From Saccharomycopsis phalli (lineage: Eukaryota > Ascomycota > Saccharomycetes > Ascoideales > Saccharomycopsidaceae): a stretch of 64,000 nt of DNA. The notes under the pieces are model-generated. The model saw nothing but the letters and a program-made list of their open reading frames with translations. It had not been told where the DNA came from and did not search any database. Below are positions 1 through 64,000 of this stretch, piece by piece (the first letter of the stretch is position 1; each line of letters starts with the position of its first letter). A program made the translations under genes and the position numbers. The DNA is taken from the NCBI GenBank assembly GCA_020342235.1, contig CP073218.1:1054001-1118000 (forward strand), written 5' to 3'.

Positions 1-1
1 G

Positions 2-175
2 TTGTACGCGGAGAACCGTACCGGGCTGCAGTTTCTCCACCAGATGCGGGCCAAGGGGCATGTGGTTGAGGTCATTGAGGCGCGTTCAGTGCTCAATGGC
101 ATTGCGCGGCATGGGGAAACATGGCATGCGGTAAGCGACTGGTGGCGCAAGTTGGGGGTGTCTTGGGCGTACTAG
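2..175 (+). CDS. 3' end of an unidentified gene (cut by window edge)
   Basis: An open frame enters from the left edge and runs for 57 codons to a TAG stop. The visible tail contains FLHQMRAKGHVVEVIEAR followed by ARHGETWHAVSDWW. A strand-turn-strand ending with 'GETW' would suit the C-terminus of a HemK-type methyltransferase such as Mtq2, but this is only a resemblance and I do not assign it. Reality as coding sequence is inferred from the uninterrupted frame up to the edge, its GC-rich coding style and the stop followed by AT-rich spacer. The next gene lies about 590 bp downstream on the same strand. Confidence 0.5.
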   Translation: MYAENRTGLQFLHQMRAKGHVVEVIEARSVLNGIARHGETWHAVSDWWRKLGVSWAY

Positions 176-383
176 GTGTGCGGATGGGCGGCAATGGGCC
201 ATTTGTGTTTTGATAGAGACGGGATTGTAACGGTGTTTTTCCATGTGTAATGTAGCGCGAGCCGTAGTATGCAACTTTTGCCAGCGGGAAATTTCCCAAT
301 TGGGGCAAAGAATAATACAGGAGCCGGGCTGCACAACATGCCCAGAAAAAACTCATTGATCTGACAGGAGTTTTACAAAGATT

Positions 384-480
384 GTGAGTACCGAAGGAGA
401 AAAGAAAGACAAAGGAACGAGAGAAAAAAGGAAAAGAAAAGAACGAGAGAAAGAAGGAAAAGAAGAGAGGAACGAAAACA
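384..480. other. purine-rich tract
   Basis: The + strand is almost pure A/G here, with repeats of gaaaag/gagaga. It lies in the spacer upstream of the MSB1-like gene. A reading frame crosses it but encodes only Lys/Glu-rich low-complexity sequence, so I do not call a gene. It could be a nucleosome-poor promoter tract; that is inference. Confidence 0.4.
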
Positions 481-599
481 ATCAAACTCACGAGGACTCG
501 AAAATACACACTATAGAAAAGACTCGAAATCAGCGACACCAGTTGGCGCTAAAACCACACGACTCAGATTCAACCAACTGCCAACCAGTTAAGCCTGAC

Positions 600-737
600 T
601 TTAATATTTCAGCGACTGGCTTTAATATATCAGAGACTGGCCTCAACACATCAGAGACTGGCTCCAACTTATCCGTCAGAGACTTGCCTCAACACATCAG
701 TCAGAGACTTGCCTCAACTTATCCGTCAGATACTGGC
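600..737. repeat. tandem 21/25-bp repeats in the MSB1-like gene leader
   Basis: Six imperfect units follow one another: three of about 21 bp ending in cagagactggc-type sequence, then three of about 25 bp carrying an extra 'gtca/ccgtca'. The array ends about 30 bp before the MSB1-like start codon, so it probably forms part of the promoter or 5' leader. A frame crosses it (repeated Ser-Glu-Thr-Gly) but has no other coding support. Confidence 0.7.
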
Positions 738-767
738 CATTCCATCTAATTTCTCAACTCCCGCTGC

Positions 768-2930
768 ATGAACCAAAAGACGTTTCTCAATGAAATCGAC
801 CTCAACATGGTCACGGAATTCGACAGCGCCGACGTCAAGGACTTGATCCACATCATCACCCTGGAACTCAAGACAAAAGGCGCCAAGATCCCCTACATCT
901 TCCTTCCGTTCCGGGCCCAGAGCGACGACCGCAAATTGTCCAAGTTCCTTCAAAAGGCCCTCCAAAACTTGAACGACTTGGACTATGTCGCCGCGTTGGT
1001 TAAGCGCACCGACGGATTCACCCTCATGGCGGCGTTGAAGTTCTTGTGGTGCCGTTTGAAGGACTCGTGTGTCATTGGCTGGGACGCTTATGAGAAGTTC
1101 CTGAAGGCAGAGAAGGAGCAGAACTACCCGAAAAACGCCTTCCTCGACATTATGCCCTTTTGTCTATCCGCCCCGGAACACGCCTCCATTGTTTATGACT
1201 TCATCGACTTGGTTACGAGAATCGCAGCCTACACCAAGGAAAACCGCCTAAGCGGCCGCAAGGTGTCCCGATTGGCCGGGCTATGGGCCTTTTCCGGCCC
1301 CCCGCCGGCCCGGCTTCTGGGCCTGACTGCGCTGGTACCCGCCCAGAGCCACTCGTTCATTGACGGTCTTGAGCACTGGACCCCGGCGTCGGACGCGATG
1401 TTCCATGTGTTTCTTCTGTTTTTGCGGCTGATGCTCCCTACAGACAGCAGCGAGAAGGTCAAGATGCAGCGGTCGCTTCTCACGTTGATTGGCGGCAATG
1501 TGTATCCGCCGGAAAACAGCTTTTCGTCGGCGAACCTCACCTCGATGCCGCTCTTGACGGTCTACAGCAAGCACTTGGCCTCGGATCCTCTCGAGTTGCT
1601 TGCGCGGACGTCCAAGACCCTTTCGTTCGACAGCCCAGAGCTCTTTGACGCCATCGAGGACTATCTCATGTTGAAGTCGCTCTTCCAGGACACAGAGTCG
1701 TCCATCGTCGACAAGCTCACGCCTGAGCTGCGCAAGATCGTCGAGAAGTTGTGTACTGACAAGCGTGTGCACCTCCTCAACAACGGGTGGTACCATCGGT
1801 CGCTCCGAGATGATGCCCAGGCAAACACCCACAAGATTTCGATTCTGCGCATTGCCATTGACGACTACTACATCTGGGCGTGGATGTCGAGCATTTCTGG
1901 CGAGAGTTCCGACCAGAAGCGGCTGCTTTTTGGTAATACTCTTGTTGCCGAGTTTGAGTACGAGAAGGACAAGGTCAAGTGGATCATCATCCAGGAATGC
2001 GAGTTGGATCCGGAGCCGGAGCCAGAGGAACCCGAGGAACCTGAGGAGCCAGAGGAGCTAGAGGAGCCGGAAGAGTACTTGTCAAGATCACCCAAGAGCC
2101 ATCCGCAGAAACGCAAGCCGGACTACACGACCGAGTATGAGCCCGAGCCCAGCCCGATCAAAGTGTCACGTGACACACGTCCAGAACCGCGTCAAAAGTC
2201 ACCAGTCCAGTTGCGCGAACCAGTTGAGTCACGTGATCCAGAAACATTGCGTGACCAATCAGTTGAGTCACGTGATGTTAGAAAATCGCCCGTCAAAGAT
2301 TCACGTGAACAGCCACGTGACCGTGGCGATTACCAAGAGTATCCTCGTCAAGAGTACTACGACGAGTATTATGACTACTACGATAACCAGGGCCCTTCTA
2401 GAGGCCCTATGCGAAGACGCTCGCCTGAAAGAAGAGGTCCTCCGCCTCCTCAGGACTACTACTATGACCAGGACTACTACTATGACCAGGGCTACTACCA
2501 GTACCGCGGGCCGCCCGGCAGGCCTCCCAGCGGACCTCCGGGACCTTCGGGCGGACCTCCGGGCGGACCTCCGGGCGGGCCTCAGGGGCCGCATCAGGGG
2601 CCGCATCAGGGGCCTCCGCCCCGCCCACATAGCGGCCCGCCGGGCCGTCCGCCGCCCAACGGTTACCGTCCGCCACCCAACGGTTACCGCCCACCGCCTA
2701 ACGGCTACCGAGGCCCGCCTAATGGTTACCGCCCACCGCCGCCCGGCCACGGGCCGCCGGGCAACAACTACCCGCGCTACGGGCCACCCCAGCCGTTGAC
2801 CCGTAGCGACTTGACAATCGCCTCGATGCCGGCCACCCAGGGATTTAACAAATTGCACGGGCCAGGCACCAAGCCTGCGGATAAAAAGGCGTTGCGGAGC
2901 GCGTTGGTGGGAAATGATTTTGGAATATAG
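768..2930 (+). CDS. MSB1: Msb1/Mug8-family polarity protein
   Basis: The protein has 720 residues. The N-terminal 400 or so resemble the Msb1/Mug8 domain found in fungal proteins acting in Cdc42/Rho1-dependent bud growth and cell-wall stress signalling; a block near residues 160-175 (LSGRKVSRLAGLWAF) is typical. This is followed by an acidic Glu-Pro run (about 412-440), a charged stretch with repeated Ser-Arg-Asp (465-520), a Tyr-rich patch (520-550), and a Gly/Pro-rich tail with PPG and repeated NGYRPPP units (570-690) ending in a conserved-looking basic segment. S. cerevisiae Msb1 is longer (about 1140 residues). Role at sites of polarised growth is inferred from the family. The first ATG after the leader repeats is used. 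Five CACGTG motifs lie inside the Ser-Arg-Asp coding stretch. Confidence 0.75.
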   Translation: MNQKTFLNEIDLNMVTEFDSADVKDLIHIITLELKTKGAKIPYIFLPFRAQSDDRKLSKFLQKALQNLNDLDYVAALVKRTDGFTLMAALKFLWCRLKDSCVIGWDAYEKFLKAEKEQNYPKNAFLDIMPFCLSAPEHASIVYDFIDLVTRIAAYTKENRLSGRKVSRLAGLWAFSGPPPARLLGLTALVPAQSHSFIDGLEHWTPASDAMFHVFLLFLRLMLPTDSSEKVKMQRSLLTLIGGNVYPPENSFSSANLTSMPLLTVYSKHLASDPLELLARTSKTLSFDSPELFDAIEDYLMLKSLFQDTESSIVDKLTPELRKIVEKLCTDKRVHLLNNGWYHRSLRDDAQANTHKISILRIAIDDYYIWAWMSSISGESSDQKRLLFGNTLVAEFEYEKDKVKWIIIQECELDPEPEPEEPEEPEEPEELEEPEEYLSRSPKSHPQKRKPDYTTEYEPEPSPIKVSRDTRPEPRQKSPVQLREPVESRDPETLRDQSVESRDVRKSPVKDSREQPRDRGDYQEYPRQEYYDEYYDYYDNQGPSRGPMRRRSPERRGPPPPQDYYYDQDYYYDQGYYQYRGPPGRPPSGPPGPSGGPPGGPPGGPQGPHQGPHQGPPPRPHSGPPGRPPPNGYRPPPNGYRPPPNGYRGPPNGYRPPPPGHGPPGNNYPRYGPPQPLTRSDLTIASMPATQGFNKLHGPGTKPADKKALRSALVGNDFGI

Positions 2931-3330
2931 TTTTGGGTAAGGTGTGGGTAGGTGGATGTGTGGATAAGATGGTGTTTGTAGAATGAGTTTATATTTATTG
3001 TATAACTAGTAGAAGGCAGGTGTCTGAGCGATGACCGCTTACGATTAATGTGAGTGTTGATATAATATAATAATTGTAGATGGTCTGGATGGATTATGAT
3101 CAAAGAATGTGGCAGATGTTGAATGGTGGTGAAATGACAAGTGGTACATCATTAACGAGCGACAGAAGTTGTGTTTCATAAAAGGTTTGTCTTGAGTTGC
3201 AGCAGCTGGTGTAAAGTAATTTGCCTTGGGTAGTTGGAATGTGATAATAGTGAAATGAGCAGTTGTAGTATCGAACCATGAAAAGTGTAGAACGATTGTA
3301 ACCTGACTAGATAGTCGGACTGATTAGTAG

Positions 3331-3440
3331 TTAAACTGATGAAATATGTTTATCTACTTCTAGTTAAACTGATGAAATATGTTTATCTACTTCTAGTTAA
3401 ACTGATGAAATATGTTTATTTACTTCTAGTTAACCTGATG
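3331..3440. repeat. 33-bp tandem repeat, about 3.3 copies
   Basis: The unit contains ttaaactgatgaaatatg and tttatctacttctag. Three copies are nearly identical, with a partial fourth. It lies in the gene-free spacer after the MSB1-like gene. A frame through it encodes repeated Lys-Tyr-Val-Tyr-Leu-Leu but is not supported as a gene. Confidence 0.85.
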
Positions 3441-3449
3441 ATAGTCGCT

Positions 3450-4190
3450 GCACTTGCTACAAAAAAGCCAGCCAATGTCTCCCAACCACAATTGTTTATC
3501 GTCAAGCTACCAAACCCAAATCATGTTCTTGGTATTATAATCTCCCACGATTCAAGTGCCTAGTTCCTAGTTCAGTCTAAACTGTATACATTACATATGT
3601 AATATAACACCCAACGTAAAAGTGGAAATGGCCAATACATTGCCAAAGAAATGTCCAGCTCTATACCTCAAGGAGAATCATTCCTGGAGACAAAAATTTC
3701 GAGCACATCTTTCAAATTCCGATTCAATGAGAAATAAGATGGAATTGGAAAATGAAATGCACATTTCTTGTTGTGGTTCAGCCGTTTACCGACTGAATCT
3801 GTAGATACTACGCACACCTGATTAATAGTGGCGCAGGAATTATAGGTATACATGTAAGATAATCCCTGTTGTTATACATGATAATCACCCATCTTCTATA
3901 AGAAAAAGAATTTCCACTAAATTGGAGAGACAATAATCACACCCATATGGTTATTCAATCCCAAGGAACAAAGCAATTACTTAAGAAGTTGGAAGCGCAA
4001 CGTTCAATATATTGTTGGGTTGTAGAAGCAACCAGGCATTGCCTTGGCTATGAAATATGCCAATTGTAATAAAACGAGAGATTTGCTACTATTACCCCAT
4101 GGGGTTGAACCAAAGGTAGATCTATGATCCTTCTCCATCGGGAACTCCAGGTACCATCCACTTCTATTGGTAAAAGAAAAACTATAAAGG
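3450..4190. other. gene-free spacer, no feature seen
   Basis: AT-rich sequence without a convincing reading frame on either strand. Some words near 4020-4080 recur near 8990, which may be very old shared repeat sequence, but I cannot define an element. Confidence 0.4.
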
Positions 4191-4194
4191 GGTT

Positions 4195-4400
4195 AACTTT
4201 TTTATGTAGCTGTCGCCGGAATCACGGTTATTCAACGAATATATCTTTGCTCAGGAAAATCCTGGGGAACCTGTTACGTATCCCATGGGTGGAATCTAGT
4301 ATTTCATCAACGTGTAATAGAATTCTGGCTCGTATGAACTCTGACCATCTGAGGCCGTGTATCATGGAAGGAGAGGCAGTCCCATGTTGTTAGTTCACAA
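4195..4400 (-). mobile_element. LINE 3'-end fragment
   Basis: Read on the - strand, this begins with a segment matching the LINE copy at 29925-29955 (catgatacacggcctcagat) and ends in the family's 3' tail (ctgagc..gatatat..gattccggcgaca..agcta), matching 12115-12195. It is a decayed non-LTR retrotransposon end. The middle is shorter than in the copy at 11540-12210. Confidence 0.7.
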
Positions 4401-4534
4401 ATGTCTCATTACATTGACTGTGTAGCATTTGAACCAGGTGGCCAGACTACTCGTCTAGAAAAGGCTTTACAGCTCTTGACAAAGAGCGAAACGCAAAAGG
4501 TGTAGACAAACTCCATGGAGTTTGAACAAAACAG

Positions 4535-4595
4535 TTTTAGGAGACAGTAGCTAAATACAAAAATAAATATTATTATTATTAATACATAAATGTAT
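4535..4595 (+). mobile_element. LINE/SINE tail fragment
   Basis: A short match to the shared 3' tail (ggagacagtagctaaatac followed by aaataaatattatt). Only the extreme 3' end is present. Whether it came from a LINE or from a SINE using the same tail cannot be told. Confidence 0.5.
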
Positions 4596-4949
4596 ATATA
4601 AAATCTATCCCACGCTTTGGGGTGTTCCAACCTCAAGAAACAATTGGCAGAGGTTTACAACCAGAGTGCAAGTCACCTCTTGATGCCAAGCAGTTTATTC
4701 ATGAACTGGATTCTGTTGGTGTTTACAGCACCATAAAAAGGGCGAGACTCTACAACTGTTACGACCAAGTCAAAGTTTTTTAGCCCTAGGGTTTTCTTGA
4801 GTGCAATTTGGCGACACTGTCAAAAAGAATAAATGTGCATTTCCCCGGAGAGCCTAGTATGGTTATAGAAGTATGTGGATATTAGATTGCGCATGTTAAC
4901 TGATGGATTTTATTCAAATCACAGGTTATCAATTCATGTTAGCCAATAT

Positions 4950-5080
4950 ATATTATCCACATATTATCCAATGCATATTATCCAATGCATATTATCTTAT
5001 ATTATCTCATTATTTCATTATTTCATTATCTCATTATCTCATTATCTCATTATTTTATTATCTCATATTATCCAATGCGT
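4950..5080. repeat. AT-rich short tandem repeats before MED14
   Basis: Repeats of 'tccaatgcatatta' give way to repeats of 'tcattatc/tcattatt', all lacking G. The tract ends about 100 bp before the MED14 start codon and is probably promoter or leader sequence. A frame open through it would extend MED14 upstream by 101 codons of Tyr/Ile/Ser-rich low-complexity sequence, which I reject. Confidence 0.75.
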
Positions 5081-5177
5081 ATTTAATCCTCATTCTCTTC
5101 GTGTGCCCTTGGTACTGTTTTTCACCACGTTACCCGGACACATATACTTTACAAGAGTTGCAAAGAATTACCACACC

Positions 5178-8100
5178 ATGACTTCCGTTAATGGGAATGG
5201 GAATCTCTCCAATGGAAACCACACAAATGCAGTTTCCAGCGAGCCGCCCGAGATCCCACATATAACCGCCAACATCCAGCCCTATAGTCGGGTGATTGAA
5301 CAGGTTTGTGAGCACTGCTACAAGCGGTTGGTGGAGTTGATCAAAACCCTTCCCTCGAAGCACAAGTACTACAATTTTGACGAGGACTTGCGGCGAAAAA
5401 CCGAGCTTTTGCGGCTAATTGTCGACTTACGTCAGTACTTTGTCAAGCTCTATGTGCTCAACAAGTGGTGTACCAACAGCATTGGGTTCAGTCGACTAAT
5501 TGACTTGTTGAATTGGTTGAGAGGCCAGCAGGTTTTCTTCGACAGTCTCGTGGACAATATAAAGCGCATCAAGATTGATCTCAACTTTGCCAAGTTGCCC
5601 AATCATGATTTGATCACGTCGTTTATTGTCTTGAACGACGCGTACCATGGTACAAACACCAGCACCAGCTTGCTTCCCACGTACAATTTGTTGCCCCGCG
5701 GCAAATTGGGAAGCAGGCATTTGCTCAAAAAGGTCAAAAACCTCACGAGTTTGATCAACTTCAAGGTCACCAAGTTGTACTTGCTGCAGCAGCACGCGGT
5801 ATACAACAACTTGACCATTGAAAACGGCAAGTTGGTGATTCGCATCGAGGGCGAGTTTGAGGCTGTTTGTACGTTGATAGAGGCTCCGCCAAAGGGCGAA
5901 GAAAATCCGGGCGAATCGCCGACGGAGAATGGCGAAAGTGGGGACGGAAAGAGTACCGAGAAAATGGAGCAGGTTGGGGAAATTGGAGAAGCTGGGAAGG
6001 TTGGGGAAAATGGAAATAAATTAGCCAACGAAGATACATTGGCCAAGGAAAATACACTGGCCGAGGAAAGTACACTGGCCAAGAATACATCGGATAAATC
6101 ACCTGGTAAAGCCGAGTCCAAGCAAGAATACATCTTCATACTACTTGACTTCAAATTCCTCTTTGCCCTTGAAAATGACACCATTGAAAACAAACCCACC
6201 CACCTTTCTCCATCCAACCTCAACAACATCAAACTAGTCACAAGCAGCCTCCTCTTCTCGTCCCAAAACCCCATTGTCGAGTTGTACCTGTACTTGAACT
6301 TGTACAGCCTCAACTACAAGCTCTATCTCATCAACAAACAGCTCAGCCTACTAATAAACGGGGGAAACAGCCTCAAGGGACCCAACAGAATCACATGGGG
6401 CAAGAACTTGAAGTATGTCTACAACCCAGAAAAGAAAAACATTGTCATATCCTACTGGACAAACAAGTCATTCAAGAATCAAGACACACACATCGAAGTG
6501 GGGGTGAAACACAACCAGCTCGCGGTCCAATGGACAAGAAACGGAGCTCACATCTCCACCACTCCACTCCCATCTTCACCATTGTCCATCCAATCGCCCA
6601 TCCTCGACATCCTCAATAGTCACGTGACATTGATTGTGGGCCAGGTCCATCAAAAGTTGGGGATCGGGCATCTTGAGGGACATCACATTACGATTCCAAT
6701 CACAGAAAACAAGAATATCGTATACAGTATTGACTATTTGACCGGGTATTCTTTTTTCATCAACCCGTCGCCCTCGCTTAACTCCATCCTCATCAAGTAT
6801 CAGTTTTCTAATTTTTTCCTCATAAACGATGCCCATCAGGACCCGGACATCAAAAGCGGGCCAAAGTTCCATCTTGTTGCCGACACAGAGATTGACCGGC
6901 TAATTGAAATCGTGCTCATCATTCGTGTGGAATTGTTGCGCCATGAAATGTCCAAAGTACTCAAGGTCACAAACTGGAAGAACTGCGCGATCATCAAGAT
7001 TGAAAAGCCCGAGTTGGTGAAGTTGAGCGGCAATTTAAAGACCATGAACAATTTCTCGTGGTCCGTCCAGTACTACAGGTTGCACAACTGGCCGACAAAC
7101 TGGTTCCTCATTGTTTTGATTGAAAACAGCGACTACAAATTCTATCTCAGCAAAATCAAAAGCGTCAACGGGAAATGGCTCATTGAGTACTCGTCGTTCA
7201 TCCAGGAAATGCTGCATTTTGACTTCAAAAAGAGCTTGGCTCTCAAGCAGCTGACCACCAACCAGATATCCATTAACATTGTCATTGAGGAGCTAAACCG
7301 CAACAATATTGGCGTTAGCATTCCGAAAAATAAGGAGAAGATCGAGCGGTTTATTGGTGGACTTGGGTCGAGTGGCCTGAACAGCACTATAATTATTTTA
7401 GACACGCGGAGCTTGATCAAGGAGAGCAATTTCAAAAACAACTTGATTCTCAACGTGGAGTTGTTGAATCTGAAGATGAAGCTCAGCTTGTATGGTCAGC
7501 TCAAGAAGAAGTTCGACTTGAAGAAGGACGGGCTGTCTGAAATTTTGGTCGACCCAACCGGGATGTATTTCCAGTTGAACACTTTGGTGAACATGAACAG
7601 CAACATCATTGAGTCGTTCAAGTACTTCAACAAGCCGTACTTGCTTCTAAAGAAATTTGATGACTTGATCAACTTGGTGGATGGTAACGACGACTTGGAG
7701 GTGTATTTGAACAAAATTGTATTCAGATATCTGGACAACCAGTACACTTTTGGCCTTGGCGATACAATCACGCTTTCGGTGCCGGCAGAAAATCCGCATT
7801 ATTTTGTTCTTCCGCATCTTCAGAACCTGTTGAAATTTGGCCTCAAACGGACGATCAAGTACATCAAATTGACATTTCCGGTGGTGACGAGTCTCTGCCA
7901 ATTCAACAAGAAGCACCCTAGTACATACACGGAAATTACCAGCCAGTCCAGCTTGGAGAAATCCACGATAAAAATCAACTATCACTTGACATGCCAGGAC
8001 TTGAACAACTTTGGATTCATCTACGATATTCAGAAAGAGGCTACCAAGAAACCGGAACAGAACAGTGTCAGGGTGCAGCATGTGATTTCTCGGAGCATTA

Positions 8101-8378
8101 TCAAGGTGTTTTTGAAACTCAAGCCGACTGGTTCGGTGCAGATTATTGTTGTTCCCGTGAATATTGAGAATGAGTTGGACGGGGTAATGAAACTTCCATC
8201 GCAGGTCCAGTACCGGGGATTGAGCAACGGGATTCGGAAACTTGTCAATGAGACTGCCGTGGAATTGAAGGACCCGGAGGTTGTGTTCTTGGGCGATTCC
8301 ATTGACTGTAAAGTGGAGAAGTTGTTTGCTGCGGTTGAAGGATTGCATGGCATGATTATGAAGAAGTTTAGGAGATGA
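5178..8378 (+). CDS. MED14: Mediator tail/scaffold subunit 14 (Med14/Rgr1)
   Basis: The protein has 1066 residues from the chosen ATG. The N-terminal part carries the Med14 signature: repeated helices around RKTELLRLIVDLRQYFVKLYVLNKW, then SRLIDLLNWLRGQQ, then LITSFIVLNDAYH and LLPRG..GSRHLLKK. Med14 is the long scaffold that joins the head, middle and tail of the Mediator complex between activators and RNA polymerase II in the nucleus. Length is close to S. cerevisiae Rgr1 (1082). A low-complexity acidic linker with repeats of the type LAKENTLAEESTLAK (about residues 235-315) interrupts the N-terminal region. The upstream in-frame extension is low-complexity promoter repeat, so the ATG beginning MTSVNGNG is preferred. 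Confidence 0.9.
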   Translation: MTSVNGNGNLSNGNHTNAVSSEPPEIPHITANIQPYSRVIEQVCEHCYKRLVELIKTLPSKHKYYNFDEDLRRKTELLRLIVDLRQYFVKLYVLNKWCTNSIGFSRLIDLLNWLRGQQVFFDSLVDNIKRIKIDLNFAKLPNHDLITSFIVLNDAYHGTNTSTSLLPTYNLLPRGKLGSRHLLKKVKNLTSLINFKVTKLYLLQQHAVYNNLTIENGKLVIRIEGEFEAVCTLIEAPPKGEENPGESPTENGESGDGKSTEKMEQVGEIGEAGKVGENGNKLANEDTLAKENTLAEESTLAKNTSDKSPGKAESKQEYIFILLDFKFLFALENDTIENKPTHLSPSNLNNIKLVTSSLLFSSQNPIVELYLYLNLYSLNYKLYLINKQLSLLINGGNSLKGPNRITWGKNLKYVYNPEKKNIVISYWTNKSFKNQDTHIEVGVKHNQLAVQWTRNGAHISTTPLPSSPLSIQSPILDILNSHVTLIVGQVHQKLGIGHLEGHHITIPITENKNIVYSIDYLTGYSFFINPSPSLNSILIKYQFSNFFLINDAHQDPDIKSGPKFHLVADTEIDRLIEIVLIIRVELLRHEMSKVLKVTNWKNCAIIKIEKPELVKLSGNLKTMNNFSWSVQYYRLHNWPTNWFLIVLIENSDYKFYLSKIKSVNGKWLIEYSSFIQEMLHFDFKKSLALKQLTTNQISINIVIEELNRNNIGVSIPKNKEKIERFIGGLGSSGLNSTIIILDTRSLIKESNFKNNLILNVELLNLKMKLSLYGQLKKKFDLKKDGLSEILVDPTGMYFQLNTLVNMNSNIIESFKYFNKPYLLLKKFDDLINLVDGNDDLEVYLNKIVFRYLDNQYTFGLGDTITLSVPAENPHYFVLPHLQNLLKFGLKRTIKYIKLTFPVVTSLCQFNKKHPSTYTEITSQSSLEKSTIKINYHLTCQDLNNFGFIYDIQKEATKKPEQNSVRVQHVISRSIIKVFLKLKPTGSVQIIVVPVNIENELDGVMKLPSQVQYRGLSNGIRKLVNETAVELKDPEVVFLGDSIDCKVEKLFAAVEGLHGMIMKKFRR

Positions 8379-8525
8379 CGTGTATTCCGATTGTGAATTC
8401 TGTGATGCTAGATTTTAATAATTGTACTTTTATACTAATCACAGCTGAGTTTGTAGGCCGTTTTGCATTGTCCAGCTGGATTTACCAGTTCATTGGCTGA
8501 ATGATGAGTTGTATGTTAGATAGTG

Positions 8526-8585
8526 TAGTCTAGAATATGTAAAGTATAGAATGTGTAAAGCTAGAATGTGTAAAGGTAGAATAAT
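8526..8585. repeat. 14-bp tandem repeats
   Basis: Four units of 'tagaatgtgtaaag' type lie just before the truncated ABM-like pseudogene. They occupy the place where the missing 5' part of that gene would be. Confidence 0.7.
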
Positions 8586-8598
8586 ATAAACTATATAG

Positions 8599-8838
8599 GC
8601 ACCAAAGCAGCCGGGGTTCCTCGGAGTGGAAAACGTCACTGATTCCCACGGAAACTCCGTGACTCTTAGTTATTGGAAAGACAGGGCTAGTGTAGCTAAA
8701 TGGAAAAGGCACCATGAGCATTTTGGAGCCCAGATTGCCGGGAAGAGACGGTTTTATTTGTGGTACAAGGTGCAAGTAAGTAAGGTGGAGGAGTGTTTTG
8801 AATTTCTAGCGGATGATCTGAAATGTGATGGTGGGTAG
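8599..8838 (+). pseudogene. 5'-truncated ABM-family (antibiotic biosynthesis monooxygenase-like) gene
   Basis: The frame from just after a stop reads QPGFLGVENVTD, then HGNSVTLSYWKDRASVAKWKRH, then HFGAQIAGKRRFYLWYKV, a pattern typical of the second half of small ABM/ferredoxin-like dimeric barrel proteins. The N-terminal strand and helix and a start codon are missing. Upstream lies only a short tandem repeat. An alternative is a second exon, but I see no plausible first exon between MED14 and here. Probably a gene remnant; function of the parent is unknown. Confidence 0.6.
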
Positions 8839-9579
8839 AATAAGGCTTAAAGTAGTTAGAATAATAGCAAGACCAAGGGTATCGAATATATATAGAACAT
8901 GATACTGTAATAGAACTAGTTTACGGATACCTGTGCTTCTTTGAATATGACTAGCATACCCATTGGTAAGAGGCTAAAATGTTGCTTGGCTATGGAAAAG
9001 TCAATCATACTAAAAAGAGAATTAATATTGGTAGATGAGTAATGGCCATTATTAAATCACTCATATTGAAATGGCAGTTTCACAGAAAACAGTATTGAAC
9101 CAGCAAGATATAATCATGATTCATGTAATTGCCAAAAGAAAAGTGACGTCTTATAACCCCATGCAACTCACTGTAAATACAAGTGGATATTCAGTGTAAA
9201 GAATTCATGGAATGGGATATTATTTATGGATTATAACTATAATAGGCTTCTAAATTTTTCCTGGAGTCTAAGATTATTCCTAGACTAATGGTGATATTGA
9301 GTTTACATGCTTATTGGACGTAGAATGCTGAGATATTGAGTTATCAAGGAAGTATATCAACGACACATGATTTCTTGACTCGCTGAATTGTAAAACTTTT
9401 GTTGTTCAGGGTGAATAAGTAGAGTAAATGGTAATAAAAACGCAGGGATTTAGTTTAAGGTGAACTAGAAGTTATTTTACAACTACTATAATTTGCAAAT
9501 TCAATCTACACATCATTTGAAATTCCGTCTATTTGAATTAATATGCAATACTAACCAGCAGTACTGCATCTTTATTAAC
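8839..9579. other. gene-free spacer, no feature seen
   Basis: AT-rich, no convincing reading frame, RNA gene or clear repeat. It contains the short region downstream of the secreted-protein gene at 9580, whose 'accagcagtac' segment resembles the region downstream of its relative at 27701. Confidence 0.4.
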
Positions 9580-9897
9580 TTAGTTACCTTGAGTGGCTTC
9601 TGTGGCTTGTGGGTCTTGAGCAGCATTAGAAGCTTCATCATCTTGCAGTCCCAGGCCCAAGCCACTAAATAAAGAAGTAAATATACCGATAACATCATCA
9701 AAAAGACCAGCGGCCTTCCCAGCTTTGTGAACTTTTGATCCGAAACTCTTTTGTTGGACATTCTCAGCGTCACCGGAAATATCAGTCCCATTGGATATTT
9801 GGCCATTGGAAGTTGGCAAAGTACCAGCCTCGTTTATTGGAGCAGAAATCACAGCTAAAGCAATGGAAGAAATGGTAAAGAGAGTTTGAAATTGCAT
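9580..9897 (-). CDS. small secreted protein, relative of the one at 27701-28381
   Basis: A 105-residue protein with a clear signal peptide (MQFQTLFTISSIALAVISA, cleavage before PINEA). The mature part is Ser/Thr/Asn/Gly-rich, then QKSFGSKVHKAGKAAG, then a hydrophobic glycine-rich helix (LFDDVIGIFTSLFSGLGLGL) and an acidic Ala/Thr tail. The gene at 27701 shares the signal peptide, the API.E start of the mature part, the KK/QKsFG..GK motif and a glycine-rich hydrophobic segment, so the two are distant paralogues. No known family recognised. A TATAAAAG motif lies about 55 bp upstream (near 9950). Function unknown; secretion is inferred. Confidence 0.65.
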   Translation of the reverse strand: MQFQTLFTISSIALAVISAPINEAGTLPTSNGQISNGTDISGDAENVQQKSFGSKVHKAGKAAGLFDDVIGIFTSLFSGLGLGLQDDEASNAAQDPQATEATQGN

Positions 9898-10517
9898 TTT
9901 ATGTTTGTGTTGTAATTGTAATGATGATAATTCATAAAATCAAGTCTGCTTTTATATCTCAATCATCTGGAATCTTTGTTTCTTACTCAGTCGAATTGTC
10001 TGTGGTGACTCAACCTTACAAAGTGGTACCAACGAGATATTATTTAATCATGATATTACCATCAAAACAAATACTCACTTCAGCAGCATTACGACCAAAC
10101 AAATATTTGACATGACTCGTTCCCAAATGTTTGTCATGACAAATGTCTCACATTACACCATTTTGAAAATGCGTCTGCATATGTCTCAGAGATTTGTTTG
10201 ATGTCGCAATATGCGGTAAAATTTATCTTGGAAAGGTAAATTGCAGCAGGCCGATTTAAGATGCTTGAAAATAAACTAGGCAGATGGTTTTAGTATTCAT
10301 AAAGTAGCACATGGCTGTATGGTATGAAGCAGTGGGTTTGGAACTTTAAAACGTATGCGACTTGTTGTTGAGACGCTACCAAGGCGTGGAAAGTTTAGTT
10401 GTGCAAATTTGGAGTAATATGAAACCAGTGCTGTACGTTAATCATGGATATGTGATATTTTTGGACTATAATAGGTGCCCGAAAATGATCAATTGTCCAA
10501 AAAGATGAGTAGCGTAT
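9898..10517. other. promoter region and spacer
   Basis: It contains the TATA motif for the secreted gene at 9580 and several 'tgtctca/gacaaatgtc' words near 10130-10200; similar 'gtctcagaga' words lie upstream of the related gene at 27701. No gene seen. Confidence 0.35.
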
Positions 10518-10535
10518 CTACCGCTTTCAGTTAAG
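10518..10535. repeat. target-site duplication, left copy (SINE-A)
   Basis: ctaccgctttcagttaag; it matches 10999-11016 (ctaccgctttcagtaaag) at 17 of 18 positions and brackets the SINE-A element. Confidence 0.85.
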
Positions 10536-10998
10536 TTAAGTATATTTAGTTCTGTATTTAGCTATATATTGTCTCCGGAAACACGGTGATTCGACAGATA
10601 TATTTTCACTCAGGAACATCCTGAGGCAGCATTCTATTGAAGAAAACCCTTTATAACCCTAAACGGTTATATGGGCTGAAAAACTTCAATGGGAGCAGTG
10701 TTGTTAGTGGTTTAACGTGACTGGCTATTGGTTATGCGAGAAGCCTGGCCATCCTTCGGCTAAATGCCGGCGCTATCCGGCCGCTGAATCTCGTGACGAT
10801 GGGCGCACGACTCGTCGGGGTCGTTCATTGCTCGTTTGCGAGACTTCCTTGTATTGCCCTTCTGAGGCGTAGTGTGCTCTTTCTGGAGACTTTCTTGAGT
10901 ATTGGGGCGGTTTGGTGGGGCTCGAACCCGGTAACTACCTCATGATGCGCCCTCCATAAGGCATGAGGTGTTTTCCATTCGGCCAAACCTCCTGCCCC
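10536..10998 (-). mobile_element. SINE-like element A: tRNA-like head, unique body, LINE tail
   Basis: On the - strand the element starts at 10998 with GGGGCAGGAGG. An A box TGGCCGAATGG (10985-10975) and a B box GGTTCGAGCC (within 10929-10918) follow, 45 bp apart, as in class II (Ser/Leu-like) tRNAs. The outer parts GGTTTGG and CCAAACC can pair, but the head does not fold as a clean tRNA, so I call it tRNA-derived. A GC-rich body of about 270 bp follows, unlike its surroundings. The end (10640-10540) matches the 3' tail of the local LINE (gatgttcctgagtga, gtcgaat, ttccggagacaatata, agctaaatac). An 18-bp near-perfect direct repeat flanks the 463 bp. No protein is encoded. Confidence 0.75.
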
Positions 10999-11016
10999 CT
11001 ACCGCTTTCAGTAAAG
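10999..11016. repeat. target-site duplication, right copy (SINE-A)
   Basis: ctaccgctttcagtaaag, next to the first base of the SINE-A head; one mismatch to 10518-10535. Confidence 0.85.
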
Positions 11017-11189
11017 AGACATATTTGATTATACTGGTATTTGGATTGGTACTTGTATTACACAGGCACTTGTATTCCCAGTAAATTGTATCTTGATGCT
11101 AAAATTTCCCTGAGAATTGACTAATTGGCTTACAATATTTTGCCCTATGCTTTGAAAAGAGGATCCTCTGTCGATATAAGTGCTACATT

Positions 11190-11460
11190 CCTGGATCTAG
11201 GTGCCAAGGAAATGGCCAGATGCCAAGGAAATTGGCAGAGGCAAAGAGACAATTCTGATGGATGACAGGTTGATCAAGCTACTTGGCAATGAAGAATTAA
11301 ATGCCAATGATGTGAGCAAGTACCTTATTATACATTTTACAGGCTGTCTTTTTATTACAATAGTATTGACCAAGGGTTCCAATACGCTTGAAAAGCATTT
11401 TCAGCCCGAAAATGGTTCATAAACTTGTTGACTTTTTACAGAACCAACACAGGTGGGCTG
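11190..11460 (+). mobile_element. LINE 3' fragment
   Basis: The words 'gatggatgacaggttgatcaagctacttggcaatga' (split over 11258-11292) and 'cataaacttgt..actttttacagaac' correspond in order to the LINE copy at 11790-12000. It is an older 3' piece lying directly before a second one. Confidence 0.6.
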
Positions 11461-11539
11461 AACAACATTGCTCCGATTGAAGTGTGGTCCAATTATGTGA
11501 GTACTGAGGAAAAGCGACTCGAAGGCGACCTATTACCGA

Positions 11540-12210
11540 TGCAAGATCTACCAGGGTCCCGCATCCAAATTCTCAAGAAACTGGCCTCAGAAATGACTAT
11601 CAAAGAGTAGCAAGAAACGGTCACCTCTACCAGTGACTCACTTCCAAACCACTATAGGAACACACGCAAAATCAGCACCAAGCCGATCAAAGTGCACCGA
11701 TACAGAATCAAGCTCCTCCTTATGGAAGCGCTTGGAGGTCCCCATCCTCAGTTTGACATCACGACTACTCAGTGAAAAGAGCCTCACAGATGGCTCGTTG
11801 CTCAAATTATTTGGCAATGATGACCGAAGTGCAAAAGATGTGGGATCCCCCTCCATCATACATGACTAGCCATGTCCAGAGCCTTGGAAGGCTGAATTCT
11901 GTCAGTATTGATGAAATGCAGATTCCATGAGAGGAATACGTAGCACGTGGAAGTGTTTGCCAATTAGTTTATAAACTTGTATAGTTTTACCAGAATGTGA
12001 GGAGCATGATTCCTAGCGCATGGCGAGATTCAGCCGTCAAACTGGGCAAAAAGAGCTACCAGGCTTACAAACTTTGGGTACTGGGGATCAACTCTGGTCA
12101 ATTGAGTCTAGTGCCTGATGTTCCTGAGTGAGGATATATATGTCGAATGACTGTAATTCCGGTGACAATATAGCTAAATACGAAAATAAATATAGCCACA
12201 TACGAAAATA
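11540..12210 (+). mobile_element. LINE 3' end with tail
   Basis: It is collinear with the copy at 29640-30020: 'agatgctcaagaaa'-type sequence, 'cacgcaaaatcagc', 'tcaaagtgcaccga', 'cctcacagatggctcg', 'catggcgagattcag'. It then continues into the family's 3' tail (ttcctgagtgaggatatata, ttccggtgacaatata, agctaaatac) and A-rich end 'gaaaataaatatt', repeated once. It preserves the best view of the LINE terminus. No intact reading frame remains. Confidence 0.75.
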
Positions 12211-12504
12211 AATATTATTATTGAAACGTCTGATGCTTTTACTTGATGTGAATAATTTGCGTTTATAGAGGGCAAGGAGTTGTTCCAATGGTGAATGGAG
12301 TAGCTATTAGGAGACTGTAGTTATGGTAGTACATAGGTACTGGGGAATTGGTCAGTTGGGATTGACATTTTTATACCAGAAGCATAACCGAGTTGCGGGT
12401 ATTCTGCGAGTGATGGAAAGACTGATTTTGGATGTGCAATTCCAAGGAGCAATTGGAGAATGGTTATATGGGTAGATTACTGGCTGGTGGATGAGCTTTG
12501 TAGG

Positions 12505-12600
12505 ATAGATGGAAACGAATAATAGATATTGTAAGAGATGGTGGTAATAGATGGAAACGAATAATAGATATTGTAAGAAATGGTGGTAATAGAAGGTGGG
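12505..12600. repeat. tandem repeat of about 41 bp, two copies
   Basis: The segment 'ggaaacgaataatagat' plus 'attgtaag.gatggtggtaatagat' occurs twice in a row, followed by shorter 'gggtaatagat' units. It lies upstream of the kinase gene. Confidence 0.75.
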
Positions 12601-12691
12601 TAATAGATGGGTAATAGATGGTGGATGGATATATATGGATGGATAGATATGGATAGATACAATTGTCCTTGGTAATCTTGTCCTGTATCAT

Positions 12692-12795
12692 GAATAATAT
12701 CCATGCATTTTATCCATGCATTTATGCATTTTATCCTTGATAATATCCTTGATAATATCCTTGATAATATCCTTGATAATATCCTTGATGTTATG
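12692..12795. repeat. 15-bp tandem repeats (ataatatccttgata)
   Basis: At least five copies of the 15-bp unit, preceded by two 'tttatccatgcatt' units. This forms the distal promoter of the kinase gene together with the array at 12835. Confidence 0.8.
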
Positions 12796-12834
12796 TTGTA
12801 TGAACAAGTGATGTTCTATAAGTGATGTTCTTGT

Positions 12835-12888
12835 CCAATATCTCCATTTCCATCTCCATTTCCATCTCCATTTCCATCTCCATCTGTA
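12835..12888. repeat. 12-bp tandem repeats (atctccatttcc)
   Basis: Four to five pyrimidine-rich units about 90 bp before the kinase start codon, probably within the promoter or 5' leader. Confidence 0.8.
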
Positions 12889-12972
12889 TAACATCTCGTG
12901 CAGTGCTACCCTACCGTCGCCTAAGCGCGCCTACCTACCCGCCCGTACATCTGGCATCATCCTACATACCCC

Positions 12973-14217
12973 ATGTTTGTTGGAAACCACGCAGACTTGT
13001 TTGCTATGTCTCGAAACATCAAGCCGATGCCATTGCGGGTGAACGTGCCCTTGGACGGTGCGCTGCGCGACGCAGCGCCGCTCTCGCCGTCGGAGAGCAA
13101 AGTGGCGCCACTTCCGTCGCCGATTGACGGCCAGAAGCGCTACTTCTCGACCCCGCTACCCCAGGACCAGCAGCTCATTGCCACGGTGCTCAACGGCGAC
13201 GAAATCGCACGGGAGCCGTCGGACATGGCCGGCCACGTCGAGACGGTGTACGAGGGCGTGGATTGCGCCGGCCAGAGCAAGCTGTGGCGGTATGTGCGGT
13301 TGCTCGGCAAAGGGTCGTTCTCGGTGGTGTGTTTGGGCCGGAGCGAGCCCGAGGGCACGTTTGTGGCGATCAAGATCACCAGCGTGCCGCCGGGACCCAG
13401 CCAGCTGCGGCTCGAGCTGGCGTTGTACCGAGAATTGGAGATTCTCGGCTCGGTGTCGCACCCAAACATTGTCGAGGTTGTGGGCACGGTGAACTGCGAT
13501 CGGCAGGTATTGGTGCTCCGGTACTGCCAGGGTGGCGACTTGTTTGAGTTTGCGTCGGTGCATCGTGCCGAGGCGTCGGTGCAACTTCTCCGGCGGATCT
13601 TCTCGGAGATTGTGGCCGCAGTGCGGTACCTCCACGACCACTGGATCATCCACCGCGACATCAAGTTGGAGAACATCTTGCTCAACTACCCAGCGTCGCA
13701 GCTCCTCAACTACACCCCCAGCATGCTGCCCATTGCCTCGTTGACCGACTTTGGCCTTGCTAAACGCATCTCGAGCCACGACCACATTTTGCACACGCGC
13801 TGCGGCTCAGAGGACTATGTCGCGCCCGAATTGATCATGGGGCTTGGCTACGACGGCCGCGACACAGACACATGGTCGTTGGGCGTGTTGCTCTACGCGT
13901 TGATGGAGGGCCGTCTTCCGTTTGACGCACCACCGCCAATGATGAACCCAGTCACAGGCGCAGTGCGCAGCTTCCGCAGGCTGAAGGCCAGCCATCGGAT
14001 CGCGCGGATCGAGTGGAGCTGGTACTTTTTTGACGACAAAAACCGCGGGCGATGGGACGAGTCCTGGGCGAGTGCCAAGGAGGTGGTGGAAAATACCTTG
14101 GTGAAGCGTGACCGGAGGTGGACGTCGGCCCAGGTGGATGAGTCCAAATGGTGTGGGGATGGCAATGCAATGGGAAGTGACCTGACAATGGCAAGATCTG
14201 ACAACAATGGGAAGTGA
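12973..14217 (+). CDS. Ser/Thr protein kinase, Prr1/Prr2-like
   Basis: 414 residues. A kinase domain spans about 108-375. It has the glycine loop LLGKGSFSVVCLG, the VAIK lysine, HRDIKLEN (His227 onward), TDFGLA (Asp259 of DFG) and CGSEDYVAPE. The segment after the catalytic core (LPFDAPPPMMNP then SHRIARIEWSWYFF) is characteristic of fungal Prr1/Prr2-type kinases, which in S. cerevisiae act in pheromone signalling and related stress responses. All catalytic residues appear present, so it should be active. A Met at residue 12 is an alternative start. The Gly/Asn-rich tail after residue 390 is low complexity and continues as similar repeats beyond the stop. Confidence 0.8.
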   Translation: MFVGNHADLFAMSRNIKPMPLRVNVPLDGALRDAAPLSPSESKVAPLPSPIDGQKRYFSTPLPQDQQLIATVLNGDEIAREPSDMAGHVETVYEGVDCAGQSKLWRYVRLLGKGSFSVVCLGRSEPEGTFVAIKITSVPPGPSQLRLELALYRELEILGSVSHPNIVEVVGTVNCDRQVLVLRYCQGGDLFEFASVHRAEASVQLLRRIFSEIVAAVRYLHDHWIIHRDIKLENILLNYPASQLLNYTPSMLPIASLTDFGLAKRISSHDHILHTRCGSEDYVAPELIMGLGYDGRDTDTWSLGVLLYALMEGRLPFDAPPPMMNPVTGAVRSFRRLKASHRIARIEWSWYFFDDKNRGRWDESWASAKEVVENTLVKRDRRWTSAQVDESKWCGDGNAMGSDLTMARSDNNGK

Positions 14218-14340
14218 TTTGATATGATAAGTAGTCTGACATGACAATTGATATGACAAAAAGGCAAGTAACATGACAACAATGGGAAGTAGTCTGACAT
14301 GACAAGTGGCTGACTTGACAATTGATCAACTGGCATATCT
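14218..14340. repeat. imperfect 'gacatgacaa' repeats after the kinase gene
   Basis: Recurring words such as 'tctgacatgacaa' and 'aatgggaagt' run across the stop codon of the kinase into the spacer. The C-terminal residues of the kinase are encoded by the first units, which suggests the stop may have moved with repeat expansion. Confidence 0.55.
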
Positions 14341-15649
14341 CATGGATAGTGGGGATAATCTAATTGGCAAAATACTCTGATTGAATGAATAACTCATGAC
14401 GTACTCTGATTAATTTCATTGCATGCAGATTCATTCCATTGCCAACATAAAAGACCTCACTCTGCAATCATGTCACCGTCTATGCTCACTGTAAACCGTA
14501 CGACTGACGTGCAAATAAATGAGTCTTTAGGATCCATCCGACCATCTGATAACCCATCTAATTAATCATCTAATTAGATCAATGCATGATATTCTCATTC
14601 ATGGATATTGAATCAGGCATCAGACCTGGCAAATGTGACCAATGACATTTCATTGGCATGAATCATTACATAACATTGCCAACAGCTTTGTTAGCATAAC
14701 ATTATCAACAACCTTAATGTTGGAGAATAGAAATATCCATTCAATATTCCTTCATCAACGCACACCATCTCCGTTGCCTCATTCAGAATGATTCTTGGCC
14801 ATCTACTCACCAGTGACACATTTGCACTATCCAACTTTCATAAAATCAAAATCATCAGTCGTTTGCTCATCAAGCCATCGTACACTTGAACGTCCACCAT
14901 TTAGAACTAAAGGAATGACCTAAAACTTGGATAAACGCTCTTCAAATTGTTGCTAGTCTTGATGCCAGTTTCTCAAATCACCCTGACCTCCTTTTATATC
15001 AGTGCGCTATAGCTAAATCGAAGTTGCAACTGCTGATGCTTGTCTTTAAACTCCCAGTCCAATTATTCCACTTGGCACTCCACTGGAACCTGACCCAAAT
15101 GTCACTCAAATGTCATCTCAATGAGAATTTCCAATGCCATTCAAATGTCATCCCAATGAGAATTCCCCATGTCATTCAAATATCATATCAAAGTTAATTT
15201 CAATTGTTGGCCGTTTAGTCCTTTTCATCAGACGATTTTGCTGCACTAGCGATGATCTTGCTGCATCGTTGATCTTGAAATTTTCACCGTTGAGGATTTC
15301 CCAGTGATGCCACTTCATGCCACACATCTCACTTCACGATACCTGATGTTGCCTCTGGCTATTCAAACACGCCTAGATAGTGCCACTTGTATGAAGCTGT
15401 CTCGACCAGCGAGGTTCACAATACCTGCCCATGCGTCATTTAACATTAATTATCATCTCATTTGGCCTTATTATTGTCGCGTAACAATAAACTTTTACAC
15501 CTAACATTTCATTTTACATATTTATAGAATAATTATTAATCTTCAGTACCGCAGAACTGCACGTTGGCTTGTATAAGCACCATTAGGTCTCCCTCGTTTA
15601 TACCATGTGATTTTAATCCATGTAGTGCTGAATTATGCATTATAACATT
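14341..15649. other. long gene-free spacer
   Basis: AT-rich. Around 15090-15190 there are three diverged copies of 'tcaaatgtcatctcaatgagaatt'. No reading frame, tRNA or element recognised elsewhere. Confidence 0.4.
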
Positions 15650-15730
15650 TGTTAAGATGAATGCTATACTAGGCTCTGGTTGATGCTTCACCGTCTACGA
15701 AGAAAGACTATGTGGTTGTTGAAAGAAAAC
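15650..15730 (-). mobile_element. SINE-B 3' fragment
   Basis: The + strand reads gctatacta-ggctctgg, then ttcaccgtctacgaagaaagac. This matches the reverse complement of the 3' third of SINE-B (gctatactttggctccagag, then ttcaccgtctaagac). It is an old, short copy with part of the hairpin. Confidence 0.5.
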
Positions 15731-15801
15731 TTGAACAGATGGAAGCTTTCAACTAGTGCTGGTGGATGTTGAGGAACGAGCATGGAGGGTAATAATAACA
15801 T

Positions 15802-15880
15802 TTACTTCTACAACTATATTATGGGAAGCAATGATGAAGACATTTATTTGCTTCTATAGCTATGTTATGGGAGAAATGAG
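15802..15880. repeat. imperfect direct repeat of about 40 bp
   Basis: 'acatttacttctacaacta' plus 'tattatgggaagcaatga' is followed by 'acatttatttgcttctata' plus 'gctatgttatgggagaaatg'. Confidence 0.65.
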
Positions 15881-15916
15881 CTTTTCCTAGATCATTGGAG
15901 TGACTTGGCCATCCAA

Positions 15917-16023
15917 TATGAATGAATTATGAATGAATTATGAATGAATTATGAATGAATTATGAATGAATTATGAATGAATTATGAATGAATTATGAAT
16001 GAATTATGAATGAATTATGTATG
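15917..16023. repeat. 11-bp tandem repeat, about 9 copies
   Basis: Perfect or nearly perfect 'atgaatgaatt' units make up a minisatellite in the spacer between the kinase and dynactin genes. Confidence 0.9.
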
Positions 16024-16224
16024 CATTAATTATAAATTATAAATTGCAAGATTCACCTGTAAAAGTATAACATCACCCGGTTGATATGATCATTTGAATA
16101 TTAATGATTACGAGAGGCTGTTAGGAAAGAACTATTGAAACTTCAACAGGATTGGCCCAGCAGAATTGTGGAATGCGTCCTTGCAACAATTGGTCATTTG
16201 CATATGATTACCAACTATTATATA

Positions 16225-16325
16225 ATGACCATCATAATGACCATCATAATGACCATCACACAATATCTATCATATAATGATCACCACATAATATCCATCA
16301 TAATATCCATCATAATATCCACCAC
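16225..16325. repeat. 'accatcataatg / atccatcataat' repeats
   Basis: Several 12-13-bp units downstream of the dynactin p25 gene on its 3' side. Confidence 0.7.
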
Positions 16326-16439
16326 TAACCACACAACCACACATTTGCAATACTATTATTCCGCCTCTGGCAAACCATCCTTGATATAATCCCAGTTTTG
16401 CACCATGATATCGCGTAACCACCTTGCAACTATACCAGA

Positions 16440-17030
16440 CTAAAAACCATCATTCCCCTTGGCCTCCTCAACCCCATAATACATCCCAATGGCCTTGTTT
16501 TCAAGAATCTCTCTATACCCTGCCTGCAATTCCCTCACAAACAATCTTGGTGGCTTACCTTTTACCTCGCTAAACGGTGGAACTACATACTTTTCAGGAA
16601 TAACCGTTCCATCACGCACCAAGCAGCAGTGATATATCTTGCTCCCGTTGCCAATTACACAGTCCTGGCCTATAAATACCCGACTACCAATATTGCTGGC
16701 CTGGATTCGTGTACCTTGACCAACCACAACGTACGATCCAATACTACTAGGCCCATAGATCTTCACACTACCCCCTTCCACATGCTTCTTGCCCAACAAA
16801 GGAGGTGTCACCATGCTATTGTCCTGGAAAAACCCATACTTTCCCACCTGGATCGCAGCATCCTCGGGATCTTTCAACCTCACGTCTCCATCTAACCTGA
16901 CTCCTGAGCCGATTGTGGTGTTTCCAGCAAGCAAAATATTGGCTGCTCCAGAAATGGAGGCCTTTTTTGAAATTCGATTCCCTGAGCTGGTTTCAATGTA
17001 GTCCATGAGTGAGATAGTGTGTGTGGTCAC
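16440..17030 (-). CDS. dynactin subunit p25 (DCTN5-like)
   Basis: 196 residues. Residues 10-160 show the left-handed beta-helix hexapeptide pattern, with DYIETSSGNRISKKASI at the start and SIGSYVVVGQGTRI, NIGSRVFIGQDCVIGNG and VIPEKYVVPPFSEVKGKPPRLF later, as in p25/DCTN5. In dynactin, p25 sits with p27 at the pointed end of the Arp1 filament and helps dynein pick up endosomal cargo. The protein appears complete. A second Met at residue 9 (MDYIET) matches the usual p25 start better and may be the real one. It is divergently transcribed from PMI40 across a promoter rich in CACGTG motifs. Confidence 0.85.
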   Translation of the reverse strand: MTTHTISLMDYIETSSGNRISKKASISGAANILLAGNTTIGSGVRLDGDVRLKDPEDAAIQVGKYGFFQDNSMVTPPLLGKKHVEGGSVKIYGPSSIGSYVVVGQGTRIQASNIGSRVFIGQDCVIGNGSKIYHCCLVRDGTVIPEKYVVPPFSEVKGKPPRLFVRELQAGYREILENKAIGMYYGVEEAKGNDGF

Positions 17031-17290
17031 GTGGGAAATAAAAGTATTTACACGTGATCAGAATGCACATGATCAGAATATATACGTAGATCACGTAAAT
17101 AATCACCTCCTGACATTGCCATGTTCAAATACCCAGTATAATCATTCAGAGTCACACTTCAGACACAACGCAACACTTTCCATTCTTGACACCGCAATCC
17201 CTCGACTATTGGCCCTCCATACCATTGATAATTTCATCACATGACCAATGTACACATTACGTCATTGTGCGTCACGTGACTACGCACGTG
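17028..17290. promoter_or_regulatory. shared promoter with CACGTG cluster
   Basis: Four CACGTG sites (17028, 17051, 17273, 17285) plus near matches (cacatga, tcacgta, cccacgtc) lie between the p25 and PMI40 start codons. The core is the E-box bound in yeasts by basic helix-loop-helix factors such as Cbf1 or Pho4. Regulation of both genes is inference. Confidence 0.55.
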
Positions 17291-17330
17291 TAACCCAGTC
17301 TAATGAGCAGACGTGTTTTCTTCCCACGTC

Positions 17331-18583
17331 ATGTCAGACAAAGTATTCAAGCTCAAGTGCGGTAAGTAGCGCTCACCAATTGACCGAAGCATCTTCTAAT
17401 TGCAGGATTCCAGAACTACGCCTGGGGAAAAGTCGGATCACAGTCCTCGGTGGCACAATTTGCCGCGGCTGCTGACCCACAAGTCCAGGTCGACGAGTCA
17501 AAGCCCTACGCCGAATTGTGGATGGGGACTCATCCAAAGGTCCCGTCCATCAGCGTGGAGAACGGGAAATCGTTACGGGACTTGATTGCTGCCAACCCTG
17601 ACTTTTACTTGGGCAAACGCACGCTTGACGAGTTCCACCTAGCTGAGTTGCCGTTCTTGTTCAAGGTCCTCAGCATTGAAAAAGTCTTGTCCATTCAGGC
17701 TCATCCTGACAAGGCCTTGGCCAAAACGCTTCATGCTGCCGACCCTGCGAATTACCCGGACGACAACCACAAGCCGGAGATGGCGATTGCGGTGACGGCG
17801 TTTGAGGGTTTCTGTGGGTTCAAGCCATTACCAGAGATTGCAGAGAACCTCCGCGAGTTCCCGGAACTTGCTGAGTTGGTTGGCACGCAAACCACCAAAG
17901 AGTTTTTGGACAGCCCTTCCAAGCAGACCCTTCGTCACGTGTTTGAGCGGATTATGACTGCGCCAGCTGACACCGTCACCCGGCTTGCAGGCCGGTTGGT
18001 GGCCCGGGCCGGGTCGCTTGGCGAGTTTGGCGACTTGCTTCGGCGGCTCGACGCGCAGTTCCCAGGGGATGTCGGGCTTTTCTGCGGGGCACTTCTCCTC
18101 AACTACGTGCAACTCAAGCCGGGTGAGGCGATGTTTTTGAAGGCCAAGGATCCGCACGCATACATTTCCGGCAACATTATCGAATGTATGGCGGCTTCGG
18201 ATAACGTGGTGCGGTCAGGATTTACGCCAAAGTTTAAGGACGTGAAGAACTTGGTGGAGATGTTGACATATTCGTCGGAGCCGGTCGAGAAGCAGAAGAT
18301 GGTTCCATTGGTGTTTGGCAAGGGAGACGGGTCGGGGAAGTTGTACAACCCTCCGATTGCCGAGTTTGCGGTGTTTGAGACCAGAATTGCTCACACTGGG
18401 ACCAGAAGCTTTGGGAAGTTGGACAGTCCTGTGGTGTTGATTACCACCGAGGGAAAGGGAAGTGTGGTGTATGGAGGTAATGAGGTGCCTATTGCTGCTG
18501 GCGAAGTGGTTTACATTGTTCCAGGTGTTGATTTTGAGTTGAGGGGCACTGGCTTTGTTTCTTATGGAGCTTTTGTGTATTAG
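17331..18583 (+). CDS. PMI40: mannose-6-phosphate isomerase (two exons)
   Basis: Exon 1 is 17331-17361 and exon 2 is 17406-18583, giving 402 residues. The join yields MSDKVFKLKCGFQNYAWGKV, the expected start of type I phosphomannose isomerase. The enzyme interconverts fructose-6-phosphate and mannose-6-phosphate in the cytosol, feeding GDP-mannose for glycosylation and wall mannan. Zinc ligands Gln108 and His110 (SIQAHPDK) and Glu135 (DNHKPE) are present at the usual spacing, and later motifs DPHAYISGNIIECMA and SGFTPKFKDV fit. Length matches the family (about 430). The 44-bp intron starts GTAAGT and ends CTAATTGCAG. Without splicing no ATG in frame gives the conserved N-terminus. Confidence 0.92.
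17362..17405 (+). other. PMI40 intron, 44 bp
   Basis: Donor GTAAGT; putative branch site TTCTAAT lies immediately before the acceptor TGCAG. Removing it restores the conserved frame of PMI40 across residue 11. Confidence 0.9.
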
Positions 18584-18599
18584 TGGTTGACTATCAACT

Positions 18600-18965
18600 G
18601 CGTCTAATATCTGATCTCTAATTTTTGATTCTCTAATTTCCGATTTCCAATTCTGATCTCTAATTTCTGATTCTCTATTTTAAATCTGATTATACTTTAA
18701 TTTCTGATTATCTCTAATTTAAATCTGATTATACTCTAATTTCTGGCTATTCTCTAATATTTGGTTATTACTCTAATTTAAATCTGACCATCACTCTAAC
18801 TTAAATCTGACTATTACTCTAGCTTAAATCTGATTATTTGTTCTAACTTTGTTAAATCTAAATCTATTAATTCTAGTAGTTTTAGTAATTTGAATACTTT
18901 TAATTCCAGTACTTTTAATTCCAATACTTTTAATTTTGGTACCTCTAATTCTAATACTTCTAGTA
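18600..18965. repeat. degenerate pyrimidine-rich repeats after PMI40
   Basis: Many diverged units of 'tctaatttctgatt/taaatctgattat' pass into 'cttttaattccagtact' units. The tract begins right after the PMI40 stop codon and may contain its polyadenylation signals. No gene is present. Confidence 0.7.
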
Positions 18966-19450
18966 GCTTGTAATAAAAGTGATTTTACTTTCAACTTGTC
19001 TACACAACTTCTTGATCCACGCTTTTGGCACAGAGGTAATGGTATAGCCAAGTCATTCCTTTTCACAACAGCATAGTCTTTCCCATGGTTTCTTTATAAT
19101 TTTATAATTTCTTTATAATTTTAGAACTACCGTGCTAGTACCTTGAGGAGGAGGTGACTTGAGTCACCTCTACAGATCTAGACAAAAGTTCATTGCCTCT
19201 CCAACATTACCTTACATATTTTCAAGCTCTAGTCGAAATTTTTATCTCTGTCACGGAGTACCGCAACAATTCCTATACAATAATAATACGGAAAGTACTT
19301 ATTTCAGTTTTTAACTATATTACCTCGGAAATATCTTGATTCAACCAATACATTTCAACATGGTTCCTCCAAGGGCATAAACCAAGACAGCGACCTTTGA
19401 ATAGCATGAAGATAAAGTCCCACTCATTGCGACCAATTTTAAATCCATGT
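18966..19450. other. gene-free spacer, no feature seen
   Basis: No convincing reading frame or RNA gene. Its right end passes into a LINE fragment. Confidence 0.35.
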
Positions 19451-19650
19451 AGGACTCGAAATGCAAAAGATGTAAACAAATCTCTCTTTATTCTACTGAT
19501 TTCCATTTAGTAATCGCCATCCAGAGTTTTTGGTTCAAATCCCATTGAGAATTGATAAAATACTAGACTCCTCCATTGGAATACGCAACACGATCGAGTG
19601 TTTGCCAGCCAGAAACCAATACGATCCAAGACTGATAAACACTGTTTAAT
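19450..19650 (+). mobile_element. LINE 3' fragment
   Basis: 'gaaatgcaaaagatgta', then 'tccagag', 'ttgataaaatactagact', 'ggaatacgcaacac' and 'gagtgtttgcca' follow the same order as 11830-11970 in the better LINE copy. Highly diverged. Confidence 0.55.
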
Positions 19651-19990
19651 AACCGGATAAAATACCTTCTAGATTGGGAGTGTGCCAAAAAATAATATAG
19701 GCACGGTGCGACATGAGATGCATGGTTCCTGATGCTGAACATTCATAAATGCACTAGCCAACACCATCATACAACTACATGCGCTACCTCAAAATTCGTA
19801 AAGCCTTGAATAATCTCATTTCATCAATGATTCATGGGAAATATCGCAAAACCACAAGCCACAAGAGTGATGCTTCCTTCCTTTGATGCCGCATCTGTGT
19901 CTTGTGTCGTAGGCTTTGTGTTGTGCACTATAAGAAGCGGATGACAGACCCAAAATCTGTATTTGCATTACTTATCTTTGATAACTTTAG

Positions 19991-22819
19991 TTGACAATGA
20001 TACTCAGTTTAATGCGCTATATCCTTTGGCTTTTTAGCCAGGGATTCATGACTAACGTGTTGCTATTAAGCGACGCCCCCGATTTAAGTGAAACTATCCC
20101 GTCAGTCGAAAATTTCGACTATGTTGATGCCCTATTCGAACGTCCCGTCTTTGATCCGGCCAGTCAGTGCTGGATATTTGACAATATGAGTCTTAACTTT
20201 GCCCAAGTCTGTCTCGAGGGAGAGAACTTGGAGCCTATTGCGTACGTTCGGGGTTACTTCCACCAATTGGTTACTCAATTGGCCGGTATTGATGCCGAGA
20301 GACTTACCATGTTACATGGGATGTCGGTGTTGGTTATTGGAATGTCTCTTTTGGTATCTGTTGGTATGGTTGGCGGATTCTTTAGTTGGTTACGTGCTCG
20401 TGAGTCTGCTGACGAGTACGGTATCGATGAAGAGCAATACATGGAAGTTTTGCCATTGATTCAGAATGGTAAAAAGGATTATGATGATGACAATAACAAC
20501 GAAAGGGATGTGGAATTCGGAGTAGGTGAGATGGTAGAAGTTACCATGGGATCATTTGAGGAGGATGATTTGTGGGAGGAGAGGAGTGCTGTTTTGGAGG
20601 AGAGGAGTGTCGCTTTGGAGGAAAAAAGTATGGTATATAAAGCTAAAAAGGTGAGCAGAGAGGGACAAGGAGAAGAGGCAGGGGAAATCTCCTGGGAGGA
20701 AAAAGGCCTTGCTGAATTCTTGGAAGAAAACGGTATTGCAGCCTCCTGGCGTCAGGACTCTGAAAACTCAAACCTATCACCGGTTGATTCTTTGTCTCGC
20801 TACAAAACCATCCCCAATGAGGGAGCTCCAGTTGGATTTGCAAAAAAACCTGGAGAGGTTGTAGTGAGAGAGAATATAAATGGCTGTCTTATAGGCTCAT
20901 CTGGCAAGCAAAAGATAGTCACGGTCAGTGATGATAAATGTGTTTCTAATATACCCCGTGGCTCTACGATCCACTGTGCTGAAACTGGTTCATTCCAGTG
21001 CCAGTCAGCTGAGCTTTTAACCCTTGACGAACAATCGTCAGAGGTTAACGGAGAGAAACACAAGAAGTACGGAAATCCAAAGGAAAATGATCCGGATGTT
21101 CCTTTGGAAAAGCGCAAGTCCCCAGAAAAATTTATACTAACGGTAACTAGGTTGTGGCAGAAATTCTTCCCCTTGAAGGTGAGTAGCAAGACTAGAGTTT
21201 CCGAAAAAGCCGCTATATTAAACACAGAGGCTTTAGAGCCAGTTTCACACGAGAAAGTGGCCGATCAGGGACCCTGTCAGGGACCAGAGGAAGTTGGATC
21301 GCTAGGGTACGGCGAAAAGACAATGGAATTCACCGAAATCCCGAAGAGTTGCGCAAGGACTTTCCGAATGTGTCGGAGACTTCCAGGTGCCAGGAAGAAG
21401 TCTAAGAGGACTGGCTCTTTTGCCGGACCTGATCCAGTGGGTGAGATTTCTGCGTCATTGCAGAATGTCGACCTCACCGGATCGGCTTCTTCTGGGCTCT
21501 GTGTTGACTCCGATATCAGGGCGAATGGCTCGCGTAGTGGGTTTTCCAGGTGGAAGTGGAGACCTGGCTCTTTTCACTCCATCCCCGGGGTGATGATGAC
21601 CTCCGGTAACACGACGCGGGAACTTGTAAAGCCGCCAATCGTGTTGAAGAGTGCTCTAAGACGAAACGACGGTCAAGCTACAACCCCAAAAGTAACAAAG
21701 AAGGTCCACTTTGACTTGGTTCCGAAAATTAAGCTCATTCCTTACCAGCAATTGCCGGTTAAAGGGAAGAGGGGAAAGCTAGCCAATGCTATTAAGAAGA
21801 TTCCTTGTGTGAAGAATTTCAACAGGGCGGAGAATATTTCTCCGGGAGTACGTTTGCTTCGCTTAAAGCATTTTTTCCAGTCTTCGCAATCTTGGCTCAA
21901 ATCATTGGGCCAAAATGCTTGCGCAAACCCTTACCAAGGCCAGCTTCAGTATTTGAAGGGAGCAGATCAATCCAAATCTCTTGGAGAAGCTCCATCTAGA
22001 CAGTGTGGTTCCAATGGTGGGCGGCCACATTTCTCCGCACTGTTTACGAGACGCAACTATTCGCTCGACATGTTCATCCAGGAATGTTTCCCTGACAAGG
22101 AAACAGGTATTATTCCACAGACCTATGTGACTTCACCCATCACGGTCAGGCATGTCAAGGAGCTTTTTGGCCTCTTGAGGTCGAAAAACACCAACTTCAC
22201 CCACCACTTCATGGCCTTGGAGAAACTTGCGGTTTTTGCTTGGCGGCGGGATTTCTCGCCAGAAGTAAGTTTCACATTACTCAGAGAGTACAAGGTCTCC
22301 TTGCAGTCTATTCGAGAGAAGACACTCGGCAAGGATATACGGGTTGTGATGCAGGCTGTCAGTATGGTACGCAACATGGTTGTGTGTCACTCTGACAAGC
22401 TAGATAAAGATACGTTGCTAACGAGCATAATGCTGGTTCTGAAATTGTCCGGATCGAAGTTTATTTCAAGAGCGCAGTTGCACAATAGATGCCTCAACAG
22501 TTTATGCCAGATGATGAAAAGTATAAACACCCAGCAAATGAGACGAATCCTCGGGGTTGTCTTTAGCACTTGTCACACAAAGCTTATACCAAATCAGAAC
22601 TTGCTTGAATCCTGGCGGTTAATCATGATTAAGTTCTACTTGCTCAGCCACATTGACCGGGACTTGTCTTGGTTTATGACAGACTTGAAACTGTATTTAT
22701 ACAGAATGAGTGACTTGAAGTGCACCAACATATTTTTAAAGTCTGAGATGGTAGACATTTTTATAATTTCCAAAGGGCTGGGTGTCCCTATGGAATTATC
22801 TCCTCGGCTTTTCAATTGA
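19991..22819 (+). CDS. unknown 942-residue membrane-associated protein
   Basis: A long uninterrupted frame. The N-terminus is hydrophobic (MILSLMRYILWLFSQGFMTNVLLL; signal peptide or anchor). A second hydrophobic segment lies near residues 105-135 (MSVLVIGMSLLVSVGMVGGFFSWL). A long polar, low-complexity middle follows, with repeats like AVLEERSVALEEKS and basic/serine-rich patches. The last 260 residues or so (from about YSLDMFIQECFPDKETG) look like an alpha-helical folded domain with many Leu/Val heptads. I recognise no family. If residues 1-25 and 105-135 both span the membrane, the large C-terminal part would share the side of the N-terminus; topology is a guess. A fast-evolving or lineage-specific gene is likely. 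An alternative start is Met3. Confidence 0.7.
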   Translation: MTMILSLMRYILWLFSQGFMTNVLLLSDAPDLSETIPSVENFDYVDALFERPVFDPASQCWIFDNMSLNFAQVCLEGENLEPIAYVRGYFHQLVTQLAGIDAERLTMLHGMSVLVIGMSLLVSVGMVGGFFSWLRARESADEYGIDEEQYMEVLPLIQNGKKDYDDDNNNERDVEFGVGEMVEVTMGSFEEDDLWEERSAVLEERSVALEEKSMVYKAKKVSREGQGEEAGEISWEEKGLAEFLEENGIAASWRQDSENSNLSPVDSLSRYKTIPNEGAPVGFAKKPGEVVVRENINGCLIGSSGKQKIVTVSDDKCVSNIPRGSTIHCAETGSFQCQSAELLTLDEQSSEVNGEKHKKYGNPKENDPDVPLEKRKSPEKFILTVTRLWQKFFPLKVSSKTRVSEKAAILNTEALEPVSHEKVADQGPCQGPEEVGSLGYGEKTMEFTEIPKSCARTFRMCRRLPGARKKSKRTGSFAGPDPVGEISASLQNVDLTGSASSGLCVDSDIRANGSRSGFSRWKWRPGSFHSIPGVMMTSGNTTRELVKPPIVLKSALRRNDGQATTPKVTKKVHFDLVPKIKLIPYQQLPVKGKRGKLANAIKKIPCVKNFNRAENISPGVRLLRLKHFFQSSQSWLKSLGQNACANPYQGQLQYLKGADQSKSLGEAPSRQCGSNGGRPHFSALFTRRNYSLDMFIQECFPDKETGIIPQTYVTSPITVRHVKELFGLLRSKNTNFTHHFMALEKLAVFAWRRDFSPEVSFTLLREYKVSLQSIREKTLGKDIRVVMQAVSMVRNMVVCHSDKLDKDTLLTSIMLVLKLSGSKFISRAQLHNRCLNSLCQMMKSINTQQMRRILGVVFSTCHTKLIPNQNLLESWRLIMIKFYLLSHIDRDLSWFMTDLKLYLYRMSDLKCTNIFLKSEMVDIFIISKGLGVPMELSPRLFN

Positions 22820-23084
22820 GCAAGTCCCATATTGATGGGATGTTGTGGATGGTGGTTGGGTTATATTTGAAGGTATATGAGGTATAGCTAATTAATTTGC
22901 AGTATGTCTTGTAATAATTATCATTACTAAATAACATTAAATTGAACTTCAGGGCAATTTTCCACATTCAACAAAACACGGGCAAAAGTTTGGCACATAG
23001 CTTAGCTCTCAAAAGTGGGAACAACTCCGTCAAACATGAAACACTGTTGTAGCTAAGTATACGCCTTTGTTGGCCATTGATAAG
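22820..23084. other. gene-free spacer, no feature seen
   Basis: 3' flank of the 942-residue gene; AT-rich; nothing recognised. Confidence 0.35.
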
Positions 23085-23175
23085 ATAATAATAATTATTT
23101 TTGTATTTAATTACTGTCTCAGGTGACACAATCATTCAACACTTGTGTTCTCACTCGGAAACATTAGATGAGGAT
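23085..23175 (-). mobile_element. LINE/SINE tail fragment
   Basis: The + strand has A/T-rich 'aataataattatttttgtattta', then 'ctgtctcaggtgacaca.tcattcaacac' and 'tctcactcggaaaca'. This is the reverse complement pattern of the shared LINE/SINE-A tail. Confidence 0.5.
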
Positions 23176-24099
23176 GATACCATCAGTTAGATTAAGCTGC
23201 AATGAGCTTAGTAATTAGTAAAAGAGTAAAGCTCCTTCCCTTTATTTAACAACAAAGTATTGCCGATCCTAACTATAATCCAGTTATTCAACTCCAAAGA
23301 GATCATGAAAAATATGAGTTCTTGTCAAGTTGGTAAAATATAAAATGAATTTGAACTTCCGGGCGACACAGCCGGGCCCCAAACAACAGAAAACCGTATG
23401 GATTCTCAAGACAAACCCATTGACCAACTTGAAATCGACCCAAATGCTACCAGGACACTAGCAACACAACCCAACTGCCAGAGTGGAAAAGTCTTTGGCC
23501 GATTAGTATGAAACCGACTCCTCGTAAGACAAATTAAGCGGGTGTGCCACTCCAGCACGCGAATACTTGTCACCTCAACAAACTCGAAATCGAAAAAACG
23601 TCAAAGAAAGGGACATTCAACCTTACAAAGTCCACACCTCCCAAACCGGCGGTAACTCACAATACACAATCTATGACGGGGCTCGTAACACAGGAAATCT
23701 GCAGAGTACTAAGCGCCGTAATTGGGAACATCTGCAAATGTCAGAATTGACACAATGACCCTCCTTTATGAAACTGGACAGGAGGAAGCTATTTGATTTC
23801 TTCAAACAGCCATGAATTTTTACAGCACAAAGCCAGCTAACCAAAAAGTGACCAAACCACTGCACGAGTCAAAACTTGAGCACCAAAAAACAGCCGCTAA
23901 TGACCTAGAAATTGCAGATAGATTGGCCTAATACGTTATTCTACATAATAGAGCGTGGAATACAGCAAATGGTAACCAATACAATACCACATCCATGCTC
24001 ATCGTTGATCAATCTGACGACAAAATTCTGATGATCACTCACTCCGACCCACTACTTTCGGGTCCACCTCAATGAACCCTTTTCTGAGGAAACAAAATG
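23176..24099. other. possible 5' part of the LINE relic
   Basis: Short open frames (e.g. 23544-23750) are Lys/Thr/Asn-rich with no domain recognised. The position directly before endonuclease-like and reverse-transcriptase-like sequence would suit a LINE ORF1 or 5' region, but nothing in the sequence proves it. Confidence 0.3.
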
Positions 24100-26832
24100 A
24101 AGCTTTAAGAAGTCATTGGATTACCAGGAGCTCTTAACACGAAGCCATGGGTCTCACTGGTGATCCAGGAAGTTCCAGTAAAATACTTTCCAGATAAAGT
24201 AGCACAAGGAATCACTAGAGTCATCGCACTCGAACATTGGGAAGAGGAAGTCTTGTGCGCAGCACCAAGACCACTTATCCGATCTGAAAACCTTCCTGAC
24301 TGGTCTACAATCCCTCTTGACACTAACCAACGCTACTCAGCTCGATTATTCTCTCCAGATGAAGAGACAGCGAAATTCACATCAGAACGCTACTGCATCA
24401 AAGGAACAATTTACAAACTAAGCGAATACAAGGGAATATACAACAAAGGAAAACGAACCCATATTGACCTCAGTAGAGAGCCACCAAGACGTCCACATTA
24501 AAACTGAGGCTCCAGTTCACAAAAGAGCCAACCGTCATCCACACCTGCTTTTAATGCACGAGGTAGCACACAAGAGAACCAAAACGCCACGAGTAACCCC
24601 TCCAGCCAGCCCAAGGTCCCACCAAGCTAGTGATCAACACAACGGAGACTTATCCAGTCACTTACGAAAACTCAACAAGATATAATCTACGGTCAAGCTG
24701 AACTCAGATGGTTGCCCACAGTGACTCAAGCCGCGCCAACTCACAATGAAGATCACAATTATATCAATCAGCATCCAGAAACAAATGCCGCATCTTGAAG
24801 TGGTTATTGACTATTACAAGAACTCGGCAGTAATATTATTGGCTCAGGACACTGCACATCAGTACAATAATGCCGCTTATGATAAATATGGCCAACTCCC
24901 TGAGGTCAATGAACTGTTGGCATGGCCCAGTGCCACGGTATGTTAACTAGAAACTTAGAGATAAATAATATGGCTACCAAACAAGGTACGTCAAAGAATT
25001 AAAGGACAAACTGTGTTGGATTCACCTTATAATCATGAAAGCAATTTGTGAACATTATCAACACCTACAATGCATCGCACGACTTCGAGGCTCGCCTCAA
25101 GTTCCGGTCGCTAAAACTAGTGAGAAACTACATGATAGACAAACAAGGTGCTTTCAATGGAATTACAATGGGTGACCTCAATACTGCAAACCCCTTATTT
25201 ACTACCCACCGCATAGCGAGTTTAGAAGCACAGAAAGCCACAATGAGATTCAATGACAACATGGAAATGAGAAACTTCAATGTACTAACATCATAGACCG
25301 GTCCACATATAGGGATGGGGATACTCTTGATGTTCTATTAATCAGCGACTGACTCAGACCCTAAGGCAACTAATTGGCACGAACACCTCAATGAAACTAG
25401 TAAATAGCCGTTCAAAAAGGTGGTTTACTCAGCAAGTTAAGGATTCGTATCGAACTGTCACTAGCCTCGCCATGGGAGATACAGAACGAAGCAATGCTCA
25501 GAAGGCCTTTCAGGAAACTGTTTAAAAAGCCAAGTCCAAGTGCTGAAATGATTTCCTACTCAGGTTAGATCACGCCACCATTTGGACCGCCTACTAGTAC
25601 ACAATAACAGCGAAGCGTAATAAAATGATTAAACTGTTTGAGGAACAACGTGAAACCTTTGCCAAAGCCTTTTTCCCGTAAACTACTATGAGCAAGAGTC
25701 CCGCACCAGCTTCGTTCCAACCGTACAAAACTCATTGGAACGACATTGAACCAATAACGAAGGGGGAAATATTCAACACCATCAGATACCCTATGCTCAG
25801 AAAAGTTCCAGGTCCTGACCGGCTCACCGTTGGTCAAATCAGGGATCTTTAGCAGGGGAAACACCTTCCCTGACCAGTAGGAATTAACATACAACGCGTG
25901 CCTCAAACTTGGCGCATTTCCTGAACAATGGAAAACTAGCATGACGGTAATAATCCCAAAGTCGGGAAAGACCAACTATAAGACAGTAAAATCACTCCAA
26001 CCGATTAGCTTACTTAACATACTTGGGAAAATCTTAGAGTCAATCATGACCCAAGGATTGGTCGCCAAAATATAACTCCCATCTTACCAATTTGGGGGAC
26101 GCAAAGGTTATTGCGCAACGGGTGTGGTTACAACCTTGGTAAACAATCTCAAAGTATACACCAAGACCCATTTCAAGGCAAACCAGAAAATGTCACTAGA
26201 CGAGTCCGAACATTCTGGAGAAGTCCTCGTCGACATTGTAGGTACCTTCGACAACATGAGCCACCCGATCCTACTAAGAAAAATGAGGGCCATCGGAACT
26301 CCATCCGAGATAATCAATTGGACTAGCAACTTTTTACATAACAGGAGCACTCAGCTCAAAATCGATGGATAGATATCAGATCAGCAAACAAGTCAACCGT
26401 GCTTAAATTAATGCCACCGATGGTGTCAAGAGAATTTCACAAACTTCGAATATGGACCGAAACTTTCGTTCATTCGATTATTCCGGAATTCCAGACGCCT
26501 ATCGAAATGTGACTATGGCATCCAACTACTGAAAGGATGGCGGATGGAGGAAACAAATGAAGTCAAATTATTGGGAATTACCCTTGAATCAAAGTTCAGC
26601 TTCAGGAGCCATCTCAAACTAACATCGAGTAAGATGCGCCGCACGACTGAACAAATACAGTACTTGAACAGAATTACAAGATGAACCACGGGACGCACCA
26701 CGATAATTTTGTTCAAAAAGTGTGCAGTTCCAATCATATTGTATGGACTTGAGATGTTCTATAACAACATGACAAAAACCCAGTGAAGACAGGTCAATGT
26801 AATATTCAACTCAAATCTAAGACTGGATCTAG
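24100..26832 (+). mobile_element. decayed LINE (non-LTR retrotransposon), endonuclease and reverse transcriptase
   Basis: Pieces of an APE-type endonuclease and a reverse transcriptase lie in order on the + strand in several frames. Endonuclease-like: NIINTYNASHDFEARLKF followed by GDLNTANPLF (25048-25200) and GDTLDVLLIS (near 25315). Reverse transcriptase-like: EITKGEIFNTIRYPMLRKVPGPD (about 25755), VIIPKSGKTNYKTVKSLQPISLLN, then VDIVGTFDNMSHPILLRKM with WTSNFLHNRSTQLKIDG (26124-26370), then EVKLLGITLESKFSFRSHLK and VPIILYGLEMFYNN (26555-26770). The fragment that should hold the YxDD active site is missing, apparently by internal deletion between 26370 and 26500, and several stops and frame changes occur, so it is dead. 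The motif order suits Tad1/L1-like fungal LINEs. The 3' end is lost at about 26832, where a subtilase pseudogene follows. Confidence 0.8.
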
Positions 26833-26984
26833 GTTTACTTATGGCCACGGCTGCCCCGATCATCTACGTCGAATGTGGTATTCCGCTACTAAAGATCCTA
26901 CTCAAGTCCTTGGCAATAATGAAATACATGAGATGGTTCATGAATACATCACGCTAAAATCTGATTTGCTCAAGTTTGTTCCAA

Positions 26985-27597
26985 ACTACCACGATCGATG
27001 GAGCAATATACATTCTTGATGTGGCATCCCCAGAGGGCATTCAAAAGTACGTATCAATTTTTCAGAAACCGCCACAATATCTGTACCTGAAACCAGACCA
27101 CGGAACTAAAAAGACCAATGAGCCTTATAGTCACCGCCCCGTTCAATTTTGTAGTCGACGATTACCTTGATGTGATGAGAATATACTTTAAAAAGGGGGT
27201 AGTGATCAATATCAATTTTAACAGGTTTGTTAAACCTGGTGAACCACACACCATGCTGAATATAATTTACGACCTCTCCATGAAGTACGAAAGTATCCAC
27301 TTTGTCGTGTCAGCAGGAAACGAAAATGCCGATGCCTGCAATAATGGTGTGGCTAGTTCCCAGCATGCCACCATTACTATAGGTGCCGTCAATCACAACG
27401 TAGTGCAATCATCATTTTCCAACTGGGGGTCGTGTGTTGACATTTTTGCTCCAGGGGAAAGCATCCAGCCTTGAAACAAGCTTATCAATCGAACTTCGTA
27501 TGCTGCTCAACTCGTCACTGGTGTTGTTGTATACCTTGTATCGCGAAACCAAGACCCAAATAGTTGCTTCTGTTTCCAAGACAACGTACGATAATGA
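26985..27597 (+). pseudogene. cerevisin-like subtilase (peptidase S8) pseudogene
   Basis: The best part (27240-27470) reads SIHFVVSAGNENADACNN, then ATITIGAV, then SFSNWGSCVDIFAPGESI, typical of proteinase K/cerevisin-type subtilases around the oxyanion-hole Asn. After an in-frame TGA the same frame continues with RTSYAAQLVTGVVVYL, corresponding to the catalytic GTSMASPHVAG block; the Ser is kept but its neighbours differ. Upstream, GAIYILDVASPEG (about 27000) and DHGT (about 27100) may be traces of the Asp and His blocks in other frames. The prodomain is absent. A secreted or vacuolar protease was presumably lost; the 5' side joins the LINE relic. Confidence 0.75.
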
Positions 27598-27700
27598 TGG
27601 ATGGGCAAAGTTCATTGCTGTATATTTTTCTACTGAATTACACAGTTTCACGACAATTTCTATTACTATACTAACTTTATGTAATACTGACCAGCAGTAT

Positions 27701-28381
27701 TTACGCTGAAGTTGGCTGTGGGGTTCCCGAAGTTTGAGCAGTGGCATCCGCAATATCAGTGACTTGAGCGGAATCAGTAGCTTTAGCAGAGCCAGTGGTT
27801 TGAGAAGAATCAGTGGCATGACCATTTATAATATCATAGAGCTGAGTGCCTAAGCCAATCACATGCCCTGCATCGCCCGCAAGCTGTCCATAAGGAGCAA
27901 ATCCACTTGCAAGTGAATCCATAAGACCAGCCTTGGTTGTGGTTGGTTTTTGTGGTTTTGAAGAGTCGGCTGGTGGATTAGCTGCTGGTGGATTAGCTGC
28001 TGGTGGATTAGCTGCTGGTGGATTAGCTGCTGGTGCCTCTGGCTTTGGTGCCTCTGGCTTTGGTGCCTCTGGCTTTGGTGTCTCTGGCTTTGGCGTTTTT
28101 GGCTTTGGAGTTCTTGGTGTCGCATTGATAGCAACTGGTGTTTCTGGGTTTCTAGCTGGTTTGTTTGAACCACCCTTTTTACCACCTTGTTTCCCGAAGG
28201 CCTTCTTTTCTTGAATATCGTCGGCCAAACCATAATCGGAATCAGCTGAATCAGAAGGGAAAGAAGTAACAGCCGAAGAAAATATCGCAGTAGGCTGAAG
28301 TACAGTGGTGGTTTCGCCAATTGGTGCAGCAGCAGCAAGCGAAGTAAGGAAAACGAGAGTAAAAAGAGAGTGAGGTTGCAT
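27701..28381 (-). CDS. secreted Pro/Ala-repeat protein, relative of the one at 9580-9897
   Basis: 226 residues with a signal peptide (MQPHSLFTLVFLTSLAAAA, then PIGETTT). The middle holds pentapeptide-type repeats: PKTPKPETPKPEAPKPEAP, then four copies of AANPP. It ends with a glycine-rich hydrophobic part (GLMDSLASGFAPYGQLAG.AGHVIGLGTQL) and a Thr/Ser/Ala-rich tail with repeated ATDSAQ/TTGSAK. The signal region and the KKAFGKQGGKKGG segment match the 105-residue protein at 9580. The shorter relative lacks the Pro/Ala array, so the array probably expanded here. TATAAAAG lies about 50 bp upstream (near 28430). No known family; a wall or extracellular role is inference. Confidence 0.7.
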   Translation of the reverse strand: MQPHSLFTLVFLTSLAAAAPIGETTTVLQPTAIFSSAVTSFPSDSADSDYGLADDIQEKKAFGKQGGKKGGSNKPARNPETPVAINATPRTPKPKTPKPETPKPEAPKPEAPKPEAPAANPPAANPPAANPPAANPPADSSKPQKPTTTKAGLMDSLASGFAPYGQLAGDAGHVIGLGTQLYDIINGHATDSSQTTGSAKATDSAQVTDIADATAQTSGTPQPTSA

Positions 28382-28439
28382 GGTTAAGATGCTTTGATTG
28401 TTGTGGTTTTATGACAAACTGATTTCTTTTATATTACAG

Positions 28440-28830
28440 TCCGTCTGAATATTCCTCTACCTCATGTTTCAACGGACTCGTGGTTGTAAATGACTATATG
28501 GAACATGTATGAGTGGTTCCAAGAAAATAATGTCAAGTTGACAGCCAATATGCAACAAAACACTCAGTTTACAATAGGCGATATCGAGGCGTTTTTCTGG
28601 TACCGTGCTTGGCATGTAGGTTCACAATGTGTTTCTGAGACATTTCTGTCACATGTTGAGTTATCATGATGGAGGGTGCATGTCCTTGGTGAACAAGTCT
28701 CAGAGACGGTTTGAGGTTCACATAGGTCAATACAAATATGAATATTATATGGCAAGAGGTTTGGTATTACCATAGTCAGAGGTGCATGGTTAATTGGTTC
28801 CGTGTTCCGACTATTCTTGCTACTCAGCTG
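28440..28830. other. promoter-side spacer of the secreted gene
   Basis: Contains 'tctgagaca' and 'gtctcagagac' words (near 28635 and 28700) resembling those upstream of the related gene at 9580. No gene seen; a short frame on the - strand has no support. Confidence 0.35.
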
Positions 28831-28930
28831 TTATTCCTAATCAGGTTTACCCAACCAGTCGTCATTCCTAATCAGGCTTACCCCACAAGTTATCATTCCT
28901 AATCACGCTATTATTTCTTAGACAGATTAT
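28820..28930. repeat. tandem repeats around 'attcctaatcaggcttac'
   Basis: Three diverged units of about 33 bp with 'tcattcctaatca', followed by two copies of 'gctattatttcttaga'. Confidence 0.65.
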
Positions 28931-29379
28931 TATTTCTTAGAGGCTCTTGATTCTTTACCAGGCTATTATTTCCTTTGCCTTGGTACAATATTACCAATGT
29001 ACCATGACAAGAATTCATGAACGTGCCCAGATGAGAATTACAAAAATGTGCCTGGGACGAGTCCATTGATGATTGAAATGATTATTACCATGTACAAATT
29101 GTAGGAGTTGTAGAATGGTCCGTGACTCGTAACTCAGAGCCAAGGGTTGAGGAAATGAGCAAGAAACCTTGTAAAATGTAGCTGGAATTTGCGACAAAAA
29201 CATGTCGAGGTTTGATCCTCACCGATGACCATATTTAATTCCAAGATTCAATCAGCAAGGTTGTATTAACCATGAAGCACGTGCTATTAATATTGAGTCA
29301 TGGAGCATATACTATTAATATTCCTCCAAATACCGGAAAGAGGAAATAAACAAAGTCTAGTTATGAGGCATTACACTTG
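28931..29379. other. gene-free spacer
   Basis: A direct repeat, 'atatta' with 'gagtcatggagca' type sequence, lies near 29275-29330. A B-box-like 'ggtttgatcc' near 29210 has no matching A box. Nothing else recognised. Confidence 0.35.
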
Positions 29380-30030
29380 TTTCAAAGCTCAGCTTCAGGA
29401 GCCATCTAAAGCAAACATTGTCTAAGGTGCGCCGCACGGCTGAACAAATATGGTACTTGAGAAGAATGACAAGAGGAACCACGGGACGCACCACGATAAT
29501 TTTGTTTAAAATGTGTGCAGTCTCGATCATATCGTACGGACTTGAGGTGTTCTATAACAACATGACAAAACCCAATGGGGTCAAGTCAGTGTGATATTCA
29601 ACTCAATCCTGCGACTGGCACTAGGATTCGTTAGGCATGTGTCCAGATGCTCAAGAAAATGGCTTCAGACAACCAAAAAGTGGCAAGAAATGGACACCTC
29701 TAATAGTGATACTTCCCACTACAGGCACGCGCGGAAAATCAGCGCCATTACCACTCAAAGTGCACCGAGAAAAAACCAAGCTTCTCCTTACGGGAGCGTT
29801 TGCAGCCCCCAAGACAATCCTCAGTTTAATATCTCAATTACTCAGTGGAACAAGCCTCACGGATGGCTCGATACTCAGACTATGGTAATGAAGTCCCAAA
29901 ATACAAACGATGTGGACACCCTCCTCTTTCATGATACACGACCTCAGATGCTCTGGGCGTTTTGAAGCATTATTCCTGGCACATGGCGAGATTCAGTGGT
30001 GAACTTGGAAAGGCAGCAGGCTACCTCAAC
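29380..30030 (+). mobile_element. LINE fragment: end of reverse transcriptase plus 3' part
   Basis: The first 230 bp match 26597-26832 almost base for base (agctcagcttcaggagccatct, gtgcgccgcac, accacgggacgcacca, gacttgaggtgttctataac). The copy then continues beyond the point where the other is lost, through 'cagatgctcaagaaaatgg' and 'cctcacggatggctcg' to 'catggcgagattcag'. It links the reverse-transcriptase part to the 3' part seen at 11540-12210. No open gene. Confidence 0.8.
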
Positions 30031-30179
30031 TACGATTGACAACTCCAAATGACAACTCCAAATTGAGTTTAATTCTAACAGCCAACAGCTAATACCAGCT
30101 TCTTCAAAACTAATACGCTTGTTTAGCAGCCAAGTAGTGTGTAATACACTTGACTGTACGGAGACACAGTCTTGCTCCT

Positions 30180-30290
30180 CCAATGACCATTGTTTTGCAT
30201 ATTCACCAGCTAATGTAAAGTTTTTCCTCTGTAGTTTTCTTTCGACACTACATGGCCGTGTTTAGTCGTAGACGGCAAGTATAGATCACA
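30180..30290 (+). mobile_element. SINE-B 3' fragment
   Basis: 'gtagttttctttcgaca', 'ggccgtgtttagtcgtagacggc' (split 30252-30274) and 'tatagatcacagtctaga' match 49980-50060 of SINE-B in the same order. The hairpin arms here are GCCGTG...GACGGC. Confidence 0.55.
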
Positions 30291-30445
30291 GTCTAGATAA
30301 ATCTACCTGGATGAATCATCTAGATAAATCAGTCTAGATAAATCAGTCTAGATAAATCAGTCTAGATAAGCCGGTATAGATAAGCCGGTCTAGATGTATC
30401 TGCCTAGATAAATCATCTAGATAAGCCAGTCTAGATAATCTCTGG
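30285..30445. repeat. 14-16-bp tandem repeats (cagtctagataaatc)
   Basis: About ten units of 'agtctagataaatc' with variants 'ccggtatagataag' and 'tgcctagataaatc'. The array ends about 80 bp before the ERG26 start and starts at the SINE-B fragment. Confidence 0.85.
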
Positions 30446-30525
30446 AGTCCACTCTGACATGACATGGTCCACCGCGCATGCTTAGTCAGCACACTCTATC
30501 TCGTTTGTCGTATGCAAACTTCTCC

Positions 30526-31572
30526 ATGTCTCTTGATTCTGTGCTTTTAATCGGTGGTTCGGGCTTCCTTGGCCTCCATCTCGTGGAGGAGTTCTACAAG
30601 GCGCTGCCGCGCCCCAAGATAACGGTGTTTGATGTCCGCCCGCTTCCGTCGCCGCTTGCGTCCTACTTCACGTTCGACGCCCTGGACATTGGGTTCATCC
30701 AGGGCGACATCACCTCGCCAGAGGACGTGAATGCGGCAATTGAGTCCAGCCGGTGCTCGGTGGTGGTGCACTCAGCGTCGCCTGTGCACGGCTTGGGCCA
30801 GGAGATTTACGAGAAGGTCAACGTGGCCGGCACCAAAAACTTGATTGCGTGCTGCCAAGCGGCCAGCGGCGTCGCAGCGTTGGTTTACACGTCGTCGGCC
30901 GGGGTGATCTTCAACGGGCAGGACGTGCACAACGCAGATGAGTCGTGGCCGATCCCCGAGGTGCCAATGGACGGGTACAACGAAACCAAGGCGATTGCCG
31001 AGACCGCGGTTCTCAAGGCCAATGGCCGCGAATTGCGGACGGTTGCGCTCCGTCCGGCGGGGATCTTTGGCCCGGGCGACCGCCAGTTGGTTCCCGGGTT
31101 GTTGAACGTGGCACGGCTTGGCCAGTCCAAGTTCCAAATCGGCAGCAACAACAACCTCTTTGACTGGACCTATGCCGGAAATGTGGCGCATGCGCACGTT
31201 CTCGCGGCGCAGAAGTTGTGCCTGGACAACGACAACGTCGCAGGACACAAGTTTTTCATCACCAACGACTCCCCGTCGTACTTCTGGACTTTGGCCCGCA
31301 CAGTGTGGAAGGCCGACGGACACATTGACAGCTACAACATTGTCTTGTCGCGTCCCGTTGCCATTGCCATTGGCTATGTGCTGGAGTTTTTCTCCAGGCT
31401 CGTCGGCAAGGAACCGGGCTTGACCCCATTCCGGGTCAAAGTCGCGTGTGCGTACCGATACCACAACATTGCTCGGGCCAAGGAGTACTTGGGCTACAGA
31501 CCCGTGGTTGGCTTGGAGGAGGGTATCGACTACACGTTGCAATGGATGAAGGAGACTAGATTAGATAAGTAA
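30526..31572 (+). CDS. ERG26: sterol-4-alpha-carboxylate 3-dehydrogenase (decarboxylating)
   Basis: 348 residues from the chosen Met. An NAD(P)-binding Rossmann fold opens the protein (VLLIGGSGFLGLHL, Gly10-Gly16), and the short-chain/extended dehydrogenase active site is present (Ser123, Tyr151 and Lys155 in YNETK). LRPAGIFGPGDRQLVPGLL and FDWTYAGNVAHAHVLAA are typical of 3-beta-HSD-type enzymes. Erg26 oxidises and decarboxylates the C4 carboxyl intermediate in ergosterol synthesis at the ER, working with Erg25, Erg27 and Erg28. The upstream in-frame ATG at 30478 would add 16 residues not seen in the family (S. cerevisiae Erg26 has 349). Its 3' end overlaps the last 17 bp of the convergent gene. 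Confidence 0.92.
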   Translation: MSLDSVLLIGGSGFLGLHLVEEFYKALPRPKITVFDVRPLPSPLASYFTFDALDIGFIQGDITSPEDVNAAIESSRCSVVVHSASPVHGLGQEIYEKVNVAGTKNLIACCQAASGVAALVYTSSAGVIFNGQDVHNADESWPIPEVPMDGYNETKAIAETAVLKANGRELRTVALRPAGIFGPGDRQLVPGLLNVARLGQSKFQIGSNNNLFDWTYAGNVAHAHVLAAQKLCLDNDNVAGHKFFITNDSPSYFWTLARTVWKADGHIDSYNIVLSRPVAIAIGYVLEFFSRLVGKEPGLTPFRVKVACAYRYHNIARAKEYLGYRPVVGLEEGIDYTLQWMKETRLDK

Positions 31573-32305
31573 TAGCTGCAAACAGAAGCACCGCCAAATG
31601 CACATTCATCTTGCCTGCTCGGTTCTCGCACTCCGTATTAGACTCATTCAATGTATTGGACTGATTGATTGTCGGACTAAACGTCTCGTTCAACCTTGTC
31701 TCAATCAAATTCACCCCAACTCGCATGGTGCTGTTGACCAAACTCCCATTTATCGCCTCTGCGCTCCCATTTTTTGCTTCTACACTCCCATTTACCGCCC
31801 CATTGGTCACATTCAACTGCCCTTTGAATCGCGACTTCACCACCACATCGGGCCCTTTCAAGCTCCCGGGCGAAAAGTGCTTGTGGTCCACTTTCGCCGG
31901 CAACTTGCCGTCGTTCTTCTTAAACGGTAGTCCGCACGCATTCACGTCGTTCAACGTCTCACAGTCACTATACAAGACACTCAAAAAGTTCCCACTCGGT
32001 GAACCGGGACACAACCCATAGCAGTCTCTAGTAAGCGACTGCAACGCACAGCACTCACAGGCAAGATCGTCCGCCCGGCAGTCGTCTAGCCGACCCAAGA
32101 CGTCGTTGGCACACTCATTGAGCCGCTGTAGTTCCTCACCTTCCTATCCTGTCAGTATGGTTGGCGTATAGGCTTCACTTACACATGGAGTCCGTGGGTT
32201 CGGGTTCATGTACGACCCAAACTCGCTGGAGTGCTTCTGGTGGTTGATGTAGTTGTAGCTGATGGCTGTAGCACAAGTTAACTGAAGAAGGTAGTGTAAC
32301 TTCAT
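31556..32305 (-). CDS. secreted Cys-rich protein, probable GPI anchor (two exons)
   Basis: Exon 1 is 32305-32183 and exon 2 is 32143-31556, 236 residues after splicing. The start MKLHYLLQLTCATAISYNYI is a short signal-like segment. A Cys-rich domain follows (residues 41-105): ELQRLNECANDVLGRLDDC, then DLACECCALQSLTRDCYGLC, DCETLNDVNACG. Next comes an Asn/Ser/Thr-rich stretch with many N-glycosylation sequons (NGS, NVT, NST, NET), and the protein ends in a hydrophobic tail (VHLAVLLFAAITYLI), as in GPI-anchored wall or membrane proteins. I do not recognise a named family. The intron is 39 bp; the frame join (TPC|EGEELQ) depends on the acceptor GATAG rather than an earlier CAG. Confidence 0.7.
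32144..32182 (-). other. intron of the Cys-rich secreted gene, 39 bp
   Basis: Donor GTAAGT, branch-like TACTGAC, acceptor GATAG. Using the earlier AG (ACTGACAG) would shift the frame and stop soon after, so the later AG is chosen. Confidence 0.75.
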
Positions 32306-32735
32306 GGCTTAGTTGTGTTTGTTCAATTTGTCCAGATATACTCTGAGTACAAAGAGGTTGTTACAAAGCAATGGCAGGTGTACTGCAAGGCTGTTGGTAA
32401 TGGTGGGGGTTTGTATATGTTATGGTGCTGATTAATGGTAGGTGTAGATAGTATGTGTTAATGCTGCTGGTTATGGTGCGGTTGATGGAAATGTCATGTA
32501 TGGTGCAGTTGGTATTGGCAATAATGTCATCATAAAAATATACATCAATATCTAGACTAGCCTAGACAAACCATCCGCTAGTCTTTGTGCTATATCATGG
32601 AAAATTACACATCAATGAACTTTCGTCTATACCATTGGTGACTTGTGCCATCAGTCCAGGATGGTAGCCTAATGTCATGTAAAGAAGACGAATCCTAGCA
32701 CCAACAAGTATCCATGAATACAACCCACCTTGTTT
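32306..32735. other. promoter and spacer of the Cys-rich secreted gene
   Basis: Recurrent 'ggtgtactgcaaggctgttggtaatggt'-like words (split over 32378-32520) give weak GT-rich repeats. No other feature seen. Confidence 0.35.
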
Positions 32736-32739
32736 TCAA

Positions 32740-33270
32740 AAAGTGGCATTGTTTCGAGATTATACATTGCAAGTCTATTGGAGAGCAGTTTATGGACTGC
32801 TTTTTGGTCGGCAAACACTTTCCCATGGTGTTACATATTCCACGGGTCTAGTATTTCATAAATGCGCGATAAATGAGCTAAGATCACAGGATGGTGATCA
32901 TAATGGAAATTATAATAGCAATTATATGGAAATCATAAGGGAATTTGTCTACATCATTTGCATCTTGGTCATTGCCAAATAGTTGAGCAACGAACCATTC
33001 GTGAGGCTCGCTTCACTGAACAATTGAGATATTAAACTGATTGCCTTGAGGCTTACGATTCCCTTCGTGAGGATGAGCGTGGCTTATCCCTGTTCACTTT
33101 GAGCGGCATGGCTCTAATCTTTCGTACGTGCTTGGTTGAGAAGTGACACTATTTGGTGACCATTTCTTGCCATTTGGCTGCCTGAGACCATTTCCTTGAG
33201 CATCTGGATGCGGGATCGTTGTAATTCCTGCCTTTGTGGCGGATTTTCCTCAAGTCTTTTTCTAGTGAAT
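32740..33270 (-). mobile_element. LINE 3' fragment
   Basis: Read on the - strand it follows the order of 29640-29900: 'ccagatgctcaaggaaatgg', 'aaatggcaagaaatggtcac', 'ctcaattgttcagtgaa' with 'gagcctcacgaatggttcg', 'ttggcaatgac', then the 'ctagacccgtgga' part near 32840. Diverged and non-coding. Confidence 0.7.
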
Positions 33271-33684
33271 AGTCCGCTCGTTTTTCAAGCGTTCAAAGAG
33301 CCACATGAACATTTTGAGGCATTAATTCTTCCATAAATGCATTTTGCAGATGGCCCTGTAGAAGGCTGTCCATTTTATTAATAGACAAATATTTTCTAGG
33401 TACTGCATTGATAGATCTGGTCCATTTGTATTTCTTGATATATTGCAATTTTGTAATATCCAAAGGAATCATTGTATCATACAAACAGCAAAACATTTTA
33501 CAGTCTTTAACTGTTATGATCTGCGGTGCCTTTCGCTGCTACATTCAATCTGTTTATTTATGTTTCATTAGATTTTTTATTAAAGTGATACTATATTGCA
33601 AGGCTTTTATTCTAAACCCTTGACATTTTGGATGCCGCATCAGTTTTACGCCAGGCTTAAACATGACAAGGCATCAGTTGAAAG

Positions 33685-33694
33685 TATATAAAAG
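33685..33694 (+). promoter_or_regulatory. TATA box of first I9-like gene
   Basis: tatataaaag about 33 bp before the start codon, in a promoter block conserved with the second gene (gtataaatg at 34989). Confidence 0.6.
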
Positions 33695-33726
33695 GCCGAA
33701 TTCCATTCTAAAATCATTAAACAATC

Positions 33727-34197
33727 ATGAAATTCTTATTTTTTTTTGCTCTCTTTATTCTTGGAATCCAGGCACTTAACATTCCATTAGTGAAGAGGGG
33801 CTACCTGGGCAGTCCGCTTGTCCCCTACACAAAGCCATTATCATCTGGAAACCAACAAGATTTGGAAAACAAAATTTATGCTTCGGGCATTGAAAAACAT
33901 CAGGTTGGTAAATATTACGTCGTTTTTGATCAAGAAATTACCGATGAGCAGTTTACACATATTCATGTTTATTTACAACAACAGCAAACGGCCGCCATGA
34001 TAAATTCCAAGCTGGAAAGTTTCAAAGATTACATTAGAGATAAATCTAAAACTGAATATGGTGGAGTGACTGGTATTGATGATTCACATGGTTATGCGAT
34101 CGATGGGTATTTTTCTGAATCAGTTCTCTGGGAGTTGATTAACTCTAGCCTTGTCACTGGCATCATGATTCAAAACCCAGTGCTACAGGTACAATAA
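33727..34197 (+). CDS. secreted I9-like (subtilase prodomain-type) protein 1
   Basis: 156 residues. A signal peptide (MKFLFFFALFILGIQA) is followed by LNIPLVKR, a likely Kex2 site, and then one domain. The pattern KYYVVFDQEITDEQFTHIHVY, then SHGYAIDGYFSESVLWELI and VTGIMIQNPVLQVQ is that of the inhibitor I9 / subtilisin-propeptide fold (beta-alpha-beta, ending in a strand that enters the protease active site). No protease domain follows. Known stand-alone I9 proteins such as yeast Pbi2 inhibit the vacuolar subtilase Prb1 but lack a signal peptide. I infer a secreted subtilase inhibitor or an orphan prodomain; the remains of a subtilase lie 6 kb upstream. Next gene is a tandem duplicate. Confidence 0.75.
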   Translation: MKFLFFFALFILGIQALNIPLVKRGYLGSPLVPYTKPLSSGNQQDLENKIYASGIEKHQVGKYYVVFDQEITDEQFTHIHVYLQQQQTAAMINSKLESFKDYIRDKSKTEYGGVTGIDDSHGYAIDGYFSESVLWELINSSLVTGIMIQNPVLQVQ

Positions 34198-34329
34198 AAG
34201 ATTTAGATATTCTCTGAGGTACTTGCTGGAAAAGACTTTGGTGGAGTCTATCTTTAATGTGTGAAAGTTTCGGCGGCTCAGACCTTATTTAATGAGTCAA
34301 GGACAGTTTGAACAAGTTACTGAGTTAAT

Positions 34330-34440
34330 AGTAATAAAAATCATATATTTATTTATTGTATTTAGCTTTATTGCCTCTGGGTATAGCGATTTGACAAATA
34401 TACTGTCACTTGGGAAAATACCGAAGGCAGCTGTTGAAGA
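34330..34440 (-). mobile_element. LINE/SINE tail fragment between the I9-like genes
   Basis: The + strand shows 'aataaaaatcatatatttatt', then 'tatttagctttattgcctctgg', 'gatttgacaaatatact' and 'cttgggaaaata'. This is the reverse of the shared tail and lies in the same relative order as at 4195 and 10545. Confidence 0.55.
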
Positions 34441-35029
34441 AAACTCTATATCATTTCTCTCGGAGCTGTTTGGGATTAAAAAGTAGTACTGAAACTTTTT
34501 TGTCGTTGGCAAGAATCTTGTAAGTATTTGGCTGTGATTCTTCAGCCAAAATATAGACTTGGCAAAGGAAAATGGTTCTATGAATATACGATTTACGGTG
34601 AATTGTTGTGGTTTCAATATGGCACTAATTCTCTTCATGGATGCATGTTAAATGGCTCCTAAAGAAGGCTGTCAATTTTCTCAATAGATGGCATTAACAA
34701 ATCATAAAACATTATTCAGTCTTTGATAGTTAAGATTAGTCAAACTAGATACTTTCTACGTAATAATCCAAGTAGTATACGGCACCAATACATCAAGACT
34801 TGGGATGATACTGTTCATGATCTGCTATGCCTCTCGCCACTACATTCAATCTATTTATTTACGTTTCATTCGAATTCTGCATTGAATTGTTACTATATTG
34901 CAAGGATTTTATTTTAAGCCCTTGGAATTTTAGATGCCGCATCAATTTTACATCAGATTTTCAGCATGACAAGGCACTAGTTGAAAGTGTATAAATGACC
35001 TATTTCCATTTTAAAATCATAAATACATC

Positions 35030-35497
35030 ATGAAATTCATTTTTGTTTTTACTCTGTTTATTCTTGGGATCCAGGCGCTTAATATTCCATTAGTAAAGAG
35101 GGAGAAACTGCGCAATCCGCTTGTCCCCTACAAAATACCGATATCACCAGACGATGCATATGACAAAATCCTAAAAAAGTCTAGCTCTGATGTGGAATTA
35201 CATCAACTGGCTTTATATGACGTCAAGTTTAAGCCAAAAGTCACCACCAAGCAGATGGTGACCATTGTCAATTATTTAAACAAGCAGCAAGAGGCCGATA
35301 TGAAAAATTCCAAGCCGAAAAGTCTCAAGAATTACTTCAAGAGTAAAACTGGCAGTGAAAATGGTGGAGTGACTGAACTGGGAATCTCAGACGGTAGAGA
35401 GCTCAAGGGATGCTTCACTGGACCAGTTCTCTTGGAGTTGATTGGCAGTAGCCTTGTCACTGATATTACTTATGTAGATCCTTTGCCGTGGTTTTGA
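35030..35497 (+). CDS. secreted I9-like (subtilase prodomain-type) protein 2
   Basis: 155 residues, the tandem copy of the gene at 33727. The signal peptide and Kex2-like site (MKFIFVFTLFILGIQALNIPLVKR) are nearly identical. The domain is kept but diverged: LYDVKFKPKVTTKQMVTIVNYL, then DGRELKGCFTGPVLLELIGSSLVTDITYVDPL. The signal and promoter are better conserved than the domain surface and the C-terminal strand, where an inhibitor would touch its protease; this hints at changing targets but could also be drift. Both genes are open and full length. Confidence 0.72.
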   Translation: MKFIFVFTLFILGIQALNIPLVKREKLRNPLVPYKIPISPDDAYDKILKKSSSDVELHQLALYDVKFKPKVTTKQMVTIVNYLNKQQEADMKNSKPKSLKNYFKSKTGSENGGVTELGISDGRELKGCFTGPVLLELIGSSLVTDITYVDPLPWF

Positions 35498-35549
35498 TGG
35501 ATATCTTGGATCTTTCTGAGTTACTTAAAAGACTCGATGGAGACTATAT

Positions 35550-35860
35550 TTTCACTGGGGAAAATCCTGAGGTAGGTGTTGAAGAAAACTCACGTCAGCT
35601 CTTAGATCTCGAATAGTAGCCTGGGTCTAGATTCAATTTGAGCAGATTTGTCGATTCTTGGTACTTGGGGTTGTGTAATCCTGGTGCCCTTGCCAAGTTT
35701 GACTGCTGAATCTTGCCATGTGGAGGAATCATATTCCGACACTTTTTAGTAAAGCTCTACAAGTTTATATACTGTTTTCTGGTTGGAAAACACTTTCAAG
35801 TGTGTTGCGCATTCCATGAAGTCTAATTTACATGAAGTCAATGAGCTTATCATTCTTTGG
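35550..35860 (-). mobile_element. LINE 3' end fragment
   Basis: The + strand has 'tattttcactggggaaaatcctgagg' (split), 'gccaagtttgactgctgaatcttgccatg' (reverse of 'catggcgagattcagccgtcaaactgggc', the LINE 3' part, given split) and 'acactttcaagtgtgttgcgcattccatg' as in 32810-32840. A diverged 3' piece. Confidence 0.65.
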
Positions 35861-36154
35861 TGGCCTTTCTGGGTGGTTTGTTTTAGAACAGATTTTTCGG
35901 TGTAGCGGGCCATTTGAGCAAGAGTAATGGTATGAGTGCGTTGATAAATACGTAATGAAAAGGGCTTGCTTTTTTGTTAGCTACACTATTCCTTGGTTTC
36001 TCTTATTCTCCTTGGCTTGAAATTTTCGTAGCTTTCTGGCAATTCCACTTGTCGCCAATATTACTTTATTTCTGCTAAAACAACCCTATTGGCGACAAGA
36101 GCAAAGATATAGATGCTTGCTCTTTTCAATAATAATAATATGTTTAGTTAAGTC

Positions 36155-36330
36155 ATGGGTGTACTAGGATTCTAGAGGAGATTTATACTTTGCCGTCTAT
36201 CACCAAAGACGGCGTAGGATCCACACGCCTATTACTACGCCGGTTATTTATCTGTAGTCACTTGAATTGGGTTTGGACGTAGTGTGTAATGGGAGACAGA
36301 TCTCATTGGAGTCGATGAGCTCTTGCCATT
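36155..36330 (-). mobile_element. SINE-B fragment
   Basis: 'tactaggattctagaggaga' then 'tttgccgtctatcaccaaag' and 'acggcgtagg' match the reverse complement of SINE-B around 50000-50070, including both hairpin arms (GCCGTC and GACGGC). Weaker similarity continues to about 36300. Confidence 0.55.
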
Positions 36331-37024
36331 ACTGGGTTATCTTTTTCTGCGTAGCTTAGGACAGAAATTTTCCATTGTTTCAGTGGGGCCATTTGTAGTG
36401 GGACAGGTTCAGTCTGGTCTTGAATTTATTGTTCTGCTCGCTGGTTGATTCTAGAGGAACTGTCCTCAAATGATCTTTGGTAGGGAATACCGATGATTTC
36501 ATATTCAAGAATAGTCTGACTTTGAATCGCCAAGCGGATAAAGTGTAGCAATTTACCAGCTCGTATTCTAGTTGTTATATTACAAAATTGTGTTGAGTTA
36601 GTTGTATTGAGTTAATTGTATTGGATAAATGTATTGAACTAATTGTATTGTGTAAATGTATTGAGCAATTGGTACAAGTAAATATCGGCAATGATTGAAT
36701 CAGCATCAACTCCTCAGCCTGTTATTGGAGAATGCATCCCATACAAAGGTCATTTTCCTATTGATATCATAGAATAAATTAGCAAGTATATAATTGGCTT
36801 GCTCTCAACTATTGCCTGGTCTCAGCTATAAATCATAACTTAGAACCGAGCGAATACACCCGGCTCATTATGTGGCATACAAAGTGCCTGTACTCCCTCA
36901 TTGGACCTTGACTTTCGAATATTAGTGAAACTAAAAGTCCAGCACTCAAACTAACATCCAACACACAAATAACAACCGCTTGTACCTCTTCATCCAACTT
37001 CAACACCCACTTATACCTCTTCAA
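36331..37024. other. spacer with short repeats
   Basis: Between 36595 and 36690 there are six or so units of 'attgtattgagttaa/taaatgtattgaact' (13-16 bp). The rest shows no gene. Confidence 0.5.
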
Positions 37025-38356
37025 CTAAACATCCGACTTCAACACCTCATTGAAACTAAACATCCGCTTGTACTGCTCCACCAACGCCTCGTTGATATCA
37101 CACAACGTGTACTGCTGCTTGATCATCCCTGGAAACTCAAACATCCGCCCAAAGCTCGTCTTTACCAATGGCGAGTCTCCGCCACCGGTTGCTCCATCTT
37201 CCTCGCTCTCTGAAATAACTTCCACTGCACTTTCCAGTACCTTTTCGATTGCCTTTTCTTCCTTCTCGTCCTTGTACTCGGTCCGCAACGACGATGAAAC
37301 ACTCGGCTTATAACTGTTGGCAAACCCATTGGCCTTGCTTGGTGGTATTATCGGTGCAGGTGACAGCATTGCAACTGGTGTAGACTCGCCAAGAATCAGC
37401 TTGTCGCTGATAGTTTTATCTCCAATAGTTTTATCTCCAATAGCTTCCTCTCCAATAGCTTCCTCTCCAATAGCTTCCTCTCCAATAGCTTCCTCTCCAA
37501 TAGCTTTCTCTCCAATAGCTTTCTCTCCAATTATCTTATCTCCCTCTTCCTTCTTTGGAGGTAATCGCGACAACGTCGACTTTGCATACGGATTCACAAA
37601 GATCTTATACTTCTGCTCCTCCTTCTCCTTCTCGTCGTCCTTCTTCTCCTCCTCGACCTTCGAAGCCCCATCCAAAATACTCAAAATCGTATGTGCTCCA
37701 GAACTGAGGTTCCCACGGTCAATGTCATCGTCCAAAGCAGTCACCCATTGCGTAGTGTTGTAATTGGTCTCCTCCTCCAAATTTCGCTTGCGAAACTGTA
37801 CGCCAAATGGTGAAGGAGCTCGTTGATGTGTCCGCTTCACCGTCCGCTTATAGATCTCACTACTCAATTCTACCAGCCGTTTGGACGTCGACAACACCAC
37901 CAGTGACGCTTCATGCGACTCCTGTTCTTCCGGCAAGATTCGGCTCGTCGCCACCGTCTTGTCTTCCTGCTCATCCTCGTCGATTTGCTTTGCCATGGAG
38001 AGAATCCCCTCTGCTTCCAACTCAGAGATCCCCTTGGTATTGAGATAGGTAAACAACTTGGCCTTTGGGCTGTTTGTGCCAGAAACACCGCCGCCCAACG
38101 TGTCCTGGGTCTCTGAAGCCTTTCGTGACGTCAAATTCGTAATAAACGTCGCATCTGGAGCAGGATACTTCACCACATCGCTGGACTCTTGCCGGCCGTC
38201 CTGTTCTTTGGACGCTCCCCAGGAGAAAATCCGTCGCACTCGACCGAACAAGGAATTGTCGTTGCTCGGCCGGTCGTACGGTCCTCGATTAACAATTCGT
38301 TTCGTAGGATACACGACTTTTTTCACCATGATTTGCTTATACAAGTTGGTCCCCAA
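37025..38356 (-). CDS. nucleoporin, Nup60/Nup1-like (tentative)
   Basis: 443 residues. An N-terminal amphipathic segment SLFGRVRRIFSW resembles the membrane-bending helix of Nup60/Nup1. SPKAKLFTYLNTKGISELEAEGILSM recalls a conserved Nup60 segment. Later there is a helix AHTILSILDG and YKIFVNPYAKSTLSRLPPKK, then ten or so pentapeptide repeats of the IGEEA/IGEKA/IGDKT type (37410-37545), and a C-terminal SFGRMFEFP. Nup60 anchors the nuclear basket to the inner nuclear membrane. The family call rests on short motifs only. Met10 (MVKKVVYP) could be the true start. Divergent from URM1, 176 bp apart. Confidence 0.5.
   Translation of the reverse strand: MGTNLYKQIMVKKVVYPTKRIVNRGPYDRPSNDNSLFGRVRRIFSWGASKEQDGRQESSDVVKYPAPDATFITNLTSRKASETQDTLGGGVSGTNSPKAKLFTYLNTKGISELEAEGILSMAKQIDEDEQEDKTVATSRILPEEQESHEASLVVLSTSKRLVELSSEIYKRTVKRTHQRAPSPFGVQFRKRNLEEETNYNTTQWVTALDDDIDRGNLSSGAHTILSILDGASKVEEEKKDDEKEKEEQKYKIFVNPYAKSTLSRLPPKKEEGDKIIGEKAIGEKAIGEEAIGEEAIGEEAIGEEAIGDKTIGDKTISDKLILGESTPVAMLSPAPIIPPSKANGFANSYKPSVSSSLRTEYKDEKEEKAIEKVLESAVEVISESEEDGATGGGDSPLVKTSFGRMFEFPGMIKQQYTLCDINEALVEQYKRMFSFNEVLKSDV
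37410..37545 (-). repeat. 15-bp coding minisatellite
   Basis: About nine units of 15 bp with the core 'tctccaatagct' encode Ile-Gly-Glu-Glu/Lys-Ala repeats inside the Nup60-like gene. The middle units are identical, which suggests recent expansion. Confidence 0.85.
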
Positions 38357-38532
38357 ATCAAATTTCCGCGTGCCAAAAGTAGGGTAAGTTGTGCGCGCGC
38401 TCTACTTGCTAGAAATTACCATTTTTATATTCAAAACTAAATAAGCCCTAGATATATATATAATCTAGTCCAAGTGCTGCACAGAAGCCCGCGTCCAATG
38501 ACTTTTGAAATTTTTTCACGTCGCCATACAAC

Positions 38533-38832
38533 ATGGTAGTAATCACGGGGGAATTTTTAGGCGGCTTGGACCAGATTTTCCGGGGAGTCAAAAAGTCTGT
38601 CATCACGTTGGAAGATGGAAGCACCATGCGACAGCTCTTGCCGGTCATAGTAGAAAAACATCTCGAGAGTCCAAGCAGCATGGACATGTTTATGGACGAC
38701 GATCGAGAAAGCACCAGGGCTGGGATCTTGGTGTTGATCAACGACGTGGACTGGGAGCTAGAGGATGAGTTGGAGTATGTGTTGCGTGACGGCGACGTAA
38801 TAACATTCACCAGCACTTTGCACGGAGGCTGA
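38533..38832 (+). CDS. URM1: ubiquitin-related modifier Urm1
   Basis: 99 residues ending in LHGG, the Gly-Gly tail that Uba4 adenylates and thiocarboxylates. The beta-grasp sequence (ITLEDGSTMRQLL, GILVLINDVDWELEDELEYVLRDGDVITFTSTLHGG) is unmistakable. Urm1 donates sulfur for 2-thiolation of tRNA wobble uridines, including tRNA-Glu(UUC), a gene for which also lies in this window, and is attached to proteins under oxidative stress. The stop codon is one base from that of the convergent NAS2. Confidence 0.93.
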   Translation: MVVITGEFLGGLDQIFRGVKKSVITLEDGSTMRQLLPVIVEKHLESPSSMDMFMDDDRESTRAGILVLINDVDWELEDELEYVLRDGDVITFTSTLHGG

Positions 38833-38833
38833 G

Positions 38834-39532
38834 TCACAACCCCACGATCTTGCAACCCAAGAGCCCGAGCCCGTTCCAGTCGCTGCTTGGGGTCAAATAC
38901 AAGTCCACTTCCTTGTTTGCTCGTAATACTTTTACCTTGATGGACGTATTCTCCGTCCGCTTAGCCACCTTGCCTATCTCCATGACCTTTTGGTTTTTCC
39001 CAGTAAGGATCTCGGTGTTGTCAAAATCAAGGGTGTCGAATAGTAGAAGATAATCATTGACCCGAAGACCTGCTTGTAGTGCCGGGGACTGTGGAAGAAC
39101 GTCGGTGACTTTGGCAAACGGCTGAAGAATTCTCAACGCTTCCATTGTGTGGTTTTCCGTTTCCATTGTGTGGTTTTCTGTTTCCGTTTGGCGTGCTCGG
39201 TTGGAAAACTCTTGTTGAATCGCTCGCTCCAAGGCATCAAGCACACGTTCCCGATCGTTTCTTAGAGCAATAATCTGCTTGCGAATGATCCGGATGGACA
39301 CAATGTCGATATCTGTTCGAGGAAATTGGTCGCCCGTTAGTAGATTGGTTTCCATGGTGGCATGGTTCTGTTCAAGTAGCGCGTCGAGCCTGAATAGCTC
39401 CTTGTCCACGTTATCCTTCAATGATGCTAAATCTTTAAACGATCTGCTCTCGAGTGCGTCCAAAGAATACCCCTCGCCCAAATGGCTATCCTTTGTCACT
39501 GACAAGTGTATATCTTGCACACTGCGATCCAT
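38834..39532 (-). CDS. NAS2: proteasome assembly chaperone Nas2/p27 (PDZ)
   Basis: 232 residues from the chosen Met. An N-terminal helical hairpin (RTDIDIVSIRIIRKQIIALRNDRERVLDALE) is followed by a PDZ domain (about 140-225: FAKVTDVLPQSPALQAGLRVNDYLLLF) and the family-typical end NGLGLLGCKIVGL. Nas2 binds Rpt5 and guides assembly of the 19S base. The frame stays open 42 codons upstream to 39658, but this would run into the IRC22 start and looks non-coding, so Met at 39532 is used; family length (about 220) agrees. A 21-bp tandem duplication encodes ETENHTM twice (39144-39188). Confidence 0.85.
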   Translation of the reverse strand: MDRSVQDIHLSVTKDSHLGEGYSLDALESRSFKDLASLKDNVDKELFRLDALLEQNHATMETNLLTGDQFPRTDIDIVSIRIIRKQIIALRNDRERVLDALERAIQQEFSNRARQTETENHTMETENHTMEALRILQPFAKVTDVLPQSPALQAGLRVNDYLLLFDTLDFDNTEILTGKNQKVMEIGKVAKRTENTSIKVKVLRANKEVDLYLTPSSDWNGLGLLGCKIVGL

Positions 39533-39643
39533 GGGTGAGAAAATGCAACACACATTGGCACATGAGATCCAGGTGCGATCGTGGTCCGGGTAACGCCAGA
39601 TGCCTCGAAGTTTGTTTGAATTTCCCATGTTACGTATCCCCAA

Positions 39644-40372
39644 ATGAAATTTTCGCAAATTGGATTATTTGGCTTATTTGCCACGGTGTTTGCCGACTCA
39701 GCACAACAGGTGCTCCAGAACGACCCGGTGGATACCGCCGATGCGCCAGAGAAGCCTAACCTCGACTTCTCTGTTTCCTACGGCATCGACAACGAACCAC
39801 AAGACCTTGGCATCTATGTGTTGTACAACGAGAAGGAGGCTAGCTTGAATTTCAACTTCACAAATAGCCAGGACGAGCTCATCAAGATCGTCGGCTGTGG
39901 AGGTTCTTTCAGAGACATCAAGACCTCGGCTCCGGTTGTCAACTTGACTGACTCTGGCATTGGCCCACTCGACGTCACACCAGGCCAGACTGTGAGTTTT
40001 GTGCAAAAGGTCGGGGTCAATGTGGTCCCAGACACATATCTCTTGTCGCCAATTGTCTACATCTCGTACAAGGACGTGTTATATGTGGTCAACGCCAAAC
40101 AGTCGATTATTGCCGTGGAAGACATCCCAGTCAGCTTGTTGAACCCGCAGTTTTTGATTGCTCTTGTGACATTGGCTTCTGCTGTTGGTGTTGGCGGATA
40201 CTTCCTTGTCACCAAGTTGGCACTTCCATATCTCAACAAGACTTACTTCAAGAAGAACGCCCCAGTCAAGGCCAGACCGGCTGCTTCCAAAAAGGCTGCG
40301 GTTGCCACTGGTTCGAGTAAAGGTTACGACGAAAGTTGGTTGCCAAAGGGCCACTTGAAGAAGAAGAACTAG
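39644..40372 (+). CDS. IRC22: TRAP-alpha-like ER membrane protein Irc22
   Basis: 242 residues: signal peptide (MKFSQIGLFGLFATVFA), a lumenal beta-sandwich (about 40-160) with N-glycosylation sites (NFT, NLT), one transmembrane helix (FLIALVTLASAVGVGGYFLV, about 170-190) and a Lys-rich cytosolic tail. This architecture and NFNFTNSQDELIKIVGCGGSF match fungal Irc22, the relative of translocon-associated protein alpha at the Sec61 channel. Divergent from NAS2 with about 110 bp between. Confidence 0.85.
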   Translation: MKFSQIGLFGLFATVFADSAQQVLQNDPVDTADAPEKPNLDFSVSYGIDNEPQDLGIYVLYNEKEASLNFNFTNSQDELIKIVGCGGSFRDIKTSAPVVNLTDSGIGPLDVTPGQTVSFVQKVGVNVVPDTYLLSPIVYISYKDVLYVVNAKQSIIAVEDIPVSLLNPQFLIALVTLASAVGVGGYFLVTKLALPYLNKTYFKKNAPVKARPAASKKAAVATGSSKGYDESWLPKGHLKKKN

Positions 40373-40500
40373 GTACATAGCACCCTATATACGGTCACAT
40401 GACGTTGGTTGTAGTTACATGAAGCTATTGATCACCTGACCTACACTATTGTATAGTTACATGTTCATGGCCAAGGCCCACTATATACAGGACAATACAC

Positions 40501-41163
40501 TCACTCTCCTTTGACAATCCCGACTTTGGCAGCACGTAAAACCCGCCCATTCAAAGAGTAACCCGGCAGTTGCACGTGGAACACGGTCCCTGGCTCCGAG
40601 TCCGGCTTTGGAATCTCAAACGTCGCCTCGTGCTGGTTCGGGTCAAACTTCTCGCCAATCGGATTGATCTTCTCGATGCCGTGCTTGTGCAACGTCTTCT
40701 CAAAGATCCCCGAGGTCATCTCAAACCCCTCGTACAAGTCTTTCACTTCCTTTGAAGCCTTGGCCTCCTCAGTTACTGCACCCAATGCATGTCCAAAGTT
40801 GTCCACCGACTCCAACAAGTCCTTTGCAAACTTCTGCAACCCAAAGTCACGTGCCTTTTGGATTTCGCGCTTGGTGGTTTCTTGCAAGTTGCGAAAGTCG
40901 GCAACCGACCGGAGATACCCGTCCTTGAGCTCGGCAAACTCCTTGTCCTTTTTCGTGTACTTTTCCTCCAACTCAGCGACCTTGGCTGTCAACTCCTCCA
41001 CACTCATTTTTGGCGTTTCCTTGGTGTCTGCGGCTTCCTTAGCTTCGGCAGCCTCCTTTGGGGCCTCGGCCGAATAGAATCGGGCCACTGGGGCCCGGTA
41101 AATGGAACCCTGTCTAAGTGGAACCCTTGCGAGTGGAATCCGTGTTTTCAATGCTCTGTACAT
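40501..41163 (-). CDS. MGE1: mitochondrial GrpE nucleotide-exchange factor
   Basis: 220 residues. The first 35 are Arg/Ser/Ala-rich with no acidic residues (MYRALKTRIPLARVPLRQGSIYRAPVARFYSAE), a mitochondrial presequence. A coiled-coil (65-105) leads to the GrpE core (DGYLRSVADFRNLQETTKREIQKARDFG), with HKHGIEKINPIGEKFDPNQHEA and the C-terminal beta domain (VQLPGYSLNGRVLRAAKVGIVKG). Mge1 releases ADP from mitochondrial Hsp70 (Ssc1) during protein import and folding. Complete and typical in length (S. cerevisiae 228). Confidence 0.95.
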   Translation of the reverse strand: MYRALKTRIPLARVPLRQGSIYRAPVARFYSAEAPKEAAEAKEAADTKETPKMSVEELTAKVAELEEKYTKKDKEFAELKDGYLRSVADFRNLQETTKREIQKARDFGLQKFAKDLLESVDNFGHALGAVTEEAKASKEVKDLYEGFEMTSGIFEKTLHKHGIEKINPIGEKFDPNQHEATFEIPKPDSEPGTVFHVQLPGYSLNGRVLRAAKVGIVKGE

Positions 41164-41234
41164 GTTGCTTACAAGTCACTCTGGGGGAAAATTTTCTTGA
41201 TCTTGCGACCGGGTAACTATACGCCACATGCGGG

Positions 41235-42740
41235 TTAAATACAGTGCAAAATCGCCTGGGCAAGCTGGTTCTCGTCGTGCCACGACGTGACCATTTGCAA
41301 GTCATCGTAATTGAATCGTTTCTTCTCATAGTCCAAAGTCCTGTGCGCCACCGCTTTTGGGTTTTCCGCCTCGTAGTGCTGCTGCACTTTCGCCTCCAAA
41401 AACTGGAGCATCAGCTTGTCTGCAGGTTCGCCCGACGCAAGAAGAGCCACTACGTTACTGAGCCCAGAGTCCTCGGTAAAGTACGGATAAAACCCCTGGA
41501 AATACGGGAACCCGGCGTACGGCACTACCGGAGGCATCTGGAGCATAATCGGGTTCGGAACCATGGGCTCGAGTTTCTTGCGGTCCTTCCGCTGGGCAAA
41601 CGATACCTGGATGATTCTTCCACACACTAGCTGGTCATTCATTTCCACCAAGGCTGTTGTCGCCTCGGCAATGTTGGAAAAACACACAAACCCAAACCCG
41701 CGAGACACCCCGGATTCCTCGGTCATGACCTTGGCGGAAATTATCTCTCCAAAGGGACCAAACACTTTGTCGAGTGTCTCGTCCGTGACCTCCAGCGCAA
41801 GGTTGTTTAAGTACAAATTCGTGTCCTGGTACCGTGACGGAGGCCGGAAGTACGGTAACGGATACGGCACGTAATATGGCACGGGTTCTGGCTCGTCGTA
41901 AAGGATACGCTCCTGCTTCTTTTGTGCACGCGAAACCGAGATTCTCTGTCCGCCAACGACAGTATGCTGTAGATGCTCCAAGGCCCGTTGTGCGTCGTCA
42001 TGTGAAGCATACCTAATGAACCCGTATCCGCGCAAGTACGCATGGTCCTTGGGGAGAAAGTACGAGTCAATGGCTCCGTGCTTCTCAAACAACTCAATGA
42101 TTTTCGACTCATCTGCCAGCGACGGGAGATTCTTGATGTACAAGTTCTTGAAGTTGACCTGCTCAAGCTGGTCGCGTTTCAAGCGTTCCTTCTTGGAAAT
42201 GTGCCGGTTCAAGTAGAGCCGCGACCCATTGGGGAACGTCTTGCCGTTGATCTGCTTGATCGCATCGGTAGCCGAAATCCCGTTGGAGAAGTTGATAAAC
42301 CCGTACCCTTTGGACTTGCCAAACGCGTCCCGGATGATTTTGCACGAGAGAATCGTGCCAAACGGCCGGAAAATATCATACAACTCCTGGTCCTCCACCG
42401 AATCGTGGATCCCTCGAATGTACACATTTCCCGGATGCAGGATCGCCGAATAGGTTAGCAGAATCGATACAAGGTCCTGTGCAGACTCCAGCGAAACGAG
42501 CTTCTGGAACTCCTGTTCGGCCAATTCGGCCTGCTGCTGATTGTCGAAATTGATACTTATTGCTGTGGAATTGGCCCTGTCAAGACTACTTGACTGATAC
42601 TTTTTGGTCACAGAATCAGCTTTACCTCGGATAGCTTGACAAATTGGATGGGAAGCCAAACAATGGAACAGCACCTTGAGCCGCACCGCAGGATTATCCT
42701 GGAACCCTGGCATATGTTCTAGGGAGTTTGTCACCGCCAT
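41235..42740 (-). CDS. PABP-like protein with three or four RRMs (Pes4/Mip6 type)
   Basis: 501 residues. Clear RRMs lie at about 104-180 (NVYIRGIHDS, KGYGFINF), 198-272 (NLYIKNLPSL, RGYGFIRY) and 307-385 (NLYLNNLALE, RGFGFVCF). A weak RRM-like stretch (about 18-98) lies before them. The C-terminal part (420-500) has helices SNVVALLASGEPADKLMLQFLEA that may be a degenerate MLLE-like domain. The order resembles poly(A)-binding proteins and S. cerevisiae Pes4/Mip6, which bind mRNA and affect export and meiotic translation. A Tyr/Pro-rich linker (282-304) separates the second and third clear RRMs. Assignment within the PABP group is tentative. Confidence 0.72.
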   Translation of the reverse strand: MAVTNSLEHMPGFQDNPAVRLKVLFHCLASHPICQAIRGKADSVTKKYQSSSLDRANSTAISINFDNQQQAELAEQEFQKLVSLESAQDLVSILLTYSAILHPGNVYIRGIHDSVEDQELYDIFRPFGTILSCKIIRDAFGKSKGYGFINFSNGISATDAIKQINGKTFPNGSRLYLNRHISKKERLKRDQLEQVNFKNLYIKNLPSLADESKIIELFEKHGAIDSYFLPKDHAYLRGYGFIRYASHDDAQRALEHLQHTVVGGQRISVSRAQKKQERILYDEPEPVPYYVPYPLPYFRPPSRYQDTNLYLNNLALEVTDETLDKVFGPFGEIISAKVMTEESGVSRGFGFVCFSNIAEATTALVEMNDQLVCGRIIQVSFAQRKDRKKLEPMVPNPIMLQMPPVVPYAGFPYFQGFYPYFTEDSGLSNVVALLASGEPADKLMLQFLEAKVQQHYEAENPKAVAHRTLDYEKKRFNYDDLQMVTSWHDENQLAQAILHCI

Positions 42741-43228
42741 ATATTACTGACAAGTATTGGATATGTTGTGTAGAAAGGCCAAATAAAAAAAATCCAGAGA
42801 TTACTCAACTGTGGGATGCCGAGAATTCTCCGCTTATTCCGATGGCTGTGTAACCGACATGCCCATCTATCGACAAGACAGGGTTATACAATCAGGGTAA
42901 TGTCATGGAAGAATAGGAGCTGGCTTTTAATTGCATCATTATATATTTAATTAATTACATTAACTATAAAAACCAACCTGTACGGGTAACTGGTGTCAAT
43001 GGGGCGTGTGAGTAGGTGCAGCTGTCTAAAACATGACATTCGTTGGAATACGACACGAATTAAAAGTAGCGTCAACCAGATAAAGCAAGATGCGGAATTA
43101 TCAGAAGCGCAATTCCGACAGCTAGTGGCTAGTGTGGCTTTTTTACAGCAGTGTGGCTTTTTTTTCTTGTGGCTTTTCTACCAATGTTAGCACTGCATAT
43201 CCAACGTCTTTCCCCCTCATACCAGGGT
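42741..43228. other. spacer, no gene seen
   Basis: 5' flank of the RRM gene. Contains a duplicated 'gtggcttttttacagca / gtggctttttttt' stretch near 43130-43180. No other feature. Confidence 0.4.
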
Positions 43229-43303
43229 ATTGCCAAAACTACACAATAAATTATATCTACACGACCAGAGTATTGCCAAAACTACACAATAATTTATATA
43301 GTC
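43226..43303. repeat. direct repeat of about 45 bp
   Basis: 'gtattgccaaaactacaca' plus 'ataaattatat' occurs twice, separated by 'ctacacgaccaga'. Confidence 0.75.
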
Positions 43304-43419
43304 AATTGACATGCGTGTGTCCAGGATTGGCTACAAATGATTATTATCTCTAAAAATCCAAATATGCTATCCACGATTCAACATCAAGACCATGGCAACT
43401 ATACATATGCTCTGAAGAA

Positions 43420-44526
43420 TCACGCCGTCTTCTCATTGGCCAAACCAGCCAGAACACGCTCTTCTTGCGTCCATGCTAAATAACTGGCAATCAAATTCAA
43501 CACTTCGAATCGTTTCGTATCAGCAAACGGTAACTGTACAAACTTGAGCATCAAATTACTAATCAACTCTTTATCCACCGTGTTGCTCTCGCTATTCTGC
43601 TTAATTATCCCCAACGCCTTGGTAAGATGTTCGTTCAAAATTATGGCCTCGTGCCGCAACTTACCAATGATCAACTGCTTTTCCTTAACAGACAGCTGCC
43701 ACTCCTTCAGCTTTTCCTCCACCTCCTTCAACTGAACCGCAGCATCTTTTAGCTCTGCCAACTGTATCACGTGCTGCTCTATTATCCGCTCCTTACTATT
43801 CTTATCCTGCTCTAGCTGCCTATTTTCGTTCACAAGAATCTTGGCTCGGTCCTTGTCTTGTCTCTGTATGCTCTCATACTGCTCTGCTTGCTCCTCGATT
43901 TTCTTCTTCAACTTTTCAATCTCCATGTCCTTGTCTTGAACAACGCTTTTCAAGTTATTATTGGTGCTCACCGCAATATTACGGTTATTCTTTTCCTCGT
44001 TTATCATAATCACGTACTCCTCGTTTTGTTCCTTCAACGTCTCAATCTCAGCATCCCATTGTCTTTGTATCCGCCGCTTCTCTTCCTGCTTATCCTCAAG
44101 CAAATTTTCCAATTTATATACCTGCTCACTCAATTCATTATTACCTAAACTCAACTTCTCAAATTCCTCGCTCATGTTCATCTGCTTTTTTAAGAGCTCC
44201 TGGTACTTCTTATCTACCAACTGCTTCTCCTCAGTCACCGCATCTCTTTCTTTCGTCATTTGTTGTAAACGTTCCTCGGTCACACTTAATTCCTGCTGCG
44301 CCTCCTTCATTTTCTGAAATATGCTCTTCATTCCTGACACCTTGCTGAGCAAGTTGGCATAGTTCTGTTGCTGCTTCTTCACCTCCTCCTCACTCGCAAC
44401 CAACTTTTCTTGCAATTTCTCGACAAGAGCCGCATCAGTGGAACCCTCCATGATACCATCGGTAGTATCTTCTTGTTTGGTATCACTCTCCGTCGTTTCG
44501 CTGACTTGCTTGGTGTCGCTCTCCAT
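43420..44526 (-). CDS. RUD3: golgin with C-terminal GRAB domain, Rud3-like
   Basis: 368 residues, nearly all coiled coil (about 25-300; Gln/Glu/Lys-rich heptads). The C-terminal KELISNLMLKFVQLPFADTKRFEVLNLIASYLAWTQEERVLAGL fits the GRAB (GRIP-related Arf-binding) domain of Rud3/GMAP-210. Rud3 is a cis-Golgi tether that binds Arf1 through this domain and acts in ER-to-Golgi transport. The canonical GRIP tyrosine is absent, which favours GRAB over the GRIP golgin Imh1. Divergent from EFM5, 93 bp apart. Confidence 0.75.
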   Translation of the reverse strand: MESDTKQVSETTESDTKQEDTTDGIMEGSTDAALVEKLQEKLVASEEEVKKQQQNYANLLSKVSGMKSIFQKMKEAQQELSVTEERLQQMTKERDAVTEEKQLVDKKYQELLKKQMNMSEEFEKLSLGNNELSEQVYKLENLLEDKQEEKRRIQRQWDAEIETLKEQNEEYVIMINEEKNNRNIAVSTNNNLKSVVQDKDMEIEKLKKKIEEQAEQYESIQRQDKDRAKILVNENRQLEQDKNSKERIIEQHVIQLAELKDAAVQLKEVEEKLKEWQLSVKEKQLIIGKLRHEAIILNEHLTKALGIIKQNSESNTVDKELISNLMLKFVQLPFADTKRFEVLNLIASYLAWTQEERVLAGLANEKTA

Positions 44527-44619
44527 AACGCATACTTAAATAACCCAGTCTTGTGGCCACTTGTGCTCCGGGTAACTTGTGGTGAAATTCTCCTTGCTTG
44601 TGGGTGAAGCTCACACCTC

Positions 44620-45369
44620 ATGGACGACGAGCTGTAAGTGTACTACGTATCTTTGTCATGGATTCTAATATCAAGATCTCTTTCTGCAAATGCATTAGCT
44701 GCTCTTGCAGAATTCAGGCAAGAGGAAGAGCTTCACAAGCAGCATTTTGCGCGCTTGGATAAAGATGCCGAGGCGCAATTTGAGGCAGCAAAAAACATTG
44801 AGTTGTTCAAAGAAGATTGGCAATTGTCCCAATTTTGGTATAATGCACACACCGCCGATGTTTTGGCTCGGGAATTGCTTGATGGTGCCGATGAAAACAC
44901 CGTGATTGTTGTAATAAGTGCTCCTTCCGTGTATGCGGCAATCAAGAAGGTTGACAATCTCCCTACAAAGCACATTTATTTATTTGAATTTGACAAGCGT
45001 TTTGCCCTTATGGCGGGAGACGAACATTTTGTCTTGTATGACTTCAACAAACCTATGGAATTCCCGCACCATTTAAAGGGAAAGTGTCATCGGATTATTG
45101 TGGATCCGCCTTTCTTAAACGATGCCTGTCAAACGAAAGCCGCACTCACAGCACGGGCATTATTAACCAACGACAAATCATCAAAGTCCGATAAAGGAGT
45201 CTTGCAGTATCGGCTTATAAGCTGCACGGGAGAGAGAATGAATAAACTCATTTCCAAAGTTTACCCCGACACACAAATGACTGACTTTTTTCCTGAACAT
45301 CAAAGGGGACTTAGCAATGAGTTCCGGTGCTACACTACTTATGAAGGGCCTAGTTGGAAGTTTCAGTGA
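44620..45369 (+). CDS. EFM5: EF1A lysine methyltransferase Efm5 (two exons)
   Basis: Exon 1 is 44620-44633 (codes MDDE plus two bases) and exon 2 is 44676-45369; 235 residues. The join gives MDDELSLSANALAALAEF, matching the N-terminus of the Efm5/N6AMT2 (EEF1AKMT1) family. The methyltransferase motif DPPF (148-151, VDPPFLN) and YLFEFDKRFALMAGDEHFVLYDF are present. Efm5 trimethylates a lysine in elongation factor EF1A. The unspliced frame has an ATG at 44638, but that N-terminus (MYYVSLSWIL) is intron sequence. Confidence 0.88.
44634..44675 (+). other. EFM5 intron, 42 bp
   Basis: Donor GTAAGT, branch-like TTCTAAT, acceptor ATCAAG. As in PMI40 the branch-like site is only a few bases from the acceptor. 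Confidence 0.88.
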
Positions 45370-45458
45370 TATCGTATGGTTTATCGATGTTTTAATGGCC
45401 TGTAATATTCATTTTAAACAGCTTTATGATGGTTTGTATAATTATTTTTATAATCAGA

Positions 45459-46136
45459 CTAATGAATTAGCTTGTGAAGAACACAGATATGAAAGTCTTG
45501 CTTTGCGTTAATGCCACAATTAGCACCATCTTTACTCACCTCTACTTTGGTCCTGCTCTCAACGAAAAATCCAAACTTCGTAACATAATAATCAACAAGC
45601 TCATGTTCTTCAATTACTATTGCCATAAATTTATCTATCACCACATGGTGCCTGGACTCAATATTGCCAATGTCTGCCTGGAGTACCTGCATAAGCAATT
45701 TCCCAGTAGAAGGGAAAAATGACGTGAATGCTGTAATCTCCAGTATTGAATAGTCTTGATTGTATGGTCGTATACCTATCGTCCCGATAGTATCTTGCAC
45801 CATCGCTTCCTCAAATCGTGATGACTCATTATAATCAACAACGTTAAGTTCTTCGCCATCCCACCATTCTTTGACTTTCCCTCCAGCAAGAATCCGCAGC
45901 TGGCTCTCTTTATCCAAAGTAATTATATACAAATAGCATCCAGAAATCGTGAACTTCAATGCTTCTAAAATCTTCTGACTATCTGGTACTCTTGGAGCAT
46001 TAACTATATCATATTTACGCCTAGGCTTATCATATCCTTTATTCAATATGAAAGCCAACTTAGTTTGATTCCATCTTGAATTCGCATTTTCTCCTGATAG
46101 CAATTCACCACGAATTTTGAATATGCGCATTGTCAT
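45459..46136 (-). CDS. unknown protein, possible GNAT-like fold
   Basis: 225 residues, not recognised with confidence. The layout suits a GCN5-related acetyltransferase-like fold: two early strands (KFTISGCYLYIITLD), SILEITAFTSFFPSTGKLLMQVLQ in the middle, then MAIVIEEHELVDYYVTKFGFF and a final strand FHICVLHKL. The 'HELVDYYvtkFGF' segment recalls a helix and strand seen in small fungal GNAT-like proteins. Convergent with EFM5. Met3 is an alternative start. It lies just before tRNA-Glu(UUC) and the LTR cluster. Confidence 0.6.
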   Translation of the reverse strand: MTMRIFKIRGELLSGENANSRWNQTKLAFILNKGYDKPRRKYDIVNAPRVPDSQKILEALKFTISGCYLYIITLDKESQLRILAGGKVKEWWDGEELNVVDYNESSRFEEAMVQDTIGTIGIRPYNQDYSILEITAFTSFFPSTGKLLMQVLQADIGNIESRHHVVIDKFMAIVIEEHELVDYYVTKFGFFVESRTKVEVSKDGANCGINAKQDFHICVLHKLIH

Positions 46137-46197
46137 AGAAGTTCCAGAAAAAGTATCTCATTACGGGCTGATAAAAAAATTTTAAATTTTTTCATAA

Positions 46198-46269
46198 CTC
46201 CGATACCGGGAGTCGAACCCGGGTCTGCTCGGTGAAAGCGAACCGTGCTAGCCGTTACACTATATCGGA
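46198..46269 (-). tRNA. tRNA-Glu (anticodon TTC)
   Basis: 72 nt. Acceptor TCCGATA pairs with TATCGGA; the A box TAGTGTAACGG and B box GGGTTCGACTCCC are intact. Anticodon stem GTTCG/CGAGC with loop CTTTCAC gives anticodon TTC. The discriminator is G. A run of T on the transcript strand about 20 nt downstream (near 46170) can end Pol III transcription. Ty1/copia LTRs begin 15 bp upstream of it. Confidence 0.95.
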
Positions 46270-46283
46270 TAACTTTTACTTTG

Positions 46284-46724
46284 TGTAACGGGCAATCCCC
46301 GGTACCTCTCCTTTGGTGCATAGAAGGTACACGTGAATGGCACGTGAAGGCATGCAACAGGCAATGAACAACATGAAGAAGAGCTGAATCCCTAGAACAA
46401 GGTCTAGGCCCTATGAGGATTCACCTTTAAGTTACATTGCACCAAGAGACAGGCTTGCTCCTCCCTATTAAGGATAAAGAAGGTCTAGACCGTCCTAAAA
46501 AGGATTCTGACGCTTCCACCAGACGCAAGTCAATTGAACACCTCCACCATATAGAATAATATAAATAGCTGGGAAACCTGCTATAAGCTCAACTCACTCT
46601 GGGAGAAATTCCATCTTAGCTTATTATAACAAACATTATTGTAAGCTTCTTCTATCCCCTCGGAATAGTACTTTTATTGAGGTAATACTGAATATCCTGA
46701 CGATTTGGGATATTGATTATTACA
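46284..46724 (+). mobile_element. solo LTR, family LTR-1, copy 1
   Basis: Starts TGTAACGGGCAATCC and ends GATTATTACA (441 bp). Flanked on both sides by CTTTG (46279-46283 and 46725-46729). A Ty1/copia-type solo LTR 15 bp from the 5' end of tRNA-Glu(UUC). It contains a TATA-like 'aatataaatagc' and several CACGTG sites. Confidence 0.88.
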
Positions 46725-46729
46725 CTTTG

Positions 46730-47510
46730 TGTAACGGGCAATCCTTGGTACCTCTTCTCTGGAGTATAGAAGGTACACGTGAATGGCACGTGAATGCATA
46801 CAACATGCAATGAACAACAGGAAGAGGACCGGGACGCTCCGGTGAACAAGGTATAACCCTTGTGAGGGTACGTCTTTAGGTCATGTACATCAAGAGACAG
46901 GTATACTCTTTCCTATTAAGGATAAAGAAGGTCCAGTCCGTCCCAAAAAGGGATTCTGACGTCTTTCCAGACGTAAGTCAATGGCACACCGCCACCATAT
47001 AGAATAATATAAATAGCTGGGAAACCTGCTATGAAGCCAACTCACTTTGGGAGAAATTCCATCTTAGCTTATGATGTACTAACAAAAAACCTTAGACTGT
47101 GATCAATGATAAGGAAAAACTTAATACGTAAATACGGCCCACAATATTAAATAAATAATATTGTAGGTTCGGAGCACAGAACTATCAGTAGCTACTATAA
47201 CAATTATACATTGTTCCAATCGATACCGTAATATACATTCTGTATATAAAATCCTGAACTAAATATTTTGGCGCAGTAAATCCCTCTTATAAGGCATTAT
47301 AGGTAGGGTAATACTTCTTCATCCGGTTGCAACCACATCATCAATAATCGTGGTTACGAGACCAAGAACTCTGATAGGATAAGTACATTTCACTAATGTA
47401 CGTCAGCTTATTATAACAAACATTATTGTAAGCTCCTTCTATCCCCTCGGAATAGTATTTTATTGAGGTAATACTGAATATCCTGACCATTTAGGATATT
47501 GACTATTACA
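46730..47510 (+). mobile_element. solo LTR, family LTR-1, copy 2, with a nested LTR
   Basis: Same termini and order as copy 1, interrupted at 47072-47405 by another solo LTR. Followed by CTTTG (47511-47515). More diverged from copy 1 than copy 3 is, hence probably older. Confidence 0.85.
47072..47405. mobile_element. solo LTR, distinct family LTR-7, nested in LTR-1
   Basis: 334 bp with ends TGATGTAC and GTACGTCA and 5-bp duplications GCTTA on both sides (47067-47071, 47406-47410). No internal coding sequence and no other copy in the window. A TATA-like 'tatataaaatc' lies near 47243. Orientation not certain. Confidence 0.7.
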
Positions 47511-47515
47511 CTTTG

Positions 47516-47956
47516 TGTAACGGGCAATCCCCGGTACCTCTCCTTTGGTGCATAGAAAGTACACGTGAATGACACGTGAAGGCATACAACAGGCAATGAA
47601 CAACATGAAGAAGACCTTGAGGGCTAGAACAAGGTCTAGGCCCTACGAGGATACATCTTTAAGTTACATTGCACCAAGAGTCAGACATACTCCTTCCTAT
47701 TAAGGACAAAAGAAGGTCGAGACCGTCCTAAAAAGGATTCTTACGCCTCCACCAGACACAAGACAATGGAACACCTCCACCATATAGAATAATATAAATA
47801 GCCGGGAAACCTGCTATAAGCTTAACTCACTTTGGGAGAAATTCCATCTTAGCTTATTATAACCAACATTATTGTAAGTTCCTCTATCCCCTCGGAATAG
47901 TTATTTTATAGAGGTAATATTGAATATCCTGGCGATTTAGGATATTGATTATTACA
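47516..47956 (+). mobile_element. solo LTR, family LTR-1, copy 3
   Basis: 441 bp, same termini as copies 1 and 2, again flanked by CTTTG on each side (47511-47515, 47957-47961). Confidence 0.88.
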
Positions 47957-47962
47957 CTTTGT

Positions 47963-48249
47963 TGTAACCAGTTAGATCCGATCTACTCCGGAGAATGCTA
48001 GTTATGCTGAATAAGGCGTCTGTGATTCCTTATTCACGTGTATGAAAGCTTACAATATTCATGACCGTAACTTTGCGTGACCTCCTCACGCCACCGTTTG
48101 TATATTTATCCTCACCCCTTACCAGGGCTCCATTCCTCACACGTGCACATATAACCCGGGCTTCCTCCCATCACGTGCACATATACAACCAGGGTCTCTA
48201 ACCTCTGTATCATTTCTCCTAACCAGGGAAGTGTACCTTCCTGGTTACA
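47963..48249. mobile_element. solo LTR, family LTR-2, inserted at the junction of LTR-1 and LTR-3
   Basis: 287 bp, TGTAACCAG at one end and CTGGTTACA at the other, flanked by TTTGT (47958-47962, 48250-48254). The duplication spans the first bases of the LTR-3 copy to its right, so LTR-2 arrived later than LTR-3. Holds several cacgtgcacatat words. Confidence 0.8.
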
Positions 48250-48251
48250 TT

Positions 48252-48634
48252 TGTAACAATAAAATCCTGGTGGTATCGTTACAATCACTTATAAATCGGT
48301 TAATTAACAATAAGAAGTATCGTTAACTACAAGATATAAGTTGTATAGTTATCTCAGAATGTATCTCTAAGTTACTTGATGATTTATTAGCTATTTCCTT
48401 CTGTATTTATATTATTCCAGAGACAGGGTTACCTCCTTCGTTAAGGTTTGCCTTAGATCCTCTTTCGGGATTCTTCCATACTCATCTCTGTACACGGCAG
48501 TGCTTTGACTTCCTTTCTCGTCACCATAGGCATCATCTCTTATCCGCACGTTGGCATGTGATGCTCACGTGCCATTTCATGTGACCAACACGTGCAACCC
48601 ACGTGTCTAGAGTAAACGATATTTTATCGTTACA
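48252..48634 (-). mobile_element. solo LTR, family LTR-3, minus copy
   Basis: 383 bp; near-identical in reverse to the plus copy at 50247-50629 and with the same inverted ends (TGTAAC... / ...CGTTACA). Confidence 0.85.
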
Positions 48635-48641
48635 TACTTCT

Positions 48642-49082
48642 TGTACTATTCAATATCCTAAATGATCAGGATATTCAGTATTACTATAACAGAATTTATT
48701 CAACGCTTCTGCTTTAACACTTATATCGAGTTAATCAATAAGATAATAAGAGTAACTACAAATATAAGTTGTAAATAGTTCTAAAGTGAACTTAAGATAT
48801 CTCATTACTAGCAGCTTAAACAGCTATTTATACTTTTCCTAAGAATGGATTTGTACTTGTGTAATATGTGGGACACTCCGAACACAATCACAATAGTACT
48901 AAGGAACACAATCACAACATTATCACGGGGCACAGTCACGTGAAGAGTAGTCTTGACCTTTTCTCGTTACAATTACCTCAATAAAATAATATTCCGAGGG
49001 GATAGAAGAAGCTTACAATAATGTTTGTTATAATAAGCTAAGATGGAATTTCTCCCAAAGTGAGTTCAGCTTATAGCAGGTT
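48642..49082 (-). mobile_element. partial LTR-1 with nested LTR-4
   Basis: A minus-strand LTR-1 from its TGTA..ATTCAATATCC end to about 49082, where it is cut short at the LTR-5 sequence. LTR-4 lies inside it. Confidence 0.75.
48685..48971. mobile_element. solo LTR, family LTR-4, nested in LTR-1
   Basis: 287 bp between two ATTAC duplications (48680-48684, 48972-48976). Part of the same family in the opposite direction lies at 57869-57989. Confidence 0.75.
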
Positions 49083-49446
49083 TTGACGTTGTTGAAAGTG
49101 CTGAAAGTGTTGAAGGAGTTAATGCATGGTGAAATACATCATGCATGATAAATAAGCTGGTATTGAGAAATAGCAATCTTTCAGTACCATGATATCATAC
49201 TGTTTATGGTATATTAAGAGTATGAGGTCATAGTATTAGCAATCTAATAAAGTTATCAGGTCATACTAATAGTGAACTGATAATAATATGAGGTCATACT
49301 AATAATGATGTCATGAGATAAAGATAACTGAAGGCATCTCAGAAGGAATATAAATAGGACAGGAAATAGTTAGTATAGTAACAAGAATAAGAATATCTAC
49401 AATAGTAAGATATGGAAGCCATTGAGAGAAACGCTAGCTTACGACA
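49083..49446 (+). mobile_element. solo LTR, family LTR-5, plus copy
   Basis: Reverse complement of most of the LTR at 57004-57418 (shared long stretches such as aggtcatactaatagtgaac and aaggcatctcagaa). Its 3' end (ggaagccattgagagaaacgctagc, given split) is closer to the LTR of element B (62637-62888). No clear target duplication. Confidence 0.75.
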
Positions 49447-49519
49447 CTTCTTACCGTAAGGTAAATACTCTAAGAGCACAGCGAATCGCTTCTCTTTTAG
49501 AGTCATTCTAGTAATCATG

Positions 49520-49649
49520 TTATCTTTTTGAAACATGATTGATTGATTCATCGGTGACAGCGCACACAGGGCTGTTTAGCAGTGCAACAAAGCCTTTAAG
49601 CGCATGGTTAAATTTAATAGTTCCATACTCAGTCTTGAATAGCACAGAA
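49520..49649 (-). mobile_element. Ty1/copia Gag fragment
   Basis: A short minus-strand stretch with similarity to the Gag region 'F.T.KAEYGT..F..A..G' of elements B and C. It is a small broken fossil piece next to the LTR-A relative. Confidence 0.5.
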
Positions 49650-49779
49650 TGTTGTGCCATGATGATTAAAATCCGAACTAGCCGAACAATCCGAGGTTGC
49701 TATTCAGAAGACTGTAAATATGAGGTGAAGTGCCTCACAAAAAGTAAATAGTCTACCGATAAGATAAAAAAGTTAATAC

Positions 49780-49792
49780 AAACAATTTGTCA
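49780..49792. repeat. target-site duplication, left copy (SINE-B)
   Basis: aaacaatttgtca, identical to 50093-50105. Confidence 0.92.
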
Positions 49793-50092
49793 GGTTGTCA
49801 CCTTTGGCGCAGTTGTTTATCCCGCCTGATAGGAAGGCACCATCACGGGTTCAATTCGATGCTTAGTGACAACCCTACGGCAGGCTACCGAGTTAGTACC
49901 CGCGGCGAAACCTCGCAGCCTGTCCCATGCACAAATTACCAGCACAACTACCAAATCCCGCTTGGAGTTTTTCTACCCACTTGAAGGGTTTTCTCTGAGC
50001 AACATATATAGCGGCGCCGTCCCTAGTCTTAGACGGTGAAATATCAATCTCTCTGGAGCCAAAGTATAGCTATAGCCTTAAATAAAAAAAAA
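49793..50092 (+). mobile_element. SINE-like element B: tRNA-like head, body, LINE-type tail, poly(A)
   Basis: 300 bp, no protein coded. Head: GGTTGTCAC (49793-49801) pairs perfectly over 9 bp with GTGACAACC (49866-49874), like an acceptor stem. The A box TGGCGCAGTTG lies at 49805-49815 and the B box GGTTCAATTCG at 49848-49858, 32 bp apart. A body of about 170 bp contains the hairpin GCCGTC...GACGG (50016-50037). The tail (tctggagccaaagtatagct, atagcc) resembles the LINE tail (tccggagacaatatatagct, aaatac) and ends in a poly(A) run. The 13-bp target duplication is perfect. The same LTR without this insert is present at 50748-51058 and 56021-56331, giving an empty site. Confidence 0.85.
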
Positions 50093-50105
50093 AAACAATT
50101 TGTCA
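50093..50105. repeat. target-site duplication, right copy (SINE-B)
   Basis: aaacaatttgtca directly after the poly(A) run; the LTR sequence resumes after it with catatctcagttaaag. Confidence 0.92.
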
Positions 50106-50161
50106 CATATCTCAGTTAAAGAAATATTTTCCAAAAAACAACTTATACAACAAAAATAAAA

Positions 50162-50233
50162 CTCCGATACGGGGAATTGAACCCCGATCTGCGCTGTGAG
50201 AGAGCACCGTGCTAGCCATTACACTATATCGGA
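50162..50233 (-). tRNA. tRNA-Glu (anticodon CTC)
   Basis: 72 nt. Acceptor TCCGATA/TATCGGA; A box TAGTGTAATGG; B box GGGGTTCAATTCCCC. The anticodon stem GTGCT/AGCGC with loop CTCTCAC gives anticodon CTC. Discriminator G. It is bracketed by an LTR-A relative 9 bp on its 3' side and LTR-3 13 bp upstream of its 5' end. Confidence 0.95.
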
Positions 50234-50246
50234 AGAGTTTATTTAT

Positions 50247-50629
50247 TGTAACGATAAACTATTGTTTACACTAGACACGTGGGATACACGTGTTGGTCAC
50301 ATGGGATGACACGTGAGCATCACATGCCAACGTGCGGATAAGAGATGATGCCTATGGTGACGAGAAAGGAAGTCAAAGCACTGCCGTGTACAGAGATGAG
50401 TATGGAAGAATCACGAAAGAGGATCTAATGCAAACCTTATTGAAGGAAGTAACCCTGTCTCTGGAATAATATAAATACAGAAGGAAATAGCTAATAAAAC
50501 ATCAAGTAACTTAGAGATACAATCTGAGATAACTATACAACTTATATCTTGTAGTTAACAATACTTCATATTGTTAATTAGCTAATTTATAAGTGATTGT
50601 AACGATACCACCAGGATTTTATCGTTACA
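50247..50629 (+). mobile_element. solo LTR, family LTR-3, plus copy
   Basis: 383 bp with perfect 12-bp inverted ends TGTAACGATAAA / TTTATCGTTACA and TTTAT duplications (50242-50246, 50630-50634). It carries CACGTG/CACATG sites and 'aatataaatac'. Starts 13 bp upstream of tRNA-Glu(CUC). Confidence 0.88.
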
Positions 50630-50634
50630 TTTAT

Positions 50635-50747
50635 GTGTTATAATTAAAGGTCAAGGCGCCGTCGAATAATAATTATTATATAACGAAATTAGTTCGATGG
50701 GTTCGTTATATCACTTATACAATCCAGTTAGCAATACAAGATACGCT
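50635..50747. other. short spacer with a hairpin
   Basis: Holds 'ggcgccgtcgaataata' and an inverted 'ataacgaa..ttcgttat' pair. No gene or known element. Confidence 0.35.
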
Positions 50748-53700
50748 TGTTGTAATTTGGAAAGTCTTTCTTTAGCTGACATCTTTGATAAACTGTTTGT
50801 ATTAACTTATTTATCTTATAGGTAAACTACTTACTTATTGTGGGCACATTGCCTCTTATTTATAGTCCTCTTATAAGCTACGGCGTGTCGTAATGCCGCT
50901 TAACTAATGCCATTTAGCTACGGCATATTGTAATGCCGTTTAGCTAATGCCGTTTAGCTAATGCCATTTAGCTACGGCCTATTGTAATGCCGTTTAGCTA
51001 ATGCCATTTAGCTAATGCCGTTTAGCTAATGCCGTCTCGGATTTTAATCATCACAACACCCTCCCATAATTAAAATTTCCTCATACCACTCAGCATCCGA
51101 AGTTTTTGAAATTGCTCTCTTGATAATCCCTTGGTAAGCATATCAGCTAGCATCTTGTCAGTAGTTAGGTGTCGTAGTTCAATGTTGCCATTTTTCACAT
51201 GATGCCTGATAAAGTGATGCTTGATATCAATATGTTTAGTTCGATCATGTGACACTGGGTTTTTAGCAATATTAACGCAGCTCACATTGTCATCATGAAC
51301 TATCAATTTTGCCAAGGGGATACCAAGTTCTGCAAACACCTGCTGTAACCATAGAGCATCTTTAATACCGTCAGTTAATGCCATGTATTCGGCTTCTGCC
51401 GTCGACAAAGCAATAGTCGACTGTTTTCTAGATCTCCAAGTAATAGCACCACCGCTATACCTAAACATGAAACCAGTAGTTGACTTTCTTTCCGTCTTAT
51501 CAGTAGCCCAGTCAGCATCACAATATCCCAAAAGATAATTCCCATGATCCTTTCTGGAATAAACAATTTTCATATCCTCTGTTGCCTTCAAATATCTAAG
51601 AACACGCTTCGCAGCAACCCAATGCTTTTCCTTTGGAGATTGTAAATATCTTGATAACACACCAACAATATAAGCAATATCAAACCGGACTGTATTAACA
51701 GCAAAAAGTAATTTGCCAACCAAGGATCGATACATTGTGGCATCCCAGTCCTTTGAGTCATCAGTTATAGTTAGATCCTGATTAGGATCCGCTGGTGTGT
51801 AGATAGGATTGCAATCTACCATCTGATACTCCTTTAGCATCAGGCGAACATAATCATGAAGAGAAAGCAGTATTGAGGCCTTATCTTGACTAATGTTCAT
51901 TCCAAGAAACTTGCTAGCAACTCCTAGGTCTTTCATCTTAAAGTGCAGCATCAATTGAGCTTTAACCTTATCAATTTCAGTCTGATTATTTCCAGCAATG
52001 AGAAGATCGTCGACATAAAGTGCGACCATAATAAACAAATTCCCATTTTTCTTAGAATACAAACAATACTCCGCAGAGTTTTGCTTAAAACCAATCACAT
52101 GTAACACTTCATTGATTTTGTCATTCCAAACCATTGGAGCTTGCTTCAAACCATAAATCGACTTATTAAGCTTAAGAACATGATCTTCTTTTCCTTTGAC
52201 CACAAAACCTTCAGGTTGAATCATGTAAAGGTCTTCCCTTAAATCACCATTGAGAAAAGCCGTTTTCACATCCATCTGATGAATAGTAAGTCTATATCTT
52301 GCAGCAATGGACAACATGATTCGAATAGAAGCATACCTAATGACAGGCGCAAAAGTTTCCACATAATCAAGTCCTTTAATCTGAGTAAAACCTCTAGCCA
52401 CAAGTCGTGCCTTGTGTTGACCATCACTCTTAATTGTAAAAACCCAACGGCAAGTGATAGGTCGACGACCTTGCTTAGGTGGAACTAACAGAAAAGTCTG
52501 ATTCTCATAGTGGGCTTCCATTTCCTTTTGAATAGCGTCTTTCCATAAGTAAGCATCATCAGAAGTAACAGCTTGATCAAATGTCATAGGTACATTCTCA
52601 AGAGAATGTTTAGCAGCCATAAAACAAGTAGCAGGATAATTCACACCATTCGTATTCATTTCGGATTCATCTGTATCATCTGAGAGTGGCGTCTTAACGG
52701 ATGTCAGGACACCATCATTAGAAGAACCATTTGTGACAATATCAGAGACACGAGGCTTCTTATCCCTCCCTGAAGACGAACGGTGGGTAGTAGGATCATG
52801 TTCATCAGAACTAAGCGGACCAGGAAAAAGGGGCTTAGGTTGGGAGCCTTTGTGACGGATAAGACGCTTTTGCGGCAAAGCAGAAGGTGGAGGCGGAGGC
52901 GGAGGAGGAGGACCAGCTGAAGTAGATACATCTTCCAGATATCTGAGGTCAGAATCCGGGATTTTAGTACGTGAAATCTTCAGCTTTCCGTAGTACTTAT
53001 AGATAATCTCATTTTGAGGTGTCTTTGGAAGATTATCAAAAGTAGTCGGAGGTATATCACCACAAAACGGGTTATAGTTGGGATCATAGCGCTTAACCCT
53101 TGGATATGGGATAGGCCGCTTGTCTGACGGAGACCGATCATACTTGAAGAGATTGTGAGATGAACTGGAGTTCTTATAATCAATGGGATTGGTGTAAGGA
53201 ACTTCTTGTGCTTGAGGAGTAGCAGGACGAGACAGTGATGTTTGTTGGGCAACATGATTGTCCAGCGACAGTGAAGTATCAGACTCCGCAGAAGTAGATT
53301 GTGATACATATTTCACAACCTGAAGTTGGGGTGATCCCGAAGTACTACCTGCAACCAGGTCAGTAGTTCCAGGGATATATTCCAACCGTCTGGGGTCGAG
53401 TATCTCTGAGTCACTGATCTCATCCGCATGAGACTCAGGCTCATCTGGTGTGTGCAGAAATCCAGGGTACGTGATGGCTTCACGACTTGGTTGAGGATCA
53501 TCAAGGACAAGATGATTCTTATTAGAACCATTAGGATTACTCACATCAATCAGATCAATAGTAGAGGTCAGGTCAATTTCAGCATCTGAAGCGTCAGCGA
53601 TGATTAGTTCATTTGACTTGGATGAACCAGAAACGACTAATTCATTTCCAATTTCGCGAGCAGCAGTGCGAATTAAGGCAGTATTATGATCCCTTAAGTA

Positions 53701-56331
53701 ACCAAGCTCAGATCCAGTATCTTCAGCCAACTCAGACGCATTACCGTATGCATCTGATTTAGATACTGTATCATTATCGTCCACTATCAACGAGGTGTCC
53801 AGAGGGTCAAGCTCGGATTCAACTGTCAATTCATCTCTAGTCATAGAAATAGCTGGCTGAGAATTCATAGGTAGAGAATGAATCCCTCCAATCTTTGGAT
53901 TGCCAACCCCAGAAATTTGAGGAGGATTGATTGTGCTAGTCAGCGCCAGAGACACAGTTGGATAAAAAAATTTATCCTCCTCAAAAATTGCTTGAGCAGC
54001 GCAAATAACCTTATTTGTTCTGGGGTCATAGAGTCGATATGCTTTTCGTTGCAATTCATAGCCAATCATGACACAAGGAGAGGCTTTAGCATCGAGCTTT
54101 CCTTGACGGAGGGCCTTAGGAATAATAGCATAAGCAACACATCCAAATTCTCGGAGAAATTTGTAGTTGAAAGAGCGACCATACCATCGTTTGTATGGGA
54201 CATCAAAATCAATAGAGCGTGATGGCGTACAATTAGCCAAAAACACAGCAGTATTGATTGCTTCAGGCCAAAGTTGAGCTGGAACATTGGTGTGAAGCAT
54301 AAGAGCGCGGGCTTTATCTTGAAGTGTACGGTTCATTCGTTCGGCAACGCCATTTTGATACGAATGATGGGGTACCGTGGTTTCGTGAGAGATGCCACGC
54401 TTGGTGAGGAAGTTAGTCAATTCTTCACTCACAAACTCACCTCCATTATCTGTACGGAGAGTACCAACGCAGTAGGTCAAGCCCTTGCTGCGGAACATTG
54501 TTTCAGAGGTATTAATAAAATTAATGATACCTTGAGTGCATCCAGATTTCTTATTGAGGCAAACAACAGTGGTCCATTTTGTATAGCCGTCAACAATAGT
54601 CAAGAAATACCGAGATGCATCGTAGGATCCGTAGTTAAATGGCCCACAAAGATCCACATGGACTAACTCAAGTGGCTGAGAAGGATTGGTGGTCCGTTCT
54701 TTAGGAGCAGAGTCAACAGTTTTACCAGTAATACATCCGGTACAACTCAGTAAACTCTGACCAGCCTTCCAGAGTGGATGGATCTTAACGAGCGAAGCCA
54801 TAACAGAAGCGCTAGGGTGGCCAAGTCTTCTATGCCAGCGATCAATATCACGGCCAGAGGACACAGCCTTGTAAGCAATCTGCTTCGGAATCACAGTAGA
54901 AGGTTCACATGAAACAGTGTAAAGGTTTGAAAGTGGATCTCGATGAGCAAACATTTTCTTGGTGGAGCGGATAGTAGCACCTTGATGATTGAAGAGAAAT
55001 TCTAACTTATGATTAGAAGCTTTTCCAACCGAGATAAGGTTAGCAATACCGTTAGGAGTGTAACCAACATCATGTAGAATAAAAGGTCCAGCTGGAGTAG
55101 AAATCCGAACTGTACCTTTCCCAACAATAGCAAGGTTTCCAGCAACACCCAGAATAGAGCCATTCTCTGGAATCATGTCTTGAAAGAAACGAATGTCAGA
55201 GAAGAAATGTCCACTGGCACCAGTATCAAGAAATGTTGGTATCAGTAACAGATGTCCAAGGAAGGAATAAGCCAACATACCTTGAGGATACTCTTCATCA
55301 TATGGTTGTTGCTTTTCCTTCTTTTTACCTTTGCGACGAGGTTTGGACGTCTTCTTAGACAGAGAATCGTGACCCAAAAGTGCAAGACTGTTCAGACGAA
55401 CATACTCATGCGATCCAGTTATCTCATGCAAGACCTGATACAGAAGAGTATTAGTAGTAATCCCCTTGTGTTCAAGCTCTTTAATGACGCTTGAGATAAC
55501 CGGATATGGCACACCAAGTTGCATCATGTTATCCAAAGTCCATAATGCAATGATTGCCTCCTTAGTCAATTGCTGTCTAACCAACAAATTTTTGCGTTGA
55601 AGCATTGCCCTGATGTCAACAAACTCAGTGGGCCTAGTAGCTTCTTCCAGAATCCCAGCGCTAGTGAGAGCCACTGGGAGTGGAAGAGTACCATACTTCT
55701 CTTGAAGAAACAAAAATTGATTTCTAGCAGTCAGACGTGAGTGCGTGGAGCGAATAATTCCGCGAATCTCTTGGCTAATGCTTGCCTTGAGAATAATACC
55801 AAACACGCTATCCAATTGTTCAATAAAGAAAGCAGAAGAAATGTCCGAGACATCGTTTAGTTCAATGCTCAGAGTTCCATTTTCGGCGTATTGAAGTAAG
55901 CCGACCCCGAAGCCAAAAAGAAAGTCCTCGAGTTCCTTCATCCAAACATGATAAGTCTCTGGACCAGTCAATGTTAATTCAGAGGGGAACTGCAGGACGC
56001 TTGCAGGATGCATCATAACCTGTTGTAATTTGGAAAGTCTTTCTTTAGCTGACATCTTTGATAAACTGTTTGTATTAACTTATTTATCTTATAGGTAAAC
56101 TACTTACTTATTGTGGGCACATTGCCTCTTATTTATAGTCCTCTTATAAGCTACGGCGTGTCGTAATGCCGCTTAACTAATGCCATTTAGCTACGGCGTA
56201 TTATAATGCCGTTTAGCTAATGCTGTTTAGCTAATGCCGTTTAACCAATGCCGATAGCTAATGCCGTTTAGCTAATGCCGTTTAACCAATGCCGATAGCT
56301 AATGCCGTCTCGGATTTTAATCATCACAACA
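50748..56331 (-). mobile_element. Ty1/copia element A, looks whole
   Basis: Two 311-bp LTRs (50748-51058 and 56021-56331) begin TGTTGT and end ACAACA; they are nearly identical apart from changes in an internal array of 14-bp 'tagctaatgccgtt' units, which points to a recent insertion. One uninterrupted frame on the minus strand (56055-51070) begins inside the 5' LTR. In order it shows Gag (ending in a Lys/Arg-rich run), aspartic protease (FLDTGASGHF), the GAG-pre-integrase/integrase zinc part (WHRRLGHPS), the integrase core, reverse transcriptase (YVDDLL) and RNase H. Gag and Pol are thus one frame. The five bases flanking the two LTRs do not match, so the locus may have recombined. Confidence 0.9.
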
Positions 56332-57868
56332 AACCAGACCATCATGAGCTGTAACCTGCTCAAATAATTCCTTGTCTGCAACAAAATGTCCAGACGCCCC
56401 ACTGTCAAGATACGTAGGGTAACGGTCTGTAACTCCATGATATGCAAGCCATGATTGATTATTCTTGGATAATCTTTGGTTGCCATCATCATCATTCTCC
56501 TTAAGTACCTTATTTTTGCATTCATTTTTATAATGACCTTTCTTACCACAGCCATAGCATGTTACTGTCTTCCGGGATTTCCGTTGTCCGAGAAGAGCAG
56601 ACTGATCATTCCCAATTGCAACACTTGCGTTTATAGTGCTATAAAATTGCATGTATGAAGCATTGCCTGCATTGATGGTCCGTTGTTCGTATTTGTTAAC
56701 CATGGCTTGAATATTTGATTCGGGAACCCCCATCAAGCCTTAATGAACATATAGCAAGAGCACAGATAAGCATTTCATTGCTGAAAGTACTCCAGTAATC
56801 TCGATATCGTACTAAAAGATTTTCAATAGATACCCGTGCCCTTGATTCTGGTGTTGCCATGGCAGCACCTTGAATAGCTTGGTTAAAAGTCATAGTTCCA
56901 TATTCAGCCTTGAGTGTATGGAACCGTTCCCGATTGGTTGAACATACGTGTGGTCCAATAAAAGTGTCCACTGCCAGTGAGACTCCTTTGTCCAACACAT
57001 ATCTGACGTAATCTAGCAGATCCTTATGGCATCCATATCTTCTATTATAGATAATTCATCTTCTTGTTACTATACTAGCTATTTCCTGTCCTATTTATAT
57101 TCTTTCTGAGATGCCTTCAGTTATCTTTATCTCATGACATCATTATTAGTATGACCTCATATTATTATCAGTTCACTATTAGTATGACCTGATAACTTTA
57201 TTAGATTGCTAATACTATGACCTCATACTCTTAATATACCATAAACAGTATGATATCATGGTACTGAAGGATTGCTATTTCTTAATACCAGCTTATTTAT
57301 CATGCATGATGTATATCACCATGCATTAACTCCTTCAACACTTTCAGCACTTTCAGCAATCTCTAGGATTTTCGACATCTTCAACATTTAATCTCTCAGA
57401 TCTTCGACATCTTCAACAATATCCAATAATGCCATCAGACACCGTTGCAATTTGATTCACCAACTCACTAGGTGTATCATCAGGAACCCCAAGGTCCCCA
57501 TTAATAAGGTACTGAACAAGACCAACGCCGTAATGATCAAGCTTTCGAACAACTAATTTTGCCCACCTGGCATAATTAGTAGAACCTTGCAACTTTTCTG
57601 TCGGCTCAAAAAGAGCCACGCTTCCAGGGTCTCTCATAACCTGTTGTAATCTAGCTTCTCTTTGTACGGCTTCCATATTTACTTGGTGTAAATAAGTCAA
57701 TTCTTGTTATTCTAACTATACGTATCCTATACTATTTATACTCACATTCTGTTTACCAGTTTGTTCCTATTCCGGATACTTGTCTTCACTGTCAGTTGAA
57801 CCTTATTATGGAATGTTAACTCTAATAGTGTTTGGTTAAACCTTATCCTCAAATGGTATTCATCAACA
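56332..57868 (-). mobile_element. Ty1/copia element C, 5' part only, broken
   Basis: Minus-strand 5' LTR of about 227 bp (57642-57868) and Gag with a CCHC zinc knuckle (CYGCGKKGHYKNEC) and the start of protease. The rest is missing at the border with element A. A solo LTR-5 lies inside its Gag region (57004-57418). A clearly broken fossil with at least two major disruptions. Closest to element B in sequence. Confidence 0.8.
57004..57418. mobile_element. solo LTR, family LTR-5, nested in element C
   Basis: 415 bp, TGACGTAATC at one end and TTCAACA at the other, flanked by ATATC duplications (56999-57003, 57419-57423). It inserted into the Gag region of element C and is in reverse orientation to the copy at 49083. 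Confidence 0.8.
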
Positions 57869-57989
57869 GTAATGGGATATCTTAAGTTCACTTTAGAACT
57901 ATTTACAACTTATATTTGTAGTTACTCTTATTATCTTATTGATTAACTCTATATAAGTGTTATAGCAGAAGCGTTGAATAAATTCTGTT
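57869..57989. mobile_element. partial LTR-4
   Basis: Reverse complement of the left part of 48685-48971 (ttaagttcactttagaac, ttacaacttatatttgtagt). It is cut by element C's LTR on one side and element B's LTR on the other. Confidence 0.7.
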
Positions 57990-60900
57990 TGTCGTAAGCT
58001 AGCGTTTCTTTCAATGGCTTCCATATCTTACTGTTGTAGATATTCTTATTCTTGTTACTATTCTAGCTATTTTCTGTCCTATTTATATTTTTCTCTGAGA
58101 TGCCTTCAGTTATCCTTAACTTCAGATACCTTTACCGGTGATCTCCTTAATGTATGATATCGTTGTCGATCTCCTTAATTTATGTGATCACCAGTAGGAC
58201 GATCTCCTTAATCTCTCAGATCTTCAACACGATCTTCAACACCCTCTCTTAACTGAAAGCTTCTCATTCCACACATAAGTCTTAGCTTCTTGAATTGTCT
58301 CTCAGACAAAGCCTTAGTAAACATATCTGCTAGCATCTCCTCAGTTCCAAGATGCTTGAGTTCCATTTCTCCTGAGGCAATATGACTTCTAATAAAATGA
58401 TGTCTAATGTCAATATGCTTTGTTCTATTGTGTAACGCTGGATGTTTAGCAATATTAATACAGCTAGCATTATCTTCATGAATGACTGCTTCATTCAATT
58501 TTATACCTAGCTCTTTAAACACCAGCTTCAACCACAACATTTCCTTAACACCATCTCCAAGAGCCATATATTCTGCCTCAGCAGTAGATAATGCAATTGT
58601 TGATTGTTTCCTTGATTTCCAAGTAATTGCACCATTGCCAAACTTAAAAACATACCCTGTCGTCGATTTTCTATCTGTCTTATCAGTCGCCCAGTCAGCG
58701 TCACAGAAACCATTTAACATCGCGTCTTTGTTTCTCGTATATGTGATTCCCAACTGCTTTGTTCCTTTCAAATATTTCACCACTCTCTTTGCTGCTGTCC
58801 AGTGGATTTCTTTTGGAGTCTTGAGATATCTGGATAACACTCCAACAATATAACCAATATCAAGACGGGCAGTATTAGTCGCAAACAACAATTTTCCAAC
58901 TAGTGATCGGTATTCTGTAGCATTACATGGTTTTGAGTTGTTGTCACAGTTTGTTAGATCTTGGTTTGTGGCAGCAGGGATTGCAACTGGTTTTGCATCT
59001 CTCATCTGGAATTCTGATAACATTGTTTCAATATAATCCTCCAACAGCAAACTGATAATCTTGCTATCTTGATAAATATTCATTCCAAGAAATTTTGTAG
59101 CAACCCCCAAATCTTTCATTTTAAAATGTTGCATCAATTGATCTTTAACCTTTTGAATATTACTTACTTGATTTCCAGCAATAAGTATGTCATCAACATA
59201 AAGTGCAATCATGATAAAACTGCTGCCCTCTCTCTTTGAATACAAGCAATTTTCAGCCGCATTATTCTTAAAGCCCAACTCTTGTAGTATATCATTAATC
59301 CTGTTGTTCCACACGAGCGGTGCTTGTTTCAAACCATATAACGACTTTTCAAGTTTAAGAACATAATCTTCTTTTCCTTTAACCTCAAACCCTTCTGGTT
59401 GTTCCATGTAAATGTCTTCCTTTAATTCTCCATTAAGGAACGCAGTCTTCACATCCATCTGATGTATAGTAAGTCCATAGTTTCCTGCAATTGATAACAT
59501 GATTCTTATTGATTCATATCTTATGACTGGTGCAAATGTTTCAGTATAATCAATCCCTTTCACTTGTGTAAATCCCCTCGCAACTAACCTTGCCTTATAT
59601 CTTCCATCATCTTTGATAGAGAAAACCCAGCGACACGAAATTGCCTTTCGTCTTTGAGGAGGAACTAAAACAAAAGTTCCATTCTGATTATGAGCTTCTA
59701 TTTCTTCCATAATTGCTTTTTCCCATTTCTTGCTGTCATTGCCTCGAACTGCTTGTGTGAAAGTTATTGGTATGTCGTTGCGTAAATGAGATTCGGCCAT
59801 TAAACATGTGGCCACGTGATTAATACCCTCATCACTTAATTCTTCCGATCCTGACGATACCACAATTCTATGTTTTAGAGATATGAAGTCATTACTCGAT
59901 TCCAAATCTCCGCTGTTAATTACCAAATCTGATCCCCGATATCGCTTATCCCCCTTTGAAGCTGAACGTATCATAGGGTTAGCTTCATCAGAGCTAGAGG
60001 GGCCATCATCAGATGTACTACTCAGATTTTCCAGACTATGTTTTATAGAGCGTTTCCTTGGTGTTCGTCCGAGACGCCGATTAGTGTCACTAGAGAATTC
60101 TGATTCACTTCTTGATACATGTAAACTTTCATCATCTGGCGTAGATGAAGTTCCACTGTCCCCAGAATCATTCTTTATACTCTCAATGTCATCACCAGAT
60201 AAATTTTCACCATGATCGCTGATATCTGCCAAATTATCCTCATCAGTAATAGTAGTACTTGCGATAGTATCAACACTGTCCTCAGTATCATTACTAGTTG
60301 GGTCCTTTTCACCACGATCCATAACTTTATCTGCTGTTGTATCGTCCGTCCCACTAGCACTCTTAACATTTTCATTATTCACATCGACATTCTCACATTC
60401 AACTTCGTCATCTTGGTCAGTTCTCCCTGAAACTTTGCGTTTTCTTTTCTTCACCTTAGTACTAATTGACCGATCACTATTAACTGGCACAGCTCCAATA
60501 CCCTTGGCCGTTCCTCCAATACCCACAATTGAGTTTTCCGCAGATGCTTCTTGCGCCATAGACACAGCGGAATAATAATAGCTACCTTCATCAAAGCGAA
60601 CATGCGTTGCAGTTACAATCGTTCGCTTAGCCGGATCAAACAACCTATATGCCTTTCGTAATGTTTCATATCCTAGCATAACACACTTAATTCCTGTTGC
60701 CGCAAACTTTCCAGCTCGGATCTCAGCCGGAATATTGCCATAAGCCACGCATCCAAATACTCTGAGTATGGACAAATTAGGTTTATTTCCAGTCCATCTA
60801 AAATATGGACTCTCTCCATTAATAGTTCTGGATGGGCTTCTATTAATGAGATAGACTGCAGTCAATACTGCTTCTGGCCAGAGTTCTACTGGCACATTAC

Positions 60901-62888
60901 TCGCATGCATCATAGCTCTCGTCTTTTCTTGAATGGTCCGATGCATGCGTTCCGCCACCCCATTCTGATAGGAGTGATATGGAACTGTCAACTCATGACT
61001 AATTCCCTTTGTTTTAAAGAACTGATGTAGAGCTTTATTCACAAACTCTCCTCCATTATCAGTTCTAACAATACCAGTACAGAACTGTAATCCTTTACTC
61101 TGAAATTGTCTCTCACTGTTAACAATAAACTGAATCAATGCTTCTGTACTTTCTGATTTGTTCTTAAGACATACCACATGAGTCCATTTAGTATAACCAT
61201 CAACCACTGTTAGAAAATACTTGGATTCATTCACCGACTTATAATTAAATGGTCCACACACATCAACATGTAATAATTGGAGTGGTTGTATCGGCTGTGT
61301 AGTTCGCAGTTTTGGAATACTTACTGTAGTTTTAGTTACTGAACATTCACCACACATAGTGATTTGATCGCTACTATTCCAAAGATCATGTTCTTTATTA
61401 ATACTTTCCATAACATTAGTACCAGGATGTCCTAACCGCCGATGCCAAGTCTCGATATTATCTTTTGATTTAGCTTTAAAAGCAACAATTCCATTATCAG
61501 AGTTCTGAATCCTGTAGAGTCCTGTATCCAGTTCTTTGATTGCGATTACTTGTTTTGTAACATAATCAATAGCCTTCTCTCCATCAAACAAGATTTTAGC
61601 CCCACTGTCTGTTGCTCGTGAAACTGACACAAGATTAACTTCACCACCTGGAGTATAGTATGCATCCTTCAATTGTATAGTAGTCCCACCAAGCAAATTC
61701 ATACAAACTTTACCTTTTGCAGTAATCGCCAACAGACCCCCAATTCCTTTAATCCGATCATCATGGGTTTCCAAAGATTCAAATAACGCCTTGTTTGCCA
61801 TAAAGTGTCTCGATGCCCCACTATCAAGATATGTGGGATACCTTTCCGCAACCCCATGGTATGCAAGCCATGAGTGATTGTTCTTCGATAATGCATGTTT
61901 CTCATCATCATCGGTTTCCTTAAGTACCTTCTTACAATCCTTTTTCACATGTCCCTTTTTACCGCACTTAAAACAGGTCACCTGACGTCGTACCTTCCGA
62001 TGTCCTAGAAATGCCGAATGATTATTACCAGCCTGATATTCACCATCCATTTTGCTAAAAAGATGCATAAAATTTGAAGTTTCCGCATTAATTCCTCGAT
62101 TATCATACCGGTCAATAAAGTTTTGGATAACATGTTCCGGAACTTGCTCTTGTCGAAGAATAAAGATCCCAATAATACATGATTGCATTTCCTGACTAAA
62201 GTTTGAAAAGTAGTTCCGATGCCGTTCCATGGCATATTCAAATGGCGATAGTGTGCTGGAAGATGGCGATACACTGATTGTACCCTTGACTGCTTGAGCA
62301 AATGACATTGTCCCATACTCAGCCTTGATTGTATGGAACCGTTCTCGTGCAGTCGAGCATTGAATTCTCTCAGTATATTGTGCAACCTTTTCAGTAACTC
62401 CCTTTCGTAATAATAACGCAATAATACCATCTAAAACAGTCGCCGCATTATTTACCACTTCATTTGGTGATCCATCTGGTAATCCAAGGTCCCCATGAAC
62501 AAGGTACTGAACAAGACCGAAACCAATCAGATCGAGCTTGTAGACAAACAACTTTGCCCATCGAGCATAATTGGTAGCTCCTTGCAACTTTTCTGTTGGT
62601 TCAAAAGTTGCCTCGCTTCCAGGGTTACTCATAACCTGTCGTAAGCTAGCGTTTCTTTCAATGGCTTCCATATCTTACTGTTGTAGATATTCTTATTCTT
62701 GTTACTATTCTAGCTATTTTCTGTCCTATTTATATTTTTCTCTGAGATGCCTTCAGTTATCCTTAACTTCAGATACCTTTACCGGTGATCTCCTTAATGT
62801 ATGATATCGTTGTCGATCTCCTTAATTTATGTGATCACCAGTAGGACGATCTCCTTAATCTCTCAGATCTTCAACACGATCTTCAACA
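57990..62888 (-). mobile_element. Ty1/copia element B, looks whole and young
   Basis: Two LTRs of 252 bp (57990-58241 and 62637-62888), TGTCGTAAGC to TTCAACA, look identical by eye, so insertion or duplication was very recent. One uninterrupted minus-strand frame of 1487 codons (62671-58208) starts and stops inside the LTRs: Gag with a CCHC knuckle (CFKCGKKGHVKKDC), protease (LDSGAS), integrase (WHRRLGHPGTN), reverse transcriptase (YVDDIL) and RNase H. The right LTR is shared with the next copy. Confidence 0.9.
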
Positions 62889-64000
62889 CCCTCTCTTAAC
62901 TGAAAGCTTCTCATTCCACACATAAGTCTTAGCTTCTTGAATTGTCTCTCAGACAAAGCCTTAGTAAACATATCTGCTAGCATCTCCTCAGTTCCAAGAT
63001 GCTTGAGTTCCATTTCTCCTGAGGCAATATGACTTCTAATAAAATGATGTCTAATGTCAATATGCTTTGTTCTATTGTGTAACGCTGGATGTTTAGCAAT
63101 ATTAATACAGCTAGCATTATCTTCATGAATGACTGCTTCATTCAATTTTATACCTAGCTCTTTAAACACCAGCTTCAACCACAACATTTCCTTAACACCA
63201 TCTCCAAGAGCCATATATTCTGCCTCAGCAGTAGATAATGCAATTGTTGATTGTTTCCTTGATTTCCAAGTAATTGCACCATTGCCAAACTTAAAAACAT
63301 ACCCTGTCGTCGATTTTCTATCTGTCTTATCAGTCGCCCAGTCAGCGTCACAGAAACCATTTAACATCGCGTCTTTGTTTCTCGTATATGTGATTCCCAA
63401 CTGCTTTGTTCCTTTCAAATATTTCACCACTCTCTTTGCTGCTGTCCAGTGGATTTCTTTTGGAGTCTTGAGATATCTGGATAACACTCCAACAATATAA
63501 CCAATATCAAGACGGGCAGTATTAGTCGCAAACAACAATTTTCCAACTAGTGATCGGTATTCTGTAGCATTACATGGTTTTGAGTTGTTGTCACAGTTTG
63601 TTAGATCTTGGTTTGTGGCAGCAGGGATTGCAACTGGTTTTGCATCTCTCATCTGGAATTCTGATAACATTGTTTCAATATAATCCTCCAACAGCAAACT
63701 GATAATCTTGCTATCTTGATAAATATTCATTCCAAGAAATTTTGTAGCAACCCCCAAATCTTTCATTTTAAAATGTTGCATCAATTGATCTTTAACCTTT
63801 TGAATATTACTTACTTGATTTCCAGCAATAAGTATGTCATCAACATAAAGTGCAATCATGATAAAACTGCTGCCCTCTCTCTTTGAATACAAGCAATTTT
63901 CAGCCGCATTATTCTTAAAGCCCAACTCTTGTAGTATATCATTAATCCTGTTGTTCCACACGAGCGGTGCTTGTTTCAAACCATATAACGACTTTTCAAG
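62637..64000 (-). mobile_element. second, tandem copy of element B (runs off the window)
   Basis: From 62637 on, the sequence repeats 57990-59353 with an offset of 4647 bp and, as far as I compared, no difference. It uses the right LTR of the first copy as its own 3' LTR, so the two copies form an LTR-internal-LTR-internal array. Confidence 0.9.

Follow-up and report, generated by a model that had tools for sequence, protein, structure and literature searches.

Introduction

SINE-type elements are well known in animals and moulds, and the budding yeasts have the best-studied small eukaryotic genomes. A 64-kb stretch of DNA, the whole of which is called the window here, raises the question of whether an element of this type, moved by a LINE, also inhabits a budding yeast. 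An earlier note on this DNA had described a young, non-coding insert of 300 bp within an old LTR and had read it as a tRNA-derived SINE. In this study, the insert, termed element A, was analysed together with the other repeats of the window.

Host code and genomic setting

The placement of the host among the budding yeasts, which the earlier note had proposed, agrees with the genetic code of the window. Two full copia ORFs were aligned with CTG masked, giving 31 CTG sites. CTG codons are not aligned with leucine: they face S at 5 of these sites, N at 4, A, P and Q at 3 each and L at 1, and serine has the best BLOSUM62 score among the twenty residues. The other leucine codons, in the unmasked alignment, mostly face leucine (134 sites), the next commonest partner being I, with 18. 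Judged from these alignments, CUG is reassigned, most likely to serine. To our knowledge, a reassigned nuclear CUG is found only among budding yeasts, which places the host in this group. The surrounding genes (Msb1, Med14, phosphomannose isomerase, GrpE and others) fit a budding yeast as well. Yarrowia lipolytica, to which we return below, lies outside the CUG-reassigned group.

The region from 46000 to 51100 is densely packed with LTRs and copia fragments and includes two tRNA-Glu genes (46198–46269 and 50161–50234). Inverted arms with 95% identity lie at 48252–48634 and 50247–50629, and the second arm begins 12 bases past the 5' end of a tRNA-Glu gene. Two more copia ORFs are found on the minus strand, at 58208–62671 and 62855–63859; the shorter is 100% identical to the longer over 334 residues, which indicates a very recent duplication or insertion.

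Element A and its insertion site

Element A and the LTR that it splits consist of the following parts:

49654–50142, minus strand: remnant of an old copia-type LTR, interrupted by element A (alignment for 49706–49792 and 50079–50142; outer limits by eye)
49780–49792, plus strand: 5' target-site duplication of element A, AAACAATTTGTCA (from the sequence)
49793–50092, plus strand: element A, SINE-like insert of 300 bp (from the duplications and the LTR comparison)
49793–49874, plus strand: head of element A, closed by a perfect 9-bp stem
49962–50000, plus strand: central U-rich hairpin of element A (motif AGTTTTTCTACCC..GGGTTTTCT at 49966–49994; outer limits by eye)
50011–50080, plus strand: LINE-like 3' tail of element A, type 2 (hairpin GCCGTC..GACGG, then ..GTATAGC)
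50084–50092, plus strand: poly(A) end of element A (the 12-A run extends to 50095 within the 3' duplication)
50093–50105, plus strand: 3' target-site duplication of element A, AAACAATTTGTCA (from the sequence)

The 300-bp insert at 49793–50092 (plus strand) lies, almost to the base, where it had been placed before, and much of its earlier description stands. The two copies of the target duplication match at 13 of 13 positions. The reported poly(A) run is present as 12 A's at 50084–50095 and marks the 3' border; the final three of these are counted in the duplication. The longest open frame is 68 codons from stop to stop, in keeping with a non-coding element. Once the insert is removed, its flanks join and align unbroken, across the insertion point, to the reversed copia LTR, so the insert does interrupt an old LTR. 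By blastn, the split LTR matches the intact LTR at 84% identity on one side (87 columns) and at 77% on the other (65 columns), the latter alignment taking in some of the poly(A) of element A.

The uninterrupted form of the LTR had been reported twice nearby, at 50748–51058 and 56021–56331. Both copies are indeed intact, but they are the two LTRs of a single copia element, with an ORF at 51070–56055 (Ty5-type Gag, RVT_2) and LTRs that are 94.9% identical to each other. Thus the "empty site" sets the borders of the insert as claimed, but it is a diverged paralogue and not an allele, which also follows from the identities of only 84% and 77% between the split and the intact LTR. The sole basis for calling element A young is the unmutated state of its 13-bp duplication within an LTR that has diverged much further.

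A second element of the same plan

A second insert, element B, was missed by the earlier note and came to light through a weak tail match. It is on the minus strand:

10999–11012, minus strand: 5' target-site duplication of element B, ACTGAAAGCGGTAG
10532–10998, minus strand: element B, second SINE-like insert of 467 bp, with a different head
10904–10998, minus strand: head of element B (A box 10985–10975, B box 10928–10919)
10641–10685, minus strand: central U-rich hairpin of element B, motif as in A
10533–10630, minus strand: LINE-like 3' tail of element B, type 1 (profile and pairwise match)
10518–10531, minus strand: 3' target-site duplication of element B, ACTGAAAGCGGTAG

The duplications of element B are identical (14/14 bp). 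Its 3' end is only AT-rich, CTTAACTTA; a simple-repeat or A-rich end is therefore doubtful in B and evident in A.

The whole window was screened blindly for exact direct repeats of at least 13 bp at spacings of 250–550 bp. Thirteen runs were found, 11 of which have spacings of 445–448 and fall within a repeated block at 46.2–48.0 kb. The remaining two, at spacings of 313 and 481, are the duplications of A and B, respectively; both thus flank elements bearing Pol III boxes. When the screen was widened to 200–700, minus 440–450, one extra 13-bp run appeared, inside a copia ORF. That the insert could be an indel in an LTR next to a random direct repeat agrees with the fact that repeats are common throughout the window and with nothing more. 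The tail homology described below and the second element effectively refute this reading, to which we give next to no credence; with two elements built alike in these 64 kb, coincidence is very unlikely.

LINE relics and two types of 3' tail

The window holds the remains of LINEs and a number of tails related to those of A and B:

25914–26369, plus strand: decayed LINE reverse transcriptase piece, RVT_1 (relic at about 23.4–26.98 kb, outer limits by eye)
29334–30300, plus strand: LINE 3' end C, closing part of the LINE reading frame, with a type-2 tail at 30231–30300
11564–12230, plus strand: LINE 3' end F, with a type-1 tail at 12107–12200 and a TTATTATT end
35543–35836, minus strand: LINE 3' end K, with a partial type-1 tail at 35580–35543
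34337–34435, minus strand: type-1 tail relic (tail profile)
23081–23169, minus strand: type-1 tail relic (tail profile)
4200–4275, minus strand: type-1 tail relic (tail profile)
36141–36235, minus strand: type-2 tail relic D (tail profile)
15645–15731, minus strand: type-2 tail relic E (tail profile)

The read-through piece at 25914–26369 matches RVT_1 with E=9.9e-08 (32.4 bits; cut-off 29.6) and weakly matches R2 and L1 proteins in PDB (best E=0.0019), in an order (R2 before L1) too weak to decide the LINE clade. By its look, the relic may be Tad1-like. The presumed LINE endonuclease, read by eye only, and the presumed ORF1 gave no Pfam family in any of the three pieces searched, and the piece past the reverse transcriptase matched no Pfam family. 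About 90 residues are open at 24200–24500 in the relic region, with no Pfam match, and may be a remnant of a LINE ORF1.

A chain of repeats connects the RVT_1 relic with the LINE 3' ends C, F and K. The continuation of the relic, 26541–26841, is 82% identical to 29334–29633 over 301 columns; 29642–29981 is 71% identical to 11564–11904 over 353 columns; and 11908–12111 is 69% identical to 35836–35627 over 219 columns. Over their last 100 or so bases, these ends and the tail relics sort into two types. Type 1 comprises F and K together with the relics near 34.3, 23.1 and 4.2 kb; type 2 comprises C together with the relics near 36.2 and 15.7 kb. The two types differ, by eye, in a hairpin that stands at an equivalent place and is best preserved in some copies and worn in others, and they share a related ending, ..GGAGnC..TATAGC.., after the hairpin. 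Several LINE tails in the window terminate in TTA repeats, whereas element A has poly(A), a difference that counts against the SINE reading.

For profile models, five type-1 and three type-2 tails were used, with A and B excluded. The type-1 model matches element B with E=1.6e-21 (72.1 bits) and the type-2 model matches element A with E=6.1e-07 (25.1 bits). The maxima in 20 local shuffles of the window for each model were 7.3 bits (type 1) and 9.6 bits (type 2), and no score above 2.3 bits came from the reversed window. Weaker matches, outside the parts listed above, are found at 4540–4576 (E=0.00031) and 19353–19294 (E=0.003) for type 1, and at 36186–36223 on the plus strand (E=0.077) for type 2. 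In pairwise comparison, the tail of element B is 83.75% identical to LINE end F (12117–12194) over 80 columns. The tail of element A matches D at 71% over 73 columns (E=7e-06) and matches the LINE-anchored tail C weakly (E=2.7). On these matches, the LINE link of B is direct and that of A is one step longer, by way of D and E, each of which may be LINE or SINE. The LINE-like tail that had been claimed for the insert is thus borne out by its match to a model of relic tails, with LINE relics in the same window.

Duplications were also sought around tails F, D, H, I, G, E, J, C and 4583, where at most 11 bases match; the same measure gives 14 for A and 17 for B. These other tails are accordingly classed as relics of LINE or undetermined nature and not as SINEs. 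Inspection by eye showed no convincing tRNA-like head upstream of C, D or J.

Some further repeats adjoin these tails. A tandem duplication (33318–34255 and 34621–35551, 69%) carries two small ORFs (156 and 155 aa); downstream of each, on the opposite strand, lies a type-1 LINE tail relic. The 155-aa ORF has no Pfam match. Just past tail D, at 36046–36106, there is a perfect 12-bp inverted repeat, TTGTCGCCAATA and TATTGGCGACAA.

The central hairpin

Elements A and B share a central hairpin ahead of the tail, and its motif occurs once more in the window:

4774–4797, plus strand: central hairpin motif, third copy, with tail-like sequence (by eye) after it

Three copies of the motif AGTTTTTYWNCCC..GGGTTTTCT are found in the window (A, B and 4774–4797), against none in 100 shuffles; since the pattern was drawn up with the three copies already known, the shuffles speak only against a chance origin and are no independent test. 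A and B have the same kind of hairpin fold with a U-rich internal loop, and the third copy did not yield that fold. The outer stems, CTTGGAG/CTCTGAG in A and ATTGAAG/CTTCAAT in B, differ by double compensation in two of seven pairs (by eye). By eye, C, I and K seem to carry degenerate versions of the hairpin, which is therefore probably a feature of the LINE 3' region.

A T5 run lies inside the central hairpin of both A (49968–49972) and B. In S. cerevisiae, T5 is a weak Pol III terminator. The run might stop Pol III ahead of the LINE tail, which is a point against read-through.

At 4735–4893, the third hairpin copy and the tail-like stretch adjoin the first ATG (4893) of a MED14-like ORF, in which the Pfam Med14 domain begins at residue 129. 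The first part of this ORF may be element-derived, or the true start may lie further in.

Promoter boxes and possible tRNA likeness of the heads

The A and B boxes attributed to element A were located at 49805–49816 and 49848–49857. The whole window was searched for an exact B box with an upstream A box (one mismatch allowed), and six such pairs were found: the two tRNA-Glu genes, A, B, 19532 and 4111. In 50 shuffled windows, the mean was 0.7 and the maximum 3. The pairs at 19532, located in LINE-like repeat sequence, and at 4111, around which no element was recognised, were rejected as elements. A and B are short, and their boxes lie within 80 bp of a 5' border fixed by duplication.

The head of element A is closed by GGTTGTCAC (49793–49801), which pairs with GTGACAACC (49866–49874) over 9 bp with no mismatch. 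When the first 110 bases of the element were dinucleotide-shuffled 5000 times, no shuffle reached a terminal stem of 9 bp; of 20000 random positions in the window, 13 did. The pairing is therefore as perfect as first described, but the stem is not the standard 7-bp acceptor: it is longer and shifted, with 12 bases ahead of the A box compared with 7 in a tRNA. The fold of this head beats 198 of 200 dinucleotide shuffles (z -2.41). The remainder, 49880–50082, gave a fold z of -0.19, and no overall structure is claimed for it beyond local hairpins.

The ends of head B can be paired by eye as GGGGC/GCCCC plus GGTTTGG/CCAAACC around a 4-nt bulge; the perfect terminal stem is 5 bp only. The minimum-energy fold pairs the ends in another register, without GGTTTGG/CCAAACC; the pairing seen by eye is partly drawn by ARAGORN at a relaxed threshold.

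Neither head was called a tRNA by the Rfam covariance models or by ARAGORN at default settings. At the relaxed threshold, ARAGORN draws cloverleaf-like figures for the heads, but also for the opposite strand of head A. The heads were then compared with provisional reference sequences of five yeast tRNAs and with the two tRNA-Glu of the window (14 comparisons), and each score was set against 500 single-base shuffles of the head. For head A, the scores with the yeast tRNA-Leu(CAA) and tRNA-Ile(AAU) were reached by 0 of 500 shuffles each, and that with tRNA-Leu(UAG) by 2 of 500. For head B, the score with tRNA-Leu(UAG) was reached by 2 of 500 and that with Leu(UAA) by 7 of 500. For each of the nine remaining comparisons, between 43 and 457 of 500 shuffles reached the score. 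By these scores, head A appears tRNA-like, and it probably descends from a tRNA gene.

A and B could also be non-autonomous derivatives of LINEs in which the A and B boxes are fortuitous. Such derivatives would account for a tail and (by eye) a central hairpin in common with LINE ends, and box pairs do arise by chance at the rate given above. However, in both elements the boxes lie at most 80 bp from the border that the duplication sets, and the heads resemble tRNA, as judged with the provisional references. We regard such an origin as very improbable.

Copy number and the origin of the elements

The heads and bodies of A (169 bases) and B (299 bases) were compared, unmasked, with the 64 kb, and each matched itself only; the sole further match with E up to 1 involves 25 bases of the body of B (E=0.14). 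A 29-base exact head pattern had no match in prokaryotic and viral contigs and a 35-base hairpin pattern none in viral contigs, collections that are uninformative for a yeast. With each head present once in 64 kb, the status of A and B as "families" is something that we infer.

The main rival explanation starts from this single-copy state. A and B may be one-off chimeric retrogenes, in which the LINE enzyme starts on a LINE 3' end, jumps to a tRNA-like RNA and integrates once, with no propagation. Chimeras of this sort, many with 10–20-bp duplications, are known in Magnaporthe, according to the account in PMC2104539. But the heads are too diverged from tRNAs to pass for fresh copies, while the stem of A is intact and the boxes are good. 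An extra body of about 87 nt in A and about 215 nt in B lies between head and central hairpin, the central hairpin is common to both, and two independent chimeras of the same plan within 64 kb would be surprising. We therefore consider one-off chimeras unlikely, though less so than the other alternatives.

Discussion

In our view, each element is quite likely a SINE transcribed by Pol III and moved by a LINE through its 3' tail. The earlier reading of the insert as a tRNA-derived SINE moved by a LINE is supported in that its structural hallmarks hold, apart from a stem that is longer and shifted relative to the tRNA acceptor. The internal type-2 Pol III promoter of head A (A and B boxes) would drive transcription from head to tail. 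The 3' part of the resulting Pol III RNA would copy a LINE 3' end, comprising two hairpins, the first of them U-rich, and a conserved end. The LINE reverse transcriptase would bind this tail, nick genomic DNA and copy the RNA into the nick, and integration there would leave the duplication of 13–14 bp. Element B would be a second SINE, with a different head and with the tail of another LINE lineage. Since A and B carry different tail types, reading by different LINE lineages is suggested. We infer Pol III transcription, recognition of the tail by the LINE enzyme and the presence of further copies.

Similar systems have been described in other fungi and in animals. AfuSINE2 of Aspergillus fumigatus, as presented in PMC5063351, has tRNA-related heads from several tRNAs and duplications of 4–14 bp, and one of its elements has a 3' end like the 3' UTR of a Tad1/I-type LINE. 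By description, A and B are like AfuSINE2 in their putatively tRNA-related heads, duplications and LINE-like 3' end; the differences are that AfuSINE2 belongs to a filamentous fungus, whereas the present elements occur in a CUG-reassigned budding yeast, with two tail types in one window and a common central hairpin. Mg-SINE of Magnaporthe is a tRNA-derived element of 472 bp (as reported in PMC5063351), and its 3' end resembles that of its LINE, MGL (PMC2104539). Again by description, this is the same LINE-like SINE 3' end in another lineage. In fish, UnaL2 and ZfL2 form LINE/SINE pairs of the stringent type; ZfL2 belongs to the L2 clade, and each of the two LINEs ZfL2-1 and ZfL2-2 recognises a stem-loop of its own, as summarised in PMC4176376. 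Here, too, the SINE has a LINE 3' tail with a stem-loop; recognition of the tail is experimental for UnaL2/ZfL2, whereas for A and B it would follow from the likeness of the tails. Among budding yeasts, Yarrowia lipolytica has both a LINE, Ylli, and tDNA pseudogenes, and the authors of PMC5014426 speculate that LINEs could spread tDNAs. Both features make it a parallel to the host studied here, but the accessible text of that article describes no SINE.

The earlier note knew of few or no SINE reports for budding yeasts, and this impression was not contradicted: none is among the matches listed from the open literature. In the yeast review PMC7175516, the string "sine" has 0 matches, and in a second yeast review, PMC5499181, the sole match is the species name Eremothecium sinecaudum. 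LINE-tailed SINEs of fungi are known from Aspergillus and Magnaporthe; in budding yeasts, as far as these sources go, the kind seems unreported.

In sum, we lean towards the view that at least two SINE lineages exist in this CUG-reassigned budding yeast, that each depends on its own LINE lineage by way of the hairpin of its 3' tail, that the two share an older central hairpin, and that they would be the first SINEs in Saccharomycotina. If this is true, a small yeast genome contains a two-LINE, two-SINE system. If the elements are real, the yeast would offer a compact and perhaps genetically tractable host for the study of SINE–LINE parasitism, in which tail recognition by two types of LINE and the problem of the Pol III terminator would be directly testable.
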